In this document: piece after piece, positions 1 through 64,000 of the stretch | Layout of the letters: each line of letters begins with the position of its first letter | Position numbering within the stretch: position 1 is the first letter of the stretch | Assembly (NCBI RefSeq): GCF_000756375.1 | Contig: NZ_JNFD01000011.1 | Location: 1 to 64,000, forward strand | Direction of reading: 5' to 3' | DNA from: Sphingopyxis sp. LC81 | GTDB taxonomy: Bacteria; Pseudomonadota; Alphaproteobacteria; Sphingomonadales; Sphingomonadaceae | Length of the DNA stretch: 64,000 bases | The notes under the pieces: model-generated | Told to the model about the DNA's origin: nothing | The model's input: the letters and a program-made list of their open reading frames with translations, nothing else | Databases searched by the model: none | Position numbers and translations under genes: made by a program

Positions 1-74
1 GTGCGAAATAGGATTTCGGCGCGGTGGGCGCCCCCTGCGCGCATTTATCCGTGCCGGTTTCGATCGGTTGCGGA

Positions 75-215
75 CCTTCTTCTCCCCTCCCGCCCGCGGG
101 AGGGGGCGGGGGAGGGCCTGTGATGGTGCGACAACCCTCCCCGCTGCGGCTAGCCAGCAAGCTGGCAACCCTCGCTGCCCCTCCCGCAGGCGGGAGGGGT
201 GATCAGCTCGCTGCT
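75..215. repeat. composite palindromic intergenic repeat, copy 1
   Basis: CTCCC/GGGAG inverted arms flank a core reading CTGCGGCTAGCCAGCAAGCT, followed by GGCAACC and CTCGCTGCC. The same core, in one orientation or the other, recurs near 47.0, 48.3 and 55.1 kb, always between genes. It can fold into hairpins and carries no coding signal. The first 243 bases of the window otherwise show no gene that I can support; the left edge may hold the end of a neighbouring gene. Confidence 0.7.
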
Positions 216-243
216 GTAATGTCAGCTTCCCACCCCAAGGCCG

Positions 244-756
244 TCAGTCAGCACCCCCGCACAGCCGCCAACGGCCATGTTCGACATGGGTGGTCTTGCC
301 GACGATGCTTTCGGTCAGGATGATTTCGCCCACCGTCCAGCTGATCGGCGGCATTTTCTGCGCATTCAGCCGGTCGCCGCGATAGTTGATCGTGATGTGC
401 GGTTCGGGGGTGGTGCCGTCCATGATCGGCGCCTTTTCGCGCAGCAGATGGTTCACCAACGCCTTCTGAAACGCCCGCGCCTCGGCCAGCGGATCGCGCG
501 TGCGCAGCGTCACCGCCTTGCGGTTCTCGATCCGGTCGAAGCGGAGCGGGAAGGGCGCCGCGGCGAAGCCGTCCAGCGCGGCGATGGTCGCGGGCAGCCA
601 CTCGGGTGGCGCATAATGCAGGTCGTAGAGCGAGATCAGCGTGACATGGAGGAGGTCGGGCCCGCGCGAAGGATCGTTGCGGGGCAGCGCGGCGATCAGC
701 GCCTGCACCTCCGGCGGCGGCTTGGCCATAACGTAGAGGGGGTTTCGGGCGCGCAT
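244..756 (-). CDS. 2'-5' RNA ligase family (2H phosphoesterase) protein
   Basis: This 170-residue protein has the two H-x-T/I motifs of the 2H phosphoesterase superfamily (LigT/ThpR): HVTL near residue 37 and HITI near residue 120, each followed by a hydrophobic strand. Family members open or close 2',3'-cyclic phosphate or 2'-5' bonds in RNA; the substrate here is unknown. The first strand (PLYVMAKPPPEV) must lie inside the protein, so the upstream ATG is preferred to the internal Met10 although no good ribosome site precedes it. It is monocistronic, with its 3' end facing the palindromic repeat at 75-215. Confidence 0.8.
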   Translation of the reverse strand: MRARNPLYVMAKPPPEVQALIAALPRNDPSRGPDLLHVTLISLYDLHYAPPEWLPATIAALDGFAAAPFPLRFDRIENRKAVTLRTRDPLAEARAFQKALVNHLLREKAPIMDGTTPEPHITINYRGDRLNAQKMPPISWTVGEIILTESIVGKTTHVEHGRWRLCGGAD

Positions 757-776
757 GGATGGGAGTGTAGCATGGT

Positions 777-992
777 GTGGGGGTGATGCCGACTGCTGCT
801 CGCTCCATCCCCCCGGATGCAGGGCAAGGGCATCACGGGAACGACAACATCGCCACGCGCGACACGGTGAAGCGCAATGCGCCGCTCGGGCATCGCTATG
901 TGGAGGTGGTCAGCGGCGAGACGCCCGCCGAGGTGCGGGCGACGGTGCGAAAACGGGTCGGGGGTGAGTGCGGCCTAACTCGTTTTTATTGA
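777..992 (+). other. possible truncated small ORF at the edge of the AT-rich island
   Basis: This 71-codon frame has GC-rich third positions over roughly 830-960, then changes abruptly to AT-rich sequence in its last few codons before the stop. I recognise no family. It may be the 5' part of a gene whose 3' end was replaced when the neighbouring AT-rich segment arrived, or simply chance open frame. There is no clear ribosome site. The rest of the 757-1037 gap shows nothing else. Confidence 0.2.
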
Positions 993-1037
993 CTATCCGA
1001 ATATCTGTACAGCGGCGCCATTTTTATACGGCCCTTG

Positions 1038-1481
1038 CTATTCCTGGGTTATAGATAATCGAGTATCTCGTTCAATTAGACCATATTTCCCATCACCGAA
1101 ATAAAATATTTCAATAGTTTCTATTCTGAGAACTCGAAAAACTACCATTTTTATATTCATGCTAATAACGGCATGGCCGAATGGAAGTAGATATATCTTT
1201 CTCCAGCGCTTTTCTTTCAACTTTTCTGTTAGATTCTTTACGATCTTGTCGATTTCTGCATTCACAGTCGCCGTGGATGAAAAATCGAGGCTGCCGGTTG
1301 ATGCGGGATATAGTTCACCCTTGATGAACTCTAAGGGTAGAGGATGAACCCCTACATTGCTTACAATAGTGAGCTCGTCAGCCTCTGTTCCATCTCCCTG
1401 TAGAGCTTGTTCAATGAAACCACGCCCGCGTCTTTGGGCGATCTTTCGAACGATGTTTACGTCGTCATCAGGGCTCACCAT
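1038..1481 (-). CDS. unknown small protein, second gene of AT-rich two-gene cassette
   Basis: A 147-residue protein I cannot assign. The C-terminal half alternates strand-like and helix-like segments (KIYLLPFGHAVISMNIK, then IEIFYFGDGKYG and a short acidic tail), a Rossmann-like pattern that loosely recalls the sensor domains (SAVED/CARF type) of nucleotide-signalling defence systems. That resemblance is weak and only by eye. Its ATG lies inside the last codons of the upstream membrane gene (7-base overlap, CAATGGTGA), so translation is probably coupled and the two proteins probably work together. Base composition is far more AT-rich than the flanking genes, which suggests horizontal acquisition. 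Confidence 0.6.
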   Translation of the reverse strand: MVSPDDDVNIVRKIAQRRGRGFIEQALQGDGTEADELTIVSNVGVHPLPLEFIKGELYPASTGSLDFSSTATVNAEIDKIVKNLTEKLKEKRWRKIYLLPFGHAVISMNIKMVVFRVLRIETIEIFYFGDGKYGLIERDTRLSITQE

Positions 1482-2221
1482 TGAAGCGCCTTTCCCTTCG
1501 AGAATAGAAGAGAAATGTCTCGTTCGATCGATAAAAATAGGGGTGAACCTTCTTTGAGAAAGAATGCCGGAGGCATATCTGGCTGAGGTGCGTTAAAGTA
1601 CATCTTCAACCAAATTCCTTCATCAACTTGAACAAAATTGTAGCATAATTTTTCTTCAGTCTGGAGAAGGGAAACATTTTTACAAGCATCTGCATCATAT
1701 TTCTGCATTCCTCTAAAGAATTGTTCAGGAGTGCTTACAATTCCTTTTGTGGATGGAAATATGGACGCATCTCTCATGTGAAGGACTTCAATTGATTTAC
1801 CTCTCTTAACTAGCCTTTCTCGAATCTCATCTTTATGCCTGTCAAGGAATGAAGAAGAATATCTAGATCCTATAATAAGCTTGTTAGAATTTATTATTGA
1901 TTTTCTATATTCAATTTCCGTAACTTTGATTTTCACATCGCTAAGGCCGAGTTCTAGTGAACGCGTCTGCCCAACAGCATCCAATACGACTTCTCGAATC
2001 AATCTCTTTTTATTGACGAATTCGAATAGCGCGCCAAACGTTCCTGTCGTCAAAATTGCTGTCGCGATACCGCTCAATGCCTTGGCTGCGGGGCTTAGTT
2101 GATCAGCGATAAAAAGACTCGAGCCATAAAACATGGCCATGCTGACGGTGACGGCCAAGATTAATATTGCGATCGGATTTGTGGCGACGCCCTTGATTCC
2201 TTGCTTGATTACCTCCCACAC
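1475..2221 (-). CDS. two-helix membrane protein with PLD-like cytosolic domain
   Basis: The GTG start is chosen because GGGGGAGGT sits six bases upstream; a longer frame reaching into thiC has no such site. The 248-residue product has two hydrophobic helices near residues 14-36 and 44-66. The soluble region has the look of a phospholipase-D-like fold: a strand-helix-strand unit (KLIIGSRYSSSFLDRHKDEI, then GKSIEVLHM) and a late FVQVDEGIWLKMYF segment, but I see no HKD catalytic motif. Membrane-anchored proteins of this design occur in stress and antiphage loci; the function here is unknown. It is translationally coupled to the 147-residue gene, and both are AT-rich and foreign-looking. Confidence 0.65.
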   Translation of the reverse strand: MWEVIKQGIKGVATNPIAILILAVTVSMAMFYGSSLFIADQLSPAAKALSGIATAILTTGTFGALFEFVNKKRLIREVVLDAVGQTRSLELGLSDVKIKVTEIEYRKSIINSNKLIIGSRYSSSFLDRHKDEIRERLVKRGKSIEVLHMRDASIFPSTKGIVSTPEQFFRGMQKYDADACKNVSLLQTEEKLCYNFVQVDEGIWLKMYFNAPQPDMPPAFFLKEGSPLFLSIERDISLLFSKGKALQW

Positions 2222-2361
2222 GATTCTACCTCCCCCATTTGAGTAGACCCTACGGAAGACATGAAGCTTGGTAAATATCGCTATTTCTAATGGGGTGTTA
2301 GCTCGCGGTAAATTTCTCTGCGGGCAGTATGGTAGGTTGCGTACGCGCCTTGGTAGACACC

Positions 2362-4412
<2,051 letters not shown>

Positions 4413-4487
4413 TATAGGGGGCAGGGGAGGCGCTGTCCATTGGCGATGGCGGCGATGCGGTGGTAAAGGGCGGCGAGGGAGAGATTT

Positions 4488-4928
4488 ATGCGGATGATGG
4501 CGGCGGCTTTATCGTTCCTGCTGGTGGCGGCGAGCCCGGCGGCGACGGTCGACGATCTCGGCTGGCTCGCGGGCGACTGGGTGAGCGAGGCGGACGGGCG
4601 CTGGACCGAGGAGAGCTGGGCGCCCCCGCGCGGCGGGCTGATGCTCGGGCACAGCCGGTCGGGGCGCGGCGATGCCCTGCGCGAGTTCGAGTTCATCCGG
4701 ATCGCCGCGGGCGCCGACGGCACGCCCGCCTATATCGCGATGCCGCAGGGCGGCGCGCCGGTGACGTTCCGGCTGGTGCAGCGCGACAAGGCGAGCGCGA
4801 CCTTCGAGAATGCGGCGCATGATTATCCGCAGCGCATCGCCTATGCCCGCGCGGGCGACACGCTGACCGCGACGATCTCGGCGATCGACGGGTCGAAGCC
4901 GCGCCGCTGGACCTATCGGCGGCGCTGA
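4488..4928 (+). CDS. DUF6265-like secreted protein
   Basis: A 146-residue protein with an N-terminal signal peptide (MRMMAAALSFLLVAASPAA). The mature part carries LGWLAGDW, a tryptophan-rich EESWAPPRGG and a later AAHDYPQRI, the pattern of small lipocalin-like DUF6265 proteins that are common in sphingomonads and have no known reaction. The stop overlaps the start of the WYL regulator by one base (TGATG), so the two are probably co-translated. It probably acts in the periplasm. Confidence 0.7.
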   Translation: MRMMAAALSFLLVAASPAATVDDLGWLAGDWVSEADGRWTEESWAPPRGGLMLGHSRSGRGDALREFEFIRIAAGADGTPAYIAMPQGGAPVTFRLVQRDKASATFENAAHDYPQRIAYARAGDTLTATISAIDGSKPRRWTYRRR

Positions 4929-5662
4929 TGGACAAGACGGGACGGTTGTTCGCGATCATCGACAGCCTGCGCCGGCGGCGGCGGCCGGTGACCGCCGAGG
5001 TGCTGGCCGAGGAACAGGGCGTGTCGGTGCGCACGCTGTACCGCGACGTGCAGGCGCTGGTCGCGCTCGGCGCGCCGATCGAGGGCGAGGCGGGGGTGGG
5101 CTATGTGCTGCGCGCGGGGTTTTTCCTGCCGCCGCTGATGTTCACTGCCGACGAGCTCGAAGCGCTCGTGCTCGGTGCGCGCTGGGTCGAGGGGCGGCAG
5201 GATGGGGCGCTGTCGCGCGCGGCGGGGCTGGCGCTCGCGAAGATCGCGGCGGCGAGCCCCGACGAGCTGAGGCACCGGATCGACGAGGCGGGGCTGTGGC
5301 CGGTGAGCAGCGGGTGGCGCGAGATCAATGCGCCGTTGCTCGCGACGGTGAGCGCGGCGATGCGCGCCGAAAAAACGCTGCACATCGGCTATGCCGACGC
5401 GAGCGGCGCCGCGACCGAGCGCGCGATCTGGCCCGCGGCGCTCGCCTATTTCGAAGAGAAGCATATCATCGCCGCCTGGTGCCTGTTGCGCCAGGATTTC
5501 CGCAGCTTTCGCATCGACCGGGTGACGTCGGCGCGGATCGGCGACGAAGGCTTTGGGCGCCGCCGCGCGGTGTTGATGGCCGATTTCTGGCGCCACCGCG
5601 ACTTTTCCGAACAGCCTGCTGACATGATCTGTCAGGAGAGCCGGCTAAACCCTGCCGGGTGA
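4928..5662 (+). CDS. YafY-family HTH/WYL transcriptional regulator
   Basis: This 244-residue protein has an N-terminal winged helix (LFAIIDSLRRRRRPVTAEVL, then VSVRTLYRDVQAL as recognition region, residues about 5-55) followed by a WYL-type ligand domain. The usual W-Y-L triplet region is represented by IWPAALAYFEEKHIIAAWC. Such proteins bind single-stranded DNA or small ligands and often repress their own operon. It is coupled to the DUF6265 gene upstream. The target is not evident from the sequence. Confidence 0.85.
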   Translation: MDKTGRLFAIIDSLRRRRRPVTAEVLAEEQGVSVRTLYRDVQALVALGAPIEGEAGVGYVLRAGFFLPPLMFTADELEALVLGARWVEGRQDGALSRAAGLALAKIAAASPDELRHRIDEAGLWPVSSGWREINAPLLATVSAAMRAEKTLHIGYADASGAATERAIWPAALAYFEEKHIIAAWCLLRQDFRSFRIDRVTSARIGDEGFGRRRAVLMADFWRHRDFSEQPADMICQESRLNPAG

Positions 5663-5708
5663 AGGGCGGCCGGCGATCGGCGTCCGCGAAGGCCAAGGAT
5701 TTTCATCG

Positions 5709-6113
5709 ATGACCCAGACCTATCACGGCTCGTGCCACTGCGGCGCGGTCAAGTTCGAAGCCGACATCGACCTCGCGGCGGGGACGGGCAAGTGCAATTG
5801 TTCGATCTGCACCAAGAAGCGCGGCTGGAACGCGCAGGTCAAGCCCGACGCCTTTCGCCTGCTGACCGATCCCGCGGCGCTGAGCGATTATCAATTCGGG
5901 TCGAACAGCGCGCATCATGTCTTTTGCAAGACGTGCGGCGTCGCGTCATTCGGCCACGGCTATGTCGAGGAAATCGGCGGCGCCTATTATTCGGTGTCGA
6001 TCGCGTGCCTCGACGACCTGACGCCCGCCGAAATGGCGGCGCTGCCGGTGCAGTATATGGACGGTGCGGGCGACAATTGGTGGAACCCGCCCGAGGTGAC
6101 GGCGCATATGTGA
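5709..6113 (+). CDS. GFA family (glutathione-dependent formaldehyde-activating-like) protein
   Basis: This 134-residue protein has an Mss4-like zinc fold. The cysteine pattern is CHCGAVKFE near residue 10, CNCSIC near residue 32, and CKTCGVASFGHGY near residue 77, as expected for the two zinc sites of the GFA family. Many members have no proven link to formaldehyde, so only the fold is certain. It is a single gene followed by a large palindromic repeat that probably also ends transcription. Confidence 0.85.
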   Translation: MTQTYHGSCHCGAVKFEADIDLAAGTGKCNCSICTKKRGWNAQVKPDAFRLLTDPAALSDYQFGSNSAHHVFCKTCGVASFGHGYVEEIGGAYYSVSIACLDDLTPAEMAALPVQYMDGAGDNWWNPPEVTAHM

Positions 6114-6123
6114 GCTTTCCCTT

Positions 6124-6214
6124 CGTCATCCCGGACTTGATCCGGGATCCCGCTTTCTGAGGCATCGACCGGATTCAACCTCAAGCGGGACCCCGGATCA
6201 AGTCCGGGGTGACG
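6124..6214. repeat. long imperfect palindrome of REP-like type
   Basis: Arms at 6124-6155 (CGTCATCCCGGACTTGATCC and onward) and 6183-6214 are near-perfect inverted copies separated by about 27 bases. This motif is a widespread intergenic element in alphaproteobacteria. It lies between two converging genes, so it may act as a bidirectional terminator. Confidence 0.8.
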
Positions 6215-6250
6215 ATGAGAGAGAGGTCAGCTTCCGGTTGAAAGCGGCCT

Positions 6251-6709
6251 TCAGCTTGTGCGGCGCGCCAGATAAACGCCGGCGACCATCAACGCGATCC
6301 CCGCGAGGCGCTTGATGTCGATCGCCGAACGGATCGCGCCGAACAGGCCGAAATGGTCGATGACCGCCGCGCTGATCAGCTGGCCGACGAGCACGAAGAA
6401 GATCGCGTTGCCGACCCCGAAACGCGGCGCGATAAAGGTCACCGAGATGGCGTAAAAGGCCATGAAGGCGCCGCCGAAATAGAAATGCGCCGGGATATCG
6501 GACGACAGCCGCACCTGCCCGAGCGAACCGGTGGCGATCGCGCCCGTGACCGCGATGAGCAGGCCGAGGGTGAAGAGGATCACCGAGGCCGCCATCGGAC
6601 TTTCGAGCCGCGCGCCGAGGCCGCCGTTGAGCGCGGCAAGGATCGGGATGCCGACCCCGGTCAGGAACATGATCGTGGCAAAGGCGGGGGCGGCATTGTT
6701 CGCGGTCAT
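6251..6709 (-). CDS. DMT-superfamily (DUF606/YdcZ-type) membrane protein
   Basis: This 152-residue protein is almost entirely hydrophobic, with about five helices, including FATIMFLTGVGIPILAALNG at the N-terminus and a final IALMVAGVYLARRTS. Size and pattern fit the half-sized DUF606 branch of drug/metabolite transporters, which usually work as dimers. Its ATG overlaps the stop of the tautomerase gene by four bases (ATGA), so it is the last gene of the five-gene operon 8473-6251. It may export a product or substrate of the small enzymes encoded upstream. Confidence 0.75.
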   Translation of the reverse strand: MTANNAAPAFATIMFLTGVGIPILAALNGGLGARLESPMAASVILFTLGLLIAVTGAIATGSLGQVRLSSDIPAHFYFGGAFMAFYAISVTFIAPRFGVGNAIFFVLVGQLISAAVIDHFGLFGAIRSAIDIKRLAGIALMVAGVYLARRTS

Positions 6710-6927
6710 CGCTGGGTCTCCTTGGCGGCCTCAGCCGCGCGATAGGCGAGGATGGGCAATCCGCCTAATCCCCAATTGGCGGTCTCGACCTCGTCGATCG
6801 TCACGACGGTGGTCGCAGGATTTTTGCCGAGCACGCGCTGGAGCAATTCGGTGACGCCGCCGATCAACTCGGCCTTCTGTTCGGGGGTCGCGTCCTCGCG
6901 GGTGATGCGGATGTTGACGTAGGGCAT
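6706..6927 (-). CDS. 4-oxalocrotonate tautomerase-like enzyme
   Basis: A 73-residue protein starting MPYVNIRIT. After Met removal this gives the catalytic N-terminal Pro1 of the tautomerase superfamily, and the strand-helix-strand pattern (EQKAELIGGVTELLQRVLG) matches short 4-OT subunits. Members catalyse keto-enol shifts or related reactions on unsaturated acids; the substrate here is unknown. It is fourth in the operon and overlaps the downstream permease by four bases. Confidence 0.85.
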   Translation of the reverse strand: MPYVNIRITREDATPEQKAELIGGVTELLQRVLGKNPATTVVTIDEVETANWGLGGLPILAYRAAEAAKETQR

Positions 6928-6942
6928 GGTTTTTCCTCGCTG

Positions 6943-7419
6943 CTAAAGGCCCAGTTCCTCGAGCCCCGGATGGTCGTCGGGCCGGCGATCGCCCTGGTCG
7001 TCGCGCGGCCAGAGCAGGCGGCGGTCGGCGGCGGCGATCGCGACATCGTTGATGCTCGCGATCCGCCGCTGCATCTCGCCATTGTCCGCAAACTCCCAAT
7101 TCTCATTGCCGTAGGAGCGCCACCACTGGCCATCGGCATCGTGCCATTCATAGGCGAAGCGCACCGCGATGCGGTTGTCGGCGAAGGCCCACAGCCCCTT
7201 GACCAGCCGATAATCCTGCTCGCGCTGCCATTTGGCGGCGAGGAAGTCGGTGATCGCGGCGCGGCCGGTGACGAAGGTCGAGCGGTTCCGCCACAGGCTG
7301 TCCGGCGTATAGGCGAGCACGACGCGCGCAGGGTCGCGGCTGTTCCAGCCGTCCTCGGCCAGACGGACTTTGAGGAGCGCGCCGTCCCGGTCAAAGGGCG
7401 GGAGCGGAGGGCGGGACAT
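6943..7419 (-). CDS. NTF2-like DUF1348 family protein
   Basis: A 158-residue protein of the SnoaL/NTF2-like cone fold, with the DUF1348 signature stretch [19 protein letters not shown] and [23 protein letters not shown]1348 proteins are common but functionally unproven. It is the third gene of the operon headed by the PNPOx-like gene; gaps to both neighbours are only 11 and 15 bases. Confidence 0.8.
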
Positions 7420-7430
7420 GGGGCTTCCTT

Positions 7431-7853
7431 TCAGGCGAAGGGGGTGGCGAATTCGATGCGGATGCCGCCGGGCATCGCACAGATGAAATGATGCGTCGTC
7501 GCGCCTTCGCGGATCGGTTCGGGATCGAATTCGATGAGCACGCCGGGGTGGCTCTGGACGCGCGCAAAGACGGTGCGCAGCGCGCCCAAATCGGCGACGC
7601 GGAGCGCCAGGTGATGCAGGCCGATATTGGCGCGGCGGTCGAATGGGGTCGCGCCTGCGGGATCGGCGACTTGCCAGAGCGTCAGCAAGGTCGTGCCGTC
7701 GGAGACGAAGATCGCGGGATAGTCGGGGCGTTCGGCCGCGACTTTATAGCCGAGCGCTTCGACGAAAAAGTCGCGCGCCTCCGCGACGTCGCGGACGGCG
7801 AGGCCGATGTGGTGCGCGCCCAAAGTCAGGGGGGCCGCCAAAGCTGTCGTCAT
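7431..7853 (-). CDS. VOC family (glyoxalase/dioxygenase-like) protein
   Basis: The ATG at 7853 is preferred: it follows AAGGAAGAAAA and overlaps the stop of the upstream PNPOx-like gene by four bases, whereas the longer frame runs into that gene. The 140-residue product has paired beta-alpha-beta-beta-beta modules beginning [18 protein letters not shown] and [15 protein letters not shown], with metal-ligand histidines at each module start and a C-terminal [11 protein letters not shown]. Such proteins bind a divalent metal and act on vicinal oxygen groups; the substrate is unknown. Confidence 0.82.
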
Positions 7854-8473
7854 TTTTCTTCCTTTGCACGAAGCGCGGCGATTTCGGCGCGCAACTGGTT
7901 GAGTTCGTCCGCCATCGGGCGGATCGCGGCGGAAATTTCGGCTTCGGTGAAGCGCGGGGTGATGTGCTGCGAGCAATTCCACTCCCAGCCGATCACATCG
8001 ATGAAGAAGGCGCGCTCGGGGGTCGCGCGATACCCCTCCGGCATCAACGCGGTGACCGCGGCGGGATCGTCGGCGAGTTCGATGCTATGCGCATGGCCGA
8101 CGAGTTTCAGCCGCTCGCGGTTCGGATAGTCCATCAGGAACAGCGAGACGCGGTCGTTGCCCGCGAGATTGGCGGTGCTGATATATTGCTTGTTGCCGCG
8201 ATAGTCGGCGAAGCCGAGCCGGTTGCCCGCGATATGCTTGAGGAAACCGGCGGGGCCGCCGCGATGCTGCATATAGGGCCAGCCGTCGGCGTTGACGCTC
8301 GCCATATAGAAGCTGTCGCGCAGCGCGATATAATCGAGCTCCTTCGCCGTCAGCCGGTCGGGGGTGCCGTCGGCGCCCTCGTCCATCCTGGCATAGGACG
8401 CGCGCGATCCGTGACGTTCCTGGAGCGCCTGCACCGCGTCGTTGAACAGCGTCTTCCGATAATTTTTCGCCAT
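7850..8473 (-). CDS. pyridoxamine 5'-phosphate oxidase-like flavoprotein
   Basis: The start at 8473 (MAKNYRKTLF) is chosen because AAAGG lies upstream and the longer frame covers the divergent promoter region. The 207-residue protein has the split-barrel FMN-binding pattern: RDSFYMASVNADGWPYMQHR, then GNKQYISTANLAGNDRVSLF, and a C-terminal helix with coiled-coil character. Such proteins are FMN- or F420-type reductases or oxidases rather than true PdxH. It leads the operon that is transcribed away from the LysR regulator, the usual arrangement for a LysR target. Confidence 0.8.
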   Translation of the reverse strand: MAKNYRKTLFNDAVQALQERHGSRASYARMDEGADGTPDRLTAKELDYIALRDSFYMASVNADGWPYMQHRGGPAGFLKHIAGNRLGFADYRGNKQYISTANLAGNDRVSLFLMDYPNRERLKLVGHAHSIELADDPAAVTALMPEGYRATPERAFFIDVIGWEWNCSQHITPRFTEAEISAAIRPMADELNQLRAEIAALRAKEEK

Positions 8474-8589
8474 TGCGTCGAACCTTTGGAATGCGGGGCG
8501 AACGAGGCCGGGAGGGAGCGGCGTCGTTCGCTGGAGCCGATCTAGGGCGTTGCAATGAGAGCGATAATAGAAGAATGTTGAATGAGTAA

Positions 8590-8606
8590 ATTCCATAAAC
8601 AGGAAT
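8590..8606. promoter_or_regulatory. ATTCC-N7-GGAAT inverted repeat, candidate LysR operator
   Basis: The inverted repeat ATTCCATAAACAGGAAT ends four bases before the lysR start codon and overlaps its likely ribosome site (AGGA). LysR proteins bind interrupted dyads near their own start, so this is a plausible autoregulatory site. It could also be fortuitous. Confidence 0.35.
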
Positions 8607-8610
8607 AATC

Positions 8611-9501
8611 ATGGACCGATTGCTGACGCTGGAAATGTTCGTCGCGGTCGCGAGCGAGGGCGGTTTTGCCGCCGCGGCGCGCAAGCTCGGCAGCTCGCCG
8701 CCCGCGGTGACGCGCGGTATCGCGGCGCTCGAGGCGCGGCTCGGGACGAGCCTGTTCCACCGGTCGACGCGCGCGGTCGCGCTGACCGACGCGGGCGCTG
8801 CGTTCCTCCATCAGGCGCGCCGCATCCTCGCCGACCTCGCGGGCGCCGAGCGCGAATTGCGCGGCGTGGAGGCCGAGCCGCGCGGGCAATTGCATTTGAC
8901 CGCGCCGGTGATGTTCGGGCGGCTGCATGTGCTGCCTGTCGTCGGCGAACTGATGGCGCAGCACCGCGATCTGACGGCGCGGATGATGCTGATCGACCGC
9001 AATGTCCGCATCGTCGAGGAAGGGATCGACGTCGCGGTGCGTATCGGGCTGCTCGCGGATTCCGGGCTGAAGGCGGTGCGCATCGGCTGGGTGCGGCAGA
9101 TGCTCGTCGCGAGCCCCGCCTATCTGGCGCGGCGCGGCGCGCCCGCGAGTGTGGCCGAACTGGCGGGGCATGATCTGATCGCGGCGATGGGGCCGCGCGC
9201 GGCGGGCGAGTGGCAATTCGTGTCGGGGCGCTGGCGCGTCGAACCGCGCCCGCGGCTGGTGCTCAACACCATCGACGGCATATTGGCGGCGGCCGAGGCG
9301 GGGCTGGGGATCGCCAATTTGCTGAGTTATCAGCTCGCCGCGGCGCTCGATGCGGGGCGGCTGATTTCATTGCTCGCCGACGAGCAGCCGCCCGCGCTGC
9401 CGGTGCACCTGTTGTTCGAACCGTCGCGCGCGGGATTGCCGGCGGTGCGGCTGTTCATCGCGGCGATGAAGGCGCGGATGCGGATGGTGGGGCTGGTTTG
9501 A
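8611..9501 (+). CDS. LysR-family transcriptional regulator
   Basis: This 296-residue protein has an N-terminal winged helix-turn-helix (residues 1-60, with GGFAAAARKLGSSPPAVTRGIAALE cut by the usual turn) and a C-terminal co-inducer domain of two lobes. Length and layout are typical of LysR proteins of the DsdC/YhjC-like group. It is divergent from the five-gene operon 8473-6251, separated by 137 bases, and is the probable activator of that operon; the inducer is unknown. Confidence 0.92.
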   Translation: MDRLLTLEMFVAVASEGGFAAAARKLGSSPPAVTRGIAALEARLGTSLFHRSTRAVALTDAGAAFLHQARRILADLAGAERELRGVEAEPRGQLHLTAPVMFGRLHVLPVVGELMAQHRDLTARMMLIDRNVRIVEEGIDVAVRIGLLADSGLKAVRIGWVRQMLVASPAYLARRGAPASVAELAGHDLIAAMGPRAAGEWQFVSGRWRVEPRPRLVLNTIDGILAAAEAGLGIANLLSYQLAAALDAGRLISLLADEQPPALPVHLLFEPSRAGLPAVRLFIAAMKARMRMVGLV

Positions 9502-9508
9502 GGGCAGG

Positions 9509-9979
9509 CTATTTCGCGGCGGGCGCTGCCGGGTCGTAGGACGAAACATGGTTCATCGCGATCACCCAGCGGCCGTCGATCTTGCGAAACAGGCGCGTGT
9601 TGATCCCTTCTTGCGACCGCTCGGGCCGCGCGAGATGATAGTGGCTGATGAGCAGCGCGGCGTCGGGCGCGAGGATGTCGATGCCGATGTCATAGAAATG
9701 GAGCGTCCCGCGCCGCGCGGGTGAGCCGCCATAGTCGCGGACATAATGGTCGAGCGTGCCCTGCCACCCGTCCTGGATCTTGCCGCCCGAGACAAAGGTC
9801 ACTCCGGGGTTCCAGAAGCCCGCCATATAGCCGGTAAAATCGCTGCGGTTCCATGCCGCCTCCATATCGGCGACGACCTTCAGGATCGCGGCCTTCTCCG
9901 CCGCATCGTCGGCGCGTGCCGGGGTTGCGGCGCCGAACAGCAGCAGCGCCGCCAGCAGCATGCTTATCCATTTCGTCAT
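9509..9979 (-). CDS. secreted DUF4440/NTF2-like protein
   Basis: The ATG at 9979 follows GAGGAGAGAG. The 156-residue product has a signal peptide (KWISMLLAALLLFGAATPARA) and an NTF2-like domain (VVADMEAAWNRSDFTGYMAG, then FRKIDGRWVIAMNHVSS). DUF4440 proteins fold as small cones and have no common reaction. The gene lies 13 bases after the amidohydrolase and is probably the second gene of its operon. Confidence 0.78.
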   Translation of the reverse strand: MTKWISMLLAALLLFGAATPARADDAAEKAAILKVVADMEAAWNRSDFTGYMAGFWNPGVTFVSGGKIQDGWQGTLDHYVRDYGGSPARRGTLHFYDIGIDILAPDAALLISHYHLARPERSQEGINTRLFRKIDGRWVIAMNHVSSYDPAAPAAK

Positions 9980-9992
9980 GGGCTCTCTCTCC

Positions 9993-11480
9993 TCAGGGTT
10001 TGCGCAGGAACAGCGGATGTTCGGGCAGGCGCGCGCGATCGACAAGCTTTCCCTGCGCGATCACCGCCTCGACCTTTTCGATATTGCGAATGTCGGCGAG
10101 CGGGTCGTCCGACAGCAGGACGAGGTCGGCGATCTTGCCGGGCTCGATCGTGCCGAGGTCGGCGCTCATGCGCGCGGCGGCGGCGCCATGTTTGGTGCCC
10201 GCGACGATCGCCTCCATCGGGGTCATGCCGAGTTCGACGAGCCCCTCGATCGCGCGGATCGTGCCGATTCCCGGCTCGGCCTCGTCGCCCTTGGGCACGC
10301 GGCGGAATTCGGGGGCGTCGCCATAGAAGCTGTCGGTCGCCGGGGTGACCCGGCACCCCGCCTTGATCAGCCGTTCGGCGTTGCGGCGCTGCACATCCTG
10401 ATTGTCGTCCATCATTTCGAGCCGCCGCCAGCGTTCGGCGCTGGTCGTCGGGGGCGGCATCTTCGCGATCTTCGCCTCCAGTTCTGCGCGCTTGGCGAGA
10501 TGCTTTTTTCGATAGTCGCCGGTGATGTAATTCGACCGGATCCCGCACAGCACATCCTTCTTCACGATCAGCGCGATGAGATCGTCGGGCAGGTCGCGGC
10601 TCGTCAGCTCGGGATGCTGGATCAGGTCGATCCCCGCCTCGACCGCGAGCGTCAGTCCTTCCGAACTGGTGGCGTGCGTCTCGACCGGCTTGCCGCGCTT
10701 GTGGGCTTCCTCGACGATCACCGCCTGCTGACGCGGCGAAAAGCCGATCAGCGCGGGGCGGAGGAAATGGCTGGTGCCGCCATATTTGATGAAGTCGACC
10801 CCCTTGTCGAGATAGCGGTTCATCGCGATGCGCAGCTCGTCGGGCGTCATGTACATGATCTCTTCGCCCATGTCCTGTGCGAGCAGGTCGTTCCATTTCT
10901 CCTGGAACAGCGACAGGTCCGAATCCTTGGTGAGCGAGAAGGTCAGCGAGAAGGGCCCGCCCCAGCCGAGGATGTTGCCCGCCGCCTTGAGCCGCGCGCC
11001 GACGACCTCGCCACGGTCGATGCGGTCGCGCACCGTCAGGATCGGCGGCAGTACGCCATAGCTGTCGCGCATCGTCGTCACGCCATAGGTCAGCGCGCGC
11101 TGCGCGAATTCGAGCGCGAGTTCCTTGCCGCGGTCGGCATATTTCAGCGAGGTGTCGCGCCGCGCCGGCTGGCCATAGACCGAGACATGAACATTGCTGT
11201 CGATGAAGCCGGGCAGCAGATAGCGACCGCGGCCGTCGATGACCCGCGCCCCCGCCGTATCGGCACCGCCCTTGGCGATCGAAACGATCCGGCCCTTTTC
11301 GACGACGACGGTCATGCCCGGCTTCGGCGGGGCGCCCGTCCCGTCGATCAGCGTGACGCTGGTGATGGCGATCCGCCCCCCGGCAGGCGCCTCCGCGCGA
11401 GTCGCCGCCGGGACGAAAAGCGCGGAAAACATCAGAAAAATGCCGGCAAAAGCGGTTCTAAGACAGTTTATTGCGGTCAC
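9993..11480 (-). CDS. secreted amidohydrolase with altered metal motif (DxNxH)
   Basis: The GTG at 11480 is preferred because GGGGAGG lies seven bases before it. The 495-residue protein has a signal peptide, then an amidohydrolase-superfamily barrel. The usual D-x-H-x-H at the end of strand 1 reads DSNVHV here (first His replaced by Asn). Later ligands are present: HATSSEG, IQHPE and the strand-8 Asp in TPATDSFYG. Related proteins include Xaa-Pro and Xaa-Arg dipeptidases, so a peptidase role in the hydroxyproline locus is plausible but not shown. A copy of the GTATAC operator lies 50-65 bases upstream. Confidence 0.85.
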   Translation of the reverse strand: MTAINCLRTAFAGIFLMFSALFVPAATRAEAPAGGRIAITSVTLIDGTGAPPKPGMTVVVEKGRIVSIAKGGADTAGARVIDGRGRYLLPGFIDSNVHVSVYGQPARRDTSLKYADRGKELALEFAQRALTYGVTTMRDSYGVLPPILTVRDRIDRGEVVGARLKAAGNILGWGGPFSLTFSLTKDSDLSLFQEKWNDLLAQDMGEEIMYMTPDELRIAMNRYLDKGVDFIKYGGTSHFLRPALIGFSPRQQAVIVEEAHKRGKPVETHATSSEGLTLAVEAGIDLIQHPELTSRDLPDDLIALIVKKDVLCGIRSNYITGDYRKKHLAKRAELEAKIAKMPPPTTSAERWRRLEMMDDNQDVQRRNAERLIKAGCRVTPATDSFYGDAPEFRRVPKGDEAEPGIGTIRAIEGLVELGMTPMEAIVAGTKHGAAAARMSADLGTIEPGKIADLVLLSDDPLADIRNIEKVEAVIAQGKLVDRARLPEHPLFLRKP

Positions 11481-11526
11481 GCGATCCTCCCCGGAAACAT
11501 GTGGCATTGACTCTTCGAAGATTGAG

Positions 11527-11545
11527 TATATCGTATTTCGTATAC
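11527..11545. promoter_or_regulatory. GTATAC-type operator between amidohydrolase and TonB receptor
   Basis: Two overlapping half-sites, TATATCGTAT and TTTCGTATAC, lie between divergent genes. The second matches the palindrome at 37949-37960. On the minus strand TATACT at 11530-11525 could be the -10 of the amidohydrolase promoter. On the plus strand TTGAGT at 11522 may be a -35 for the receptor operon. The family-typical binder is the FCD-type GntR protein encoded at 21999-22646. Confidence 0.55.
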
Positions 11546-11568
11546 AGTAATAGCAAAAAGGGGTCCTG

Positions 11569-11844
11569 ATGCAGTACCGCGAGGAATTAGCGACGCGTGC
11601 CGACGCCGCTTTTTCGCGGATGGCCGCGCACGCGCCCCGGCTATCCTGTCAGGCTCAAACGCCCGGAGCCCGCATGGGCATTCCGACGGCCACCGATCAC
11701 CGCCCCGCGCGCGATGAAGGGAATTGTTTCCCCTTCGATCCCGCTGCCAGCGAGGGCGCCCAAAGCTCCGACATGTTCGCCGTTCAGCCAGCCGGGTCGC
11801 GGCGCGAAAAATCGCGCCCGTCCCGGACAAGAAATGGGGCCTGA
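11569..11844 (+). other. possible short ORF in the receptor leader
   Basis: A 91-codon frame begins 12 bases after AAAAAGGGG and ends about 100 bases before the receptor gene. I recognise no family and codon bias is only moderately coding-like. It may be an upstream ORF, a decayed gene or chance. The rest of the 465-base intergenic stretch holds the operator and a 20-base palindrome and nothing else that I can name. Confidence 0.2.
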
Positions 11845-11878
11845 GCGGCGTCCGGGGAAGCGTGCAGGAGAACGACGT

Positions 11879-11898
11879 CGCCCGCCGGCCGGCGGGCG
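11879..11898. repeat. 20-base perfect palindrome in receptor leader
   Basis: CGCCCGCCGG is directly followed by its exact complement CCGGCGGGCG. It lies about 50 bases before the receptor start, in the presumed 5' untranslated region, and could form a stable hairpin in RNA. Function unknown. Confidence 0.6.
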
Positions 11899-11946
11899 CG
11901 AGCGAAGTCAACGACAGGCCAAAGGCCGTACACAGGGAGCGTCCAT

Positions 11947-14880
11947 ATGTCTTACGATCGAAGCAATCCGCAGGTCCGTTTTCGCCGCATACTTCTTGCC
12001 ACCAGCCTGTTGTCCACCATCCTGCTGCCCGGCGCCGCATCCGCGCAGGATGTCGTGGCCGACGAAACCGCCGCTGAAGCGCCGACCGACATCATCGTGA
12101 CGGGGTCGCGCCTGCAGCGCACCGACCTGACCGCGCCGAGCCCGATCACGGTCGTCGGACAGGAAGACGTCCAGCTGTCGGGCAACCTCACGCTCGAAAA
12201 GACGATGAACGAATTCCCGCAGCTCGCCTCGGGCAACACCTCGACCGTCAACAATGGCGGCGGCGCGGGCGTGCTCACCGCGAACCTGCGCGGGCTGGGC
12301 GAAACGCGCACGCTGACGCTGGTCAACGGCCGCCGCTTCATTCCGGCGAACGCGAACGGCTCGGTCGACCTGACCAGCATCCCCGACGCGCTGATCAAGC
12401 GGGTCGAGGTGATCACGGGCGGCGCGTCGGCCGTCTATGGTTCGGACGCGATCGCGGGCGCGGTGAACTTCATCCTCGACGACAGCTTCGAAGGCCTGCA
12501 GATGTCGGCGCAGGCCGGCATTTCGGACCGCGGCGACGCCGCGTCGAAAAAGATCGACATCACCTTCGGCGCCGACCTGGGCGGCGGCCGCGGCAACGTC
12601 GCGATTTCGGGCGCCTGGGCGAAACAGGATCCGATCACGCAGGCCGACCGTCCGTTCGGCCGGGTTCCGCTCGCCGAAATCAACGGCGCGCTCGTCTATT
12701 CGGGCTCGGGCAATATCCCGGGCACCCGCGTCCCGCTCAGCCAGGCGCAGCGCAACGCGCTGGTCGGCGTCAACATGACGCCGAGCGGCCCCTGCACCTC
12801 GATCACCGGCATCCGCTTCGGCGCCGGCGGCACGCCGCTGCCCTATTGCCAGCCCGAGGACACCTATAACTACGCGCCGTTCAACCTGCTCCAGCGTCCG
12901 CTCGAACGCATCAATTTCTCGGCGCTGGCGCATTATGACGTCACCGACCATATCACCGCTTATGCCGAAGCCTTCTTCGTCAACGCGCGCAACAATTCGA
13001 AACTGGCGCCCGACAGCTTCACGCCGGTAACGCCCGGCGCGGCGTCGTCGACGCTGCTCGTGCCGAATTATGCGACCAGTGCCAGCCTGTCGCCCGCAGT
13101 GCGCAATTTCTTCATCAACAATCGCGCGCTGTTCGATGCCGATGGCGACGGCACCGCGGCCGTGGTCGGCGGTGGCCGCCGCGCCGACGAGCTCGGCACG
13201 CGCGACAGCTTCTTCGAACGCCAGTCCTATGCGATCACCACCGGCCTGCGCGGCGATTTCGACATCGGCAAGCAGACCTGGCGCTGGGATGCTTTCTATC
13301 AATATCTGCGCAACCGCACCGATACCCGGGCCGAAGGCGTGATCAACCAGACACGCCTCAGCCTCGGGCTCGATTCGATCGTCAACGGTGCGGGTCAGGT
13401 CGTTTGCCGGTCGGGGGTCCCGGGCTGCGTCCCCGTCTCGATCTTCGGCCTCGGTTCGATTTCCCCCCAAGCCGGCGTCTATCTGACGCCGACGCGTACG
13501 AGCCACGACATCTTCGAACGCCAGGTCGCCGGCGCCTCGCTGAGCGGCACCTTGTTCGATCTGCCCGCCGGCCCGGTCGCGGTTGCGGTCGGCGCCGAAT
13601 ATCGCAAGGACAGCTATCAGTCGACGCCGAGCGCGATGGACCTCAACAAGGAATATGGCGCCGCGTCGAACAACGCGCTGGCGGGGTCGTTCGACGTGAA
13701 GGAAATCTTCGGCGAAATCCGCATCCCGATCCTGTCGGACACGCCCTTTTTCGACACGCTCGCGATCGAAGGGGCGGCGCGCTATTCGGATTATTCGACC
13801 GTCGGCGGGGTCTTCACCTGGAAGGCGGGCGGCGAATGGGCGCCGGTCAGCTGGGTCCGCATTCGCGGCGCGTATAACAGCGCGATCCGCGCGCCGAATA
13901 TCAACGAGCTGTTTTCGGCGGTGGGTCAGGGCTTCACCGGGGGCACCGATCCGTGCGCGCGTCCGAACCTGACCGGCACCGACCCACGTAGTCAGCAGCT
14001 GCGCGACTTCTGCGTCGCGCAGGGCGTCCCCGCCGGCGACATCGCGACCTTCACGCAGGCGACGTTGGGGCTGACGCAGGAAACGGGCGGCAATCCCAAC
14101 CTCACCGAGGAAAAGTCGAAGACCTACACGATCGGTGCGGTGATCTCGCCGCCGTTCATCCCGCGCCTCAACATCACCGTCGACTATTTCAATGTCGAGG
14201 TGAAGGGCGCGATCACGACGATCAACGCGCAGCAGACGCTGAACGACTGCTACACGGGCCTTAACGCGAACAGCCCGACCTGCCGGTCGGTCTTCCGCCT
14301 CTCCAGCGGCCAGATCGACTATGTCCGCACCAACCAGAATAATATCGGTGCGCTCAGGGTCCGCGGTCTCGACGTGCAGGGCGATTACACCATCCCGCTT
14401 CCCGCGGAGCTTGGTGACGATGCCCAGCTGCGCCTGACCGGCGTTGCGAGCTGGCTGTTCGAACGCTCGACGCAGGTGCTCAGCACCGTTGCCCCGCAGG
14501 ATTGCGCCGGCTTCTATGGCGCGGGCTGCTCGACCGGCACCGGCGGGTTCATCGTTCCGGACTTCAAGCTGAATCTCGGCGCCGCCTATACCAGCGGTCC
14601 GCTGAGCATCCGCGGTCAGGCCCGGATGATCGGCGGCCTCAAAGTGTTCCCGACGGTCACCACCACCAATATCAAGACGGCCCCGGCCACCTGGTATTTC
14701 GACCTGACCAGCACGTTCGAGATCAACGACAACTTCACCTTCTTCGCCGGCGTCGACAATCTGTTCGACAAGATGCCGCCGATCCTCGGCACCACTTTCG
14801 TCGGCGACGCCAACGTCGACGTGTCGCTCTATGACACGCTGGGCCGGCGCTATTTTGCCGGTGTCCGGATGAAGTTCTAA
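11947..14880 (+). CDS. TonB-dependent outer-membrane receptor
   Basis: This 977-residue protein has a signal peptide ending in ASAQD, a TonB-box-like DIIVTGSRL near residue 48, a plug domain (about 60-170, with VNGRRFIP and VEVITGGASAVYGSDAIAGAVNF) and a long beta-barrel ending in the typical C-terminal Phe (YFAGVRMKF). There is no N-terminal signalling domain. Such receptors import bulky ligands using proton-motive energy passed on by TonB. The following amidohydrolase and DUF885 peptidase suggest a peptide or glycopeptide ligand. AGGGAG upstream supports the start. A strong terminator follows the gene. Confidence 0.95.
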   Translation: MSYDRSNPQVRFRRILLATSLLSTILLPGAASAQDVVADETAAEAPTDIIVTGSRLQRTDLTAPSPITVVGQEDVQLSGNLTLEKTMNEFPQLASGNTSTVNNGGGAGVLTANLRGLGETRTLTLVNGRRFIPANANGSVDLTSIPDALIKRVEVITGGASAVYGSDAIAGAVNFILDDSFEGLQMSAQAGISDRGDAASKKIDITFGADLGGGRGNVAISGAWAKQDPITQADRPFGRVPLAEINGALVYSGSGNIPGTRVPLSQAQRNALVGVNMTPSGPCTSITGIRFGAGGTPLPYCQPEDTYNYAPFNLLQRPLERINFSALAHYDVTDHITAYAEAFFVNARNNSKLAPDSFTPVTPGAASSTLLVPNYATSASLSPAVRNFFINNRALFDADGDGTAAVVGGGRRADELGTRDSFFERQSYAITTGLRGDFDIGKQTWRWDAFYQYLRNRTDTRAEGVINQTRLSLGLDSIVNGAGQVVCRSGVPGCVPVSIFGLGSISPQAGVYLTPTRTSHDIFERQVAGASLSGTLFDLPAGPVAVAVGAEYRKDSYQSTPSAMDLNKEYGAASNNALAGSFDVKEIFGEIRIPILSDTPFFDTLAIEGAARYSDYSTVGGVFTWKAGGEWAPVSWVRIRGAYNSAIRAPNINELFSAVGQGFTGGTDPCARPNLTGTDPRSQQLRDFCVAQGVPAGDIATFTQATLGLTQETGGNPNLTEEKSKTYTIGAVISPPFIPRLNITVDYFNVEVKGAITTINAQQTLNDCYTGLNANSPTCRSVFRLSSGQIDYVRTNQNNIGALRVRGLDVQGDYTIPLPAELGDDAQLRLTGVASWLFERSTQVLSTVAPQDCAGFYGAGCSTGTGGFIVPDFKLNLGAAYTSGPLSIRGQARMIGGLKVFPTVTTTNIKTAPATWYFDLTSTFEINDNFTFFAGVDNLFDKMPPILGTTFVGDANVDVSLYDTLGRRYFAGVRMKF

Positions 14881-14892
14881 AAACTTGCTCCC

Positions 14893-14932
14893 GGCCGGCG
14901 GCGCGTCACTGCTCCGCCGGCCTTTCTTTTTC
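14893..14932 (+). terminator. intrinsic terminator after the TonB receptor gene
   Basis: GGCCGGCGG and CCGCCGGCC form a perfect 9-base-pair stem with a 12-base loop, followed by CCTTTCTTTTTCC. It lies only 22 bases before the next gene, so it may attenuate rather than fully separate the operon, giving more receptor than enzyme. Confidence 0.85.
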
Positions 14933-14953
14933 CGCTATGGAAGGCGCTATTTC

Positions 14954-16600
14954 ATGACCTTCAAACCGCGTCGTATCGCCGCCCTGATGGCGGCTGCTTC
15001 TTTATTCGCCGTCCTCCCCGTCACCACCGCAGCGGCGCCCGCGCCGGCCGGACAGACGGCGGCCGACGTCATCCCGGCACGCACCGAAGGAATCGGTCCG
15101 TTCAAGCGCGTCGTGCTGCGCAACGTCACCATGATCGACGGCACCGGCGCGCCCGCGCAGGGTCCGTTCGATATCGTGATCGAGAACGACCGCATCGCGC
15201 AGATCAAGTCGATCGGCGTCCCCGGCGCGATCGATCCCACCGAGCGCGCCGCGCCCGGCGACCAGGAGATGGACCTTACCGGCTATTATGTGATGCCGGG
15301 CTTCGTCGACGCGCACGTCCACCTTCATTCGCTCAGCGATTCGCAGAAGGTGCCGTCGGACTATATCCTGAAGCTGTGGATGGCCCACGGCATCACCTCG
15401 GTCCGCGACCTTGGCAGCGGGCACCCGATCGAATGGCTGGTCGACATCAAGAAGCGCAGCGAGCGCAACGAGATCGTCGCGCCGCGGATCGACATCTATC
15501 CGATGTTCCACCAGATTCGCGGGCCAGTGAACGACGCGGCGACCGCGCGCGCCGTCATTCAGGAAGCGAAGAAGCGCGGCGCCGACGGGATCAAGTTCAT
15601 CGGCGGCGCGCCTGAGGATGTGCTTTACGCGGCGATCGACGAGACGAAGAAGCAAGGCCTGCACAGCACGATGCACCATGCGCAGCAGCTGGTCGCCTAT
15701 GCCGACGTGCTCGACACGTCCGAAGCGGGCCTCGAAAGCATGGAGCATTGGTACGGGCTGCCCGAGGCGATGTTCACCGACAAGCGCGTGCAGTCCTTTC
15801 CGACCGACTTCATCAACAACGACGAGCAGATGCGCTTCGGCGAAGCCGGAAAATTATGGGCGCAAACCGCCGAGCCCGGATCGGACGCGTGGAACAAGGT
15901 GATGGATACGTTGCTCGAGCGCAAATTCGTGCTCGACCCGACCTTCACCGCCTACCTGACCAGCCGCGACTTCATGCGCATGAGCCGCGCGAGCTGGCAC
16001 GACGAATATACGATGCCCGCATTGTGGGATTTCTATCGACCGAGCCGCGTCAACCACGGCGCCTACTGGTTCGACTGGACCACCGAGCATGAGATGGCGT
16101 GGAAGGACAATTATCGCCGCTGGATGCGCTTCGTGAACGATTACAAGAATCGCGGCGGCCGCGTGACGATCGGCAGCGATGCCGGCTATATCTACAACCT
16201 CTATGGCTTCGGCTATATTCAGGAGATGGAGCTGATGCGCGAGGCGGGCTTCAGCTCGCTCGAGGTGATCCACGCCGCGACGCAGGAAGGCGCCCGGCTG
16301 CTCGGCCATGACGATCAGGTCGGCACGATCCGCGTCGGGCGCAAGGCCGACCTCGTCGTCGTGAAGGGCAATCCGCTCGCCAACCTCAAGCTGCTCTTCG
16401 GCACCGGATCGGTGAAGCTGAACGATGCGACGGGCAAGGTCGAGCGCGTCGGCGGCGTCGCCTACACGATCAAGGACGGCATCATCTACGACGCGGCGAA
16501 GCTGCGCGCCGAGGTCCGCGACATGGTGGCGAAATCGAAGGCCGAGCGCGGCTTGCCGCCCGGCCCGATGGTGATCGAAAATGCAGGGACCGCGAACTGA
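14954..16600 (+). CDS. secreted metal-dependent amidohydrolase (imidazolonepropionase/prolidase-like)
   Basis: The ATG at 14954 follows GGAAGG. The 548-residue protein has a signal peptide and an amidohydrolase barrel with canonical metal motifs: FVDAHVHLH at strand 1, GIKFIGG (possible carboxylated lysine), STMHHAQ, MEHW and the strand-8 Asp in IGSDAGY. Family members include periplasmic dipeptidases that cleave Xaa-Pro or Xaa-Arg. Its place between a TonB receptor and a DUF885 peptidase points to peptide breakdown in the periplasm; the exact bond is not evident. Confidence 0.85.
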   Translation: MTFKPRRIAALMAAASLFAVLPVTTAAAPAPAGQTAADVIPARTEGIGPFKRVVLRNVTMIDGTGAPAQGPFDIVIENDRIAQIKSIGVPGAIDPTERAAPGDQEMDLTGYYVMPGFVDAHVHLHSLSDSQKVPSDYILKLWMAHGITSVRDLGSGHPIEWLVDIKKRSERNEIVAPRIDIYPMFHQIRGPVNDAATARAVIQEAKKRGADGIKFIGGAPEDVLYAAIDETKKQGLHSTMHHAQQLVAYADVLDTSEAGLESMEHWYGLPEAMFTDKRVQSFPTDFINNDEQMRFGEAGKLWAQTAEPGSDAWNKVMDTLLERKFVLDPTFTAYLTSRDFMRMSRASWHDEYTMPALWDFYRPSRVNHGAYWFDWTTEHEMAWKDNYRRWMRFVNDYKNRGGRVTIGSDAGYIYNLYGFGYIQEMELMREAGFSSLEVIHAATQEGARLLGHDDQVGTIRVGRKADLVVVKGNPLANLKLLFGTGSVKLNDATGKVERVGGVAYTIKDGIIYDAAKLRAEVRDMVAKSKAERGLPPGPMVIENAGTAN

Positions 16601-16625
16601 TCCGAACGGACAAAGGGAGAAGACA

Positions 16626-18416
16626 ATGAACCGAGTTTCGGTGGCGCGGACGGTCGCGCTGGCGCTGGCGGCCTTTGCCGCGCAGGCGGCGATCGCACAG
16701 GCGCCCACTTCGGGCAGCGCGGATGCACGATTGAAGGCGCTGTACGAGCGCGAATGGGACTGGCGTCAGCAACAGGGGCTGCGCAGCGGTCGCGGCGGCG
16801 ACGGCGACGGCCCGACGCATCTGCCCAGGGTCGACGCCGCGACGCAGAAGGCGCGGCTCGATTACTGGACCAAGGCGCTCGCCGAACTCGATGCGATCCC
16901 CGCCGATCAGCTTTCGCCCGAAGAGAAGGTCAACGCCGCGGTGTTCCGCCAGTCGATCGAAACGATGGCGAACGACATTAAATACAAGACCTATGAGGCG
17001 CCGTTCAACGCCGACACCTTCTTCTGGTCGGGGCTCAATCCGCGCAGTGGCGGCTTCGCGACCGCGCAGGCGTATCGCAACTATATCGCCCGCATGCGCG
17101 ACATCCCGCGCTTCTTCGACGAGCAGACCGCGAATATGCGCGCCGGGCTCGCGCGGGGCTTCAGCGTGCCGCAGATCGCGGTGCAGGGCCGCGATGTGAC
17201 GATCAAGCCGTACCTGCCCGCCGATCAGACCAACTCATTCTACGACGCGTTCAAGGAAATGCCCTCGACGATCCCCGCCGCCGAACAGGCCGCGCTGCGC
17301 GCCGAGGGCGAGAAGGTGATCCGCGAGGCCGTCGCGCCCGCCTATGCCAAGCTCTACGCCTTCATCCAGGGCGAATATATGAAGAAGGCGCGCACCACGC
17401 TGGCGGGGGAGAAGCAACCCGACGGCCCGGCCTTCTATCAGGCGCAGATCAAGGGTTTCACGACGCTCGACCTGACGCCCGAGCAGATCCACCAGATGGG
17501 GCTCAAGGAGGTCGCGCGGATCAAGGCCGAGATGGAGCAGGTGAAGGCGAGCACCGGGTTCAAGGGCGACATGCCGGCGTTCCTCAAATTCCTGCGCACC
17601 GATCCGCAATTCTATCCGAAGACGCCTTATGAGCTGCTCGCCAAATCCTCCTATGTGGCGAAGCGGATGGACGCGAAGCTGCCCGAGACGATCGGCTTCC
17701 TGCCGCGGCGCCGCTTCGCGATCCTGCCGGTGCCGCCCGCGCTGGCGCCGATCTATACCGGCGGGCGCGGCGGGCTCGAAAGCTGCATGATGAACACCTA
17801 TGACCTGCCGTCGCGGCCGCTCTACACGTTGACGGCGCTCACCATCCACGAATGCAATCCGGGGCACAGTTTCCAGTCGGCGGTCGCGCAGGAAGCGACG
17901 CGCCGCCCGGCGTTCCGCCGCGGCACCGGCTTTTCGGGCTATGGCGAGGGCTGGGCGCTCTATTGGGAATGGATGGGCAGCAAGCTCGGCATGTACGAGA
18001 CGCCGTACGAGGATTTCGGCCGCCTCTCCTATGAAATGTGGCGCGCGTCGCGGCTCGTGATCGACACCGGCCTCCACCATTATGGCTGGAGCCGCCAGCA
18101 GGCGCAGGACTATCTGCGCGGCAACACCGCTTTGTCCGAGCATGAGATCACGACCGAGATCGACCGCTATATCGCATGGCCGGGACAGGCGCTGGCGTAC
18201 AAGCTCGGCGAGATGCTGATCCGTCGCAAGCGCGCCGAAGCCGAAGCCGCGCTCGGCGACAAGTTCGACCAGCGCAACTTCCACGACGCGATCCTCGCGC
18301 TGGGTTCGGTGCCGCTGCCGGTGCTCGAAGCGCGGCTCGACCAGTTCATCGCCGACGGCGGAGTCAACCCGCCGGGCTTCAACCCCGCGCTGCCCGAGGT
18401 GGTCAGCGCGCCCTGA
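16626..18416 (+). CDS. secreted DUF885 metallopeptidase-like protein (paralogue 1)
   Basis: The ATG at 16626 follows AAAGGGAGAAG. The 596-residue protein has a signal peptide ending AIAQA and the DUF885 hallmark HECNPGHSFQ at His408, followed about 30 residues later by FSGYGEGWALYWEW, which supplies a further acidic ligand. DUF885 proteins are predicted zinc peptidases of mostly unknown specificity. Two further paralogues are encoded at 32390 and 34165. It is the last gene of the receptor operon; a terminator follows. Confidence 0.88.
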   Translation: MNRVSVARTVALALAAFAAQAAIAQAPTSGSADARLKALYEREWDWRQQQGLRSGRGGDGDGPTHLPRVDAATQKARLDYWTKALAELDAIPADQLSPEEKVNAAVFRQSIETMANDIKYKTYEAPFNADTFFWSGLNPRSGGFATAQAYRNYIARMRDIPRFFDEQTANMRAGLARGFSVPQIAVQGRDVTIKPYLPADQTNSFYDAFKEMPSTIPAAEQAALRAEGEKVIREAVAPAYAKLYAFIQGEYMKKARTTLAGEKQPDGPAFYQAQIKGFTTLDLTPEQIHQMGLKEVARIKAEMEQVKASTGFKGDMPAFLKFLRTDPQFYPKTPYELLAKSSYVAKRMDAKLPETIGFLPRRRFAILPVPPALAPIYTGGRGGLESCMMNTYDLPSRPLYTLTALTIHECNPGHSFQSAVAQEATRRPAFRRGTGFSGYGEGWALYWEWMGSKLGMYETPYEDFGRLSYEMWRASRLVIDTGLHHYGWSRQQAQDYLRGNTALSEHEITTEIDRYIAWPGQALAYKLGEMLIRRKRAEAEAALGDKFDQRNFHDAILALGSVPLPVLEARLDQFIADGGVNPPGFNPALPEVVSAP

Positions 18417-18440
18417 AGAATTTCCGTCATCCTGACACTG

Positions 18441-18475
18441 GGGCGGCCGCAGCGATGCGGTCGCCCTCTTTGTTT
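18441..18475 (+). terminator. intrinsic terminator after DUF885 paralogue 1
   Basis: GGGCGGCCGC and GCGGTCGCCC pair over ten positions (one G-U) around AGCGAT, followed by TCTTTGTTT. It lies between two converging genes. Confidence 0.8.
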
Positions 18476-18494
18476 GGCGATGACGGGACCGGCC

Positions 18495-20336
18495 TCAATA
18501 AGCGAGCGCACACCCATCGGCGCGCATCTCGCTCGCCGCCGCATAGACGCGCGTCTTGCCATCCATGCGATGCTCGACGCACTGGTAGCGTCCGAAACCA
18601 CCGTCGGACTCGCCGAGCGTCCAGCCGATATCGGCCAGCTGCCGCTGCGTCGCCGCGGGGACGCCGCTTTCGAGCCGCAGTACGCCATTGATGCCATCGC
18701 CCGGCGAATCCTCGCCCATCGTCTCGGACGATCCCTCATGGTGCCAGCGCGGCGAATCGCCCGCGGCCTGGATCTCCAGCCCGTAATCGACGCGGTTGAT
18801 GATGATCTGCGCCTGCCCCTGCGGCTGCATGTCGCCGCCCATTACGCCAAAGCTCATCCACGGCACATCGCCGCGCGCCGCGAAACCCGGGATGATCGTC
18901 TGGAACGGCCGCTTGCCCGGCGCATAGATATTCGGATGACCGTCCTGAAGGCTGAACAACTGCCCGCGATCCTGAAACATGAAGCCCAGCCCGTCGGCGA
19001 CCAGCCCCGACCCCATGCCGCGGAAGTTCGACTGGATCATCGACACCATCATGCCATCCTTGTCGGCGCAGCTGAAATAGGTCGTGTCGCCGCGGCTCGG
19101 CGCCTTCCCCGGATAGACCGGCGACAGCAGCCGGTCGGGGCGGATCAGCTTGGCACGCTCGGCGGCATAGTCCTTCGACACCAGCCATTCGACCGGCACC
19201 TTGGCGAAATGCGGATCGGCATAGTAACGCGCGCGATCCTCATAGGCGAGGCGCTTGGCCTCCGCCTGCAGATGGATCGACCGCGCCGACTGAAAGCCCG
19301 CGCCCTTCAGGTCGAAATGCTCGAGGATGTTGAGCATCTGCAAGGTCGCGATGCCCTGCGTGTTCGCGCCGAGCGCATAGACGTCGGTGCCGCGATAGCC
19401 GGTCTTGTGCGGCTCGATCCATTCGGACTTGTGCGCGGCGAGATCCTCGTAGCGCAGCCAGCCGCCGATCCGCTTGAAATAGCCGTCGATCGTTCGCGCG
19501 ATCTCGCCGGTGTAAAAGGCATCGCGGCCCCCTTCGGCGATCAGGCGGAAGGTGCGCGCCAGGTCGGGGTTGCGGAATATCTGCCCCGCGTTCGGCCCCT
19601 TGCCGTCATTGATCCCATAAGTGCGCATCGCATTGTCGATTTCCTCGATCCCGCGGCCGGGCTGGCGGAAATTGGCGATCGCGCGGCGGATATAATAAGC
19701 GATCATGTCGGGCACCGGCGCGCCCGCCTCGGCATGCGCGATGACGGGTTCGAACAGCTCTTTCCACGGCAGCTTCCCGTAGCGCTGGTGCATCGTCCAC
19801 CAACCGTCGACCGCGCCCGGCACCGACACGCTGATCGCGCCATAGGCGGGCAAGGTCCCGCCCTTCGCGCGGCTGCGCACCGTCGCGAGGTCGAGCCCGC
19901 GCGGGCTTTTCCCCGAGCCGGCAAGCCCCGCGAGCTTCTTTGTCTTGGGGTCCCAGATCATCGCATAGACGTCGCCGCCGATGCCGTTCGCGGTCGGTTC
20001 GAGGAGGCCGAGGCACGCGTTGATCGCGATCGCCGCATCGACCGCCGACCCGCCGCGCTTCAATATGTCGATCCCCGCCTGTGTGGCGAGCGGATGCGCG
20101 GTGCCCGCCGCGCCATGGAGGCCATAGGCCGCGGTGCGCGAGGCGAAGCTTGCACCGACCGGCCGGTCGCCGCCCTGAACGTCGGGCCGGACAAACCGGT
20201 CCTCGCCCGCTTCCCACACCGGCGGCGCCGAACCGCTCGCCTTGGGGGCGGGCTTGGGCTGGCCGCCCTGCGCGAAGCCGGTGGTCGGCAGCAATGCTGC
20301 AGCCGGAACGGCAGCGAGAAGCGTACGACGATGCAT
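18495..20336 (-). CDS. secreted gamma-glutamyltransferase family protein (paralogue 1)
   Basis: This 613-residue protein has an HRRTLLAAV-type (Tat-like) signal peptide and the Ntn-hydrolase layout of gamma-glutamyltranspeptidases. The autocleavage and nucleophile site is GDTTYFSCADKDG, with Thr after Asp-Thr expected to become the N-terminus of the small subunit. The large-subunit start HPLATQAGIDILKRGGSAVDAA is canonical. These enzymes cleave gamma-glutamyl amides or related amide bonds in the periplasm. Its promoter region holds the ATCGTATATC operator and it is transcribed alone. Confidence 0.9.
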   Translation of the reverse strand: MHRRTLLAAVPAAALLPTTGFAQGGQPKPAPKASGSAPPVWEAGEDRFVRPDVQGGDRPVGASFASRTAAYGLHGAAGTAHPLATQAGIDILKRGGSAVDAAIAINACLGLLEPTANGIGGDVYAMIWDPKTKKLAGLAGSGKSPRGLDLATVRSRAKGGTLPAYGAISVSVPGAVDGWWTMHQRYGKLPWKELFEPVIAHAEAGAPVPDMIAYYIRRAIANFRQPGRGIEEIDNAMRTYGINDGKGPNAGQIFRNPDLARTFRLIAEGGRDAFYTGEIARTIDGYFKRIGGWLRYEDLAAHKSEWIEPHKTGYRGTDVYALGANTQGIATLQMLNILEHFDLKGAGFQSARSIHLQAEAKRLAYEDRARYYADPHFAKVPVEWLVSKDYAAERAKLIRPDRLLSPVYPGKAPSRGDTTYFSCADKDGMMVSMIQSNFRGMGSGLVADGLGFMFQDRGQLFSLQDGHPNIYAPGKRPFQTIIPGFAARGDVPWMSFGVMGGDMQPQGQAQIIINRVDYGLEIQAAGDSPRWHHEGSSETMGEDSPGDGINGVLRLESGVPAATQRQLADIGWTLGESDGGFGRYQCVEHRMDGKTRVYAAASEMRADGCALAY

Positions 20337-20400
20337 GGGTTCAAATCCTCGTGAAAAAAATCATTCTGCGAGATGCGGGCACAATAGCAAGACCGGATTT

Positions 20401-20410
20401 GATATACGAT
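20401..20410 (-). promoter_or_regulatory. GTATAC-type operator upstream of gamma-glutamyltransferase 1
   Basis: On the minus strand the site reads ATCGTATATC, one change from the ATCGTATACG found at 37949-37960 and 24609. It lies 65 bases before the start codon and about 15 bases upstream of TATTGT (20387-20382), a possible -10, so it would overlap the -35 region. Confidence 0.5.
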
Positions 20411-20449
20411 CGCGGGCGGGCAGCGCGGAAAGCGAAAGCGAAAGCGAAA

Positions 20450-20479
20450 GGGCTATGGCGCATCGCTGCGCCATAGCCC
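20450..20479 (-). terminator. intrinsic terminator after the amino-acid permease
   Basis: GGGCTATGGCGCA and TGCGCCATAGCCC form a perfect 13-base-pair stem with a 4-base loop. On the minus strand the tail is a series of CTTTCG units (CTTTCGCTTTCGCTTTCG), which gives broken runs of T. It separates the permease operon from the next gene. Confidence 0.8.
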
Positions 20480-20519
20480 TTCGTTCGTTCGGCGGGACGG
20501 CGATAACCGCCCCGGGACG

Positions 20520-21953
20520 TCAGATCCCTACGACCGCCTGATCGCGCCGTGCAAGGCTACGCGCGCGGCCATACGCAAAGTAGACGAGGACGCCGAGGAT
20601 GTTCCATCCGAGGAAGCGGACCAGCGTCATGCTGGGCAGGCTGAACAGCAGATAGAGGCAGCCGAGCACCGCGAGCGTGCCGACCAGATAGGGCGCCGGG
20701 CAGCGGAACACGCGCGGCAGGTCGGGCGCCCTTTTGCGCAGGACCATCAGGCAGACGCCGACCGCGATGAAGGCGATCAGCGTTCCGGCGTTGGCCAGTT
20801 CGGCGATCTCGTCGAGGCGGAAGAAGCCCGCGACGCCGGCGACGAAAACACCCGTCACGCCGGTGACGAACACCGGCGTTCCCGTGCGTTCGGACACGCG
20901 GCTCAGCGAACGCGGCAGCAGGCCGTCGCGGCTCATCACAAAGAAGACGCGGCTCTGGCCGTACATCATCACGAGGATGACCGACGGTAAGGCGATGAGC
21001 GCCGCGAGCGCGACGAGGTGCGAGGCGACCGGGTGGCCGAGCGTGCGGAGCACGAGCGCGAGCGGCTCGGGCGAATTGCCGAGCGTCGTATAGTGCATCG
21101 CGCCGACCGCGCTGATCGCGACGAGCATATAGATGAGCGTGCAGATCGCCATCGACCCGATGATGCCGATCGTCAGGTCGCGCTTGGGATTCTTGGTCTC
21201 TTCGGCCGAGGTCGCGACCGCGTCGAAGCCATAGAAGGCGAAGAAGACGATCGCGGCGGCCGCCATCACCCCCTTGGTCGCGCCGCTCGCGTCGACATGG
21301 CTGGCAAAGCCGTAGGGCATGAAGGGCTGGAGATTGTTCGCGTCGAACGCGGGCGCCGCAAAGGCGACGAAGATCGACAGCGCGACGAGCTTGATCACCA
21401 CGAGGATGATGTTGAGCGTCGCGCTCTCGCGCGTCCCGGCCATCAGCATGCCCGCCACCCCGAGCGCGACGAGCACGGCGGGCAGGTTGACGATGCCGCC
21501 GGCGTGCGGGCCGGATAGCAGGGCGGGGGGCAGATGGATGCCCGCCGACTGGATCCAGCCGACCAGATAACCCGACCAGCCGACCGCGACGGTCGAACAG
21601 GCAAGCGAATATTCGAGGATCAGGCTCCACCCGACGATCCAGGCGAGCGTCTCGCCGAGCACCGAATAGGTATAGGTATAGGCGCTGCCCGACGTGGGGA
21701 TCATCGTCGCGAGTTCGGCATAGGCGAGCGCGGCGCAGGCGCAGACCGCACCGGCAATGGCAAAGGCGAGGATGACCGCGGGACCCGCGCGCTCGGCGCC
21801 GACGCCGGTCAGCGTGTAGATACCCGTTCCGACGATCGCGCCGACCCCCAGCGCCACAAGATGCGGCCAGCTGAGCGTGGCGCGCAGACTATGCCCCGCC
21901 TCCTGCCGCGCGACCGCGATGGGCTTTATCGGCCCGAAAAAACCTGCTGCCAC
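20520..21953 (-). CDS. APC-family amino acid permease
   Basis: A 477-residue inner-membrane transporter with about 12 helices. The first helix GVGAIVGTGIYTLTGVGAERAGP has the conserved G-x-G-x-x-G-T-G-I-Y substrate-binding break, and PTSGSAYTYTYSVLGE follows. It resembles cationic/neutral amino acid permeases of the YhdG/CAT type. It is the last gene of a tight minus-strand operon with the GntR regulator, the hydroxyproline epimerase and the DapA-family deaminase, so hydroxyproline or a related amino acid is the likely substrate. Confidence 0.9.
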   Translation of the reverse strand: MAAGFFGPIKPIAVARQEAGHSLRATLSWPHLVALGVGAIVGTGIYTLTGVGAERAGPAVILAFAIAGAVCACAALAYAELATMIPTSGSAYTYTYSVLGETLAWIVGWSLILEYSLACSTVAVGWSGYLVGWIQSAGIHLPPALLSGPHAGGIVNLPAVLVALGVAGMLMAGTRESATLNIILVVIKLVALSIFVAFAAPAFDANNLQPFMPYGFASHVDASGATKGVMAAAAIVFFAFYGFDAVATSAEETKNPKRDLTIGIIGSMAICTLIYMLVAISAVGAMHYTTLGNSPEPLALVLRTLGHPVASHLVALAALIALPSVILVMMYGQSRVFFVMSRDGLLPRSLSRVSERTGTPVFVTGVTGVFVAGVAGFFRLDEIAELANAGTLIAFIAVGVCLMVLRKRAPDLPRVFRCPAPYLVGTLAVLGCLYLLFSLPSMTLVRFLGWNILGVLVYFAYGRARSLARRDQAVVGI

Positions 21954-21998
21954 CTATTGCTCCTCCCTTGTCTGGAGCCGACGGCAGCCGGCCCCCTG

Positions 21999-22646
21999 TT
22001 AATCGTCGACGAGCTGCTGCCTGAGATCGTCCAGCGTCTTGCGGATATGCGCATCGACCAGCACCGAAATCTTGTCCGCGTCGCGCGCAAGCCACGCCTC
22101 GAGCAGCTCGTGATGTTCCTCGTTCGCGCGCTCGTCGCGCCCCAGCGGTTCGAGGTGGACACGCACATAGCGTTCGGAGAGCACCTGCAGGCGCTCGAGA
22201 ATGGTGATCGTGACCGGCTGGCCGCACGGGCGGAACAGCGCGCGGTGGAAAGCGCGGTTGAAGGCGCCGACCCCGTCGCCATGCTCATCGGTGACATGGT
22301 CGAGCGTATCGAGCGTTTCGATCGCATGGGCGTGGTCGGCCTCGGTCGCGAGCAGCGCGGCGCGCGCGGTGGCGTCGGGTTCCAGCTTGATACGCAGCTC
22401 ATAGACTTCCTGCGCCTCCGAAGCGCTGAGCGACCGCACGAAGAAGCCGCGGTTCGCCTGGGATCGGACCAGCCCTTCCTCTTCGAGGCGGGCGAGCGCT
22501 TCGCGTAGCGGAATCTTGCTGACGCCGAGTTCGGCGGCCAGCGCGTCCTGGCGGATTGCATGTTCGCTGGAAACGCCGCCCGAAAGGATGCGGTCGCGGA
22601 CGAGGTCCACCAGCTGGTCGGACAGGTTTCGGATGATGAGGCTCAT
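21999..22646 (-). CDS. GntR-family regulator, FadR/FCD subfamily
   Basis: The ATG at 22646 follows GAGGT; the long upstream extension is noise. The 215-residue protein has a winged helix (residues about 8-70; IRQDALAAELGVSKIPLREA then LARLEEEGLV) and a C-terminal all-helical FCD domain with metal/ligand residues around FNRAFHRALF and EEHHELLEAW. FCD regulators bind short palindromes such as TNGTNNNACNA. The repeated ATCGTATACGAT sites in this region fit that pattern, and I infer this protein is their repressor, with hydroxyproline or a catabolite as effector. Confidence 0.9.
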   Translation of the reverse strand: MSLIIRNLSDQLVDLVRDRILSGGVSSEHAIRQDALAAELGVSKIPLREALARLEEEGLVRSQANRGFFVRSLSASEAQEVYELRIKLEPDATARAALLATEADHAHAIETLDTLDHVTDEHGDGVGAFNRAFHRALFRPCGQPVTITILERLQVLSERYVRVHLEPLGRDERANEEHHELLEAWLARDADKISVLVDAHIRKTLDDLRQQLVDD

Positions 22647-22653
22647 AAAGACC

Positions 22654-23652
22654 TCATAGCACCGAAAATCCATTCCAGAAGCTGTCTGCTTGATCGACCC
22701 AGATCGTGTTGAAGCCGGTCGCGATCGCCGATCCCTCGATCGAGGGAATAATGCCGGGCGTATCGCCGAGCATCGCGCTGTCCTCGACCCGTCCAATGAA
22801 GCGGCTGCAGATATAGCTTTCGTGGACGAAACGGTCGCCAACCTGCAGCCGTCCCTTGGCGACGAGATGCGCCATCCGCGCCGACGTGCCGGTGCCGCAC
22901 GGGCTGCGGTCGATCGCGCGCTCGCCATAAAAGACCGCGTTGCGGCCGTCGGCGCCTTCGCCCTTGGGCCGGTCGGTCCACATGACATGGCTGACGCCGC
23001 GGATGCGGTCGTCGACCGGATGCACCGGTTCGTACGCCGCCTGCATCAGCGAGCGAATGGTGCGGCTGAGATCGACGATCCGCGACGCACCGAGCGCGTC
23101 GAGACCGATATAAGGACCCTGCGGCTCGATGATCGCATAATAATTGCCGCCATAGGCGACATCGACCTTGAGCCGGCCGAAGCCGGGGACGTCGATTTCG
23201 ATCCCCTCGGCCGCGAGATAGGAGGGCACGTTGCGGATCCGCACCCACGCAACCCGATCGCCCTCGGTGCCATATTCGATGTCGATCGTCCCCGCGGGAA
23301 CCTCGACGCGCAACTTGCCGGGCACCCGCGGGGTAATCAGCCCATTCTCGAGCCCGAAGGTGATGAGCCCGATCGTCCCGTGGCCGCACATAGGAAGGCA
23401 GCCGCTGGTTTCGATGAACAGGATGCCGATGTCGCTGTCCGGCTGAGTGGGCGGATAAAGAAATCCGCCCGACATCATGTCGTGCCCGCGCGGTTCGAAA
23501 CAAAGGCTCGTTCGGATCCAGTCGAACCGGTCGAGAAAGTCCTGGCGCCGCTCGCCCATCGACCCACCGCGGACGAGCGGCGCACCACCGGCGACCAGCC
23601 GGACCGGATTGCCGGCAGTGTGGCCGTCGATGCAGAAGAAGGTGTGGCGCAT
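22654..23652 (-). CDS. 4-hydroxyproline 2-epimerase (proline racemase superfamily)
   Basis: The ATG at 23652 follows AGGGAGAG. The 332-residue enzyme has both catalytic cysteines of the racemase/epimerase branch: Cys89 in LPMCGHGTIG and Cys252 in SPCGTGTSARM. The related trans-3-hydroxyproline dehydratases lack the second-type arrangement. It would convert trans-4-hydroxy-L-proline to cis-4-hydroxy-D-proline in the cytosol, the first catabolic step. It lies 17 bases after the DapA-family gene and 7 bases before the GntR gene in one operon. Confidence 0.9.
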   Translation of the reverse strand: MRHTFFCIDGHTAGNPVRLVAGGAPLVRGGSMGERRQDFLDRFDWIRTSLCFEPRGHDMMSGGFLYPPTQPDSDIGILFIETSGCLPMCGHGTIGLITFGLENGLITPRVPGKLRVEVPAGTIDIEYGTEGDRVAWVRIRNVPSYLAAEGIEIDVPGFGRLKVDVAYGGNYYAIIEPQGPYIGLDALGASRIVDLSRTIRSLMQAAYEPVHPVDDRIRGVSHVMWTDRPKGEGADGRNAVFYGERAIDRSPCGTGTSARMAHLVAKGRLQVGDRFVHESYICSRFIGRVEDSAMLGDTPGIIPSIEGSAIATGFNTIWVDQADSFWNGFSVL

Positions 23653-23669
23653 GGACTCTCCCTGGCCCG

Positions 23670-24584
23670 TCAGGCTGCGATCTTGCTCGGCTGCGTCGCC
23701 GCGCATTTTTCGACCATCGCGATCACATCCTTGCGGCGCTGCCCGGCGAGCGGCATGCGCGGCATGCGGACGCGTTCGGAGCCGCGCCCCATGATCTCTT
23801 CGGCGAGCTTGATCGACTGGACCAGATCGCGGTCGGCGTCGAGATGGAGAAGCGGCATGAACCAGCGATAGATCGCCAGCGCCTCGTCATGTCTGCCCTC
23901 GTTGAAGGCCGCGACAAGGCGGACCGATTCGGTCGGGAAGGCGCTCGTCAGCCCCGAGACCCAGCCGCTGGCGCCAAGGAACAGGCCCTCGAGCGCGACG
24001 TCGTCGAGCCCGGCCATCACCGTATAGCGATCGCCGAAACGGTTGAAGACGTCGGTGAAGCGGCGGGGATCGGGCGCGCTTTCCTTGATCGCGACGATGT
24101 TGGACACGTCGCGCAGCGCCTCGAGCGTCGCGAAATCGACGTCGACGCGGTACGCGGGCGGATTGTTATAGAGCATGACCGGCAGCGAGGTCGCCTCGGC
24201 AACGGCACGGAAATGCGCCTGCAGCTCTTCGGGGGTCGGCACATAGACCATCGCGGGCAAGAGCATGATCGCATCGGCGCCGAGCTTTTCGGCATCCTTC
24301 GCATATTGGATCGCGCGCGCGGTGGTGAGTTCGGACACGCCCGCGACGACGGGCACGCGCCCGGCAACCGCCTCGACCGCGCCTTTCAGGATATTCCGCT
24401 TTTCGTCGGGCTCGAGCGAATTATTCTCGCCGCACGTGCCGAGAATGATGAGTCCGGTCACCCCGTCATCGACAAGCGCGCTCTGCACACGCTGGGTTGC
24501 ATCATAATCGACCGACAGATCTTCGGCGAATTGAGTGGTAGCTGCGGGATATACGCCCTCCCACAGTGTCCTTATCACGCTCAT
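23670..24584 (-). CDS. DapA-family lyase, probable 1-pyrroline-4-hydroxy-2-carboxylate deaminase
   Basis: This 304-residue enzyme has a class I aldolase/DHDPS barrel: GTCGENNSLEPDEK for substrate binding, the Tyr of VMLYNNPPAY, and the Schiff-base lysine in IVAIKESAPD. In operons with hydroxyproline epimerase and a D-amino-acid dehydrogenase, this family is the deaminase that turns 1-pyrroline-4-hydroxy-2-carboxylate into 2-oxoglutarate semialdehyde; the assignment rests on that context. GGAGGT five bases before the ATG marks the start. It heads the operon and is divergent from the FAD dehydrogenase gene. Confidence 0.85.
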   Translation of the reverse strand: MSVIRTLWEGVYPAATTQFAEDLSVDYDATQRVQSALVDDGVTGLIILGTCGENNSLEPDEKRNILKGAVEAVAGRVPVVAGVSELTTARAIQYAKDAEKLGADAIMLLPAMVYVPTPEELQAHFRAVAEATSLPVMLYNNPPAYRVDVDFATLEALRDVSNIVAIKESAPDPRRFTDVFNRFGDRYTVMAGLDDVALEGLFLGASGWVSGLTSAFPTESVRLVAAFNEGRHDEALAIYRWFMPLLHLDADRDLVQSIKLAEEIMGRGSERVRMPRMPLAGQRRKDVIAMVEKCAATQPSKIAA

Positions 24585-24596
24585 TCATTACCTCCG

Positions 24597-24632
24597 TTGA
24601 AGCTTCAGATCGTATACGGTATATGATACAAG
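24597..24632 (+). promoter_or_regulatory. promoter with embedded GTATAC operator, possibly leaderless
   Basis: TTGAAG (24597-24602), a 17-base spacer and TATATG (24620-24625) form a plausible sigma70 promoter for the FAD dehydrogenase gene. The operator ATCGTATACGGTATATGAT (24609-24627) covers spacer and -10. Transcription would begin at or next to the A of the ATG at 24633, so the mRNA may be leaderless; no ribosome site exists. The same site lies upstream of the divergent DapA-family gene. Confidence 0.55.
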
Positions 24633-25907
24633 ATGCCAAATGATTTTCCATCCCGCTCGTCCGATCCGCAGAATGCCGTCGTAATTGGCGGTGGCGTCGT
24701 CGGACTCGCCACCGCTCTCGCGCTACAAAAACGCGACATTTCAGTCACATTGATCGATTCGCCCTCGGCATCCCCTGCCGCATCATGGGGGAATGCGGGC
24801 CATATCGCCATCGAACAGGTCGAGCCGCTCGCGTCGCGCGCGACGATCCGCTCGATGCCGCGCCGCCTGTTCTGGCGCGGCGGCGCGCTGTCCTTGCCAT
24901 GGCGCGATATCGGCGCGTGGCTGCCCTTCTCGCTGCGGCTCGTCGCCGCGACGCGCCCCGCGCGCTTCGCGGCCGGCCGCGCGGCGCTCGGTCAGGCGCT
25001 GGGTGATGCGATGGGTTCGTGGCGCCGGCTGCTGGCCCGAATCGGCGCGGGCGACCTCCTCGTCGAGGATGGCCATTATATCCTGTGGGAAAGCGCGGCG
25101 AGCGCCGAAGCTGGCCGCGCACACTGGGCGGCGACCGATATCGGCCAAGCGACTATGCGCGATGCATCGTCCGCCGAGATGACGCGATTGGCCGCGCTCA
25201 CCTCGGCGCCGGTCGCGGCCGCGGTCCATATTGCGGGATCGGGCCAGATCGCCGATCTCGATGCGCTGGGTGAGGCGCTGCGCGCCGCATTTGACGCTGC
25301 CGGCGGTTCGCGAATCGCGGCGAGGATCGACCGGCTGGTGATCGAGGACGGCCGCGCCGTCGCCATCGCCGTCGACGGTACACGCCACGCCGCGGACACG
25401 ATGGTGATCGCGGGCGGCGCCGCGTCGGGGGCGCTGATGGCGTCGATCGGCCAGCGCGTACCGATCATCGCCGAGCGCGGCTATCATATCCAGTCGGCCG
25501 ACACCGGCTGGCCGCATGATATGCCGCCGGTGGTGTTCGAGGACCGGTCGATGATCGTCACCCGCTTCCGCTCGGGGCTGCGCGCCGCGAGCTTCGTCGA
25601 ATTCGGCCGCGGCGCCAGCCCCGCCGATCCGCGTAAATGGGCGCGGCTGCGAAAACATGTCGCGGCGCTCGGCCTGTCCTTCGGATTGCCCGGCGCCGAA
25701 TGGATGGGCGCGCGGCCGACCTTGCCCGACTATCTGCCCGCGATCGGGCGGAGCGACCGCGCGGCGAACCTCTTCTATGCGTTCGGGCACCAGCATCTGG
25801 GCCTGACCCTCGCCGCGACGACGGGCGATGCCATCGCCGCGCTCGTTGCTGGCGACGCGCCGCCCTTCGACCTCTCCCCCTTCGACCTCAAGCGTTTTGG
25901 AGCCTGA
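24633..25907 (+). CDS. FAD-dependent D-amino acid dehydrogenase, probable D-hydroxyproline dehydrogenase
   Basis: This 424-residue flavoprotein of the DadA/DAO fold has the dinucleotide motif VIGGGVVGLATALALQ near residue 17, an acidic residue ending strand 2 (TLIDS), and a C-terminal FYAFGHQHLGLTLAATTG that closes the FAD site. With the neighbouring epimerase and deaminase it is expected to oxidise cis-4-hydroxy-D-proline to 1-pyrroline-4-hydroxy-2-carboxylate, passing electrons to the respiratory chain. The start codon lies six bases after the operator. The next gene starts one base after its stop (TGACATG). Confidence 0.85.
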   Translation: MPNDFPSRSSDPQNAVVIGGGVVGLATALALQKRDISVTLIDSPSASPAASWGNAGHIAIEQVEPLASRATIRSMPRRLFWRGGALSLPWRDIGAWLPFSLRLVAATRPARFAAGRAALGQALGDAMGSWRRLLARIGAGDLLVEDGHYILWESAASAEAGRAHWAATDIGQATMRDASSAEMTRLAALTSAPVAAAVHIAGSGQIADLDALGEALRAAFDAAGGSRIAARIDRLVIEDGRAVAIAVDGTRHAADTMVIAGGAASGALMASIGQRVPIIAERGYHIQSADTGWPHDMPPVVFEDRSMIVTRFRSGLRAASFVEFGRGASPADPRKWARLRKHVAALGLSFGLPGAEWMGARPTLPDYLPAIGRSDRAANLFYAFGHQHLGLTLAATTGDAIAALVAGDAPPFDLSPFDLKRFGA

Positions 25908-25908
25908 C

Positions 25909-27111
25909 ATGACCAACGGAATCGGCGGATCGACCGCCGCACAGGAACTCGCCGCCATCGCCCCCTGGGCCGATCGCGCCGCGCCAATCGCCGCGGCGGA
26001 GCGCGAGGAGCGCATCGAAAAGGCGCGGCGGCTGATGCACGCGAACGGCGCCGATGCGCTGCTGGTCGGGGCGGGCGCGAGCCTGCGCTATTACGCGGGC
26101 ATCCCGTGGGGCGCGAGCGAGCGGCTCGTCGCGATGCTGCTGCCGCGTACGGGAAAACCCATCGTCATCGCGCCCGCGTTCGAGCTCGGCACGCTCGAGG
26201 CCGACCTCAAGATCGAGGTCGAGTTGCGATTGTGGGAGGAGGATGAGAGCCCGTCCGAACTGGTGGTCGGTGCCTTGCGCGAGGTTGGTGCGACCAGGCT
26301 CGCAATCGATCCGGGCATGGCGTTCCTGTTCGTCGATCGCATCCGCCGCGCCGGTCCGGCGCTCGACATCGTCGACGGCGGGCCGATTGTCGACGGCTGC
26401 CGGATGGTCAAATCCGCCACCGAACTCGCGCTGCTCCAGCAGGCGAAGTCGATGACGCTCGAAGTGCATCGCCGCGCCGCACGCATCCTCGCCCCCGGCA
26501 TCCGCGCGAGCGAGGTCACGCGCTTTCTGGAGGAGGCGCACCGCAAAATCGGAGCGCCGGGCGGCAACAGCTTCTGCATCGTCCAGTTCGGCCGTTCGAC
26601 CGCCTTTCCGCACGGGCTTCCCGGCGACGCGCAATTGCACGAAGGCGACGTCGTGCTGATCGATGTCGGCTGCGTTATCGAGGGCTATAACTCGGACATC
26701 ACCCGCACCTATGTTTTCGGCGACGCCGATGCGGAGCAGCGGCATATCTGGGCGCTCGAAAAGGAAGCGCAGGCCGCGGCCTTCGACGCCGCGCTGCCCG
26801 GCGCGCCGTGCGAGGCGGTCGATGCCGCGGCACGCGCCGTGCTGGAGAGGGCGGGGCTCGGCCCCGACTATCGCTTGCCCGGCCTGCCGCACCGCACCGG
26901 CCACGGCATCGGGCTGTCGATCCACGAGCCCGCCTATCTGGTGCGCGGCGACACGACCCCGCTCGCACCCGGCATGTGTTTTTCGAACGAGCCGATGATC
27001 GTTATCCCCGACCGCTTTGGCATCCGGCTCGAGGATCATTTCTATATGACCGAAAGCGGCGCCAAATGGTTCACCGAACCCTCGCCCGCGATCGACCGGC
27101 CGTTCGGCTGA
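25909..27111 (+). CDS. M24 family peptidase, probable Xaa-Pro dipeptidase
   Basis: The ATG at 25909 follows GGAG and starts one base after the upstream stop. The 400-residue protein has a creatinase N-domain (about 1-150) and a pita-bread domain with all five metal ligands visible: Asp in VLIDVG, Asp in NSDITRT, His in GHGIGLSIHEP, Glu in SNEPM and Glu in RLEDHF. Prolidases of this family release proline or hydroxyproline from dipeptides in the cytosol, which would feed the hydroxyproline pathway encoded around it. Confidence 0.88.
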   Translation: MTNGIGGSTAAQELAAIAPWADRAAPIAAAEREERIEKARRLMHANGADALLVGAGASLRYYAGIPWGASERLVAMLLPRTGKPIVIAPAFELGTLEADLKIEVELRLWEEDESPSELVVGALREVGATRLAIDPGMAFLFVDRIRRAGPALDIVDGGPIVDGCRMVKSATELALLQQAKSMTLEVHRRAARILAPGIRASEVTRFLEEAHRKIGAPGGNSFCIVQFGRSTAFPHGLPGDAQLHEGDVVLIDVGCVIEGYNSDITRTYVFGDADAEQRHIWALEKEAQAAAFDAALPGAPCEAVDAAARAVLERAGLGPDYRLPGLPHRTGHGIGLSIHEPAYLVRGDTTPLAPGMCFSNEPMIVIPDRFGIRLEDHFYMTESGAKWFTEPSPAIDRPFG

Positions 27112-27112
27112 G

Positions 27113-28129
27113 CTAGTCCAGCAGCGCGCGCACGTCGTCGTAGAGCGGGCGCGGCACCTGCACGCCATTGGCGAGGCTGCGCGCGCGCGCTTCGAAGCGG
27201 CGCTGGGAAGGTAAGCGCGCACCTTGCCCGGTGATCGCGTCGAATATCGCTTCGGCACGTTCGATATGCTTCGCCGCCTCGGCGCCGAGGAAGCCCGCGG
27301 GATCGATCGCGAGAATGAATTCGCCGCCGATCGGCGATGAGCCGGCGCCATCGTCGAGCGCGATCGATTCGGCGCTGGTGAGATCGCCGATCAGCGGCCC
27401 CGCGATCAGTTCGACCATCGTCGCGAGCGCCGACCCCTTGTGTCCGCCGAATGTCAGCATCGCGCCGTCGAGCGCGGCTTTGGCATCGGTCGTTGGCCGC
27501 CCTTCGGCGTCGATGCCCCAGCCTTCGGGAATCGGCTTGCCTGCGCGGCGATGCAGTTCGATCTCGCCGCGCGCGACCGCGCTCGTCGCGAAATCGAAGA
27601 TATAGGGATAGGCGCCAGGGCGCGGCCAGCCGAACGCGATCGGGTTGGTACCGAACAAGGGTTTGATGCCGCCGGCGGGCGCGACCCACGCGTGGCTGGG
27701 GGTGCAGGCGAAGGCGACGAGGCCCGCGGCGGCAACCGCTTCGACCTCGGGCCAGAGCGCCGCGAAATGCACGCAATTGTTGATCCCGAGCGCCGCAATT
27801 CCATTCCGCCGTGCCTTTTCGACGAGCGTCGGCAGCCCCGCGCCGAACGCGGTCTGGGCAAACCCGCCGCCCGCATCGACCCGAACCAGCGCGGGCGCGA
27901 TATCGGACACGAGGGGGGTGGCATCCTTGATCACCTTGCCTGTCTTCAGCGTGTTGACGCAAACGAGCAGGCGATAGATCCCGTGACTCGCGCATTCGTC
28001 GCGTTCGCCGGCGACGATGGTTTCGGTCACCGCCTCGACATGCTGGGGCGCGAGGCCGTGGTGCGTCAGGATTTCGCGCGACAGCGTCGCCACGTCATCC
28101 AGCGAAAGTCGGACTTTTTCGTCGCTCAT
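27113..28129 (-). CDS. Ldh2/MdhA-family oxidoreductase, probable cyclic imine (pyrroline/piperideine-2-carboxylate) reductase
   Basis: A 338-residue member of the malate/L-lactate dehydrogenase family that is unrelated to classical Rossmann dehydrogenases. Motifs include ECASHGIYRLL near residue 48, the NNCVHFAALWPEVE active-site loop, and GTNPIAFGWP for NAD(P)H. In proline/hydroxyproline clusters this family reduces 1-pyrroline-2-carboxylate or 1-piperideine-2-carboxylate; malate- or ureidoglycolate-type activity is the alternative. ATG at 28129 is preferred to the GTG one codon earlier. It is convergent with the M24 gene (1-base gap) and divergent from the GH127 operon over a shared operator. 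Confidence 0.82.
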   Translation of the reverse strand: MSDEKVRLSLDDVATLSREILTHHGLAPQHVEAVTETIVAGERDECASHGIYRLLVCVNTLKTGKVIKDATPLVSDIAPALVRVDAGGGFAQTAFGAGLPTLVEKARRNGIAALGINNCVHFAALWPEVEAVAAAGLVAFACTPSHAWVAPAGGIKPLFGTNPIAFGWPRPGAYPYIFDFATSAVARGEIELHRRAGKPIPEGWGIDAEGRPTTDAKAALDGAMLTFGGHKGSALATMVELIAGPLIGDLTSAESIALDDGAGSSPIGGEFILAIDPAGFLGAEAAKHIERAEAIFDAITGQGARLPSQRRFEARARSLANGVQVPRPLYDDVRALLD

Positions 28130-28178
28130 CACTCATCTCACAGCAAATGTTCCAAGGGCCATTATAGCAGCTTGCTAA

Positions 28179-28199
28179 ATTCGTATACTATATAATATG
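28179..28199. promoter_or_regulatory. GTATAC-type operator at the divergent reductase/GH127 promoter
   Basis: The site reads ATTCGTATACTATATAATAT. TATAAT (28191-28196) or TATGCT (28196-28201, 18 bases after TTGCTA) could be the -10 for the GH127 operon. On the minus strand TATAAT at 28166-28161 is a good -10 for the reductase gene. The operator half-site matches those at 24609 and 37949. Confidence 0.5.
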
Positions 28200-28231
28200 C
28201 TGTACCAAGGCGAGCGAAGTCTCAGGGGAGC

Positions 28232-30622
28232 ATGATGCAAATATGGCACGTCGATCGCCGCACCCTGCTCGCGGGCGCCGCAGCCGCCGCGCTTGTCCCT
28301 GTTTTCGCCCGCGCCGCGCCCGTTTCGACCACGACTTTCGGGCCAGCCAAACCGCTGCCCCTGTCGGCAGTCCGCCTGCTCGAATCGCCCTGGCTTGAGG
28401 CGATCGAGGGCAATCGCCGTTACCTGCACGCACTCGAGCCCGACCGCCTGCTGCATAATTTTCGCGCCAGCGCGGGGCTCGAACCCAAGGGCGCGGTCTA
28501 TGGCGGGTGGGAAAGCGACACCATCGCCGGGCACAGCCTTGGCCATTATCTGACCGCCTTGTCGCTGATGTATGCCCAGACGGGCGACGAGGAATGCAAA
28601 CGCCGCGCCTCTTATATCGTCGACGAACTCGCCGCGGCGCAGGCCGCGCATGGCGACGGCTATGTCGCGGGTTTCACGCGCAAGCGCGGCGATGTCGTCG
28701 AGGACGGCAAGACGATCTTCGCCGAGCTGACGCGCGGCGACATCCGTTCGATGGGGTTCGACCTCAACGGCTGCTGGGTCCCTTTCTACAACTGGCACAA
28801 ATTGTTCGCCGGATTGTTCGACGCGCAGGAGCTTTGCGGCAATGCCAGGGCGCTGCCCGTCGCGGTCGGACTTGGCACATACATCGATGGCGTGTTTGCG
28901 GCGCTGAACGACGATCAGGTCCAGCAGATACTCGATTGCGAGCATGGCGGGATCAACGAGAGTTTCGCCGAGCTTCATGCCCGCACGAAAGACCCCCGCT
29001 GGCTGCGCCTCGCCGAACGGCTGCGCCACCGCAAGATACTCGATCCGCTCAGCGAGGGCACGGATTCGCTGCCGTGGATCCATGCCAACACCCAGATCCC
29101 GAAGATCATCGGCCTTGCGCGGCTGCACGAGCTGACCGGCAAGGCGGGCGATGCGTCGGCGGCGCGCTTCTTCTGGGAAACGGTGATCCGCGATTACTCC
29201 TATGTCATCGGTGGCAATGCCGACCGCGAATATTTCCCGGCGCCGCGGACGATCTCGAAACATATCACCGAGCAGACGTGCGAAAGCTGCAACAGCTATA
29301 ATATGCTCAAGCTCACCCGCCACCTCTACGGCTGGCGGCCCGAGGCGCGGCTGTTCGATTATTATGAGCGCGCGCACACCAACCATATCCTCGCGCATCA
29401 GGACCCGGCGACGGGCATGTTCGCCTATATGGTGCCGCTGATGTCGGGGTCGGCACGCAAATTTTCGAAACCCTTCGACGATTTCTGGTGCTGCGTCGGG
29501 TCGGGGATGGAAAGCCACGCCAAGCACGGCGATTCGGTGTGGTGGCAGAGCGGCGACACCCTGCTCGTGAACCTCTACATCGCCTCGACCGCGACATGGG
29601 AAAGCCAGGGCGCGGGTTTCCGGATGGAAACCGCCTATCCGTTCGGCGAAAACGTCGCGATCACGCTCGAAACGCTCGATCGCCCGCGTGACTTCGCGGT
29701 GGCGCTGCGGATTCCGGGCTGGTGCGAGGGCGCGGCGCTGACGGTGAACGGCAAATCCGTACCCGCGGGACCCTCTGGCGATTATGCGGTGATCCGCCGC
29801 CGCTGGGCGAAGGGCGACCGGATCGCGCTGACGCTGCCGATGCGGCTGCGCACCGAAGCCGCGAACGACGATCCGTCGACCGTCGCGCTGCTCCACGGCC
29901 CCGTCGTACTCGCTGCCGACCTCGGCCCCGCCGACCGGCCGTTCGAGGGGCCCGCTCCGGCGCTCGTCGCGGCCGACCTGCTCGCGGGCTTCGCGCCGGT
30001 CGATGCTGCGACAGGGAAGTTCCGCACGACCGGCATCGCGCGGCCCGCCGACCTCAGCTTCGCACCCTTTTACCAGCAGCGCGATCGCCGCACCGCGGTC
30101 TATTTCAAAAGCTTCGACGATGCCGGCTGGGCGCGTGAGCAGGTCGCCTTTGCCGCCGAGCATGCGCGCCAGCAGGACCTCGCGCGCCGGTCGGTCGATG
30201 TCATGAATTTGGGCGAGATGCAGCCCGAGCGCGACCATGGGCTGACCGCCAAGAACAGCTATGCCGTCACCTATCGCGGCCGTCACGGGCGCGACGCGCG
30301 CACCTTCGGCTTCTTCGAATATAGGGCGAAGGTGCGGCCGGGACCGCTGGTGCTACAGGCGACCTATTGGGGCGAAGAGCGGAACAAGCTGTTCGACATC
30401 CTCATCGACGGGACGAAGATCGCGACGCAGGCGCTCGACGGCGGGCACCCTGGCGACTTTTTCACGATCGATTATCCGATCCCGGCCGACCTGACCCGCG
30501 GCAAGGGCGAAGTTACCGTCCGCTTCCAGCCCGCCAACGACACGACACGCTGCGGCCCCGTTTTCGGCGTCCGCATCTTCACGCCCGCTTCAGCCCCCGA
30601 AACAGCCAAAGGGACGGTTTGA
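28232..30622 (+). CDS. GH127/DUF1680 glycoside hydrolase, probable beta-L-arabinofuranosidase
   Basis: This 796-residue protein has a Tat-like signal (DRRTLLAGAAAAAL) and an (alpha/alpha)6 barrel. The zinc/nucleophile set known from Bifidobacterium HypBA1 is visible: Glu351 and Cys353 in TCESCNSYNM, and the vicinal Cys420-Cys421 in FWCCVGSG, one of which is the nucleophile. Beta-sandwich domains follow (about 480-790). HypBA1 removes beta-L-arabinofuranose linked to hydroxyproline in plant extensins, which matches the hydroxyproline genes around it. AGGGGAG precedes the start. It heads a four-gene operon with a gamma-glutamyltransferase and two DUF885 peptidases. Other GH127/GH146 specificities remain possible. 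Confidence 0.87.
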   Translation: MMQIWHVDRRTLLAGAAAAALVPVFARAAPVSTTTFGPAKPLPLSAVRLLESPWLEAIEGNRRYLHALEPDRLLHNFRASAGLEPKGAVYGGWESDTIAGHSLGHYLTALSLMYAQTGDEECKRRASYIVDELAAAQAAHGDGYVAGFTRKRGDVVEDGKTIFAELTRGDIRSMGFDLNGCWVPFYNWHKLFAGLFDAQELCGNARALPVAVGLGTYIDGVFAALNDDQVQQILDCEHGGINESFAELHARTKDPRWLRLAERLRHRKILDPLSEGTDSLPWIHANTQIPKIIGLARLHELTGKAGDASAARFFWETVIRDYSYVIGGNADREYFPAPRTISKHITEQTCESCNSYNMLKLTRHLYGWRPEARLFDYYERAHTNHILAHQDPATGMFAYMVPLMSGSARKFSKPFDDFWCCVGSGMESHAKHGDSVWWQSGDTLLVNLYIASTATWESQGAGFRMETAYPFGENVAITLETLDRPRDFAVALRIPGWCEGAALTVNGKSVPAGPSGDYAVIRRRWAKGDRIALTLPMRLRTEAANDDPSTVALLHGPVVLAADLGPADRPFEGPAPALVAADLLAGFAPVDAATGKFRTTGIARPADLSFAPFYQQRDRRTAVYFKSFDDAGWAREQVAFAAEHARQQDLARRSVDVMNLGEMQPERDHGLTAKNSYAVTYRGRHGRDARTFGFFEYRAKVRPGPLVLQATYWGEERNKLFDILIDGTKIATQALDGGHPGDFFTIDYPIPADLTRGKGEVTVRFQPANDTTRCGPVFGVRIFTPASAPETAKGTV

Positions 30623-30661
30623 CGCACGGCTAATTCGACAATGAAACAGGGGGTCGCAAAA

Positions 30662-32371
30662 ATGGATAGACGCTGTCGATTGCTGGTCACGCTCGGGCTT
30701 GCGATATTCGCGCAGCCCACGCTCGCGCAGGAACAGGGCGCGAAGCCCGCGGTCCATGCCAAATCGGCGATGGCGTCCTCGTCGAACCCCATAGTGACCA
30801 AGGCGATGGTCGAGGTGATGAGGAAAGGCGGCACCGCGCTCGACGCCGTGCTGACCGCGGTCCCGATGCAGGCGGTGATCGAACCGCAGATGACGACCCT
30901 CGCGGGCGGCGTCTCGATCCTCTATTATGACGCCAAGACCCGCGAATATCATTATCTCGACGCCGAACTCGACCACACCAAGGATGCGCAGGTCGGCGGC
31001 GGCTGGGCGCAATATACCGGCGGCGGGGGCGAGCGACTGCCCGACACGTCGGGCAAGCGCATCGGCATTCCGGGCACCGTCGCGGGGCTGAAGGCGGCGG
31101 CGGACCGCTTCGGAACGCTCAAATGGGGCGATTATTTCGCCCCCGCGATCAAGCTCGCCGACGACGGTTACCCGATGTATAGCTTCCTCTATGGCGAACT
31201 GGCCGAGGCGGCGCTGACGCGGCTTTCGGCTTATCCGTCGGGGCGCGAGGAATATCTGCCCGAGGGTTATGTCCCGCCCGTCGGCACGATCGTGAAGCAT
31301 CCGCGGCTGGCGCAGGCGATGCGCCGCATTGCCGCCGAAGGACCATCATACATCTACACCGGCGAATGGGCGCAGCGCTTCGTCGCCGCGGTGCGCGCGA
31401 CCGGCGGCGGGCTGACCGCCGAGGAGCTCGCGGGGTACAAGGCGCGCTGGGAAACGCCGCTGCGCTCGACCTATAATGGTTATGAGATCATCGGCGCGCC
31501 GCCGCCGTCGACCGCGGGGACTTTGATCTCGATGGTGCTGAACGTCGTCGAGAATTACGACCTCAAGGCGCGCCCGCATTATGCGCAGTCGGCCGAAGCG
31601 CTCGAGCTGATCCGCCGTGCCTTCGGCTATGCCGAGACCGCGACCGACGAATTTGTGCGCGATCCGCTGAGCTATGATGTGCCGACCGAGATGCTGTTGT
31701 CGAAAGACAATGCGAAACGCTTCGCGGCGCAGGTGGCCGCTAGCCTGCCCAAGCCCGCGGTGGCGCCGCAGGCCTCGGCGGTGCCGGGAAGCGCGCTCGA
31801 ACTCGCCGCCACCTTCGATAGCCACGACCGCCATTCGACCGACACCAATCATCTCGTCGCGGTCGACGCAGAGGGGAATATGGCCTCGGTCACCCACTCG
31901 GTTTACGGCAGCACCTTCGCGACGGGCATGGTCGTCGACGGGATCGCGATGAACAGCGGCAATAATTTCCCCGGCAATACCGCGGGCGCCGGCCGCCGCG
32001 TCATCTCGCCCTTTCCGCCGACGATGGTCGCAAAGGACGGCAAGCCGTGGATGACGATCGGCTCGCCCGGCCTGTCGTCGCGCGCGGTGACAATCACCCT
32101 CATCAACCTGCTCGGATACGGCATGCCGCTCGAACAGGCGGTCGACGCGCCGCGCTTTCAGGGATCGCAGGCGGGGGTGCCGATGGTGGTCGAAAGCCGC
32201 GTGACGCAGGCGGTGCGCGACGAGCTCAAGACGCGCTACGGCGTCAATGTCCGCCCGACCGCCCCCTATAATTGGCACTTCGGATCGATCCAGGCGATCC
32301 AGCGCAATCCCGACGGCAGCCTGACCGGCGTCGCCGATCCTCGCCGCGCCGGCCTCGCGGCCGGTTACTGA
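30662..32371 (+). CDS. secreted gamma-glutamyltransferase family protein (paralogue 2)
   Basis: The ATG at 30662 (MDRRCRLL) is preferred to the one 21 bases earlier because AGGGGG lies upstream and it gives a clean signal peptide ending PTLAQ. The 569-residue protein has the GGT layout: KGGTALDAV, then the predicted autocleavage site HSTDTNHLVAVDAEGN with Thr nucleophile, and GSPGLSSRAVT for the oxyanion/substrate loop. It is diverged from paralogue 1. Position after GH127 and before two peptidases suggests processing of glycopeptide fragments in the periplasm. Confidence 0.87.
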   Translation: MDRRCRLLVTLGLAIFAQPTLAQEQGAKPAVHAKSAMASSSNPIVTKAMVEVMRKGGTALDAVLTAVPMQAVIEPQMTTLAGGVSILYYDAKTREYHYLDAELDHTKDAQVGGGWAQYTGGGGERLPDTSGKRIGIPGTVAGLKAAADRFGTLKWGDYFAPAIKLADDGYPMYSFLYGELAEAALTRLSAYPSGREEYLPEGYVPPVGTIVKHPRLAQAMRRIAAEGPSYIYTGEWAQRFVAAVRATGGGLTAEELAGYKARWETPLRSTYNGYEIIGAPPPSTAGTLISMVLNVVENYDLKARPHYAQSAEALELIRRAFGYAETATDEFVRDPLSYDVPTEMLLSKDNAKRFAAQVAASLPKPAVAPQASAVPGSALELAATFDSHDRHSTDTNHLVAVDAEGNMASVTHSVYGSTFATGMVVDGIAMNSGNNFPGNTAGAGRRVISPFPPTMVAKDGKPWMTIGSPGLSSRAVTITLINLLGYGMPLEQAVDAPRFQGSQAGVPMVVESRVTQAVRDELKTRYGVNVRPTAPYNWHFGSIQAIQRNPDGSLTGVADPRRAGLAAGY

Positions 32372-32389
32372 TCAACAGGAGAAATTTCG

Positions 32390-34141
32390 ATGCGAACTCT
32401 CGCTCCCGCCCTGCTGGCCGTCTCGGCCATCGCGCTTTCCGCCCCCGCCTTTGCCCAGTCGGCACCGCGGGCCGCTTCGCAGTCGGCCGACGCCCGATTG
32501 AAAGCGCTCTATGATGCCGAATGGCAGTGGCGCACCAAGGAACTCGCGCTCGATCCCGACGGCGAACGCGAGGGCAGCGACCGGCTGCCGAGCGTCGACC
32601 CCGCGAGTCAGGCGCGCCGCGCCGCCTATTGGAACAAGGCGCTCACCGAGCTGAACGAGATCCCGTTCGACCAGCTCTCGCCCGAAGAGCGGATCAACGC
32701 CGAAGTGTTCAAGACCGCGCTCGAGGAATTCGCGCTCGAACAGAAATATCGCGAGTTCGAGGACCCGTTCGGTTTCTGGACGTGGATCGCGCCGCGCGGC
32801 GGGCTGCCGGGGGCAGAGGCCTATCGCAATTATATCAAGCGGCTCGGCGACATGCCGCGCTATATCGACGAGCAGATCGTCAACATGCGCGCGGGCCTCA
32901 AGCGCGGCTTCACCAAACCGCGCGTCTCGCTCGCCGGCCGCGACGCGCCGATCGCGCCGCTGGCGTCGTCCGACGTCGACAAGAATCCGCTGTTCACCAG
33001 CTTCGCCGCGATCCCCGGCAATATTCCCGAAAGCGAACGCGCGGCCTTGGTCGCCGAGGGCCGCGCGGCGGTCGCGGCGGCTGCGCCCGCCTTCGCGAAG
33101 CTGCGTGCGTTCGTCCGCGACGAATATATCCCCAACGCGCGCGTCCCGATCGCGGGCGAGGCGCTGCCCGACGGCAAGGCCTATTATCCCGCGAAGATCC
33201 GCCAATATACGACGCTCGACCTGACGCCCGAGCAGATCTACGAAATCGGGGTCAAGGAGGTCGCGCGGATCGACGCCGATATGCAGGCGACGATGAAGAA
33301 GGCGGGATGGACGGGCGATTTTGCCGGCTTCCTCCACTTCCTCAAGACCGATCCGCAGTTCACCGCGAAATCGCCGTACGAGCTGATGGCGAAATCGGCC
33401 TATGTCGCGAACCGGATCAACGGCCAGCTCAAATTCCTCGTCGGCCATTTGCCGCGCTATCGCTTCACGATCCGCCAGACCCCCGACAATATCGCGCCCT
33501 TCGCGACCGGCGGCAACGGCGGGCTCGAGAGCTGCCTGATGAACACCTATAACCTCCCCGCGCGGCCGCTCTATACGATCCCGCCTTTGACCGCGCACGA
33601 ATGCGCGCCGGGGCACAGCTTTCAGGCCGCGCTCGCGCTCGAGGCGCCCGACCGGCCGCAGATCCGCCGCACGACCTATTTCTCGGGCTATGGCGAAGGC
33701 TGGGGGCTCTATACCGAATGGCTCGGCATCCAGATGGGCATTTACGAGACGCCCTATGACGAGTTCGGGCGCGAGACGTATGAGATGTGGCGCGCGGCGC
33801 GGCTCGTCGTCGACACCGGGCTGCACCACAAGGGCTGGACGCGGCAGCAGGCGCTCGATTTCATGAAGGCGCACACCGCATTGTCCGATCACGAGATCAC
33901 GATCGAGGTCGACCGTTACATCAACGATCCGGGGCAGGCGCTTGCGTACAAGCTTGGCGAGATGCTGATCCGCCGCAAGCGCGCCGAGGCCGAAGCGAAG
34001 CTGGGCGCCAATTTCGACCAGCGCTGGTTCCACGACACGCTGCTCGGGCTCGGGTCGGTGCCGCTGCCGACGCTCGAACGCGTGGTCGACGAATGGATCG
34101 CGGGCGGGGGCAAGAACCCCAATCCCGAACCCGCCGCCTGA
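32390..34141 (+). CDS. secreted DUF885 metallopeptidase-like protein (paralogue 2)
   Basis: A 583-residue protein with signal peptide ending APAFAQ and the zinc motif HECAPGHSFQ, followed by FSGYGEGWGLYTEW. AGGAGA precedes the start by seven bases. It is closely similar to the next gene and to the one at 16626, sharing SADARLKALYDAEWQWR near the N-terminus and GGLESCLMNTYNLP before the motif. Predicted role: periplasmic peptidase acting on products imported by the TonB receptor. Confidence 0.88.
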   Translation: MRTLAPALLAVSAIALSAPAFAQSAPRAASQSADARLKALYDAEWQWRTKELALDPDGEREGSDRLPSVDPASQARRAAYWNKALTELNEIPFDQLSPEERINAEVFKTALEEFALEQKYREFEDPFGFWTWIAPRGGLPGAEAYRNYIKRLGDMPRYIDEQIVNMRAGLKRGFTKPRVSLAGRDAPIAPLASSDVDKNPLFTSFAAIPGNIPESERAALVAEGRAAVAAAAPAFAKLRAFVRDEYIPNARVPIAGEALPDGKAYYPAKIRQYTTLDLTPEQIYEIGVKEVARIDADMQATMKKAGWTGDFAGFLHFLKTDPQFTAKSPYELMAKSAYVANRINGQLKFLVGHLPRYRFTIRQTPDNIAPFATGGNGGLESCLMNTYNLPARPLYTIPPLTAHECAPGHSFQAALALEAPDRPQIRRTTYFSGYGEGWGLYTEWLGIQMGIYETPYDEFGRETYEMWRAARLVVDTGLHHKGWTRQQALDFMKAHTALSDHEITIEVDRYINDPGQALAYKLGEMLIRRKRAEAEAKLGANFDQRWFHDTLLGLGSVPLPTLERVVDEWIAGGGKNPNPEPAA

Positions 34142-34164
34142 TTTTTCCGACAAGGAGACGCAAA

Positions 34165-35952
34165 TTGCTCACGCGCACGATCCTGCTTTCGACCCTCGCC
34201 CTTCTGCCGCTCGCGCCCGCGGCGGCAGAGGCACCCGCCGCGGCTGCCCCTTCGGCCGCGGCCGCCACGCCGGGAAGCGCCGACGCCCGCCTCCGCGAGC
34301 TGTACGAGGCCGAATGGGCCTGGCGGCAAAAGGAATTCGCCCGCCGCGTCGGCGATCCGCCCTTCACCGCATCGGCCGACCATCTGCCGCGCGTCGACGC
34401 GGCGACGCAGGCGGCGCGGCAGGCCTATTGGCAAAAGACGCTCGCCGCGCTCGACGCCATCCCCGTCGACCAGCTCTCCGAAAATGAGAAGATCAACGCC
34501 GCGGTGCTGCGCACCAGCCTCGAAGCCTTCGTCGCCGAGGGCAAATACCGGATGTGGGAAATGCCGTTCAACGCCGACAGCCAGTTCTGGTCGGGGCTGA
34601 GCGCGCGGGACGCCTGGCCGTCGCTCGAGGAATATCAACGCTATATCGGCCGCATGCGCGACATCCCGCGCTATTTCGACGAGCAGATCGTCAATATGCG
34701 CGCGGGCCTGAAACGCGGCTTCAGCGTGCCGCGCGCCTCGCTCGAAGGGCGCGACGCGACGATCGCCGCCTATGTCGACACCGACCCGGCGAAAAACCCC
34801 TTCTACAGCGCCTTCACCAAGATGCCCTCGACGATCTCCGCCGCCGATCAGGAGCGGCTGCGCGCCGAAGCAAGGCAGGTGATTTCGGGGACGGTCGCGC
34901 CCGCCTATGCCAAGCTGCTGACTTTCTTCAAAGACGAGTATCTGCCCAAAGCGCGCACGACACTGGCGGCCGAGGCGATGCCTGACGGCAAGGCTTTTTA
35001 TCAGGCGCAGATTCGCGAATATACGACCACCGCGCTGACCGCAGAACAGATCCACCAGATCGGCCTCAAGGAAGTCGCGCGGATCACCGCCGAGATGGAG
35101 CAGGTGAAGGAGAAAGCGGGGTTCAAGGGCGACCTTGCGGCGTTCATCCAGTTCCTGCGCACCGACCCGCAATTTTATGCGAAGACGCCCGAGGAACTGC
35201 TCGCCTTCTCGGCGCTTGTCGCGAAGCGCGCCGACGGCCAGCTCAAATATACGATCGGTTTCCTGCCGCGCTACCGCTTCACGATCCTGCCGGTGCCCGA
35301 CGCGATCGCGCCGACCTATACCGCAGGGCGCGGCGGGCTCGATGCCTGTTTGATGAACACCTACGACCTGCCGTCGCGGCCGCTGTACCAGATCCCGGCG
35401 CTGACGCTCCACGAATGCGTCCCCGGGCACAGCTTCCAGGCCGCGGTCGCGCTCGAGACGGTGAAATGGCCGGCCTTCCGCCGCCAGACTTATTTCTCGG
35501 GCTATGGCGAGGGCTGGGGGCTCTACACCGAATGGCTCGGCACCAAGATGGGCATTTATCGCACGCCCTACGAGGATTTCGGCCGCCTTTCGTTCGAAAT
35601 GTGGCGCGCCTCCCGGCTCGTCGTCGACACCGGCGTCCATCATTATGGCTGGAGCCGCGACAAGGCGATCGACTATCTCGCGAGCCACACCGCGCTCGCG
35701 CAGCATGACGTCGAGACCGAGATCGACCGCTATATCAGCTGGCCGGGACAGGCGCTCGCCTACAAGCTGGGCGAGATCACGATCCGCCGGCTGCGCACCA
35801 AGGCCGAGGCCGAGCTGGGACCGAAGTTCGACCAGCGCAAGTTCCACGACACCTTCCTCGCCCTGGGGTCGGTGCCGCTTCCGGTGCTCGAACAGCAGCT
35901 CGAAAAATTCATCGCCGATGGCGGCGAAGGTCCGACCGCCGCCGCCCCCTGA
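34165..35952 (+). CDS. secreted DUF885 metallopeptidase-like protein (paralogue 3)
   Basis: The start is TTG: AAGGAG lies seven bases before it and the signal peptide follows directly (LTRTILLSTLALLPLAPAAA). The long upstream extension overlaps the previous gene and is not used. The 595-residue product has HECVPGHSFQ and FSGYGEGWGLYTEW. It is a tandem duplicate of the upstream gene, 23 bases away. A perfect terminator hairpin ends the operon. Confidence 0.88.
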   Translation: MLTRTILLSTLALLPLAPAAAEAPAAAAPSAAAATPGSADARLRELYEAEWAWRQKEFARRVGDPPFTASADHLPRVDAATQAARQAYWQKTLAALDAIPVDQLSENEKINAAVLRTSLEAFVAEGKYRMWEMPFNADSQFWSGLSARDAWPSLEEYQRYIGRMRDIPRYFDEQIVNMRAGLKRGFSVPRASLEGRDATIAAYVDTDPAKNPFYSAFTKMPSTISAADQERLRAEARQVISGTVAPAYAKLLTFFKDEYLPKARTTLAAEAMPDGKAFYQAQIREYTTTALTAEQIHQIGLKEVARITAEMEQVKEKAGFKGDLAAFIQFLRTDPQFYAKTPEELLAFSALVAKRADGQLKYTIGFLPRYRFTILPVPDAIAPTYTAGRGGLDACLMNTYDLPSRPLYQIPALTLHECVPGHSFQAAVALETVKWPAFRRQTYFSGYGEGWGLYTEWLGTKMGIYRTPYEDFGRLSFEMWRASRLVVDTGVHHYGWSRDKAIDYLASHTALAQHDVETEIDRYISWPGQALAYKLGEITIRRLRTKAEAELGPKFDQRKFHDTFLALGSVPLPVLEQQLEKFIADGGEGPTAAAP

Positions 35953-36011
35953 TTTCCTTCCCCCCGACGCCTTCTATGACAGCGCGGCTGTAGGCAACTG
36001 AACAGGGGGGA

Positions 36012-36049
36012 GGCAGCGCTCGCGCCCACCGCCGGACGCGAGCGCTGCC
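36012..36049. terminator. bidirectional terminator between converging operons
   Basis: GGCAGCGCTCGCG and CGCGAGCGCTGCC form a perfect 13-base-pair stem around a 12-base loop. It lies between the DUF885 gene and the converging dehydrogenase gene, whose stop is four bases away. The T tail is short, so efficiency is uncertain. Confidence 0.7.
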
Positions 36050-36052
36050 TTA

Positions 36053-37645
36053 TCAATCGCCGAGGACAAGCGCGCCGTCGATGCGGCGCGCGATGCCCCA
36101 CGGGTTGGCGGGCTTCAGCGCCGCCGGAAGCAGGCTTTCGGGCAGATTCTGATAGCTGACCGGGCGCAGGAAGCGTTCGATCGCAAGCGTGCCGACCGAG
36201 GTGCTCCGCCCGTCCGAGGTCGACGGATAAGGTCCGCCATGCACCATCGCATGGCCCACCTCGACCCCCGTCGGCCAGCCATTGGCGAGGATGCGCCCGA
36301 CCTTGCGCTCGATCAGCGGCAGCAGCCGCGCGGCGAGCGGCTCGTCGTCGGCATCGATCTGGAGCGTCGCGGTGAGCTGACCCTCGAGCCCGGCAATCAA
36401 CGCCGCAACCTCGTCGATATCGCGGCAACGGACGATCACCGACGATGAACCGAACACCTCGTGGCCGAGCGCCGCGTCGGCGAGGAAGCCCTCGGCGTCG
36501 GTGATGAACAATGCACCGCGGGCCGCGCAAGCGCCCGGCCCTTCGGCCCCGCGCGCGACGAGCCGCGTCGCCGAATGACGATCGAGGGCATCGACGCCGC
36601 TCTCGAAGCTTTTGTGGATACCCGGCGTGAGCATCGTCGCAGGGGCGATGCCCGACAGCGCCGCGCCCGCCGCCGCGGCGAAGCGGTCGAGATCGGGGCC
36701 GTCCAGCGCGATCAGCAGGCCGGGATTGGTGCAGAATTGGCCGGCGCCCATCGTCAGCGACTGGGCAAACGCCTCGCCGAGCGCTTCCGCCCGGTTCCCG
36801 AGCGCGGCGGGGAAAAGGATGACCGGATTGATGCTGCTCATCTCGGCATACACCGGGATCGGCTCGGCGCGCGTCGCGGCGATCTGCATCAGCGCGAGCC
36901 CGCCGCCGCGCGAACCGGTGAACCCCACGGCCTTGATCCGCGCATCGGCGACGAGCGCGGCGCCCAGCGCGTTCGACGGGCCGGGCAGATAGGAGAAGAC
37001 GCCTTCGTGGAGGCCCGAGCTTGCGACCGCCGCGCGGATCGCGCGTGCGACCAGCTCGCCCGTGCCGGGGTGCGCGGGGTGGCCCTTGACCACGACCGGG
37101 CAGCCCGCGGCGAACGCCGACGCGGTGTCTCCACCGGCGACCGAGAAGGCGAGCGGGAAGTTGCTCGCACCGAACACCGCGATGGGGCCGAGCGCAATGT
37201 GCCGGCGGCGGAGGTCGGGCCGTGGCAACGGCGCGCGGTCGGGCAAGGCGGGATCGATCGTCGCGTGCAGCCAGTCGCCCGCGCGGACAAAGGCGGCGAA
37301 CATGCGCAGCTGCCCCATCGTCCGGCCGCGCTCGCCCTCGAGCCTTGCGCGCGGTAGGCCGCTCTCGGCCATTGCGCGTTCGATCAGATCGTCGCCGATC
37401 GCGGCAATGGCATCGGCGATGGCGTCGAGAAACGCCGCCCGCGCTTCGAGCGTGGTTCCGGAAAAGCTGGCGAAGGCGGCATCGGCGAGCGCACAGGCAC
37501 GGTCGACATGGCCCGCGTCCGCGGCGCCGAACGGCGGTTCGATCGTCTGTCCGGTCGACGGATCGACCGCGAGGAAGGTCTCGGTTGCACTGTCTTCGGC
37601 CGCGCCGACCAGAATCGAACCAGCTATCATTTTGGCGTCCTTCAT
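36053..37645 (-). CDS. 2-oxoglutarate semialdehyde dehydrogenase (NADP-type ALDH)
   Basis: A 530-residue aldehyde dehydrogenase of the AraE/KGSADH type: [20 protein letters not shown] for cofactor binding, FTGSRGGG, the base Glu in [10 protein letters not shown], and nucleophile Cys in [10 protein letters not shown]. It would oxidise 2-oxoglutarate semialdehyde to 2-oxoglutarate, the last step of hydroxyproline breakdown; this enzyme type also serves pentose and glucarate routes. The annotated ATG overlaps the upstream stop (ATGA); Met6 at 37630 has a better ribosome site (AAGGA) and may be the real start. Confidence 0.88.
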
Positions 37646-37905
37646 TGTTCTTGGGGGAGAGTCTGCGGCCGGAAGGCCCGGGTCATTTCGTCGTTGCGCG
37701 CCGCCGATGCGGCGATGGTGTCGCCCATCAGCCGGGTCAGCGCGTCCTCTTCGTCAAGGACTTCGACGCCGGCGAGGGTCACGCCGCCCGGGCTTGCGAC
37801 GCGGCGCGCCATGTCGGCGGGATCGGCTCCGGCCCCAGCCAGCATCGCCGCCGATCCCGCCATCGCATCGGCGATCCGGAAGATGTCTTGAGAATCCGAG
37901 GTCAA
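37642..37905 (-). CDS. stand-alone pyrroline-5-carboxylate reductase C-terminal domain (truncated ProC)
   Basis: This 87-residue frame starts at TTG with GGAG nine bases upstream. It aligns with only the C-terminal dimerisation domain of ProC: a helix with [16 protein letters not shown], the signature [17 protein letters not shown], and a final helix [13 protein letters not shown]. The N-terminal NAD(P)-binding domain is absent, and the promoter lies directly upstream. Either it is a deletion remnant kept as the first cistron of the dehydrogenase operon, or a small protein with a new role. Its stop overlaps the dehydrogenase start by four bases. Confidence 0.7.
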
Positions 37906-37941
37906 GAAGGGCGTCTCCGCGACGATATTGTCGAGGACGCC

Positions 37942-37969
37942 TTAGTACATCGTATACGATTTTGGTCAA
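37942..37969 (-). promoter_or_regulatory. promoter with palindromic operator ATCGTATACGAT in its spacer
   Basis: On the minus strand TTGACC (37969-37964) is followed after 16 bases by TACTAA (37947-37942), a plausible though weak -10. The perfect palindrome ATCGTATACGAT (37960-37949) fills the spacer, so a bound regulator would block RNA polymerase. This is the most symmetrical of the five copies found in the region. Between it and the outer-membrane gene at 38005 I see nothing else. Confidence 0.6.
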
Positions 37970-38004
37970 GTCATCGCGATTGGGCAGTCACCCTGCCGTC
38001 GGCC

Positions 38005-39036
38005 TCAGAACTGGTAAGCCAGGCCCCCGCCGAAGAGCCACTGGTCGGCGCTGCCGGCGTCCTTGACGATCGGCGAATCGGCGAAGCGGTCGCCGAGGCG
38101 GCCATATTGCGCGCCGCCGAGCAGCACGAAGCCCTTGCGAAGATCGCCCGACAGCGCATAGGCGCCCGCCATGCCGAGCGTATATTTGCCCGCGGTCGCC
38201 TTGCGCCCGGCGCCGGTATAGACGGGAAGCCCGCTCGCGGCGCTGCCGATCGGGTCGATGTCGTAATAATAGCGGCCGAAGCCCTTGCCGTAGAAGTTCA
38301 CCGACGCCGACACGCCGATATAGGCGCGCTTCGACAGCGGCGTGCCGTAATCGATCGTCGGCGACGCGGCCCAGCTGCCGTGCTTGCCCGATATGTCCTT
38401 GGTCGCGACGAGGCGAAAGCCGAGCTGATCATAGGCGCTGGTGATCACGCCGGTCTTGGTGACCCCGGTGAAGAGGCCCATTTCGACCGCCATCTTGCGG
38501 TCGGGCAGCGCATCGACGCGCGGATCCTTGACGCTGCCGGTGCGGTCGCCGCGCAGGCTGATGATCGGGCCGAATTTCCAGTCGATCTTCTGGCCGCGGC
38601 GATGACGGATCAGGTCGACCTGGAAATTGGTGCCGCGCGTCGAAAAGGAAAAGCCCTCGTACCGCCCACGGAGATAGAAGGCCGGCAGAAAGCGGCGGTC
38701 GTTCGAGCCATTATAGTCGGGCGTGTTGAGCACGCCCGCCGCGACCGCGATATAGTTGCGCGACCATTTGCGCTCCGAATCATCATCGTCGTCATCGTCG
38801 GGCCGCGCCCCGGGGAGCAGGATATTCTCGTCGATATCGGTGTTCTGGAGGTAACGCGCGGGCTCTTCGTCGATCCCGGCCGCAAGGCCGGTGTCGGGGG
38901 CGGTGACCTCGTAAGGCAGCGGCGCGTCTTCGGCCGCGGCGGGCGCGGCGAAAGCGACGAGAAGCGGGAGGAGATACGCAGGGCGGGTGATGCGGAAGAA
39001 CTGGGTCAAATCGGGCATGGTCATCCGCTCAAACAT
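38005..39036 (-). CDS. MipA/OmpV family outer-membrane protein
   Basis: The ATG at 39036 is preferred (GGGGCAGGA upstream); the longer frame has no ribosome site. The 343-residue protein has a signal peptide (LLPLLVAFAAPAAAED), an acidic run of seven Asp near residue 80, and alternating beta strands ending in LAYQF with C-terminal Phe, typical of outer-membrane barrels. MipA/OmpV proteins are linked to murein-enzyme scaffolding or to osmotic response; the role here is not evident. It is probably not part of the hydroxyproline regulon. Confidence 0.8.
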   Translation of the reverse strand: MFERMTMPDLTQFFRITRPAYLLPLLVAFAAPAAAEDAPLPYEVTAPDTGLAAGIDEEPARYLQNTDIDENILLPGARPDDDDDDDSERKWSRNYIAVAAGVLNTPDYNGSNDRRFLPAFYLRGRYEGFSFSTRGTNFQVDLIRHRRGQKIDWKFGPIISLRGDRTGSVKDPRVDALPDRKMAVEMGLFTGVTKTGVITSAYDQLGFRLVATKDISGKHGSWAASPTIDYGTPLSKRAYIGVSASVNFYGKGFGRYYYDIDPIGSAASGLPVYTGAGRKATAGKYTLGMAGAYALSGDLRKGFVLLGGAQYGRLGDRFADSPIVKDAGSADQWLFGGGLAYQF

Positions 39037-39218
39037 CCTATGGTCCTGCCCCTCTTTACGGGGGTGTAAGTAAACATTCCGCCATTGCAACGGCTTCGTC
39101 TTGCTGAAGGATGCATTTGGCCGCATGTGACTTTCATGCATCAACGCGCTTTCTCCGCTTTCATATTCCCCCGCGGTGCCATTGGTTCCCCGGCGGGCGC
39201 CCGGCGCGAGCGCGCAGC

Positions 39219-39452
39219 ATGAGCCGCGTGCCGCGCTTCATCGGCTATGCCTTCATGGCGGCGGCGGCGGTGCTCGCGGCGGTGATGAAGAAAGAAGGCG
39301 TCGAAAGCGTCGGCCCGCTGCCCGCGGTTGCGGTCGCGCTTTTCCTCGGCATGGTCGGGGTGATGCTGGTGTTCACCGACCTGATGGTGCGCGGGCTTTA
39401 TGCGCAGGTCGATGCCGCGAAACAGCGCGAGGAGGGGGAGGGCGAAGATTGA
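39219..39452 (+). CDS. small two-helix membrane protein, unknown
   Basis: A 77-residue protein starting MSRVPRFIGY with two hydrophobic helices (FMAAAAVLAAVM and PAVAVALFLGMVGVMLVF) and a charged tail (KQREEGEGED). I know no function. The start gives the more compact membrane protein; the frame is open further upstream without signals. It lies 87 bases before dxs and may share its transcript. Confidence 0.6.
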   Translation: MSRVPRFIGYAFMAAAAVLAAVMKKEGVESVGPLPAVAVALFLGMVGVMLVFTDLMVRGLYAQVDAAKQREEGEGED

Positions 39453-39539
39453 TTCGCCGCCCTTGCAAGGCGGAGGATCGGCTGCCGCCTCGATCCCTTT
39501 TCGTTCGACACCCCCTGCGCTTGGCAGTATGACCGCGCG

Positions 39540-41468
39540 ATGACTGACCGTCCGCATACGCCGCTGCTCGACACGGTGGATGTCCCCGCCGACCTCCGCA
39601 AGCTGAAGCCCGAAGACCTCCGCCAGTTCGCCGACGAGCTGCGTGCCGAGATGATCTCGGCCGTCGGGACGACCGGCGGGCATCTGGGGTCTGGGCTGGG
39701 CGTCGTCGAACTGACGACCGCGCTCCATTATGTGTTCGACACGCCGCGCGACAAGATCGTGTGGGACGTCGGGCACCAATGCTATCCGCACAAGATCATC
39801 ACCGGGCGCCGCGACCGCATTCGCACCTTGCGCACCGGCGGCGGATTGTCGGGCTTCACCAAGCGCAGCGAGAGCGAATATGACCCGTTTGGGGCGGCGC
39901 ACAGCTCGACCTCGATCAGTGCGGCGCTCGGCTTCGCGATCGCGAACAAGCTGAAGGACGAACCCGGCCGCGCGATCGCGGTGATCGGCGACGGGTCGAT
40001 GTCGGCGGGCATGGCCTATGAGGCGATGAACAACGCCGCGGCGGCGGGCAACCGGCTGATCGTGATCCTCAACGACAATGACATGTCGATCGCGCCGCCG
40101 GTCGGGGGACTCTCGGCGTACCTCGCGAAGCTGGTGTCGTCGCGGCCGTTCATCGAATTGCGCGAGATCGCGCGGCGTTTTGCGCGCAAACTGCCCGAGC
40201 CGCTGCACAAGGCGGCGAAAAAGACCGACGAATTCGCGCGCGGCATGGCGATGGGCGGCACCTTGTTCGAAGAGCTCGGCTTTTATTATGTCGGGCCGAT
40301 CGACGGGCATAATCTGGAGCATCTGATTCCGGTGCTCGAAAATGTGCGCGACAGCGATCACGGCCCGGTGCTGATCCATGCGGTGACCATGAAGGGCAAG
40401 GGCTATGCCCCCGCCGAAGCCGCCGCCGACAAATATCATGGCGTGCAGAAATTCGACGTGATCACCGGCGAGCAGGCGAAGGCGCCGCCGGGACCGCCCG
40501 CATACCAGAATGTCTTCGGCGAGACGCTCGCGAAGCTCGCTGACACCGACAAGCGCATCGTTGCGATCACCGCGGCGATGCCGTCGGGGACCGGGGTCGA
40601 CAAATTCGCGAAAGCGCATCCCGACCGGACCTTCGATGTGGGGATCGCCGAACAGCATGCGGTGACCTTTGCCGCGGGGCTCGCGGCGCAGGGGATGCGG
40701 CCGTTCGCGGCGATCTATTCGACCTTCCTCCAGCGCGCGTACGACCAGGTTGTGCACGACGTCGCGATCCAGAATTTGCCGGTGCGCTTCGCGATCGACC
40801 GCGCGGGGCTCGTCGGGGCGGATGGGTCGACGCACGCGGGCTCGTTCGACGTTACTTATCTGGCGACGCTGCCCAACATGGTGGTGATGGCGGCGGCCGA
40901 CGAGGCCGAGCTTGTCCATATGACCTACACCGCCGCCGAATATGACGACGGCCCGATCGCCTTCCGCTATCCGCGCGGCAATGGCACCGGCGTGGTGCTG
41001 CCCGCGGTTCCCGAGAAGCTCGCGATCGGCAAGGGGCGCGTCGTGCGCAGCGGCAAGACCGTCGCGATCCTGTCGCTCGGTACGCGGCTCGCCGAGGCGC
41101 TGAAGGCCGCCGACACGCTCGAAGCCCGCGGGCTGTCGACGAGCGTGATCGACCTTCGCTTTGCCAAGCCGCTCGACGAGGAGCTGATCCGCAAGACGCT
41201 CGCCGCCCATGAGGTGTGCGTGACGGTCGAGGAAGGCAGCGTCGGCGGGCTCGGCGCGCATGTGCTGACGCTGGCGAGCGACGAGGGGCTGATCGACGCG
41301 GGGCTGAAGCTGCGCACGATGCGCCTGCCCGATGTGTTCCAGGACCAGGACAAGCCCGAGCTGCAATATGACGAAGCGGGGCTCAACGCGCCGCAGATCG
41401 TCGACACGGTGCTGAAGGCGCTGCGCCACAACAGCGCGGGCGTCGAGGAAGCGGGCGCGCGGGCGTGA
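39540..41468 (+). CDS. dxs: 1-deoxy-D-xylulose-5-phosphate synthase
   Basis: Dxs condenses pyruvate with glyceraldehyde 3-phosphate, the first step of the MEP isoprenoid pathway, using thiamine pyrophosphate. The 642-residue protein is full length, with the TPP-binding [18 protein letters not shown] ending in NDND, the catalytic His region [14 protein letters not shown] near residue 47, [13 protein letters not shown], and the transketolase-type central domain [16 protein letters not shown]. Carotenoid and quinone synthesis in sphingomonads depends on this pathway. Thiamine supply links it to thiC functionally only. Confidence 0.97.
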
Positions 41469-41500
41469 CCCGATAAGCAAGCCGGGGGGCACGGGGCGGC

Positions 41501-42169
41501 ATGAACTTCTTCAACCTCCTGCAATCGCTCGACGAGCTGCTTTACGAGGTCATGTCGTGGCTGGTCTTTTATCCGATCACGCTGTGGCGGACGCTCGTCC
41601 ATCCGCTCAAGATGATGGATTATTCGGACGTCGAGCAGGGCGACACCGAGGACCAGCAATATACCGACACGCTGTCGCCGCCGCTGTTCCTGCTGCTGTC
41701 GCTGATCATCGTCCATGCCGCCGAACTGGCGCTGATCGGCACCGAAGCGGTGGTGACGAGCAAGATCGGCTTGTCGGCGCTGGTCAGCACCAACACCGAC
41801 CTGATCATGCTGCGCATCGTGTCGTACAGCCTGTTCGCGGTGTTGATGGCGACGCGGCTGCTGCGCGCGCGCAAGGTCGAGCTCACGCGCGCGACGCTCC
41901 GCGCGCCCTTCTACAGCCAATGCTATGTCGTCGCGCTGCTCGCGATCCTGTTCGGCGCCGCCACGATATTGATCCGGCTGGCGCATCCATGGGCGCTGGT
42001 AACCGGCGTGGCGCTGGCGTTCGCCGCGTTGCTGTGGTTCGGCACCTTGCAGACCGCGTGGTTCGTCCAGCATCTGAAGTGCAGCCGGCTGCGCGCGTTC
42101 GGCCAGGCGTCGCGCGCGATGGTCGAAAGCATCGTCGCGGTGCTGCTGCTGTCGAACCTGTTCAGCTGA
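41501..42169 (+). CDS. polytopic inner-membrane protein, unknown
   Basis: A 222-residue protein with about five hydrophobic helices, starting with an amphipathic MNFFNLLQSLDELLYEV, then PLFLLLSLIIVHAAELALIG, a polar loop, and two further helix pairs (YVVALLAILFGAATILI, TGVALAFAALLWFGT). It looks like permease-related proteins that are conserved near dxs in sphingomonads, without known substrate. It follows dxs by 32 bases and is probably in the same transcript. Confidence 0.65.
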   Translation: MNFFNLLQSLDELLYEVMSWLVFYPITLWRTLVHPLKMMDYSDVEQGDTEDQQYTDTLSPPLFLLLSLIIVHAAELALIGTEAVVTSKIGLSALVSTNTDLIMLRIVSYSLFAVLMATRLLRARKVELTRATLRAPFYSQCYVVALLAILFGAATILIRLAHPWALVTGVALAFAALLWFGTLQTAWFVQHLKCSRLRAFGQASRAMVESIVAVLLLSNLFS

Positions 42170-42184
42170 GCCAGAGTCGGGGCT

Positions 42185-42619
42185 CTAGCCCACCGGGACG
42201 ATCGTCGCCTGCGCGATGGCGCAGCGACGCGGTTCTTCGCCGTCGCTTTCGGCCCAGACATCGGCGCGTACGATCGCCTGACGCTTTCCCGCCTTGACCA
42301 CGCTGCCCCTTGCGCGCAGCCGGCTGCCCTTCGCGGGGGCAAGGAAGTTGATCGTGTAGCTGCCGGTGACGACGTCGCCGATCACGCTCGACGCCGCCCA
42401 TGCACAGGCGTTGTCGGCCATCAGTCCGACGATCGCACCATGCGCATAGCCGTGATGCTGGGTCATGTCGGGGCGCAGCGCGAGCAGAAGTTCGGCCTCG
42501 CCATCGAAACAGCGCAGCGGCTCGACGCCGAGGAAGGCGGTGAAACCCGACGCATCGACCGCGACGCTTTTCATATAGGCGACGGCTTCGTCGTTGCTGG
42601 CAAAGCGGTGTCCGCGCAT
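42185..42619 (-). CDS. PaaI-family hotdog thioesterase
   Basis: A 144-residue hotdog-fold protein. HHGYAHGAIVGLMADNACAW contains the H-G-(x)-G-x-D-like catalytic helix start of the PaaI group, followed by TGSYTINFLAPAKGSRLRA. Such enzymes hydrolyse acyl-CoA thioesters, often phenylacetyl-type. AAAGGGA precedes the ATG. It is divergent from an HxlR regulator over a region with two matching palindromes, which suggests that HxlR controls it. Confidence 0.85.
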   Translation of the reverse strand: MRGHRFASNDEAVAYMKSVAVDASGFTAFLGVEPLRCFDGEAELLLALRPDMTQHHGYAHGAIVGLMADNACAWAASSVIGDVVTGSYTINFLAPAKGSRLRARGSVVKAGKRQAIVRADVWAESDGEEPRRCAIAQATIVPVG

Positions 42620-42632
42620 GATCCATCCCTTT

Positions 42633-42651
42633 AAGTCTGTAATGCAGACTT
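42633..42651. promoter_or_regulatory. HxlR operator copy 1 (AAGTCT-N7-AGACTT)
   Basis: Inverted repeat AAGTCT, seven bases, AGACTT; with flanking bases it extends to TAAGTCTG/CAGACTTA arms. It lies 13 bases upstream of the thioesterase start codon. On the minus strand TTGACG (42679-42674) and CAATAA (42655-42650) give a weak promoter that this site would overlap. Confidence 0.7.
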
Positions 42652-42677
42652 ATTGCCGCTTGCGTCGCGATGGCGTC

Positions 42678-42696
42678 AAGTCTTAAATCCAGACTT
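42678..42696. promoter_or_regulatory. HxlR operator copy 2 (AAGTCT-N7-AGACTT)
   Basis: The same 6+7+6 arrangement as copy 1, with centres 45 bases apart (about four helical turns). It ends directly before the regulator's ATG at 42697, so it probably gives autoregulation. Confidence 0.7.
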
Positions 42697-43056
42697 ATGA
42701 AGGATTATGTGCCATCGCGTTCGCCCTGTGCCGTCGGCCGCGCGTCGCGACTGCTCGGCGACCGCTGGGTGCTGCTGATCCTGCGCGAGGCTTTTCTGGG
42801 GATCGACCGGTTCGATGATTTCCTCGGCCGGCTCGACATTTCGCGCGCCGCGCTGAGCTCGCGGCTTGGTTGGATGGTGGAGGCGGGGGTACTCGAGCGC
42901 GTGCCCCCCGAAGGCAAGCGCGCGGCATACCGGCTGACCCCGTCGGGGCAGGCGCTGCGCCCGACCTATGACGCGATCAAGGCGTGGGGCGACGAATGGC
43001 TGCCGCGTGGTGCAAAGGAAAACGGCCCGGGCGATGCCGGGCCGTCGATCTACTGA
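42697..43056 (+). CDS. HxlR-family transcriptional regulator
   Basis: This 119-residue protein is a winged helix of the HxlR/MarR-like type: CAVGRASRLLGDRWVLLILR at the N-terminus, ISRAALSSRLGWMVEAGVLE as recognition region and RAAYRLTPSGQAL as wing. The Cys near residue 8 is conserved in the family and can be a redox or electrophile sensor. The start MKDYVPSR at 42697 is preferred to an ATG nine codons earlier because that one lies inside the operator. It likely represses the divergent thioesterase and itself through the two palindromes. Confidence 0.9.
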   Translation: MKDYVPSRSPCAVGRASRLLGDRWVLLILREAFLGIDRFDDFLGRLDISRAALSSRLGWMVEAGVLERVPPEGKRAAYRLTPSGQALRPTYDAIKAWGDEWLPRGAKENGPGDAGPSIY

Positions 43057-43071
43057 GGTTTCGAAGCGGAC

Positions 43072-43491
43072 TCAGGCGGTCGGGATCGCCGCCGATGCGT
43101 CGCGGCCGTCGCCCTCGGGGGCGGCGAGGATATCGCGGACGACGAGCCCCTTGTCGACGACCTGCGTGTCGGGGCTGCCGATCTGGCTGCGGATGCCCGG
43201 GTCGGCGCGCGCGCCGTCGGCGCTGCCGATGATCTGCGTTTCGCCGGGGCTGCGTGCCGAGGGGCCGCCGAAGAGCGCGCGCAGCGTCTGTTCGGCGGTC
43301 GATTCGCCGCCGGGGCGCGCGGTGCCGGGCGCCGGCGGGGTCAGCGCGAAATCGGGCGGCACGACGAGCGGCGCCTGACGCGACACCATCATTTCGTCGG
43401 GACGGTCGCGGCTGAACAGGCTGTTCGACCCGCAGGCCGAAAGCGTCGTGGCAAGAATCGAGGCGGCCAGGATGGCGGTGGTCCGGTTCAC
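43072..43491 (-). CDS. DUF3035 lipoprotein
   Basis: A 139-residue protein with signal sequence and lipobox LSACGS (Cys20), so it should be lipid-anchored. The mature part carries RPDEMMVSRQAPLVVPPDFAL and TAEQTLRALFG, typical of DUF3035, a proline-rich family of alphaproteobacteria with unknown role. It is encoded 24 bases after lspA, whose product matures lipoproteins, and is probably in the ileS-lspA operon. Confidence 0.88.
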   Translation of the reverse strand: MNRTTAILAASILATTLSACGSNSLFSRDRPDEMMVSRQAPLVVPPDFALTPPAPGTARPGGESTAEQTLRALFGGPSARSPGETQIIGSADGARADPGIRSQIGSPDTQVVDKGLVVRDILAAPEGDGRDASAAIPTA

Positions 43492-43515
43492 TGTAATAAC
43501 TCCTATGCGCCCCGT

Positions 43516-44037
43516 TTATTCGGCGGACGGCTTGGCGCCCGTGCTCTCGGCCTTTTCGCCCAAGAGCAGCGCGCGCGCAACCAGCAAAAGCACGCCGATC
43601 GTGATGCACGCATCGGCGACGTTGAAGATCATGAAGGGACGGAAATCGCCGAAATGCAGGTCGGCGAAGTCGACGACATAGCCGAAGCGCACGCGGTCGA
43701 CGATATTGCCGAGCGCGCCGCCGAGGATCATCGCGAGCGCGATCACATCGCCCTTCGCCTGTTCGCGCGTCATCCAGAAGGCGACCGCGGCGGCAACGAT
43801 CCCCGTCACCGCGACAAGCGTCCAGCGCGTCGTGTCGGTGCAGCTGGCGAACATCGACAGCGAAATCCCGCAATTCTCCGCCCACGTCAGGTTGAAGAAG
43901 CTGACGAGTTCGATCTGCCCCTTGGGCTCGAGCGACAGCGGGACGGTGACGACCCATTTGGTGATCTGGTCGAGGATGAAGGCGACCGCGGCAAAGATCA
44001 GGCCGAAGCCGAGGTGCGGGGAACGGGGGCTGCTCAT
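43516..44037 (-). CDS. lspA: lipoprotein signal peptidase
   Basis: LspA cleaves the signal peptide of prolipoproteins in the inner membrane. The 173-residue protein has four helices and both catalytic aspartates: GNIVDRVRFGYVVDF and FNVADACITIG. Its ATG overlaps the ileS stop by four bases (ATGA), the usual ileS-lspA arrangement, and a lipoprotein gene follows. Confidence 0.96.
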   Translation of the reverse strand: MSSPRSPHLGFGLIFAAVAFILDQITKWVVTVPLSLEPKGQIELVSFFNLTWAENCGISLSMFASCTDTTRWTLVAVTGIVAAAVAFWMTREQAKGDVIALAMILGGALGNIVDRVRFGYVVDFADLHFGDFRPFMIFNVADACITIGVLLLVARALLLGEKAESTGAKPSAE

Positions 44038-46949
44038 GTCGCGGTCAATACCGTGTCGCAGCGATTGCACAAGCTGCCGTCGGCCTCGACCTCGGGCAGG
44101 TGGCGCCAGCAGCGGCCGCATTTGTGGTTTTCGGTGCGGGTGACGGCGAGTTCGTCGCCCGCGCGCGCGACCGACACGATGAAGATTTCCTCCAGCGCCG
44201 CGGGATCGAGCGTCGGATCGGGGATCGTGACCTCGGCCTCGAGGCTCGAACGGATCGTCTTTTCGCGGCGATAGGGTTCGATCGCCTCGGTCACCGCTTC
44301 GCGCTGGGTGCGGACGCCCGCCCATTTGCTGACGAGCGCCGCGTCGTTCCATGCCGCGTCGACGCCCGGCCATTCGAGCAGGTGGACGCTGCCCGCATCG
44401 GGATAGCGCGTGCCCCACACTTCCTCGCTCGTGAACACCAGCACCGGGGTCGCATAGCGGACGAGCGCGTGGAACAGGGTATCGAGCACGCTGCGGTACG
44501 CGCGGCGCGTGTCGGTGCCGAGCGGCGCGGCGGGGCCGAGGTCGCAGTAGAGGACGTCCTTGCGGATGTCGAAATAGAAGGCCGACAGATCCTCGTTGCA
44601 GAAATCGGCGAGCAGGCGCGTGTAGCCGTTGAAGTCGAAGTCATCGACCGCCTGATGCATCTTCGCGTCGAGATCGGCGAGCAGGCTGAGCATATAGCGC
44701 TCAAGCTCGGGCATCGCCGAAACGTCGCTGACGCGTTCCTCTTCGGTAAAACCGTCGAGCGCGCCGAGCAGGTAGCGGAAGGTGTTGCGCAGCTTGCGAT
44801 ACTGGTCGGCGACGCCCTTCAGGATTTCGTCGCCGATGCGGTGATCCTCGGTGAAGTCGACGCTCAGCGCCCACAGGCGGATGATGTCGGCACCGTTGGT
44901 TTCCATCACCTTGACGGGATCGGTCGTGTTGCCGAGCGACTTCGACTGTTTGAAGCCCTTGGCGTCCATCGTGAAGCCATGCGTCAGCACCGCCTTATAC
45001 GGCGCCTTGCCGCGCGTGCCGCACGACTCCAGCAGCGACGACTGGAACCAGCCGCGATGCTGGTCGCTGCCTTCGAGATAGAGGTCGGCGCTGTGCGTCG
45101 AGCCGTCGTGGCGGACGAGCGCGGGCCATTTGCCGCTTTCGAGCACGAAGGCGTGGGTGCAGCCCGAATCGAACCAGACGTCGAGAATGTCGACGATGCG
45201 CTCATAGTCGGCGGCGTTGTAGGCGTCGCCCAGATATTCCTGCGCGCGCGCGTCATTCCATGCGTCGACGCCGCCTTCCTTCACCGCCGCGACGATGCGG
45301 TCGTTGACGATCGGGTCGTTGAGATAATGCCCGGTCTTGCGGTCGACGAAGAGCGTGATCGGCACGCCCCATGCCCGTTGACGGGACAGCACCCAGTCGG
45401 GGCGCCCCTCGACCATGCTGCCGATGCGGTTGCGGCCCTTGGCGGGGACGAAGCGCGTGTCGTCGATCGCCTGCATCGCCGCTTGGCGCAGCGTGGGGGC
45501 GTCGCCGAGGTCTTCCTTGTGCGGGTCGAGCGCGCCGCCTTCATTCTCCCAGCGCCGGTCGCTCGGCGTCTTGGGCGAGATGTGCGTCATCACCTTGTCC
45601 ATCGGCACGAACCATTGCGGCGTGCAGCGATAGATGACCTTGGCTTTCGAGCGCCAGCTGTGCGGATAGCTGTGCTTGTAATCGGCGCTGGCGGCGAGCA
45701 GCCCGCCGGCGTCGCGCAGGTCCGAACAGATCGGGCCTTCGGGCGCGTTGAACTTGGGGTTGATCACCGATCCCTGACCGCCGAGCCAGCCCCAGTCCTC
45801 GCGATATTTGCCGTCGCCTTCGACCGCGAACACGGGATCGAGCCCGTTCGCCTTGCACAGGTCGAAGTCGTCCTCGCCATGATCGGGCGACATATGGACG
45901 AGCCCGGTGCCGCTGTCGGTGGTGACGAAATCACCCGCGAGGAAGGGGCGCGGACGCGCAAAGAAGCCGCCGAGCGCGTGCATCGGGTGGCGGGCGGTGC
46001 GGCCTGCAAGCTCGCTTCCCTTGAAGCGGTGAACAACATCGCCGCCACCGATGGCAACGGTACCCGGCACTGGAGGCATCCAGCGCCTTTGAGTATCTTC
46101 GACTAGATCGGCAGCCACAATGTAGCCGTAGCCGCCTTCCCGGATGAGCGCGTATTCGACGTCAGAGCCATAGGCGAGAGCCTGATTGACCGGAATCGTC
46201 CACGGCGTCGTAGTCCAGATAACAGCGAAGGCCTTTTCGACCAGCTCCGGGAACGGATTTTCGACGATCTCGAAAGCGACATCGATCTGGGTCGAGACGA
46301 TATCCTCATATTCGATCTCGGCCTCGGCGAGCGCGGTCTTTTCGACCGGCGACCACATCACCGGCTTGGCGCCGCGATAGAGCATGTCGTTCGCGGCGAA
46401 TTTGAGCAGTTCGCGCACGATCGTGGCTTCGGCCTCATAATCCATCGTCAGATACGGATGGTCCCAGTCGCCGCCGATGCCGAGGCGTTTCAGCTGTTCG
46501 CGCTGGGTGTCGACCCAATGCTGCGCATAGGCGCGGCATTCGGCGCGGAATTCCTCGACCGGAACCTCGTCCTTGTTGAGCTTTTTCTTGCGATACTGCT
46601 CCTCGACCTTCCACTCGATCGGCAGGCCGTGGCAATCCCAGCCGGGCACATAAGGCGCGTCCTTGCCCTTCAGCGTCTGCGTGCGGACGACCATGTCCTT
46701 CAGGATATGGTTGAGCGCATGGCCGATGTGCATGTCGCCATTGGCATAGGGTGGGCCGTCGTGGAGGATGAACTGGTCGCGGCCCTTGCGGCTCTCGCGA
46801 ATCTGCCCTTCGAGGCCCGCCTCGATCCATTTGGCGAGAATCAGCGGTTCCTTCTGCGGCAGGCCGGCCTTCATCGGAAAGTCGGTCTTGGGCAGGAAGA
46901 CGGTGTCGCGATAATCGCGCTGTTCGGCGGCGGGCGTGCTCTCGGTCAT
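44034..46949 (-). CDS. ileS: isoleucyl-tRNA synthetase
   Basis: This 971-residue class I synthetase charges tRNA-Ile. Visible signatures are the HIGH region (PPYANGDMHIGHALN), the editing domain (TTTPWTIPVNQALAYG), the KMSKS-type loop (FKQSKSLGN) and the C-terminal zinc cysteines (CGRCWRHLP and CNRC). The ATG at 46949 is preferred; the longer frame enters the intergenic repeat. Between about 46020 and 46330 codon choice is less GC-rich (CTA, ACT, AGG, CCT, CCA, GCT) than the rest, which suggests a recombined patch in the editing-domain region. Confidence 0.97.
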   Translation of the reverse strand: MTESTPAAEQRDYRDTVFLPKTDFPMKAGLPQKEPLILAKWIEAGLEGQIRESRKGRDQFILHDGPPYANGDMHIGHALNHILKDMVVRTQTLKGKDAPYVPGWDCHGLPIEWKVEEQYRKKKLNKDEVPVEEFRAECRAYAQHWVDTQREQLKRLGIGGDWDHPYLTMDYEAEATIVRELLKFAANDMLYRGAKPVMWSPVEKTALAEAEIEYEDIVSTQIDVAFEIVENPFPELVEKAFAVIWTTTPWTIPVNQALAYGSDVEYALIREGGYGYIVAADLVEDTQRRWMPPVPGTVAIGGGDVVHRFKGSELAGRTARHPMHALGGFFARPRPFLAGDFVTTDSGTGLVHMSPDHGEDDFDLCKANGLDPVFAVEGDGKYREDWGWLGGQGSVINPKFNAPEGPICSDLRDAGGLLAASADYKHSYPHSWRSKAKVIYRCTPQWFVPMDKVMTHISPKTPSDRRWENEGGALDPHKEDLGDAPTLRQAAMQAIDDTRFVPAKGRNRIGSMVEGRPDWVLSRQRAWGVPITLFVDRKTGHYLNDPIVNDRIVAAVKEGGVDAWNDARAQEYLGDAYNAADYERIVDILDVWFDSGCTHAFVLESGKWPALVRHDGSTHSADLYLEGSDQHRGWFQSSLLESCGTRGKAPYKAVLTHGFTMDAKGFKQSKSLGNTTDPVKVMETNGADIIRLWALSVDFTEDHRIGDEILKGVADQYRKLRNTFRYLLGALDGFTEEERVSDVSAMPELERYMLSLLADLDAKMHQAVDDFDFNGYTRLLADFCNEDLSAFYFDIRKDVLYCDLGPAAPLGTDTRRAYRSVLDTLFHALVRYATPVLVFTSEEVWGTRYPDAGSVHLLEWPGVDAAWNDAALVSKWAGVRTQREAVTEAIEPYRREKTIRSSLEAEVTIPDPTLDPAALEEIFIVSVARAGDELAVTRTENHKCGRCWRHLPEVEADGSLCNRCDTVLTAT

Positions 46950-46992
46950 GCGCGGCCGCTTAGCGCAGATTCGGGCGGGAGCAAACAGCGGT

Positions 46993-47219
46993 TTCCCTCT
47001 CCCCTTGCGGGAGAGGGCAGCGAGACTTGTGAACTCGTTCACTAGTCGCAGCGGGAGAGGGGCTGTGTGCTATCGATAGGGCTGCAACCCCTCTCCCAGC
47101 TACGCCTAGGCAGCAAGCTGCCATGGCTCCGCACCGGCGCGAGGTCGTTCGTGCCCCCGGCACGAACTTGGATTGCCGGGGGCAATCCATCCTCGCACCC
47201 CCGCAAGGGGAGAGGGATT
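46993..47219. repeat. composite palindromic intergenic repeat, copy 2
   Basis: CCCTCTCCCCTTGCGGGAGA opens a block that includes GCAGCGAGACTTGTGAACTC, ACTAGTCGCAGCGGGAG, CCCAGCTACGCCTAGGCAGC and AAGCTGCCA, closing with CCGCAAGGGGAGAGGG. It is close to the copy at 48276-48437 and fills the whole gap between ileS and the GDPD gene. No coding potential seen. Confidence 0.75.
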
Positions 47220-48259
47220 TACCTTTGCCGCGGCCGCAGCGCGGGGCCGAGATTGTAGATGTCGTCGATCCACACATAGCCGGTGAAGCTGGCGGGCACC
47301 TTGGTCAGCTGGCCGACCTCGGACAGCCCCATGCCGCCCTTTTCGTCGCCGCGCGGACCGGTGAGGAGGATGCGCGTGCCATGCTTTGCGGCGCGGTCCT
47401 GCAGTCGGTCGGGCCAGCCCCAATAGGCCCATTGATAGTTTAATGGCACCATGATCGTGCCGCCGATGCAGCTTGGCGGATACCAGCCCGACCAGCCAAA
47501 TTTGATATAATCGGTCGTGCAGCGCTTCGCGGCATCGGGGTCCATCGTCCACGCCTTCGGCGCCTTGGCGCGGATCACGTCCATCAGGCGCGCGTTGCCG
47601 AAAAAGCCGAAGCGCGGATCGTTGGCGTCGATACCGGCGCGCGCGAAGGCGGCGAGGACAAGCTCGGCCTCCTTCGGGTCGCGCGACTTGAAGTTGATCA
47701 GCAGCGAGGCGTGGCCGAGCACGCCGAGCACCTCGTCGAGGCTGGGCATCAGCCCGACGCCCTTGCCGCGCAGCGGGAAGGTCCGGCCGCCGTCGGCGGT
47801 ATAGCCATAGCCGATATCGAGCGCCTTCAGTTCGGCCAACGTGCGGTCGCGGATTTCGCCTTTGCCGTCGGTGCGGCAATCGAGCGTCCAGTCATGGAAG
47901 ACCGCGACCTGCCCGTCCTTCGTGCCCGCGACGTCGAATTTGACCATGTTCGCGTCGCGGCCGATCGCCGCCTTCATCGAGGGCAGGCTGTTTTCGATAT
48001 AGTCATGCTCGGGCGGCCGGATGCGCGTCGCGGTGCAGGTCTCGTCGGTGACGCCCGTGTGATCGAACAGCTGCGACACCCCGCGGTGCGCGATCAGCAC
48101 GCGCTTGCCGGTGGGGTCGGGGGCGAGGAAGCTGGCGTTGCTGAGGGTGAACCAGGCGACGACAAGCGCGAAGACCCAGAGGAAAATCTTGGTGCGCCGC
48201 TTCATCGGCTTTTTCTTCGGGCCTTCGAGCGCGGTCGCCCAGTCTTCGCTGTCGGTCAT
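47219..48259 (-). CDS. membrane-anchored glycerophosphodiester phosphodiesterase family protein
   Basis: The ATG at 48259 follows GGGGGGATCA. The 346-residue protein has a cytosolic stretch of about 25 residues, one membrane helix (IFLWVFALVVAWFTLSNASFL) and a periplasmic GDPD barrel: IAHRGVSQ, the metal Glu region IENSLPS, and VFHDWTLDCRT. The usual E-x-D after HRG is spread by an insertion (HTGVTDETC). Such enzymes split glycerophosphodiesters into glycerol 3-phosphate and alcohol. It is flanked by palindromic repeats on both sides. Confidence 0.85.
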   Translation of the reverse strand: MTDSEDWATALEGPKKKPMKRRTKIFLWVFALVVAWFTLSNASFLAPDPTGKRVLIAHRGVSQLFDHTGVTDETCTATRIRPPEHDYIENSLPSMKAAIGRDANMVKFDVAGTKDGQVAVFHDWTLDCRTDGKGEIRDRTLAELKALDIGYGYTADGGRTFPLRGKGVGLMPSLDEVLGVLGHASLLINFKSRDPKEAELVLAAFARAGIDANDPRFGFFGNARLMDVIRAKAPKAWTMDPDAAKRCTTDYIKFGWSGWYPPSCIGGTIMVPLNYQWAYWGWPDRLQDRAAKHGTRILLTGPRGDEKGGMGLSEVGQLTKVPASFTGYVWIDDIYNLGPALRPRQR

Positions 48260-48275
48260 TGATCCCCCCATTTCC

Positions 48276-48437
48276 TCTCCCCTCGCGGGAGAGGGCAGTG
48301 AGACTTGCGAGCTTGCTCGCTAGTCGCAGCGGGAGAGGGGGTGTGCCCTATCGAAACGGCGCCTCCCCCTCTCCCAGCTTCGCCTAGGCAGCAAGCTGCC
48401 AAGGCTGCACAACCCTCTCCCGCAAGGGGAGAGGGGT
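48276..48437. repeat. composite palindromic intergenic repeat, copy 3
   Basis: The block shares with copy 2 the order GGGAGAGGGCAGTGAGACTT, GCGAGCTTGCTCGC (a hairpin), TAGTCGCAGCGGGAGAGGG, CCCAGCTTCGCCTAGGCAGC, AAGCTGCCAAGG and CCCGCAAGGGGAGAGGG. It lies between the GDPD gene and ribF and touches the ribF 3' end. Confidence 0.75.
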
Positions 48438-49366
48438 CAGGTTTCCGCCAGCAACCGCTTCGCCTCGTCGCAATCCGCCGCGATCTGCGCCATCAGCGCG
48501 TCCATATCGTCGAACTTCGCTTCCGCGCGGATGAAGGCGTGGAAGGCGACGTCGATTTCCTGCCCGTAAAGGTCTTCGGAAAAGTCGAAGAAATGCGGTT
48601 CGAGCAGCTCCTTCGGCGGGTCGAAGCTCGGGCGGATGCCGAGGTTCGCGGCGCCCTTGAGGATGCGGCCGTCGGGGAGTTTCCCGGTGACCGCGTAGAT
48701 GCCGTAACGCGGGCGGAGATACTGCCCCATTTCGAGGTTCGCGGTCGGGAAACCGAGCAGGCGGCCGTTCTTGTCGCCGTGCTGGACGATATTGCGCACG
48801 GTGAAGGGGCGGGTGAGCAGGCGCGTCGCGGCGGCGCAGTCGCCCGCCTGCAGCGCTTCGCGGATGCGGCTCGACGAGACGACTTCCTCGGCGTCGTCGA
48901 CGGGGGCGACCATTTCGGTGAAGAAGCCGAGGCGGCGGGCATGGTCGGCGAGCGTCACAACATTGCCGCCGCGGCCCTTGCCGAAGACGAAGTCGGCGCC
49001 GGTCACGACGCCCGCGGCGCCGTAGCGACCCAGCAGCAGCTCGGTGATGAAATCCTCGGCGGTCGTCGCGGCGAGCGCCGCGTCGAACGGCAGGACGAGC
49101 ATCGCGTCGGCGCCCGCCGCGGCGAACAACTCCTGCCGCTGGTCGAGCGTCGTGAGGCGGAAGGGCGGGACGTCGGGCTTGAAGAAGCGCACCGGATGCG
49201 GGTCGAAGGTCGCGACGATCGCGGGGCGCCCTTCATCCTGCGCGTGGCGCACCGCGCGGCCGACGACCGCCTGATGCCCCGCGTGAAAGCCGTCGAAATT
49301 GCCGAGCGCGATCACCCCGCCGCGCAAGGGCTCTTCGATGCGTTGGTGGCCGTCGAGGCGGATCAT
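48437..49366 (-). CDS. ribF: bifunctional riboflavin kinase/FAD synthetase
   Basis: RibF makes FMN from riboflavin and then FAD. The 309-residue protein has the adenylyltransferase domain first (ALGNFDGFHAGHQAVV with the H-x-x-H-type nucleotide motif, then SSSRIREALQAGD) and the flavokinase domain last (residues about 180-305; GRLLGFPTANLEMG with the P-T-A-N motif). The start overlaps the stop of the membrane dipeptidase gene by four bases. No FMN riboswitch is seen. Confidence 0.96.
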   Translation of the reverse strand: MIRLDGHQRIEEPLRGGVIALGNFDGFHAGHQAVVGRAVRHAQDEGRPAIVATFDPHPVRFFKPDVPPFRLTTLDQRQELFAAAGADAMLVLPFDAALAATTAEDFITELLLGRYGAAGVVTGADFVFGKGRGGNVVTLADHARRLGFFTEMVAPVDDAEEVVSSSRIREALQAGDCAAATRLLTRPFTVRNIVQHGDKNGRLLGFPTANLEMGQYLRPRYGIYAVTGKLPDGRILKGAANLGIRPSFDPPKELLEPHFFDFSEDLYGQEIDVAFHAFIRAEAKFDDMDALMAQIAADCDEAKRLLAET

Positions 49367-50559
49367 GGCGCCGCTGTAATGGCAGGGGGCGGCGTCAGCG
49401 GAACAAGCCCCGCCTTGAGCACGCGGATCGCGTTGCCGCCCATCGCGGCGCGGATTTCGTCGTCGCTGAAGCCCGCATCGATCAGCGCCTGCGTCACCTG
49501 GACGAGCTTCGACGTGTCGAAACGCACGGTGGTGGCGCCGTCATAATCGCTGCCGAGCGCGACATGCTGGATGCCGACGAGGTCGCGGACATGTTTCATC
49601 GCCTTCGCGATGCTCGCGGGCGAGGTGTCGCAGACCGCGGCATCCCAATAGCCGATGCCGATCAGCCCGCCGGTCGCAGCGACGCCCTTGATCTGCTCGT
49701 CGGAAAGGTTGCGATTGACCTTGCACGTCGCCTGCACGCCGCCGTGGCTGGAGACGACGGGGCGGCGCGCGATCTTAAAAATGTCGGCGACGCAGGCGTT
49801 CGAGCAATGCGCGATGTCGACGATCATGCCCTTGGCGTCCATCGTTTCGACGACCTGCCGCCCGATGGGGGTCAGGCCGCCCTTCTTGAGGCCGTGCATC
49901 GATCCCGCGAGATCATTGTCGAAAAAATGGGTCAGCCCCGCCATCCGGAACCCCGCGGCGTAGAGCTTGTCGAGATTGGCGAGCTTGCCTTCGAGGCCGT
50001 GGAGCCCCTCGATGCTCAGCATCGCGCCGACGGGTGGCACCTCGCCCCGGCGGTCGGCGAGCAGCGTGTCGATGTCCTCGGGCGCATCGACCGCGCGCAG
50101 CTTGCCCGCTGACGTGGCAACCGCGCGGTGGAGCTTTTCGGCATGCCAGAGCGAGCGTTCGAGCAGCGAGTTCCACGTCCGCACCGGCTGGAGCTGCGCG
50201 ATCACGAGGCTGGTGATGTTGTCGGTGTCGGCGCCGTTCGCGTCGTAATTCTGGCCCTTGGGCGACTTGGTCGTACTCGCGAGCACCTGCAGCGCGACAT
50301 TGCCGTCCTCGAGGCGCGGCAGGTCCATATGGCCGCGGTCGGCGCGATCGAGGATGTCGCGCTTCCAGAGCAGGGTATCGCTGTGGAGGTCGACGATCGT
50401 CAGCGTCCGGTGCAACGCCTTGGCGCGTTCGCTGACCGTCAGGAGCGGTTTGCCGTCGATCTTGTTGGTGCTGCGTTCGAGCATGCCCGGGGCGAGGGCG
50501 AAAAAGGCGAGCGCGGCGACCGCGACAGTGAGCAATATGCCGATCAGCCAGCGACGCAT
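49363..50559 (-). CDS. membrane-anchored M19 (renal-type) dipeptidase
   Basis: A 398-residue protein with an N-terminal membrane helix (WLIGILLTVAVAALAFFAL) and the M19 barrel. Zinc ligands are visible: VDLHSDTLLW (H-x-D), the bridging Glu in SIEGLHGLEG, and the histidines in DIAHCSNA and SSHGGV. Family members cleave a broad range of dipeptides. It is coupled to ribF by a four-base overlap and preceded closely by folA. It is outside the hydroxyproline region and has no GTATAC site. Confidence 0.9.
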   Translation of the reverse strand: MRRWLIGILLTVAVAALAFFALAPGMLERSTNKIDGKPLLTVSERAKALHRTLTIVDLHSDTLLWKRDILDRADRGHMDLPRLEDGNVALQVLASTTKSPKGQNYDANGADTDNITSLVIAQLQPVRTWNSLLERSLWHAEKLHRAVATSAGKLRAVDAPEDIDTLLADRRGEVPPVGAMLSIEGLHGLEGKLANLDKLYAAGFRMAGLTHFFDNDLAGSMHGLKKGGLTPIGRQVVETMDAKGMIVDIAHCSNACVADIFKIARRPVVSSHGGVQATCKVNRNLSDEQIKGVAATGGLIGIGYWDAAVCDTSPASIAKAMKHVRDLVGIQHVALGSDYDGATTVRFDTSKLVQVTQALIDAGFSDDEIRAAMGGNAIRVLKAGLVPLTPPPAITAAP

Positions 50560-50563
50560 GGGC

Positions 50564-51055
50564 CTATTTCCTTGTCAGCGTGACGAAGCTGTATGCCGGG
50601 CGGCCGGCGTCGTCGGCGGGATGATCCTCGCGCGCCGTCTCGTGCCACTCGGCCGCCGCCGGATAGTCGATCGCCGCGTCGCCCTTGGGCTCAAGCGCGA
50701 CTTCGGTCAGCTCGATGCGGTCGGCGAGCGGCAAGAAGAGGCGATAGATTTCGGCGCCGCCGATCACCATGACGTGCGGTGCGTTGGCAAGCTTCAGCGC
50801 CTCCTCGATCGTCGCGACGGGCTCGGCACCCTCGTCCTGCCATTCGGCATCGCGGGTGAGGACGATGTGGCGGCGGCCTTCGAGGATCGCGGGCAGGCTG
50901 TCGAAGGTCTTGCGCCCCATGATCATCGGACGGCCCATCGTGACCTGCTTGAAGCGGCGAAGGTCGGCGGGCAGGTGCCAGGGCATCTTGCCATTGGCGC
51001 CGATCACGCCGTTCGATGCGCGCGCGAGGATCAGCGTGATTTCGGGATGATTCAT
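50564..51055 (-). CDS. folA: dihydrofolate reductase
   Basis: A 163-residue enzyme that reduces dihydrofolate with NADPH for thymidylate and purine synthesis. Signatures: ARASNGVIGANGKMPWHLPADL, MGRKTFDSLP, and VIGGAEIYRLFLPLADRI. The ATG at 51055 overlaps the purK stop by four bases; the longer frame lies inside purK. The purE-purK-folA order suggests joint expression of purine and folate genes. Confidence 0.96.
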   Translation of the reverse strand: MNHPEITLILARASNGVIGANGKMPWHLPADLRRFKQVTMGRPMIMGRKTFDSLPAILEGRRHIVLTRDAEWQDEGAEPVATIEEALKLANAPHVMVIGGAEIYRLFLPLADRIELTEVALEPKGDAAIDYPAAAEWHETAREDHPADDAGRPAYSFVTLTRK

Positions 51056-52125
51056 GCGGGAGAAGTTCCAACCCAGGTTGCATGGCCGAGCTTGCGGCCG
51101 TCGCGGACCTCTGCCTTGCCATAATGATGGACGTGACACGCGGGGTCGGCGAGCAGGTCGGGGACCGTCTCGATCCCGCCGCCGATCAGATTGTGCATGA
51201 CGACGGGCAGCGCCGCGGTGGCGGTGCTGCCGAGCGGCAGGCCGGCGACGGCGCGGATGTGATTTTCGAACTGGCTGACCACCGCGCCCTCGATCGTCCA
51301 GTGCCCGCTGTTGTGGACGCGCGGCGCCATCTCGTTGAAGACGGGGCCGTCGCCGCCCACGAAAAACTCGCCGGTGAGGACACCGACATAATCGAGCTCT
51401 TGGGCGATCTTTGCCATCAGCGCGCGCGCCTCGTCCTGCTGGTCGAGCACGGCTTGCGGCGGGGGCAGCGTCGAGGTTGCGAGGATGCCGCCGTCGTGGA
51501 CGTTGACGGGCGAGTCCCAGAAGCGCGTTTCGCCGTCGATGCCGCGCACGAGGATGACCGAAAATTCATGCGCGAAGTCGACGAAGCCTTCGAGCACCGC
51601 GGCGTGACGGCCGATGCCGTCCCATGCCGCATCGGCGTCGGCGGCGGCCATGATGCGCGCCTGTCCCTTGCCGTCATAGCCCATGCGGACGGTCTTGAGG
51701 ATCGCCGGGGCGCCGATCTGTTCGAGTGCGGCGTCGAGCGCCGCGCGGTCCGGCACCGCGGCGAAAGGCGCGGGGCGGCCGCCGAGCCCGGCGACGAAAT
51801 TCTTTTCGGTCAGCCGGTCCTGCGCGATTTCCAGCCCGGCGGCACCGGGGCGCACCGCGACATGTCCCGAAAGGAAGCGGACCGTGTCGACGGGCACATT
51901 TTCGAATTCGTAGGTGACGACGTCGCACGTGGCGGCAAAGGCGGCGAGGCGCGGCTCGTCGTCCCACGCGGCCTGGCTGTGGTGCGCGGTGACTTCGGCG
52001 GCGACGCTTGTCGCGTCGGGGGCATAGATATGGACGCGGTAGCCGAGCTGCGCCGCGGCGACCGCGAGCATGCGCCCGAGCTGGCCGCCGCCGAGGATGC
52101 CGATCGTCGAACCGGGGGAAAGCAC
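51052..52125 (-). CDS. purK: N5-carboxyaminoimidazole ribonucleotide synthase
   Basis: PurK carboxylates aminoimidazole ribotide using ATP and bicarbonate. The 357-residue ATP-grasp protein starts (GTG) with GSTIGILGGGQLGRMLAVAA and has ATP-grasp motifs KTVRMGYDGKGQ, VFNEMAPRVHNSGHWTIEG and a C-terminal HHYGKAEVRDGRKLGH. It begins six bases after purE and overlaps folA. It acts with PurE in the bacterial two-step route to CAIR. Confidence 0.96.
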   Translation of the reverse strand: MLSPGSTIGILGGGQLGRMLAVAAAQLGYRVHIYAPDATSVAAEVTAHHSQAAWDDEPRLAAFAATCDVVTYEFENVPVDTVRFLSGHVAVRPGAAGLEIAQDRLTEKNFVAGLGGRPAPFAAVPDRAALDAALEQIGAPAILKTVRMGYDGKGQARIMAAADADAAWDGIGRHAAVLEGFVDFAHEFSVILVRGIDGETRFWDSPVNVHDGGILATSTLPPPQAVLDQQDEARALMAKIAQELDYVGVLTGEFFVGGDGPVFNEMAPRVHNSGHWTIEGAVVSQFENHIRAVAGLPLGSTATAALPVVMHNLIGGGIETVPDLLADPACHVHHYGKAEVRDGRKLGHATWVGTSPA

Positions 52126-52131
52126 CGGGGA

Positions 52132-52629
52132 TCAGCCCTCGCGCACGGGGGTGGGGGCGACGCTGTTCGTCTGCGCTTCGCGCCAGGCGTCGAGTTTTTG
52201 TGCCAGATTGGCATCATTATTCGCGAGCAGCGCGGCGGCGAACAGGCCGGCGTTGGTCGCGCCCGCTTTGCCGATCGCAAAGGTCGCGACGGGAATGCCG
52301 CCGGGCATCTGGACGATCGAATAGAGGCTGTCGACGCCGCTCAATGCCGCTGACTGGACGGGGACGCCGAGCACCGGAACGCGCGTCATCGATGCGACCA
52401 TGCCGGGCAGGTGCGCGGCGCCGCCGGCGCCGGCGATGATCGCCTTGAGGCCGCGGTCCGCCGCGCTTTTCGCATAGTTTACAAGGCGGTCGGGGGTACG
52501 GTGCGCCGAGACGATCTGCACTTCGTGCGCGATGCCGAACTCTTCGAGGATCTGGACCGCGTGCGCCATCGTCGGCCAGTCCGACTGGCTGCCCATGATG
52601 ACGCCGACTTGCGGGGCGGTTTCGCCCAT
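52132..52629 (-). CDS. purE: N5-carboxyaminoimidazole ribonucleotide mutase
   Basis: A 165-residue class I PurE that moves the carboxyl group made by PurK from N5 to C4. Signatures: [14 protein letters not shown] at the N-terminus, SAHRTPDRL with the catalytic His, and [15 protein letters not shown]. The ATG at 52629 follows GGAGGGATT; the long upstream extension is noise. It leads the purE-purK-folA run. I looked for a 6S RNA in the upstream gap and could not support one. Confidence 0.96.
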
Positions 52630-52822
52630 TTCAATCCCTCCTGCCCCGGCTTCATCGCGTGTGAATCGCCGCCGATCCCCCCTAGCGACTGGTTTGCGCG
52701 CGGGCAACGGCGCGCGATTGATGTCGCGGCGTTTACCGATTGGTATCAAGTCGGGACTAGGGTTGCGCTCAATATCTCGCGGCATTCGGCTGGGGATCGT
52801 GGGTTGGGTTCGGGGACGTTGA

Positions 52823-53467
52823 ATGGATAGCGTAGGGGGGGCACGGATCGCGGTCGACCAGTTCGGCACCGTCGCCGTAGACTCCATCGAGGATCAGATG
52901 CGTGAAATACGCCGGGAACGCGACGCATTGCGCCGCGAGAACCGCGTGTTGAAGATCGCCGTCGCCGAGCTCGAACGTGTGTCCGAGCGCGATACGCTGA
53001 CGCCTTTGTTCAACCGCCGTTATTTCCTGACCGCGATCCACCACCGCATGGCGCGGTTCGAGCGGCACGCCGAACGCGCCGCGGTCGTCTTTATCGACGT
53101 CAACCAGCTCAAATATATCAACGACAATTTCGGCCATGCCGCGGGCGATTTCGCGCTGCTGGAAATTGCCAAGCGGCTCGCGGGTTCGATCCGCGCGACC
53201 GACGTCGCGGCGCGTATCGGCGGCGACGAATTCGGGCTGATCCTCGACCAGTCGAGTGAGGATGGCGCGCGCGTGCAGGTCGATCGGCTGTGCGCCGTGC
53301 TGACCGCGGCGCCCGCCGAATATGACGGGCACGAGATCGCACTGTCGGCGTGCTTCGGCGTCGCGATGCTGCAGACGGGGATGACCGAATCGGACATTTT
53401 GGCCGCCGCCGACCGCGATATGTATCGCAGCAAGCAGGGGCTGGGCGGGCTGCCCGGCCACCGCTAA
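52823..53467 (+). CDS. GGDEF-domain diguanylate cyclase
   Basis: This 214-residue protein has an N-terminal coiled coil ([20 protein letters not shown]) and one GGDEF domain with intact active site [12 protein letters not shown] and substrate loop [12 protein letters not shown]. The product should be cyclic di-GMP. There is no sensor or membrane segment, so dimerisation via the coiled coil or a partner protein may control it. It is divergent from purE. Confidence 0.92.
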
Positions 53468-53518
53468 CCGCGCGTTAACCAAAAAAGCGCATCGTCCCCA
53501 TGGCGACAGGGGGGTAAG

Positions 53519-53848
53519 ATGCGGAACCAGACCGACCCATATCTCGACATCCAGGACCGGATCACCGGCCAGATCGGCGCGCTCGCCGAAGCACTGCCGC
53601 ACTGCGCGCTCGCGCAGATCGTGCAGGGGGTCGACGACATCCGCTGCCTCGCGCGCGACCACGGCTTTGCCGCGGTCGAGACGCTCGCGAGCCGGCTCGA
53701 ATCGGCGGTCGCGGGGGGCGGTTATCGCGCCGCGATCCTGACTTATCTCGACGCGATGAGCGATGCGGCGGCGGTGCCGCAGGGGCCGCTGCCGTATGCC
53801 GCACAGGAAGCGTGGCTCGCGTCGGTCGCGGTTCGGCTGGGCCATTGA
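53519..53848 (+). CDS. small helical protein, unknown
   Basis: A 109-residue, mostly helical protein with AGGGGGG four bases before the ATG. I recognise no domain; the helix with ALPHCALAQIVQGVDDIRCLARDHGF might suggest a histidine-phosphotransfer-like bundle, but the H-x-x-K/R-G motif is not there. It starts 51 bases after the diguanylate cyclase gene and may be co-transcribed with it. Confidence 0.6.
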   Translation: MRNQTDPYLDIQDRITGQIGALAEALPHCALAQIVQGVDDIRCLARDHGFAAVETLASRLESAVAGGGYRAAILTYLDAMSDAAAVPQGPLPYAAQEAWLASVAVRLGH

Positions 53849-53880
53849 CCGCGTCCACCTGACACTTCAGACCTGACGTC

Positions 53881-54447
53881 ATGGATGCAATCATACTTGC
53901 GCTGGTGGCGGTGCTGCTCGCCAATGCCGACGGGCGCAGCGGGATTGCGCTGTCGCGGCTGGTGAGCGCGCGCAGCGACCGGCGCGTCACCGTCGTCATC
54001 GCTTTTGGCGCTTTCATCGTCAACGCGGTCATCGCCGCGGTTGCCGGCGCGATCGCCAATGGGATGATCGGGCAGGGGGTGGCGGCGCTGCTTGTCGCGC
54101 TCGCGATGCTGTCGGCGGCGGTCGCTTTGCTGTGGCGGGTGAAGCTGCTGCCCGATCCGGTCGCTGACGATGCGTCGCCCGTGATATTGGCAGGCCGGAT
54201 GCTCGCGAACCAGTTCGGCGACCGCAGCCATTTCCTGATCGGCGCGCTCGCCGCGACGAGCGGGGCGGGGCAATGGGCGGCGGCCGGCGGGCTGGTCGGC
54301 TGGACGCTGGCGATGCTGCCCTTCCTTGCTTTTGGCCCGGCGCTCGCCGAGCGGCGCGCGGCACGGACCCTGCGCTGGGCGGCGGCGGCGATCCTGATCC
54401 TCTGGGGGCTTCGGACCGCGCTCGGCGCGTTCGGATTGATCGGCTGA
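53881..54447 (+). CDS. polytopic membrane protein, possible divergent GDT1/UPF0016 relative
   Basis: A 188-residue protein of about six helices in two halves. Each half begins with a polar motif inside a helix: LLANADGRSGIALS and LANQFGDRSHFLIGALA. The second resembles the E-x-G-D-(K/R)-(T/S) motif of GDT1/UPF0016 cation exporters (Mn2+/Ca2+), but the Glu is replaced and the first motif is degenerate. Function is therefore unproven. It stands alone upstream of dps. Confidence 0.55.
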   Translation: MDAIILALVAVLLANADGRSGIALSRLVSARSDRRVTVVIAFGAFIVNAVIAAVAGAIANGMIGQGVAALLVALAMLSAAVALLWRVKLLPDPVADDASPVILAGRMLANQFGDRSHFLIGALAATSGAGQWAAAGGLVGWTLAMLPFLAFGPALAERRAARTLRWAAAAILILWGLRTALGAFGLIG

Positions 54448-54464
54448 TACGTTCGATTGATTCG

Positions 54465-54489
54465 GTTTCATCGTTTTTGTCGATGAAAC
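54465..54489. promoter_or_regulatory. inverted repeat upstream of dps
   Basis: GTTTCATCG and CGATGAAAC are perfect 9-base arms around TTTTTGT, about 72 bases before the dps start. There is no T tail, so it is more likely an operator or a leader structure than a terminator for the upstream gene. Confidence 0.5.
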
Positions 54490-54561
54490 TCACCCAAAGC
54501 TTCAATGGGAAATCGGCGCGCCGCTTCGCTATATCGGCGGGGCAACAGAAAGGATGCTCCC

Positions 54562-55023
54562 ATGTCCGATAAAAATGACAATGCTCCCGCCGTCGCCGAC
54601 GCGCTCAATGCGCTGCTCGCCGACAGTTTTGCGCTCTATCTGAAGACCAAAAACTATCACTGGCACGTCCAGGGCCCGCATTTTCGCGAGCTGCACCTGC
54701 TGTTCGACGAGCAGGCGGCGCAGATTTTCGCGACGACCGACCTGATCGCCGAGCGTGTGCGCAAAAATGGAGCGCCGACGTTGCGCTCGATCGGCGACGT
54801 CAGCCGCCGCGCATCGATCCGCGACGATGACAGCGCGGGCGTCGATGCCGAGGCGATGATCCGCGCGTTGGCGGGCGATAACAAGATTCTGCTCGGTCAG
54901 CTCAAGGCGGTGAAGGCCGCGGCCGAGGCCGACGGCGACATTGCGACGAGCGGACTGGTCGACGGCTGGGCCGACGAGACGCAGCAGCGGATCTGGTTCC
55001 TGGAGGCGACGCTGGGCTATTGA
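54562..55023 (+). CDS. dps: Dps-family DNA-binding ferritin-like protein
   Basis: A 153-residue Dps subunit. The dimer-interface ferroxidase residues are in YHWHVQGPHFRELHLLFDEQ (His, Asp, Glu pattern, residues about 33-52), and ATTDLIAERVR follows. Dps forms a 12-mer that stores iron using peroxide and shields DNA. AAAGGA precedes the ATG. It is transcribed alone after a notable inverted repeat. Confidence 0.95.
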   Translation: MSDKNDNAPAVADALNALLADSFALYLKTKNYHWHVQGPHFRELHLLFDEQAAQIFATTDLIAERVRKNGAPTLRSIGDVSRRASIRDDDSAGVDAEAMIRALAGDNKILLGQLKAVKAAAEADGDIATSGLVDGWADETQQRIWFLEATLGY

Positions 55024-55029
55024 TGGCTC

Positions 55030-55210
55030 GCCCCTCTTTCTCCCTCGATGGGAGAAGGATACGCAGCCTTGTCGCGAAGCGGCTAGGCGAAGTTGGATGA
55101 GGGTGAACGCGCGTCCTTGCGCCGTTGGTTTCAGGCCGCGACCGCACCCCCACCGCTGCGACTAAGCCAGCAAGCTGGCAAGTCTCGCTACCTCCCCCAT
55201 CAAGGGGGAG
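55030..55210. repeat. composite palindromic intergenic repeat, copy 4
   Basis: The block contains CCGCTGCGACTAAGCCAGCA then AGCTGGCAAGTCTCGCTACC and closes with CTCCCCCATCAAGGGGGAGG. The core matches copy 1 in the same orientation and copies 2-3 in reverse. Short frames across it are not convincing as genes. Confidence 0.7.
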
Positions 55211-55235
55211 GATGTGGGGCCGCCAACCCTCAAAC

Positions 55236-55272
55236 AAAAAGGGCGGCCCGCGAGCCGCCCTTTTCGTTTTTC
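55236..55272. terminator. bidirectional intrinsic terminator
   Basis: AAAAAGGGCGGC, six loop bases, then GCCGCCCTTTTCGTTTTTCC. T-rich tails occur on both strands, so it can end both the cold-shock gene (minus) and transcripts coming through from dps (plus). Confidence 0.85.
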
Positions 55273-55287
55273 CGGTTATCCCGCCGA

Positions 55288-56079
55288 TCAGTCCTGATGC
55301 GGCTGGATGTTCACCGCGGCGAACTTGCCGCGGTCGTCGACTTCGATGTCGAACGCGACGCGGTCGCCTTCGTCGAGGCCCGCCATGCCGGCGCGCTGCA
55401 CCGCGCTGATGTGGACAAAGGCATCGGCCTGCCCATCGTCGCGCGCGATAAAGCCGAAGCCCTTCGTCGTGTTGAAGAATTTGACGGTGCCCGAGGTGCG
55501 TTCACCGGTCAGCTGACGACGGCCGCGGGCGCCGCCCGGGGCGGCGCCGGGGCCGCGATCGTCACGCTGACGCGGAGCGAATTCCTCGACCGGCATCGGT
55601 TCGCCTTCGATCTTGAGATCGATGGCCGACACCTTGCCGTTGCGTTCGACGAGCGTGAAGCCGAGCGGCTGACCCGAGGCGAGACCCTGAAGCCCCGCCT
55701 GTTCGACCGCGCTGATGTGGACGAACACGTCTTCGCCGCCATCGTCGCGGGCGACGAAACCGAAGCCCTTCGACGCGTTGAAGAATTTCACCGTGCCATT
55801 GCCTTCGCCGACGACCTGCGCGGGCATGCCGCCGCCACGTCCGCCGCCGAAACCACCACCGCCGCCACGATCGCCGCCGCCGAAGCCGCCGCGGTCGCCG
55901 CCGCCGAAGCCGCCACGATCACCGCCGCCGAAGCCGCCGCGGTCGCCGAAGCCGCCCCCGCGGTTGCCGCCGCCATAGCTGTCGCCGCCATAGGGTGCAG
56001 GTTCGAAGCTGTCGAAATTGCCGAAATCATCGCGCTTGCCGCGCCCCCGCTGGCCGCGGCGATCCTTGTTGAAACTCAT
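55288..56079 (-). CDS. double cold-shock-domain protein with Gly-rich N-terminal tail
   Basis: A 263-residue protein. Residues 1-85 are disordered and rich in Gly, Arg and Phe, including tandem GGFGGGDR units. Two cold-shock domains follow, each with RNP motifs: GNGTVKFFNASKGFGFVARD then VFVHISAVEQ, and SGTVKFFNTTKGFGFIARD then AFVHISAVQR. Such proteins bind single-stranded RNA or DNA. Double-CSD proteins occur in alphaproteobacteria, but an RGG/FGG-like tail resembles eukaryotic RNA-granule proteins. A long untranslated leader is possible, since the divergent gene starts 264 bases away and TATATA near 56190 could be a -10. Confidence 0.92.
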   Translation of the reverse strand: MSFNKDRRGQRGRGKRDDFGNFDSFEPAPYGGDSYGGGNRGGGFGDRGGFGGGDRGGFGGGDRGGFGGGDRGGGGGFGGGRGGGMPAQVVGEGNGTVKFFNASKGFGFVARDDGGEDVFVHISAVEQAGLQGLASGQPLGFTLVERNGKVSAIDLKIEGEPMPVEEFAPRQRDDRGPGAAPGGARGRRQLTGERTSGTVKFFNTTKGFGFIARDDGQADAFVHISAVQRAGMAGLDEGDRVAFDIEVDDRGKFAAVNIQPHQD

Positions 56080-56342
56080 TGTCTAATAGTCGCTTTCGGT
56101 TCGTCCATACCCCATTCGATCAGCGCCTTGCGTCGGACGGGGACGCAGTTCACCATGGGCACAGACTCGCCCCGTGCCTCTAACGGCGCAATATATAACC
56201 TAAATGAACGCCATCTGCGAACGGAAAATTCGAGTCCCGACCCCGGCGGAAAGCGCGCTTTGCCGCAGCCCCGCGGCGGGCGGCCTGTGCGCACGAAAAC
56301 CAGTCATTGAGCGGCACGGCCGCTTGGCCTAAGGCGACCTCT

Positions 56343-56960
56343 ATGACTGTCTATTTCCACGAAGAAGATTTGCCCGAGGGCGTACTGGGTTCGGGCGCGG
56401 TTGCGATCGATACCGAGACCATGGGGTTGAACCCGCAGCGCGACCGATTGTGCCTTGTCCAGATCAGCGACGGGTCGGGCGACGAGCATCTCGTCCGCTT
56501 CAAGCCCGGCAGCAGCTATGACGCGCCGGTGCTGAAGGCGATATTGACCGATCCCAACCGGTTGAAATTGTTTCATTTTGCGCGCTTCGACATCGCGGCG
56601 CTGCAGCAGGCGCTCGGCGTCGTCACCGCGCCTGTCTATTGCACCAAGATCGCCTCGAAGCTGATCCGCACCTACACCGACCGCCATGGCCTGAAGGAAC
56701 TGGTGCGCGAACTCCTGGGGCAGGAAGTGTCGAAGCAGCAGCAGTCGAGCGACTGGGGCGCCGCCGAGCTCAGCGACGCGCAGCGCGATTATGCCGCGAG
56801 CGACGTGCGCTTCCTGCACGCGATGAAGGCGATTCTCGACGTGCGGCTGGCGCGCGAAGGGCGCACCGACCTGGCGCAGGCCTGTTTCGATTTCCTGCCG
56901 ACGCGCGCGGCGCTCGACCTCGCCGGATGGCCCGAGGTCGATATTTTCGCGCATACTTGA
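56343..56960 (+). CDS. ribonuclease D-like 3'-5' exonuclease
   Basis: A 205-residue single DEDD exonuclease domain without the HRDC domains of full-length RNase D. Exo motifs: AIDTETMGL (DxE), FHFARFDIAAL, and YAASDVRFLHAM (DEDDy-type Tyr and Asp). The ATG at 56343 follows AAGG. Such short RNase D-like proteins are usual upstream of lptC-lptA in alphaproteobacteria. They trim structured RNA 3' ends. Confidence 0.9.
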   Translation: MTVYFHEEDLPEGVLGSGAVAIDTETMGLNPQRDRLCLVQISDGSGDEHLVRFKPGSSYDAPVLKAILTDPNRLKLFHFARFDIAALQQALGVVTAPVYCTKIASKLIRTYTDRHGLKELVRELLGQEVSKQQQSSDWGAAELSDAQRDYAASDVRFLHAMKAILDVRLAREGRTDLAQACFDFLPTRAALDLAGWPEVDIFAHT

Positions 56961-56976
56961 GCGAATCGGAGAAGCC

Positions 56977-57615
56977 GTGTCCGAACGCGCCGATCTTGAC
57001 CGCACGATGCGCCGGATGTGGGCGGCGAGCGGGTCGAGCCACGACCGCGTCGTGCGCATCCTGCGTTACGGCCTGCCGCTCGTCATCGGCGTCGTCGCGG
57101 CGGTGCTCGTCTTTTCGCCCTTTACTCAGCGCGCCGAGATCAGCTTCCTCTTGTCCAAGGACAAGGTCGAGATGGCCAAGGAGCGGATGAAGGTGACGCG
57201 CGCCGAATATCGCGGCCAGGATGCGAAGGGGCAGCCGTTCGCGCTGCTCGCGGGCAGCGCGGTCCAGAAAAGCTCGGCCGAGCCGATCGTGCGGATGACC
57301 GACCTGTCGGGGGCGATCAAGCTCACCGATGGCCCGGCGACGATCGTCGCGAAGGACAGCGCCTATAATATGGAGACCGAAAAGGTCGCGGTGCCGGGGC
57401 TGGTGCAGGTCAAGAGCGCGGGCGGCTATAGCATCGACGCGACCAATGTCGCGGTCGACCTCAAGACACGCAGCCTTTTCGGGCAGGGCGGCGTCGCCGG
57501 CACGTTGAACATCGGCACGTTTTCGGCCAACCAGCTGGCCGCCGACCTCGACAAGCGGATCGTGCGCCTGCAGGGCAATGCGCGGCTGCGGATCAATCAG
57601 GGAGTGATCAAATGA
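56977..57615 (+). CDS. lptC: LPS export periplasmic bridge protein LptC
   Basis: A 212-residue protein starting at GTG after GGAGAAGCC. One membrane helix (YGLPLVIGVVAAVLVFSPF) anchors a periplasmic beta-jellyroll (VTRAEYRGQDAKGQPFALLAG onward) that passes LPS or the sphingomonad glycosphingolipid equivalent from LptB2FG to LptA. Its stop overlaps the lptA start by four bases. lptB is not found immediately downstream of lptA. Confidence 0.88.
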   Translation: MSERADLDRTMRRMWAASGSSHDRVVRILRYGLPLVIGVVAAVLVFSPFTQRAEISFLLSKDKVEMAKERMKVTRAEYRGQDAKGQPFALLAGSAVQKSSAEPIVRMTDLSGAIKLTDGPATIVAKDSAYNMETEKVAVPGLVQVKSAGGYSIDATNVAVDLKTRSLFGQGGVAGTLNIGTFSANQLAADLDKRIVRLQGNARLRINQGVIK

Positions 57616-58190
57616 ACCGCGTATCGCCGATGAAAAGCGTGCTGCTCGCCGGCGCGGGCTTTGCGCTGACCAGCCTCGCGCTGCTGTCGGCCGGCACCGG
57701 CGGCGACACCGCAGAGGCGCAGGCGCTCGCCAACCACAACAGCGCCGCCCCCGTCGATTTCGACGCCGGCAGCATCGAGGTGCAGGACCGCGCCGACCGC
57801 GTCGTCCTCGCGGGCAATGTCCGCGTGACGCAGGCGGGGATGACGCTGACCGCGGCGCGGATGACCGTCGCCTACAGCCGCCAGGGCGGCACCGAAGTCA
57901 ACCGGCTCGACGCGACCGGCGGCGTCGTCGTGACCAAGGGCGACGAACGCGCATCGGGCAATGTCGCGATCTATGACCTCGACCGGCGGCTGATCACGAT
58001 GGTCGGCAATGTCCAGTTGACCCAGCGCGGCAACCGGCTGAACGGCGGGCGCATGGTGATCGACCTCAGCACCGGCCGCGCGACGGTCGACGGGCGCGGC
58101 GCGGCGCGCGGCCCCGACGGAAAACCGATCCAAGGCGGCACCGGCGGGCGCGTCACCGGCACCTTCACCGTACCGGAAAGAAAGCAGTAA
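57612..58190 (+). CDS. lptA: LptA/OstA-family periplasmic transport protein
   Basis: A 192-residue protein with a signal peptide (VLLAGAGFALTSLALLSAG) and an OstA-like repeat fold: FDAGSIEVQDRADRVVLAGN, VRVTQAGMTLTAARMTVAYS, NVQLTQRGNRLNGGRMVIDL. LptA forms the filament that carries LPS across the periplasm. It is translationally coupled to lptC. Confidence 0.88.
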   Translation: MNRVSPMKSVLLAGAGFALTSLALLSAGTGGDTAEAQALANHNSAAPVDFDAGSIEVQDRADRVVLAGNVRVTQAGMTLTAARMTVAYSRQGGTEVNRLDATGGVVVTKGDERASGNVAIYDLDRRLITMVGNVQLTQRGNRLNGGRMVIDLSTGRATVDGRGAARGPDGKPIQGGTGGRVTGTFTVPERKQ

Positions 58191-58294
58191 CCAACGCCTT
58201 TAACCGGGCTGCAACCACGCGCCTTCACCAAGGGTGCGGGACCAGATCATCCGCGGAGCCGGGGGGCGACGCCGCATAGTCGAAAGCAGCCCCC

Positions 58295-58444
58295 ATGCGC
58301 TTTTCCCCGATCGTCCCGCCCCGGCGTCCCTTGTTCGGCCGCCGCCAGGAACCCCCTGTGGTGATCGTGCCGACCCCGACATCCGAAGAACGGCGGCTGA
58401 TCGACCGCATCATCCGTCACGCGGGCTATCGCGAGTCGCGCTAG
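58295..58444 (+). CDS. possible 49-residue small protein
   Basis: A short frame from ATG at 58295 to TAG at 58442-58444 encodes MRFSPIVPPRRPLFGRRQE and, later, TSEERRLIDRIIRHAGYR. Proline- and arginine-rich start and an amphipathic helical end look protein-like, and third positions are mostly G or C. There is no clear ribosome site. It fills the gap between lptA and the ABC exporter where lptB often lies; it is unrelated to LptB. Confidence 0.35.
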   Translation: MRFSPIVPPRRPLFGRRQEPPVVIVPTPTSEERRLIDRIIRHAGYRESR

Positions 58445-58511
58445 CGGTCTGATCCGCTCGTTGCGGTGAACGGCTTGGCGTTCTGTGCATGCGCCCCTAC
58501 ATGGGGCGCGC

Positions 58512-60332
58512 ATGCCGCCTGACACCTCCACTTCCGCCGACGCCTCGCGCGAGCCGCCCGTCCTTGCGACGCTGCGGCGTTTCCTGCCCTATCTGTGGCC
58601 GGCGGGGCAGGCCGAGGCGAAGGTCCGCATTGTCCTTGCCGCGCTGATCGTGCTCGCGTCGAAGGGCGTGCAGCTGTCGATGGGCTTCCTCTATGGCGCC
58701 GCGATCGACCGGATGGCGCCGGGGATGGAGCCGGGTGTCGCGCTCGCGATCGGATTCCTGCTCGCCTATGCCGGCGCGCGCTTTGCCGGGACCTTGTTCG
58801 ATAATCTCCGCAACGTCGTGTTCGAGCGCGTCGGGCAGGACGCGACGCGCGAGCTCGCGATCGCGACCTTTCGCCACCTTCACGCGCTGAGCCTGCGCTT
58901 CCATCTCGCGCGGCGGACGGGCGAGGTGACCAAGGTGATCGAGCGCGGCACCAAAAGCATCGATACGATGCTCTATTTCCTGCTGTTCAACATCGCACCG
59001 ACGATCATCGAGCTGACCGCGGTGCTGGTGATTTTCTGGACCAAGTTCAGCTTTGGCCTTGCGGGCGCCACCGCGCTGATGGTCATTGTCTATATCATCT
59101 TCACGCGCAAGGTGACCGACTGGCGCAACGCGCTTCGTGCCCGGATGAACGACCTCGACACGTTGACGATCGGGCGCAGCGTCGACAGCCTGCTCAATTA
59201 CGAAACGGTCAAATATTTCGGCGCCGAAGCGCGCGAAGAGGCACGTTATCGCGACGTCGCCGACCAATATGCACGCGCCGCGGTCAAGAGCGAGAACAGC
59301 CTGGCCTGGCTCAACATCGGACAGAGCTTCATCACCAACGCCGCGCTGGCGGGGGCGATGGCCTACACGGCGTGGGGCTGGTCGAAGGGGCAGTTCCAGG
59401 TCGGCGACGTCGTGCTGGTGAACACGTTGCTGATGCAATTGTTCCGCCCGCTCGATCTGCTTGGCATGGTCTATCGTACCATTCGCCAGGGGGTGATCGA
59501 CATGGAGGCGATGTTCCGCCTGATCGACACCCCGCCCGAGATCAGCGATGCGCCGGACGCGTGGCCGCTGATCGTGAACGGCGGCGCGGTGGCGTTCGAG
59601 AATGTCGTCTTCGGCTACGAACCCGACCGGACGATCCTCAATGGCGTGAGCTTCGCGGTCGGCGCGGGCGAGACGCTGGCGATCGTCGGGCCGTCGGGGG
59701 CGGGCAAGTCGACGATCGCGCGGCTGCTCTTCCGCTTCTACGATCCGCAGGGCGGGCGCGTGCTGATCGACGATCAGGATATCGCCAAGGTCACGCAGAA
59801 AAGCCTGCGCGCCGAGATCGGCATCGTCCCGCAGGACACGGTGCTGTTCAACGACAGCATCGGGTACAATATCGCCTATGGCCGCGAGGGCGCGAGCGCG
59901 AATGAAGTTGCCGCGGCGGCCGAGGGCGCGGCGATCGACGGCTTTATCGCGATCCTGCCGCACGGTTATGACACGGAAGTCGGCGAGCGCGGGCTGAAGC
60001 TATCGGGCGGCGAGAAGCAGCGCGTCGCGATCGCGCGGACATTGCTCAAAAACCCGCCGGTGCTGATCCTCGACGAGGCGACGAGCGCGCTCGACAGCCG
60101 CACCGAGGCGGCGATCCAGGACACGCTCGAACGGATTGCGGCGCGGCGCACGACCTTGGTGATCGCGCACCGGCTGTCGACGGTGACGGGCGCCGACCGG
60201 ATCATCGTGCTCGATAAGGGGCGTGTCGCCGAAACCGGCACGCACGACCAACTGCTGCACATGCGCGGGCTTTACGCCGACATGTGGGCGCGGCAGCAGG
60301 CGGAGCGCGACGAGGGCACCGTCGACGCATGA
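58512..60332 (+). CDS. Atm1-type ABC exporter (fused permease and ATPase)
   Basis: A 606-residue half-transporter from the ATG at 58512 (a GTG nine codons earlier is possible). Six membrane helices span about residues 35-320, then the ATPase: Walker A GPSGAGKST, Q-loop IVPQDTVLFND, signature LSGGEKQR, Walker B VLILDEATSALD and the H-loop VIAHRLST. The segment NYETVKYFGAEAREEARY is typical of the Atm1/HMT group, which exports glutathione-linked iron-sulfur or heavy-metal compounds. It works as a homodimer in the inner membrane. Confidence 0.93.
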   Translation: MPPDTSTSADASREPPVLATLRRFLPYLWPAGQAEAKVRIVLAALIVLASKGVQLSMGFLYGAAIDRMAPGMEPGVALAIGFLLAYAGARFAGTLFDNLRNVVFERVGQDATRELAIATFRHLHALSLRFHLARRTGEVTKVIERGTKSIDTMLYFLLFNIAPTIIELTAVLVIFWTKFSFGLAGATALMVIVYIIFTRKVTDWRNALRARMNDLDTLTIGRSVDSLLNYETVKYFGAEAREEARYRDVADQYARAAVKSENSLAWLNIGQSFITNAALAGAMAYTAWGWSKGQFQVGDVVLVNTLLMQLFRPLDLLGMVYRTIRQGVIDMEAMFRLIDTPPEISDAPDAWPLIVNGGAVAFENVVFGYEPDRTILNGVSFAVGAGETLAIVGPSGAGKSTIARLLFRFYDPQGGRVLIDDQDIAKVTQKSLRAEIGIVPQDTVLFNDSIGYNIAYGREGASANEVAAAAEGAAIDGFIAILPHGYDTEVGERGLKLSGGEKQRVAIARTLLKNPPVLILDEATSALDSRTEAAIQDTLERIAARRTTLVIAHRLSTVTGADRIIVLDKGRVAETGTHDQLLHMRGLYADMWARQQAERDEGTVDA

Positions 60333-60350
60333 GCGCGTCGGCCGCGGCAT

Positions 60351-60413
60351 TTACAATTTTGTAAGTGATTTCCACCAATTGAGCCCCGGGGACCAGTCCG
60401 TCCCGTGGACGGA
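60351..60413. promoter_or_regulatory. two small inverted repeats upstream of the MHYT-GGDEF-EAL gene
   Basis: TTACAA-TT-TTGTAA (60351-60364) and TCCGTCC-CGT-GGACGGA (60397-60413) lie in the 100-base gap. The first could be an operator, the second an RNA hairpin about 20 bases before the start codon. Neither role is proven. Confidence 0.4.
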
Positions 60414-60435
60414 TGTCGAGGCGAAAGGTGGGATT

Positions 60436-62478
60436 TTGATCAGGCTGGCGATGTGTATCGCGATCGACCACGATCCGTGGCTCGTTGCGCTGGCGGTCGC
60501 GATTTGCGGCATCGGCGCCTTTGCGATCGTGCAGATGTTCGAGCGCGCGCGCGAAGCGCAGCGAAAACAGGGAATCGCCTGGGCATTCCTTGTCGCGGTC
60601 GCCGCCAGCGCGACGATCTGGTGCACCCATTTCGTCGCCATGCTCGCCTTTGAGGCGAAGGCGCCGGTCACGCTCGATCCCGTGCTGACCATCGCTTCGC
60701 TGATGGTCGCGATGGTCGGCTCGTTCATCGGCTTCGCGGTCGCCGCGTGGGGCAAGGATGAAGTTTTTGGTGCGATCGGCGGAGCGCTGTTCGGCGGCGC
60801 CATTGCGGCGATGCATTTCACCGGCATGACCGCCTATCGCGTCGACGGAATCGTCGCCTGGGATGACGCTTATGTCGCCGCGGCGGTGATTTGCGGCATG
60901 GTCTTTGCCGCAGCCGCGCTGACGGTGCTCCGCACAAGCCGGGCGGTGCGCTTCCGTGTGCCGCTGGCGACGGGGCTGATTGTGCTCGCGATTGCCTCGC
61001 TCCATTTCCTGGCGATGACCGCGATGCTTATCACGCCGATGGCGCTCGACGAAACGCCGCTGCGTCCGGCCGAATTCAACGCGCTGGCGCTCGCGACGGT
61101 GCTCGTCGGCGGGATCGTGATCGCGGCGGGGGTGTTCGCGGCGATGCTCGATCGCCAGACGCGCTCGGACGCGATGCGCGAGCTGACGCATATGGCGATG
61201 AACGACGCGCTGACCGGCCTTCCCAACCGCACCGCCTTTCGCGCCGAACTGGCGCGGCAGATCGGCGCGGCGATCGTGAAGGGCGAGCGCGTCGGGCTGT
61301 GCGCGATCGATCTCGACCGCTTCAAGGAAATCAACGACGTCCACGGCCACAAGGCGGGCGACGAGGTGCTCGCGCGGCTGGCACAGCGGATGCGCGATAC
61401 GCTCGGTCCCGATGAATTCGTCGCGCGGCTCGGCGGCGACGAGTTCGTCGCGCTGACGCGTTTTACCGATCGCGCGCAGCTGGCGGCATTCGCGGCGCGG
61501 CTCGATGCCGAACTGAAGGCGCCGCTCGTCTTCCCCGATTTCGAGGCGCGTCTCGGTGCGAGCATCGGCGTCGCGGTGTTCCCCGACGATGCGGCGACGG
61601 CCGAGATGCTGTCGAACAACGCCGACCTTGCCATGTACCGCGCCAAGGCCGATGCCGCGACCGCGCCCTGCTATTATGACTGGCAGCTCGACGAGGCGAT
61701 CCGCGACCAGCGCGAACTCGCCGCCGACTTGCGGGGCGCAATCGACCGCGACGAACTCGACGTCCATTATCAGGTCCAGACCTCGGTCACGACGGGCGAG
61801 GTCACCGGATATGAGGCGCTGCTGCGCTGGATGCACCCGGTTCGCGGCGCGATTCCGCCAACGATATTCATTCCGCTTGCCGAGGCGAACGGCTTTATCC
61901 TGGCGCTGGGCGAATGGGTGATGCGGCGCGCTTGCACCGATGCGGCGGCGTGGCCGCACGCGTCGAGGGTCGCGGTCAATGTGTCGCCGCTCCAGCTTGC
62001 GCATGTCGACCTGCCGCGCCTGTTCCATCAGATCCTGCTCGACACCGGTTTGCCGCCGCGGCGGCTGGAGATCGAGCTGACCGAAACCGCGATCATCGCC
62101 GACCGCGAACGCGCGTTGCACGTGCTGCGCCAGATCAAGGCATTGGGTATCGGGGTGGCGCTCGACGATTTCGGCACCGGCTATTCGTCGCTTGAAACCC
62201 TGCGCGCCTTTCCGTTCGACAAGATCAAGCTCGACCGTTTCTTCGCCGCCGAGCTCGAGGGCAATATCCAGTCGACCGCGATCCTGCGCGCGGTGCTCGC
62301 GCTCGGCAAAAGCCTGTCGATCCCGATCCTCGCCGAGGGGATCGAGACCGCGCAGCAGCTCGACGTGCTCCGCCGCGAAGGCTGCGACGAGGCGCAGGGC
62401 TTCCTGATCGGGCGGCCCGGCCGCTCGGTTGCGCAGGGCGATGATGCCGACGACGCGGAACGGATTCGCGCTGCCTGA
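60436..62478 (+). CDS. MHYT-GGDEF-EAL cyclic di-GMP enzyme
   Basis: The TTG at 60436 is chosen because AAAGG precedes it and family members start with a few residues before CIAIDHDPWLV; ATG at 60451 is the alternative. The 680-residue protein has an MHYT sensor of about seven helices (CTHFVAML, AMHFTGMTAYR, LHFLAMTAM), a GGDEF domain with intact GGDEF motif (about residue 335), and an EAL domain with YEALLRW (E-A-L), ELTETAII, DDFGTGYSS and AEGIE. MHYT domains are thought to sense oxygen, CO or NO through copper. It may both make and degrade cyclic di-GMP. Confidence 0.92.
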   Translation: MIRLAMCIAIDHDPWLVALAVAICGIGAFAIVQMFERAREAQRKQGIAWAFLVAVAASATIWCTHFVAMLAFEAKAPVTLDPVLTIASLMVAMVGSFIGFAVAAWGKDEVFGAIGGALFGGAIAAMHFTGMTAYRVDGIVAWDDAYVAAAVICGMVFAAAALTVLRTSRAVRFRVPLATGLIVLAIASLHFLAMTAMLITPMALDETPLRPAEFNALALATVLVGGIVIAAGVFAAMLDRQTRSDAMRELTHMAMNDALTGLPNRTAFRAELARQIGAAIVKGERVGLCAIDLDRFKEINDVHGHKAGDEVLARLAQRMRDTLGPDEFVARLGGDEFVALTRFTDRAQLAAFAARLDAELKAPLVFPDFEARLGASIGVAVFPDDAATAEMLSNNADLAMYRAKADAATAPCYYDWQLDEAIRDQRELAADLRGAIDRDELDVHYQVQTSVTTGEVTGYEALLRWMHPVRGAIPPTIFIPLAEANGFILALGEWVMRRACTDAAAWPHASRVAVNVSPLQLAHVDLPRLFHQILLDTGLPPRRLEIELTETAIIADRERALHVLRQIKALGIGVALDDFGTGYSSLETLRAFPFDKIKLDRFFAAELEGNIQSTAILRAVLALGKSLSIPILAEGIETAQQLDVLRREGCDEAQGFLIGRPGRSVAQGDDADDAERIRAA

Positions 62479-62546
62479 CTGTTCAATTTGACTAAATTGC
62501 TTGCCTTGGGTTGACCCTCCGCGCCCGCGCCCTTTACGCAAGGGCC

Positions 62547-64000
62547 ATGCCGCATGACACCAGCCTGATCGGAACCATCGTCGCCGGTCTGGGCGTGGCG
62601 TTCCTGATGGGGGCGCTGGCGCACCGTCTCCGCATTTCGCCGATCGCGGGTTATTTGCTCGCGGGGGTGCTCGTCGGGCCCTTTACCCCGGGGATCGTTG
62701 CCGACACCGGGCTCGCGCTCCAGCTTGCCGAGATCGGCGTGATCCTGCTGATGTTCGGGGTCGGCCTGCATTTTTCGCTGAAAGATCTGCTGTCGGTGCG
62801 CAAGATCGCCGTGCCGGGGGCGATCGCGCAAATCGCGGTCGCGACCGCGCTCGGCATGATGCTCGGGCTGTGGCTCGGCTGGCCGGTCGAGGGCAGCATC
62901 GTCTTCGGGCTGGCGCTGTCGGTCGCGTCGACCGTCGTGTTGCTGCGCGCGCTGCAGGCGCGCGACATGGTCGAGACCGAAAAGGGACGGATCGCGGTCG
63001 GCTGGCTGATCGTCGAGGATTTGGTGATGGTGCTCGCGCTCGTGCTGCTGCCCGCGATGTTCGGGTCGCGCGGCGATGAGGGCGGCAGCGCGGGGCTGCT
63101 CCAGTCGGCGGCGATCGTGCTGGTGAAGGTGGTCGGCTTCGTCGCCTTCATGTTCGTGATCGCGCGGCGGGTGCTGCCGTGGGTGCTCCACTGGGTCGCG
63201 CATTCGGGATCGCGCGAGCTGTTCCGCCTCGCGGTGCTCGCGATCGCATTGGGGGTCGCGTTCGGCGCGGCGGTGATTTTCGATGTGTCCTTTGCATTGG
63301 GCGCCTTCTTCGCGGGCATGATCCTCGGCGAAACGCAGCTTTCGCGGCGCGCCGCCGAGGAGACGCTGCCGCTGCGCGACGCGTTCGCGGTGCTGTTTTT
63401 CGTCTCGGTCGGCATGCTCTTCGACCCCAAGGTGCTCGTCGAACAGCCGGGGCCGGTGCTCACGACGGTCGCGATCATCGTGATCGGGAAGTCGGTCGCC
63501 GCCTATGCGCTCGTCCGCGCCTTCGGCCATCATTCGGGGACCGCGCTGACGGTGTCGGTCAGCCTCGCGCAGATCGGCGAATTTTCGTTCATCCTCGCGG
63601 GGCTGGGGGTGGGCCTGAAAGTGCTGCCCGAAACGGGGCGCGACCTGATCCTCGCGGGGTCATTGTTGTCGATCCTGTTCAACCCGATCCTCTTCTCGCT
63701 CGCGGTAAAATATATGCGCGACGCCGAGGCCGAAGAGGAAGAAGCGGAGGCGGAGGGCGAGGGTGCGCCCGCGCCCGCGCCGTGCAACGCCGGCGTCGTG
63801 CTGATCGGCTATGGCCGCGTCGGCAGCCATATCGGCAGCCTGATCTGCGGGCGCGGCGAGGGGCTGACGGTGATCGAGGACCAGAAGGACATGGCGGCCG
63901 CCGCGACCGAGGCGGGGGCGACGGTGATCGTCGGCGACGCGACGAAGGAAAGCATCTTGCGGCAGGCCGGGATCGACACCGCGTCGACCCTGCTGATCGC
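62547..64000 (+). CDS. CPA2-family cation:proton antiporter, KefB/YbaL-type (3' end beyond window)
   Basis: The open frame runs from ATG 62547 (AAGGG just upstream) past the window end. At least 484 residues are visible: 12 or so helices (residues about 8-385) with LLMFGVGLHFSLKDLL and SLAQIGEFSFILAG, an acidic linker (about 390-415), and the start of a TrkA-N domain with nucleotide motif VVLIGYGRVGSHIG. Such proteins exchange K+ or Na+ for protons under NAD(H) or glutathione-adduct control. The layout matches YbaL. Confidence 0.92.
   Translation, partial: MPHDTSLIGTIVAGLGVAFLMGALAHRLRISPIAGYLLAGVLVGPFTPGIVADTGLALQLAEIGVILLMFGVGLHFSLKDLLSVRKIAVPGAIAQIAVATALGMMLGLWLGWPVEGSIVFGLALSVASTVVLLRALQARDMVETEKGRIAVGWLIVEDLVMVLALVLLPAMFGSRGDEGGSAGLLQSAAIVLVKVVGFVAFMFVIARRVLPWVLHWVAHSGSRELFRLAVLAIALGVAFGAAVIFDVSFALGAFFAGMILGETQLSRRAAEETLPLRDAFAVLFFVSVGMLFDPKVLVEQPGPVLTTVAIIVIGKSVAAYALVRAFGHHSGTALTVSVSLAQIGEFSFILAGLGVGLKVLPETGRDLILAGSLLSILFNPILFSLAVKYMRDAEAEEEEAEAEGEGAPAPAPCNAGVVLIGYGRVGSHIGSLICGRGEGLTVIEDQKDMAAAATEAGATVIVGDATKESILRQAGIDTASTLLI

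Follow-up and report, generated by a model that had tools for sequence, protein, structure and literature searches.

A GH146-type beta-L-arabinofuranosidase candidate which shares an operator with hydroxyproline genes in Sphingopyxis sp. LC81

Genes of the locus

The stretch analysed here, called the window, is 64 kb of DNA (64,000 nucleotides) from Sphingopyxis sp. LC81. At 28232..30622 on the plus strand it carries an open reading frame of 796 aa with a twin-arginine N-terminus; its residues, Pfam domains, place in a tree and structural model mark it as a candidate beta-L-arabinofuranosidase of the GH146 type. It is the first gene of a same-strand run which continues with a gamma-glutamyltranspeptidase-family (GGT) protein (30641..32371), a DUF885 protein (PF05960; 32390..34141) and a second DUF885 protein (34168..35952, in a frame that opens at 33787 with its true start probably near 34168). 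Gaps of 18 bp separate the first three of these genes, and the GGT and first DUF885 proteins have signal-like N-termini. The glycosidase gene thus heads an operon with peptidases, as an earlier note on this DNA had proposed.

On the other side of the promoter lies, on the minus strand, an Ldh_2 family reductase (27113..28132), by profile match and superfamily probably a delta1-pyrroline-2-carboxylate reductase, a role resting on the superfamily assignment in PMC4113996 (in part). It is followed by an M24 Xaa-Pro-type peptidase (25828..27111, plus) in which no signal sequence was seen and a protein of the FAD D-amino-acid oxidase family (24633..25907, plus), probably a cis-4-hydroxy-D-proline oxidase or dehydrogenase. 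Minus-strand genes then code for a DHDPS family protein which is probably the pyrroline-4-hydroxy-2-carboxylate deaminase HypD (23670..24584) and for the 4-hydroxyproline epimerase HypE (22654..23706; NCBIfam NF010578 at 532.9 bits, cut-off 376), whose residues include what we take to be the Cys/Cys active-site motifs. Next come, also on the minus strand, a GntR/FCD regulator (21999..22640; the frame opens at 22988 and the GntR domain begins at residue 122), an APC-type amino-acid permease recognised by profile match (20520..21953) and a second GGT-family protein with a Tat-like N-terminus (18495..20336). An aldehyde dehydrogenase beyond the GH146 operon (36053..37645, minus) is probably the alpha-ketoglutarate semialdehyde dehydrogenase; like the oxidase and HypD it belongs to the fitting superfamily, all three scoring below the NCBIfam cut-offs. 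Farther to the left are a TonB-dependent receptor (11947..14880), an amidohydrolase with a weak Xaa-Pro dipeptidase-type match (14885..16600) and a third DUF885 protein (16581..18416), all on the plus strand, and a minus-strand amidohydrolase, Xaa-Pro dipeptidase-like at a score below cut-off (9993..11507).

A homologue of the Xanthomonas GH121 candidate was not found within the 64-kb window, and the three GH43 genes of the genome are all on other contigs; the locus alone could therefore not trim Ara3-Hyp or Ara4-Hyp. One of these contigs, C46, groups a sugar-acid-type dehydratase, a lactonase-family gene and a GH43 gene. The idea that the arabinose and hydroxyproline pathways meet at alpha-ketoglutarate semialdehyde was considered and not established, with no gene assigned to an arabinose enzyme.

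Family placement and active site

The protein is GH146-like and not, as the earlier note had it, a member of GH127. It contains PF07944, PF20736 and PF20620; the catalytic PF07944 (406.8 bits) and the middle domain PF20736 (88.4 bits) are each above cut-off and are both common to GH127. By sequence comparison the closest solved structure is the GH146 enzyme BT0349 (5opj) with 475 bits, against 98.6 bits for the GH127 structure 4qjy and 37.5 bits for HypBA1 (3wkw). The predicted model has GH146 enzymes as its top fold matches, with a structural identity of 35% over the fold for BT0349 compared to 18-21% for GH127 and 18% for HypBA1. Bit scores, tree and model matches all favour GH146, and the GH127 placement was dropped. 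It follows that the proper functional reference is XeHypBA1, not HypBA1.

A quick tree search places the clade of the window protein as sister to a Xanthomonadaceae clade with a 791-aa XeHypBA1-like protein (97% SH-aLRT), a grouping which excludes both the sister clade containing locus L072 and BT0349, the latter clustering with distant paralogues. The XeHypBA1-like protein is 49% identical to the window protein and was recognised, without a name match, via its length, neighbours and signal boundary, which falls between ASA and AQP (residues 43 and 44); the published XeHypBA1 signal is 43 aa (PMC6085000, in part). Phylogeny had been set beforehand as a possible refutation, and the nearest characterised-type clade turned out to be that of the Ara-Hyp enzyme. 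Of the 44 places in other genomes the homologue sample took 34, the remaining 10 being at 39-43% identity, and a second sample took 15 of the 33 genomes with a match; the tree omits nine rows (seven duplicate genomes, L048 and L086) as well as Bll4HypBA1 (BLLJ_0089).

The zinc/cysteine set of the earlier note held good: E351, C353, C420 and C421 are where it placed them in the 796-aa protein, and together with E333, which is likely the acid/base, they are invariant in all 126 aligned homologue rows. The residues of a cysteine nucleophile and a Cys3-Glu zinc site are present, the zinc site being predicted from these residues.

A rare operator

Four window sites carry a common operator, which bears out the claim that the glycosidase and hydroxyproline genes have one in common: TTCGTATACTAT at 28180..28191 in the divergent Ldh2/GH146 promoter, conserved at loci L047-L051 and L089; ATCGTATACGGT at 24609..24620 in the divergent HypD/D-amino-acid-oxidase promoter; TTCGTATACAGT at 11537..11548 between the minus-strand amidohydrolase, which starts 30 bp away, and the TonB-dependent receptor; and ATCGTATACGAT, a perfect palindrome, at 37949..37960, some 300 bp before the start of the aldehyde dehydrogenase frame. 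The pattern WTCGTATACNNT matches at five places in the genome (4.40 Mb), four of them upstream of genes of this locus and the fifth within a tad-type gene. GTATAC occurs four times in the window, each time between genes of the locus, and WTCGTATAC matches 5 times, at 4 places of which one is palindromic, where 0.15 matches are expected. The operator is real and rare, and it is largely specific to the hydroxyproline locus.

The operator is found in the GH146 promoter of seven out of seven genomes (G005, G007, G013, G022, G027, G200 and G382). The GTATAC core lies at most 300 bp upstream of GH146 in 35/43 rows linked to hydroxyproline genes and in 14/24 unlinked or unknown rows, some copies distant from these genes included, versus 0/21 rows of the L072-containing sister clade; in one row the sequence before the gene was too short to score. 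None of 17 Xanthomonadaceae GH146 promoters has the core, so the operator was rejected for GH146 in that family, where regulation must differ. With a local GntR regulator and a common operator at the predicted hyp promoters, the locus would have the features of a HypR-type regulon.

Linkage in other genomes

Of the 79 rows scored in the window clade, 59 have GH146 at most 45 kb from hydroxyproline-catabolic genes, against 0/20 in the L072-containing sister clade, a contrast evaluated by a Fisher test which ignores the relatedness of the rows. Linkage labels were set by hand, with L102, L141 and L152 counted as linked; six linked rows (L063, L069, L111, L115, L118 and L140) rest on HypD with HypE out of view, and 15 rows were left unscored owing to short contigs, uncertain contig identity or a missing genome. 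The linked rows are mainly Sphingomonadaceae, with Granulicella and a Verrucomicrobia bin also represented; one Chitinophagaceae genome shows a separate pairing. Within the genus, all six GH146 carriers fall among the HypE-bearing genomes (9/36), and Xanthomonas-like genomes have the published hypBA1/BA2/AA-type region at most 40 kb from a hydroxyproline-catabolic cluster.

Strict linkage across the whole clade is ruled out by the 20 unlinked rows among the 79. All six Duganella rows are of this kind, and none of the six has the operator core upstream of GH146; at L099, the sole Duganella locus annotated, the gene is flanked by a CE2-type esterase and an SDF symporter.

Proposed function and alternatives

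A putative GH146 enzyme with an intact active-site set thus shares a rare operator with predicted trans-4-hydroxyproline degradation genes and peptidases. We consider it quite probable that the locus is a regulon for the utilisation of plant hydroxyproline-rich glycopeptides with the GH146 enzyme as its deglycosylation step, and its substrate would be Hyp-linked beta-L-arabinofuranose. The TonB-dependent receptor would admit Hyp-glycopeptides, and the periplasmic GH146 enzyme would cleave the beta-L-arabinofuranosyl-O-hydroxyproline bond using the Cys nucleophile on zinc and Glu333 as acid/base, while exopeptidases (DUF885, GGT-like and amidohydrolases) would trim the peptide. The permease may take up hydroxyproline or Hyp-dipeptides, which the cytosolic M24 peptidase, HypE, the oxidase, HypD and the aldehyde dehydrogenase would convert to alpha-ketoglutarate. 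The GntR/FCD protein may repress the operator promoters until hydroxyproline or a derivative is present. That the enzyme serves hydroxyproline use, as the earlier note held, is supported at the sequence level by the common operator, the linkage contrast and the XeHypBA1-type sister placement; the note's further idea, that arabinose has to come off before hydroxyproline becomes usable, is conjectural. A counterweight is that GH146 specificity varies, Bll3HypBA1 being beta-1,3-specific with less than 0.1% relative activity on Ara-Hyp (PMC10850190, in part).

It is unlikely that the enzyme attacks plant polysaccharides such as arabinan or arabinogalactan and only happens to share regulation or position with a hydroxyproline cluster of the collagen or peptide type. 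BT0349 and Bll3HypBA1 do act on arabinan and AGP structures (PMC10850190, in part), the own genome has its GH43 genes, and at L072, the sole sister-clade locus annotated, the gene is flanked by an alpha-galactosidase-type gene and by one whose product has an alpha-L-arabinofuranosidase C-terminal domain. Against this, no further glycosidase family was found among the window genes scanned (9993-47042), the operator is retained at some unlinked GH146 copies, and the nearest characterised-type clade belongs to an Ara-Hyp enzyme. Much the same retention speaks against a frozen ancestral arrangement without functional link, which we hold to be very improbable even though the linked rows are mostly from one family, the Fisher test disregards kinship, and linked rows group together on the tree, as expected from inheritance (12 changes of state, where sets of 200 label shuffles each gave 29-30 or more). 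Even so the state changes at least 12 times, gene order and orientation vary among the loci, and the cross-phylum pairings involve hydroxyproline enzymes just 26-55% identical to those of the window. Aceric acid hydrolases, which are related to GH146, show that the wider fold is able to switch substrate, and, the XeHypBA1-like protein being just 49% identical, the fold might have been recruited to remove another sugar, e.g. galactose, from hydroxyproline or a neighbouring residue; the NCBIfam model of these hydrolases matches the window protein far below cut-off. All five active-site residues are invariant, and we give this explanation little probability.

The recurrence of the GH146-hydroxyproline pairing in many other bacteria hints at a route dedicated to the consumption of glycoproteins from plant walls. 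A bolder and more doubtful idea is that bacteria use the Hyp-arabinoside enzymes in this branch of GH146 to scavenge hydroxyproline, as nitrogen and carbon, rather than to scavenge arabinose or for virulence, with the module present in sphingomonads, Xanthomonadaceae, Granulicella, the Verrucomicrobia bin and Chitinophagaceae. On this view the module at the window locus, where GH121 was not found, may be suited to short Hyp glycopeptides that carry one or two arabinoses, plant glycopeptide hormones perhaps among them, which would serve as food.

Hydroxyproline-rich glycoproteins are one nitrogen-bearing part of plant walls. A literature search reaching few subscription papers gave little on bacterial use of the hydroxyproline amino acid rather than the sugar, and in it GH127 or GH146 was not found tied to hydroxyproline catabolism. 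X. euvesicatoria is unable to use L-arabinose, its Hyp-arabinosidase mutants are still pathogenic, and the reason for having these enzymes was posed as a question (Nakamura et al. 2018, PMC6085000, in part). The linkage described here offers a directly testable answer, the freeing of hydroxyproline, and supplies a GH146 subfamily with a predicted substrate and an operator that is conserved.

Comparison with known systems

A close relative is XeHypBA1 (XCV2724, Xanthomonas euvesicatoria, GH146), which prefers Ara-Hyp (PMC6085000, in part) and is likewise exported, of about 790 aa and of the same domain family. It has GH43 and GH121 partners and a role left open in the published text (PMC6085000, in part), whereas the window enzyme is under the operator of the hydroxyproline locus and adjoins hydroxyproline catabolism. 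BT0349 of Bacteroides thetaiotaomicron is the best solved structure, but it is encoded in a rhamnogalacturonan-I locus (PMC10850190, in part) and falls outside the window clade. Bll4HypBA1 of Bifidobacterium longum, also GH146 and compared here by description, is reported to act on Araf-beta1-linked hydroxyproline of the glycoprotein backbone (PMC10850190, in part). The GH127 enzyme HypBA1 (Bll1HypBA1) has the same zinc/cysteine chemistry and acts on Ara-Hyp among others, but belongs to the other family and is intracellular (PMC6085000, in part).

The HypR regulons of Alteromonadales (PMC5343134, in part) are similar in that GntR-controlled hydroxyproline catabolism reaches upstream to the release of hydroxyproline from structural protein. 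There the protein is animal collagen attacked by secreted collagenases, while the window locus has a plant-type glycosidase and exopeptidases. The HypAA-HypBA2-HypBA1 cluster of B. longum also breaks down Hyp-linked beta-arabino-oligosaccharides; its published purpose is arabinose use (PMC6085000, in part) and it comes with an ABC transporter, whereas the pathway linked to the window enzyme would serve the amino acid.

Family and Residues of the Arabinofuranosidase Candidate

The open reading frame at 28232-30622 (+) codes for 796 aa, and its codon-position GC resembles that of the neighbouring genes. The earlier note placed the protein in GH127, which is not borne out. In a PDB sequence search the best match is the GH146 enzyme BT0349 (5opj, 475 bits), followed by Bll3HypBA1 (8k7x, GH146, 176 bits) and a Geobacillus GH127 enzyme (98.6 bits); a GH127 identity was rejected since HypBA1 reaches 37.5 bits versus 475 for BT0349. 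An AlphaFold2 model (22-sequence alignment, pLDDT 90.7, pTM 0.88) matches, in order, GH146 at 35% identity, Bll3HypBA1 at 24% and GH127 at 18-21%. Judged by sequence and model comparison the protein is a GH146 member, and the Pfam name GH127, carried by its catalytic and middle domains (which are accompanied by DUF6805), is misleading. No second PF07944 gene was found in its own genome.

The residues E351, C353, C420 and C421 are at the positions claimed earlier and are, together with E333, invariant in 126/126 homologue rows of the alignment; the Cys/Zn chemistry is described as common to GH146 and GH127 (PMC10850190). The N-terminus has RR at 9-10, kept in 85/85 homologue rows covering it, followed by a hydrophobic stretch, which makes Tat export likely.

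Phylogeny and Substrate

A phylogeny had been proposed as a check on the assignment. In a quick IQ-TREE tree of 75 rows, with BT0349 and Bll3HypBA1 included as references, the protein falls in a clade of 39 rows (97% SH-aLRT). Its sister is a Xanthomonadaceae clade (10 rows, 100%) holding the XeHypBA1-type protein, and the union has 97% SH-aLRT. The next branch out is a proteobacterial clade of 15 rows (98%), here called the sister clade; in L072, its sole member with annotated flanks, GH146 has on one side a protein with an alpha-L-arabinofuranosidase C-terminal domain and on the other an alpha-galactosidase-type gene. BT0349 lies outside these clades, among paralogues of about 40% identity. 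A 126-row FastTree without the reference enzymes recovers these groupings (93 for the window clade, 100 for the union), the placement of one short-contig row (L125) at the union's base being unresolved.

The Xanthomonadaceae protein at L207:8552-10927 matches the published XeHypBA1 of Xanthomonas euvesicatoria (791 aa, 43-aa signal; PMC6085000) by its 791 aa and its ASA|AQP boundary at 43|44. The region continues with an S9 peptidase, a GH43 gene and a GH121 candidate of 1500 aa (the published XeHypBA2 has 1452 aa). In this candidate Pfam finds accessory domains together with a weak match to an MGH1-like GH, but none to the GH121 model. With such neighbours the L207 region is very likely the published locus. 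Near the XeHypBA1-like gene, L207:14573-16561 (-) codes for a DUF6055 protein with an HEFMH...E zinc-peptidase motif; wall glycoproteins may be its target, a role that PMC9266454 suggests for Svx metallopeptidases.

XeHypBA1 is reported to prefer Ara-Hyp, to take Ara2-Hyp and beta-Ara2 weakly and not to take Ara3/4-Hyp (PMC6085000). Given this preference and the sister placement, Ara-Hyp is the best guess for the substrate of the window protein; it is a guess and not proof, because GH146 also holds a beta-1,3-specific enzyme (PMC10850190).

Linkage to Hydroxyproline Genes

Full-length GH146 is found in 6/36 genomes of the genus (two more have 32% matches only) and 4-hydroxyproline epimerase (HypE) in 9/36, including all six GH146 carriers; the other three (L083-L085) have hydroxyproline (Hyp) loci without GH146. 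Across the order, 36/396 genomes have a GH146 match at E<=1e-60. In a wider search of genome contigs 591 relatives were confirmed, and the best 80 of these were kept. Linkage to Hyp genes was scored by hand, either in the flanking sequence retrieved or over 45 kb of a single contig, leaving 15 rows unscored. Among the matches listed, 59/79 scored rows are linked in the window-plus-Xanthomonadaceae clade (window included), 0/20 in the sister clade and 1/12 among distant rows (Fisher 3e-10 for 59/79 versus 0/20, with no correction for relatedness). On the tree the linked state requires 12 or more changes, and 200 shuffles never gave fewer than 29; it is thus clustered, as expected of an inherited trait. 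The linked loci differ widely in gene order.

Linked loci extend to other phyla. In Granulicella paludicola (L123) GH146 is found with HypE, oxidase, the DHDPS-family deaminase HypD, aldehyde dehydrogenase (ALDH), DUF885 and permease, the HypE being its own and 33% identical to that of the window. A Verrucomicrobia bin (L141) has a close GH146 with HypE, HypD and ALDH about 10-20 kb off on the same contig (31%, 45% and 54% identity to the window), and in Chitinophagaceae DXS (L156) a GH146 of Bacteroidota lineage is accompanied by HypD, ALDH, HypE, permease and oxidase. The Granulicella and Verrucomicrobia-bin proteins (L123, L122, L141) are nested inside the alphaproteobacterial clade, which suggests transfer of GH146 between phyla.

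HypE was also searched genome-wide in 66 genomes. Thirty had a window-clade GH146 not or only partly linked at first pass, or (G359) a second unlinked copy; HypE is close (E<1e-160) in 18, distant in 9 and lacking in 3, two of these being 2.4-2.5-Mb MAGs. The 19 sister-clade genomes have a close HypE in 6 and none in 13. All 17 Xanthomonadaceae genomes searched have HypE (37-42% identity), 17-40 kb from GH146 on the same contig in 15 and on another contig in G613 and G419. APC, DUF885, M24, ALDH, HypD and HypE run together in all four of these regions that were retrieved (G485, G579, G420, G532); in one of them, G579, Pfam confirms that an FAD oxidase gene separates HypE from HypD. A homologue (66-67%) of Ldh2, the divergent neighbour of GH146, lies 3.6-5.8 kb from GH146 in the Xanthomonadaceae loci L211, L215, L218 and L219.

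Six Duganella genomes (L099-L101, L104, L105, L119) have a GH146 of 59-60% identity with neither the operator core nor, in the surrounding 10 kb, Hyp genes like those of the window; perhaps this is a re-purposed branch. The neighbours of the L099 gene are a CE2-type esterase and a dicarboxylate-family symporter. Homologues of the Xanthomonas-like S9 (DPP-IV/prolyl-oligopeptidase) protein are near GH146 in L057, L090, L098, L117, L123, L141, L146, L224 and others.

The Shared Operator

The shared operator claimed in the earlier note holds up: GTATAC occurs four times in the 64-kb window, every copy between Hyp-locus genes. WTCGTATAC matches 5 times, at 4 places, where 0.15 matches would be expected (0/100 shuffles reach 5). 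In the 4.40-Mb own genome WTCGTATACNNT has 5 places, four at this locus and the fifth inside a coding gene on another contig. It was counted in 14 further genomes, with places merged across strands by eye. In GH146 carriers the places in the locus region are 4/5 (G005), 4/6 (G007), 4/4 (G013), 4/5 (G027), 4/6 (G200), 2/2 (G382) and 2/6 (G022, with 2 more 41-50 kb off on the same contig), and all 7/7 have it in the GH146 promoter. HypE carriers without GH146 have 2/4 (G035), 2/3 (G018) and 2/3 (G009) near HypE; genomes without HypE have 1 (G001), 0 (G003), 1 (G006) and 2 (G012) places in all.

The GTATAC core was scored within 300 bp upstream of GH146, where the background is 0.025 per 300 bp. 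It is present in 35/43 linked rows (34/41 before L102, which has it, and L141, which lacks it, were counted as linked) and in 14/24 unlinked-or-unknown rows (15/26 before these two moved). The same 300 bp hold it in 0/21 sister-clade and 0/17 Xanthomonadaceae rows; distant rows have it in 1/19, and a row with a short upstream stretch lacks it (0/1). Some unlinked GH146 genes with the core have HypE far away on the same contig (L068 about 190 kb, L124 about 101 kb, L126 1.4 Mb) or on another contig (L066, L070), and a core kept at such copies is what a trans-acting regulator would be expected to leave.

A Possible Pathway

From genes, residues, operator and linkage, all directly observed, we infer the remaining steps of a mechanism. 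Uptake would proceed via a TonB receptor, and periplasmic trimming would be carried out by the GH146, GGT-like, DUF885 and amidohydrolase proteins, whose N-termini look exported by eye (that of M24 does not). The permease would import into the cell, HypE, oxidase, HypD and ALDH would lead to alpha-ketoglutarate, and the GntR protein would act as repressor. Between ALDH and its operator, 37656-37940 (-) has a short frame which we take to resemble the C-terminal end of pyrroline-5-carboxylate reductase; it is probably a gene fragment. Elsewhere in the own genome, L238:723-6583 (contig C46) holds lactonase-family, sugar-acid-type dehydratase and GH43 genes; a TonB receptor is close by, and this may be a non-phosphorylative pentose locus. 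For Ldh2 the probable role is that of a pyrroline-2-carboxylate reductase, the function assigned in PMC4113996 to MLD2 members found close to genes of the proline-racemase family.

Comparison with Known Systems

The literature searched yielded no account of a GH127/146 gene belonging to a Hyp regulon, and the main text of the proline-racemase neighbourhood paper (PMC4113996) has no words beginning glycosid- or arabin-. HypR regulons have been reconstructed before, and those of Alteromonadales take in secreted collagenases (PMC5343134); the window locus would be a plant-glycoprotein counterpart. The question why Xanthomonas keeps Hyp-arabinosidases is raised in PMC6085000, and the linkage of GH146 to Hyp genes offers an answer.
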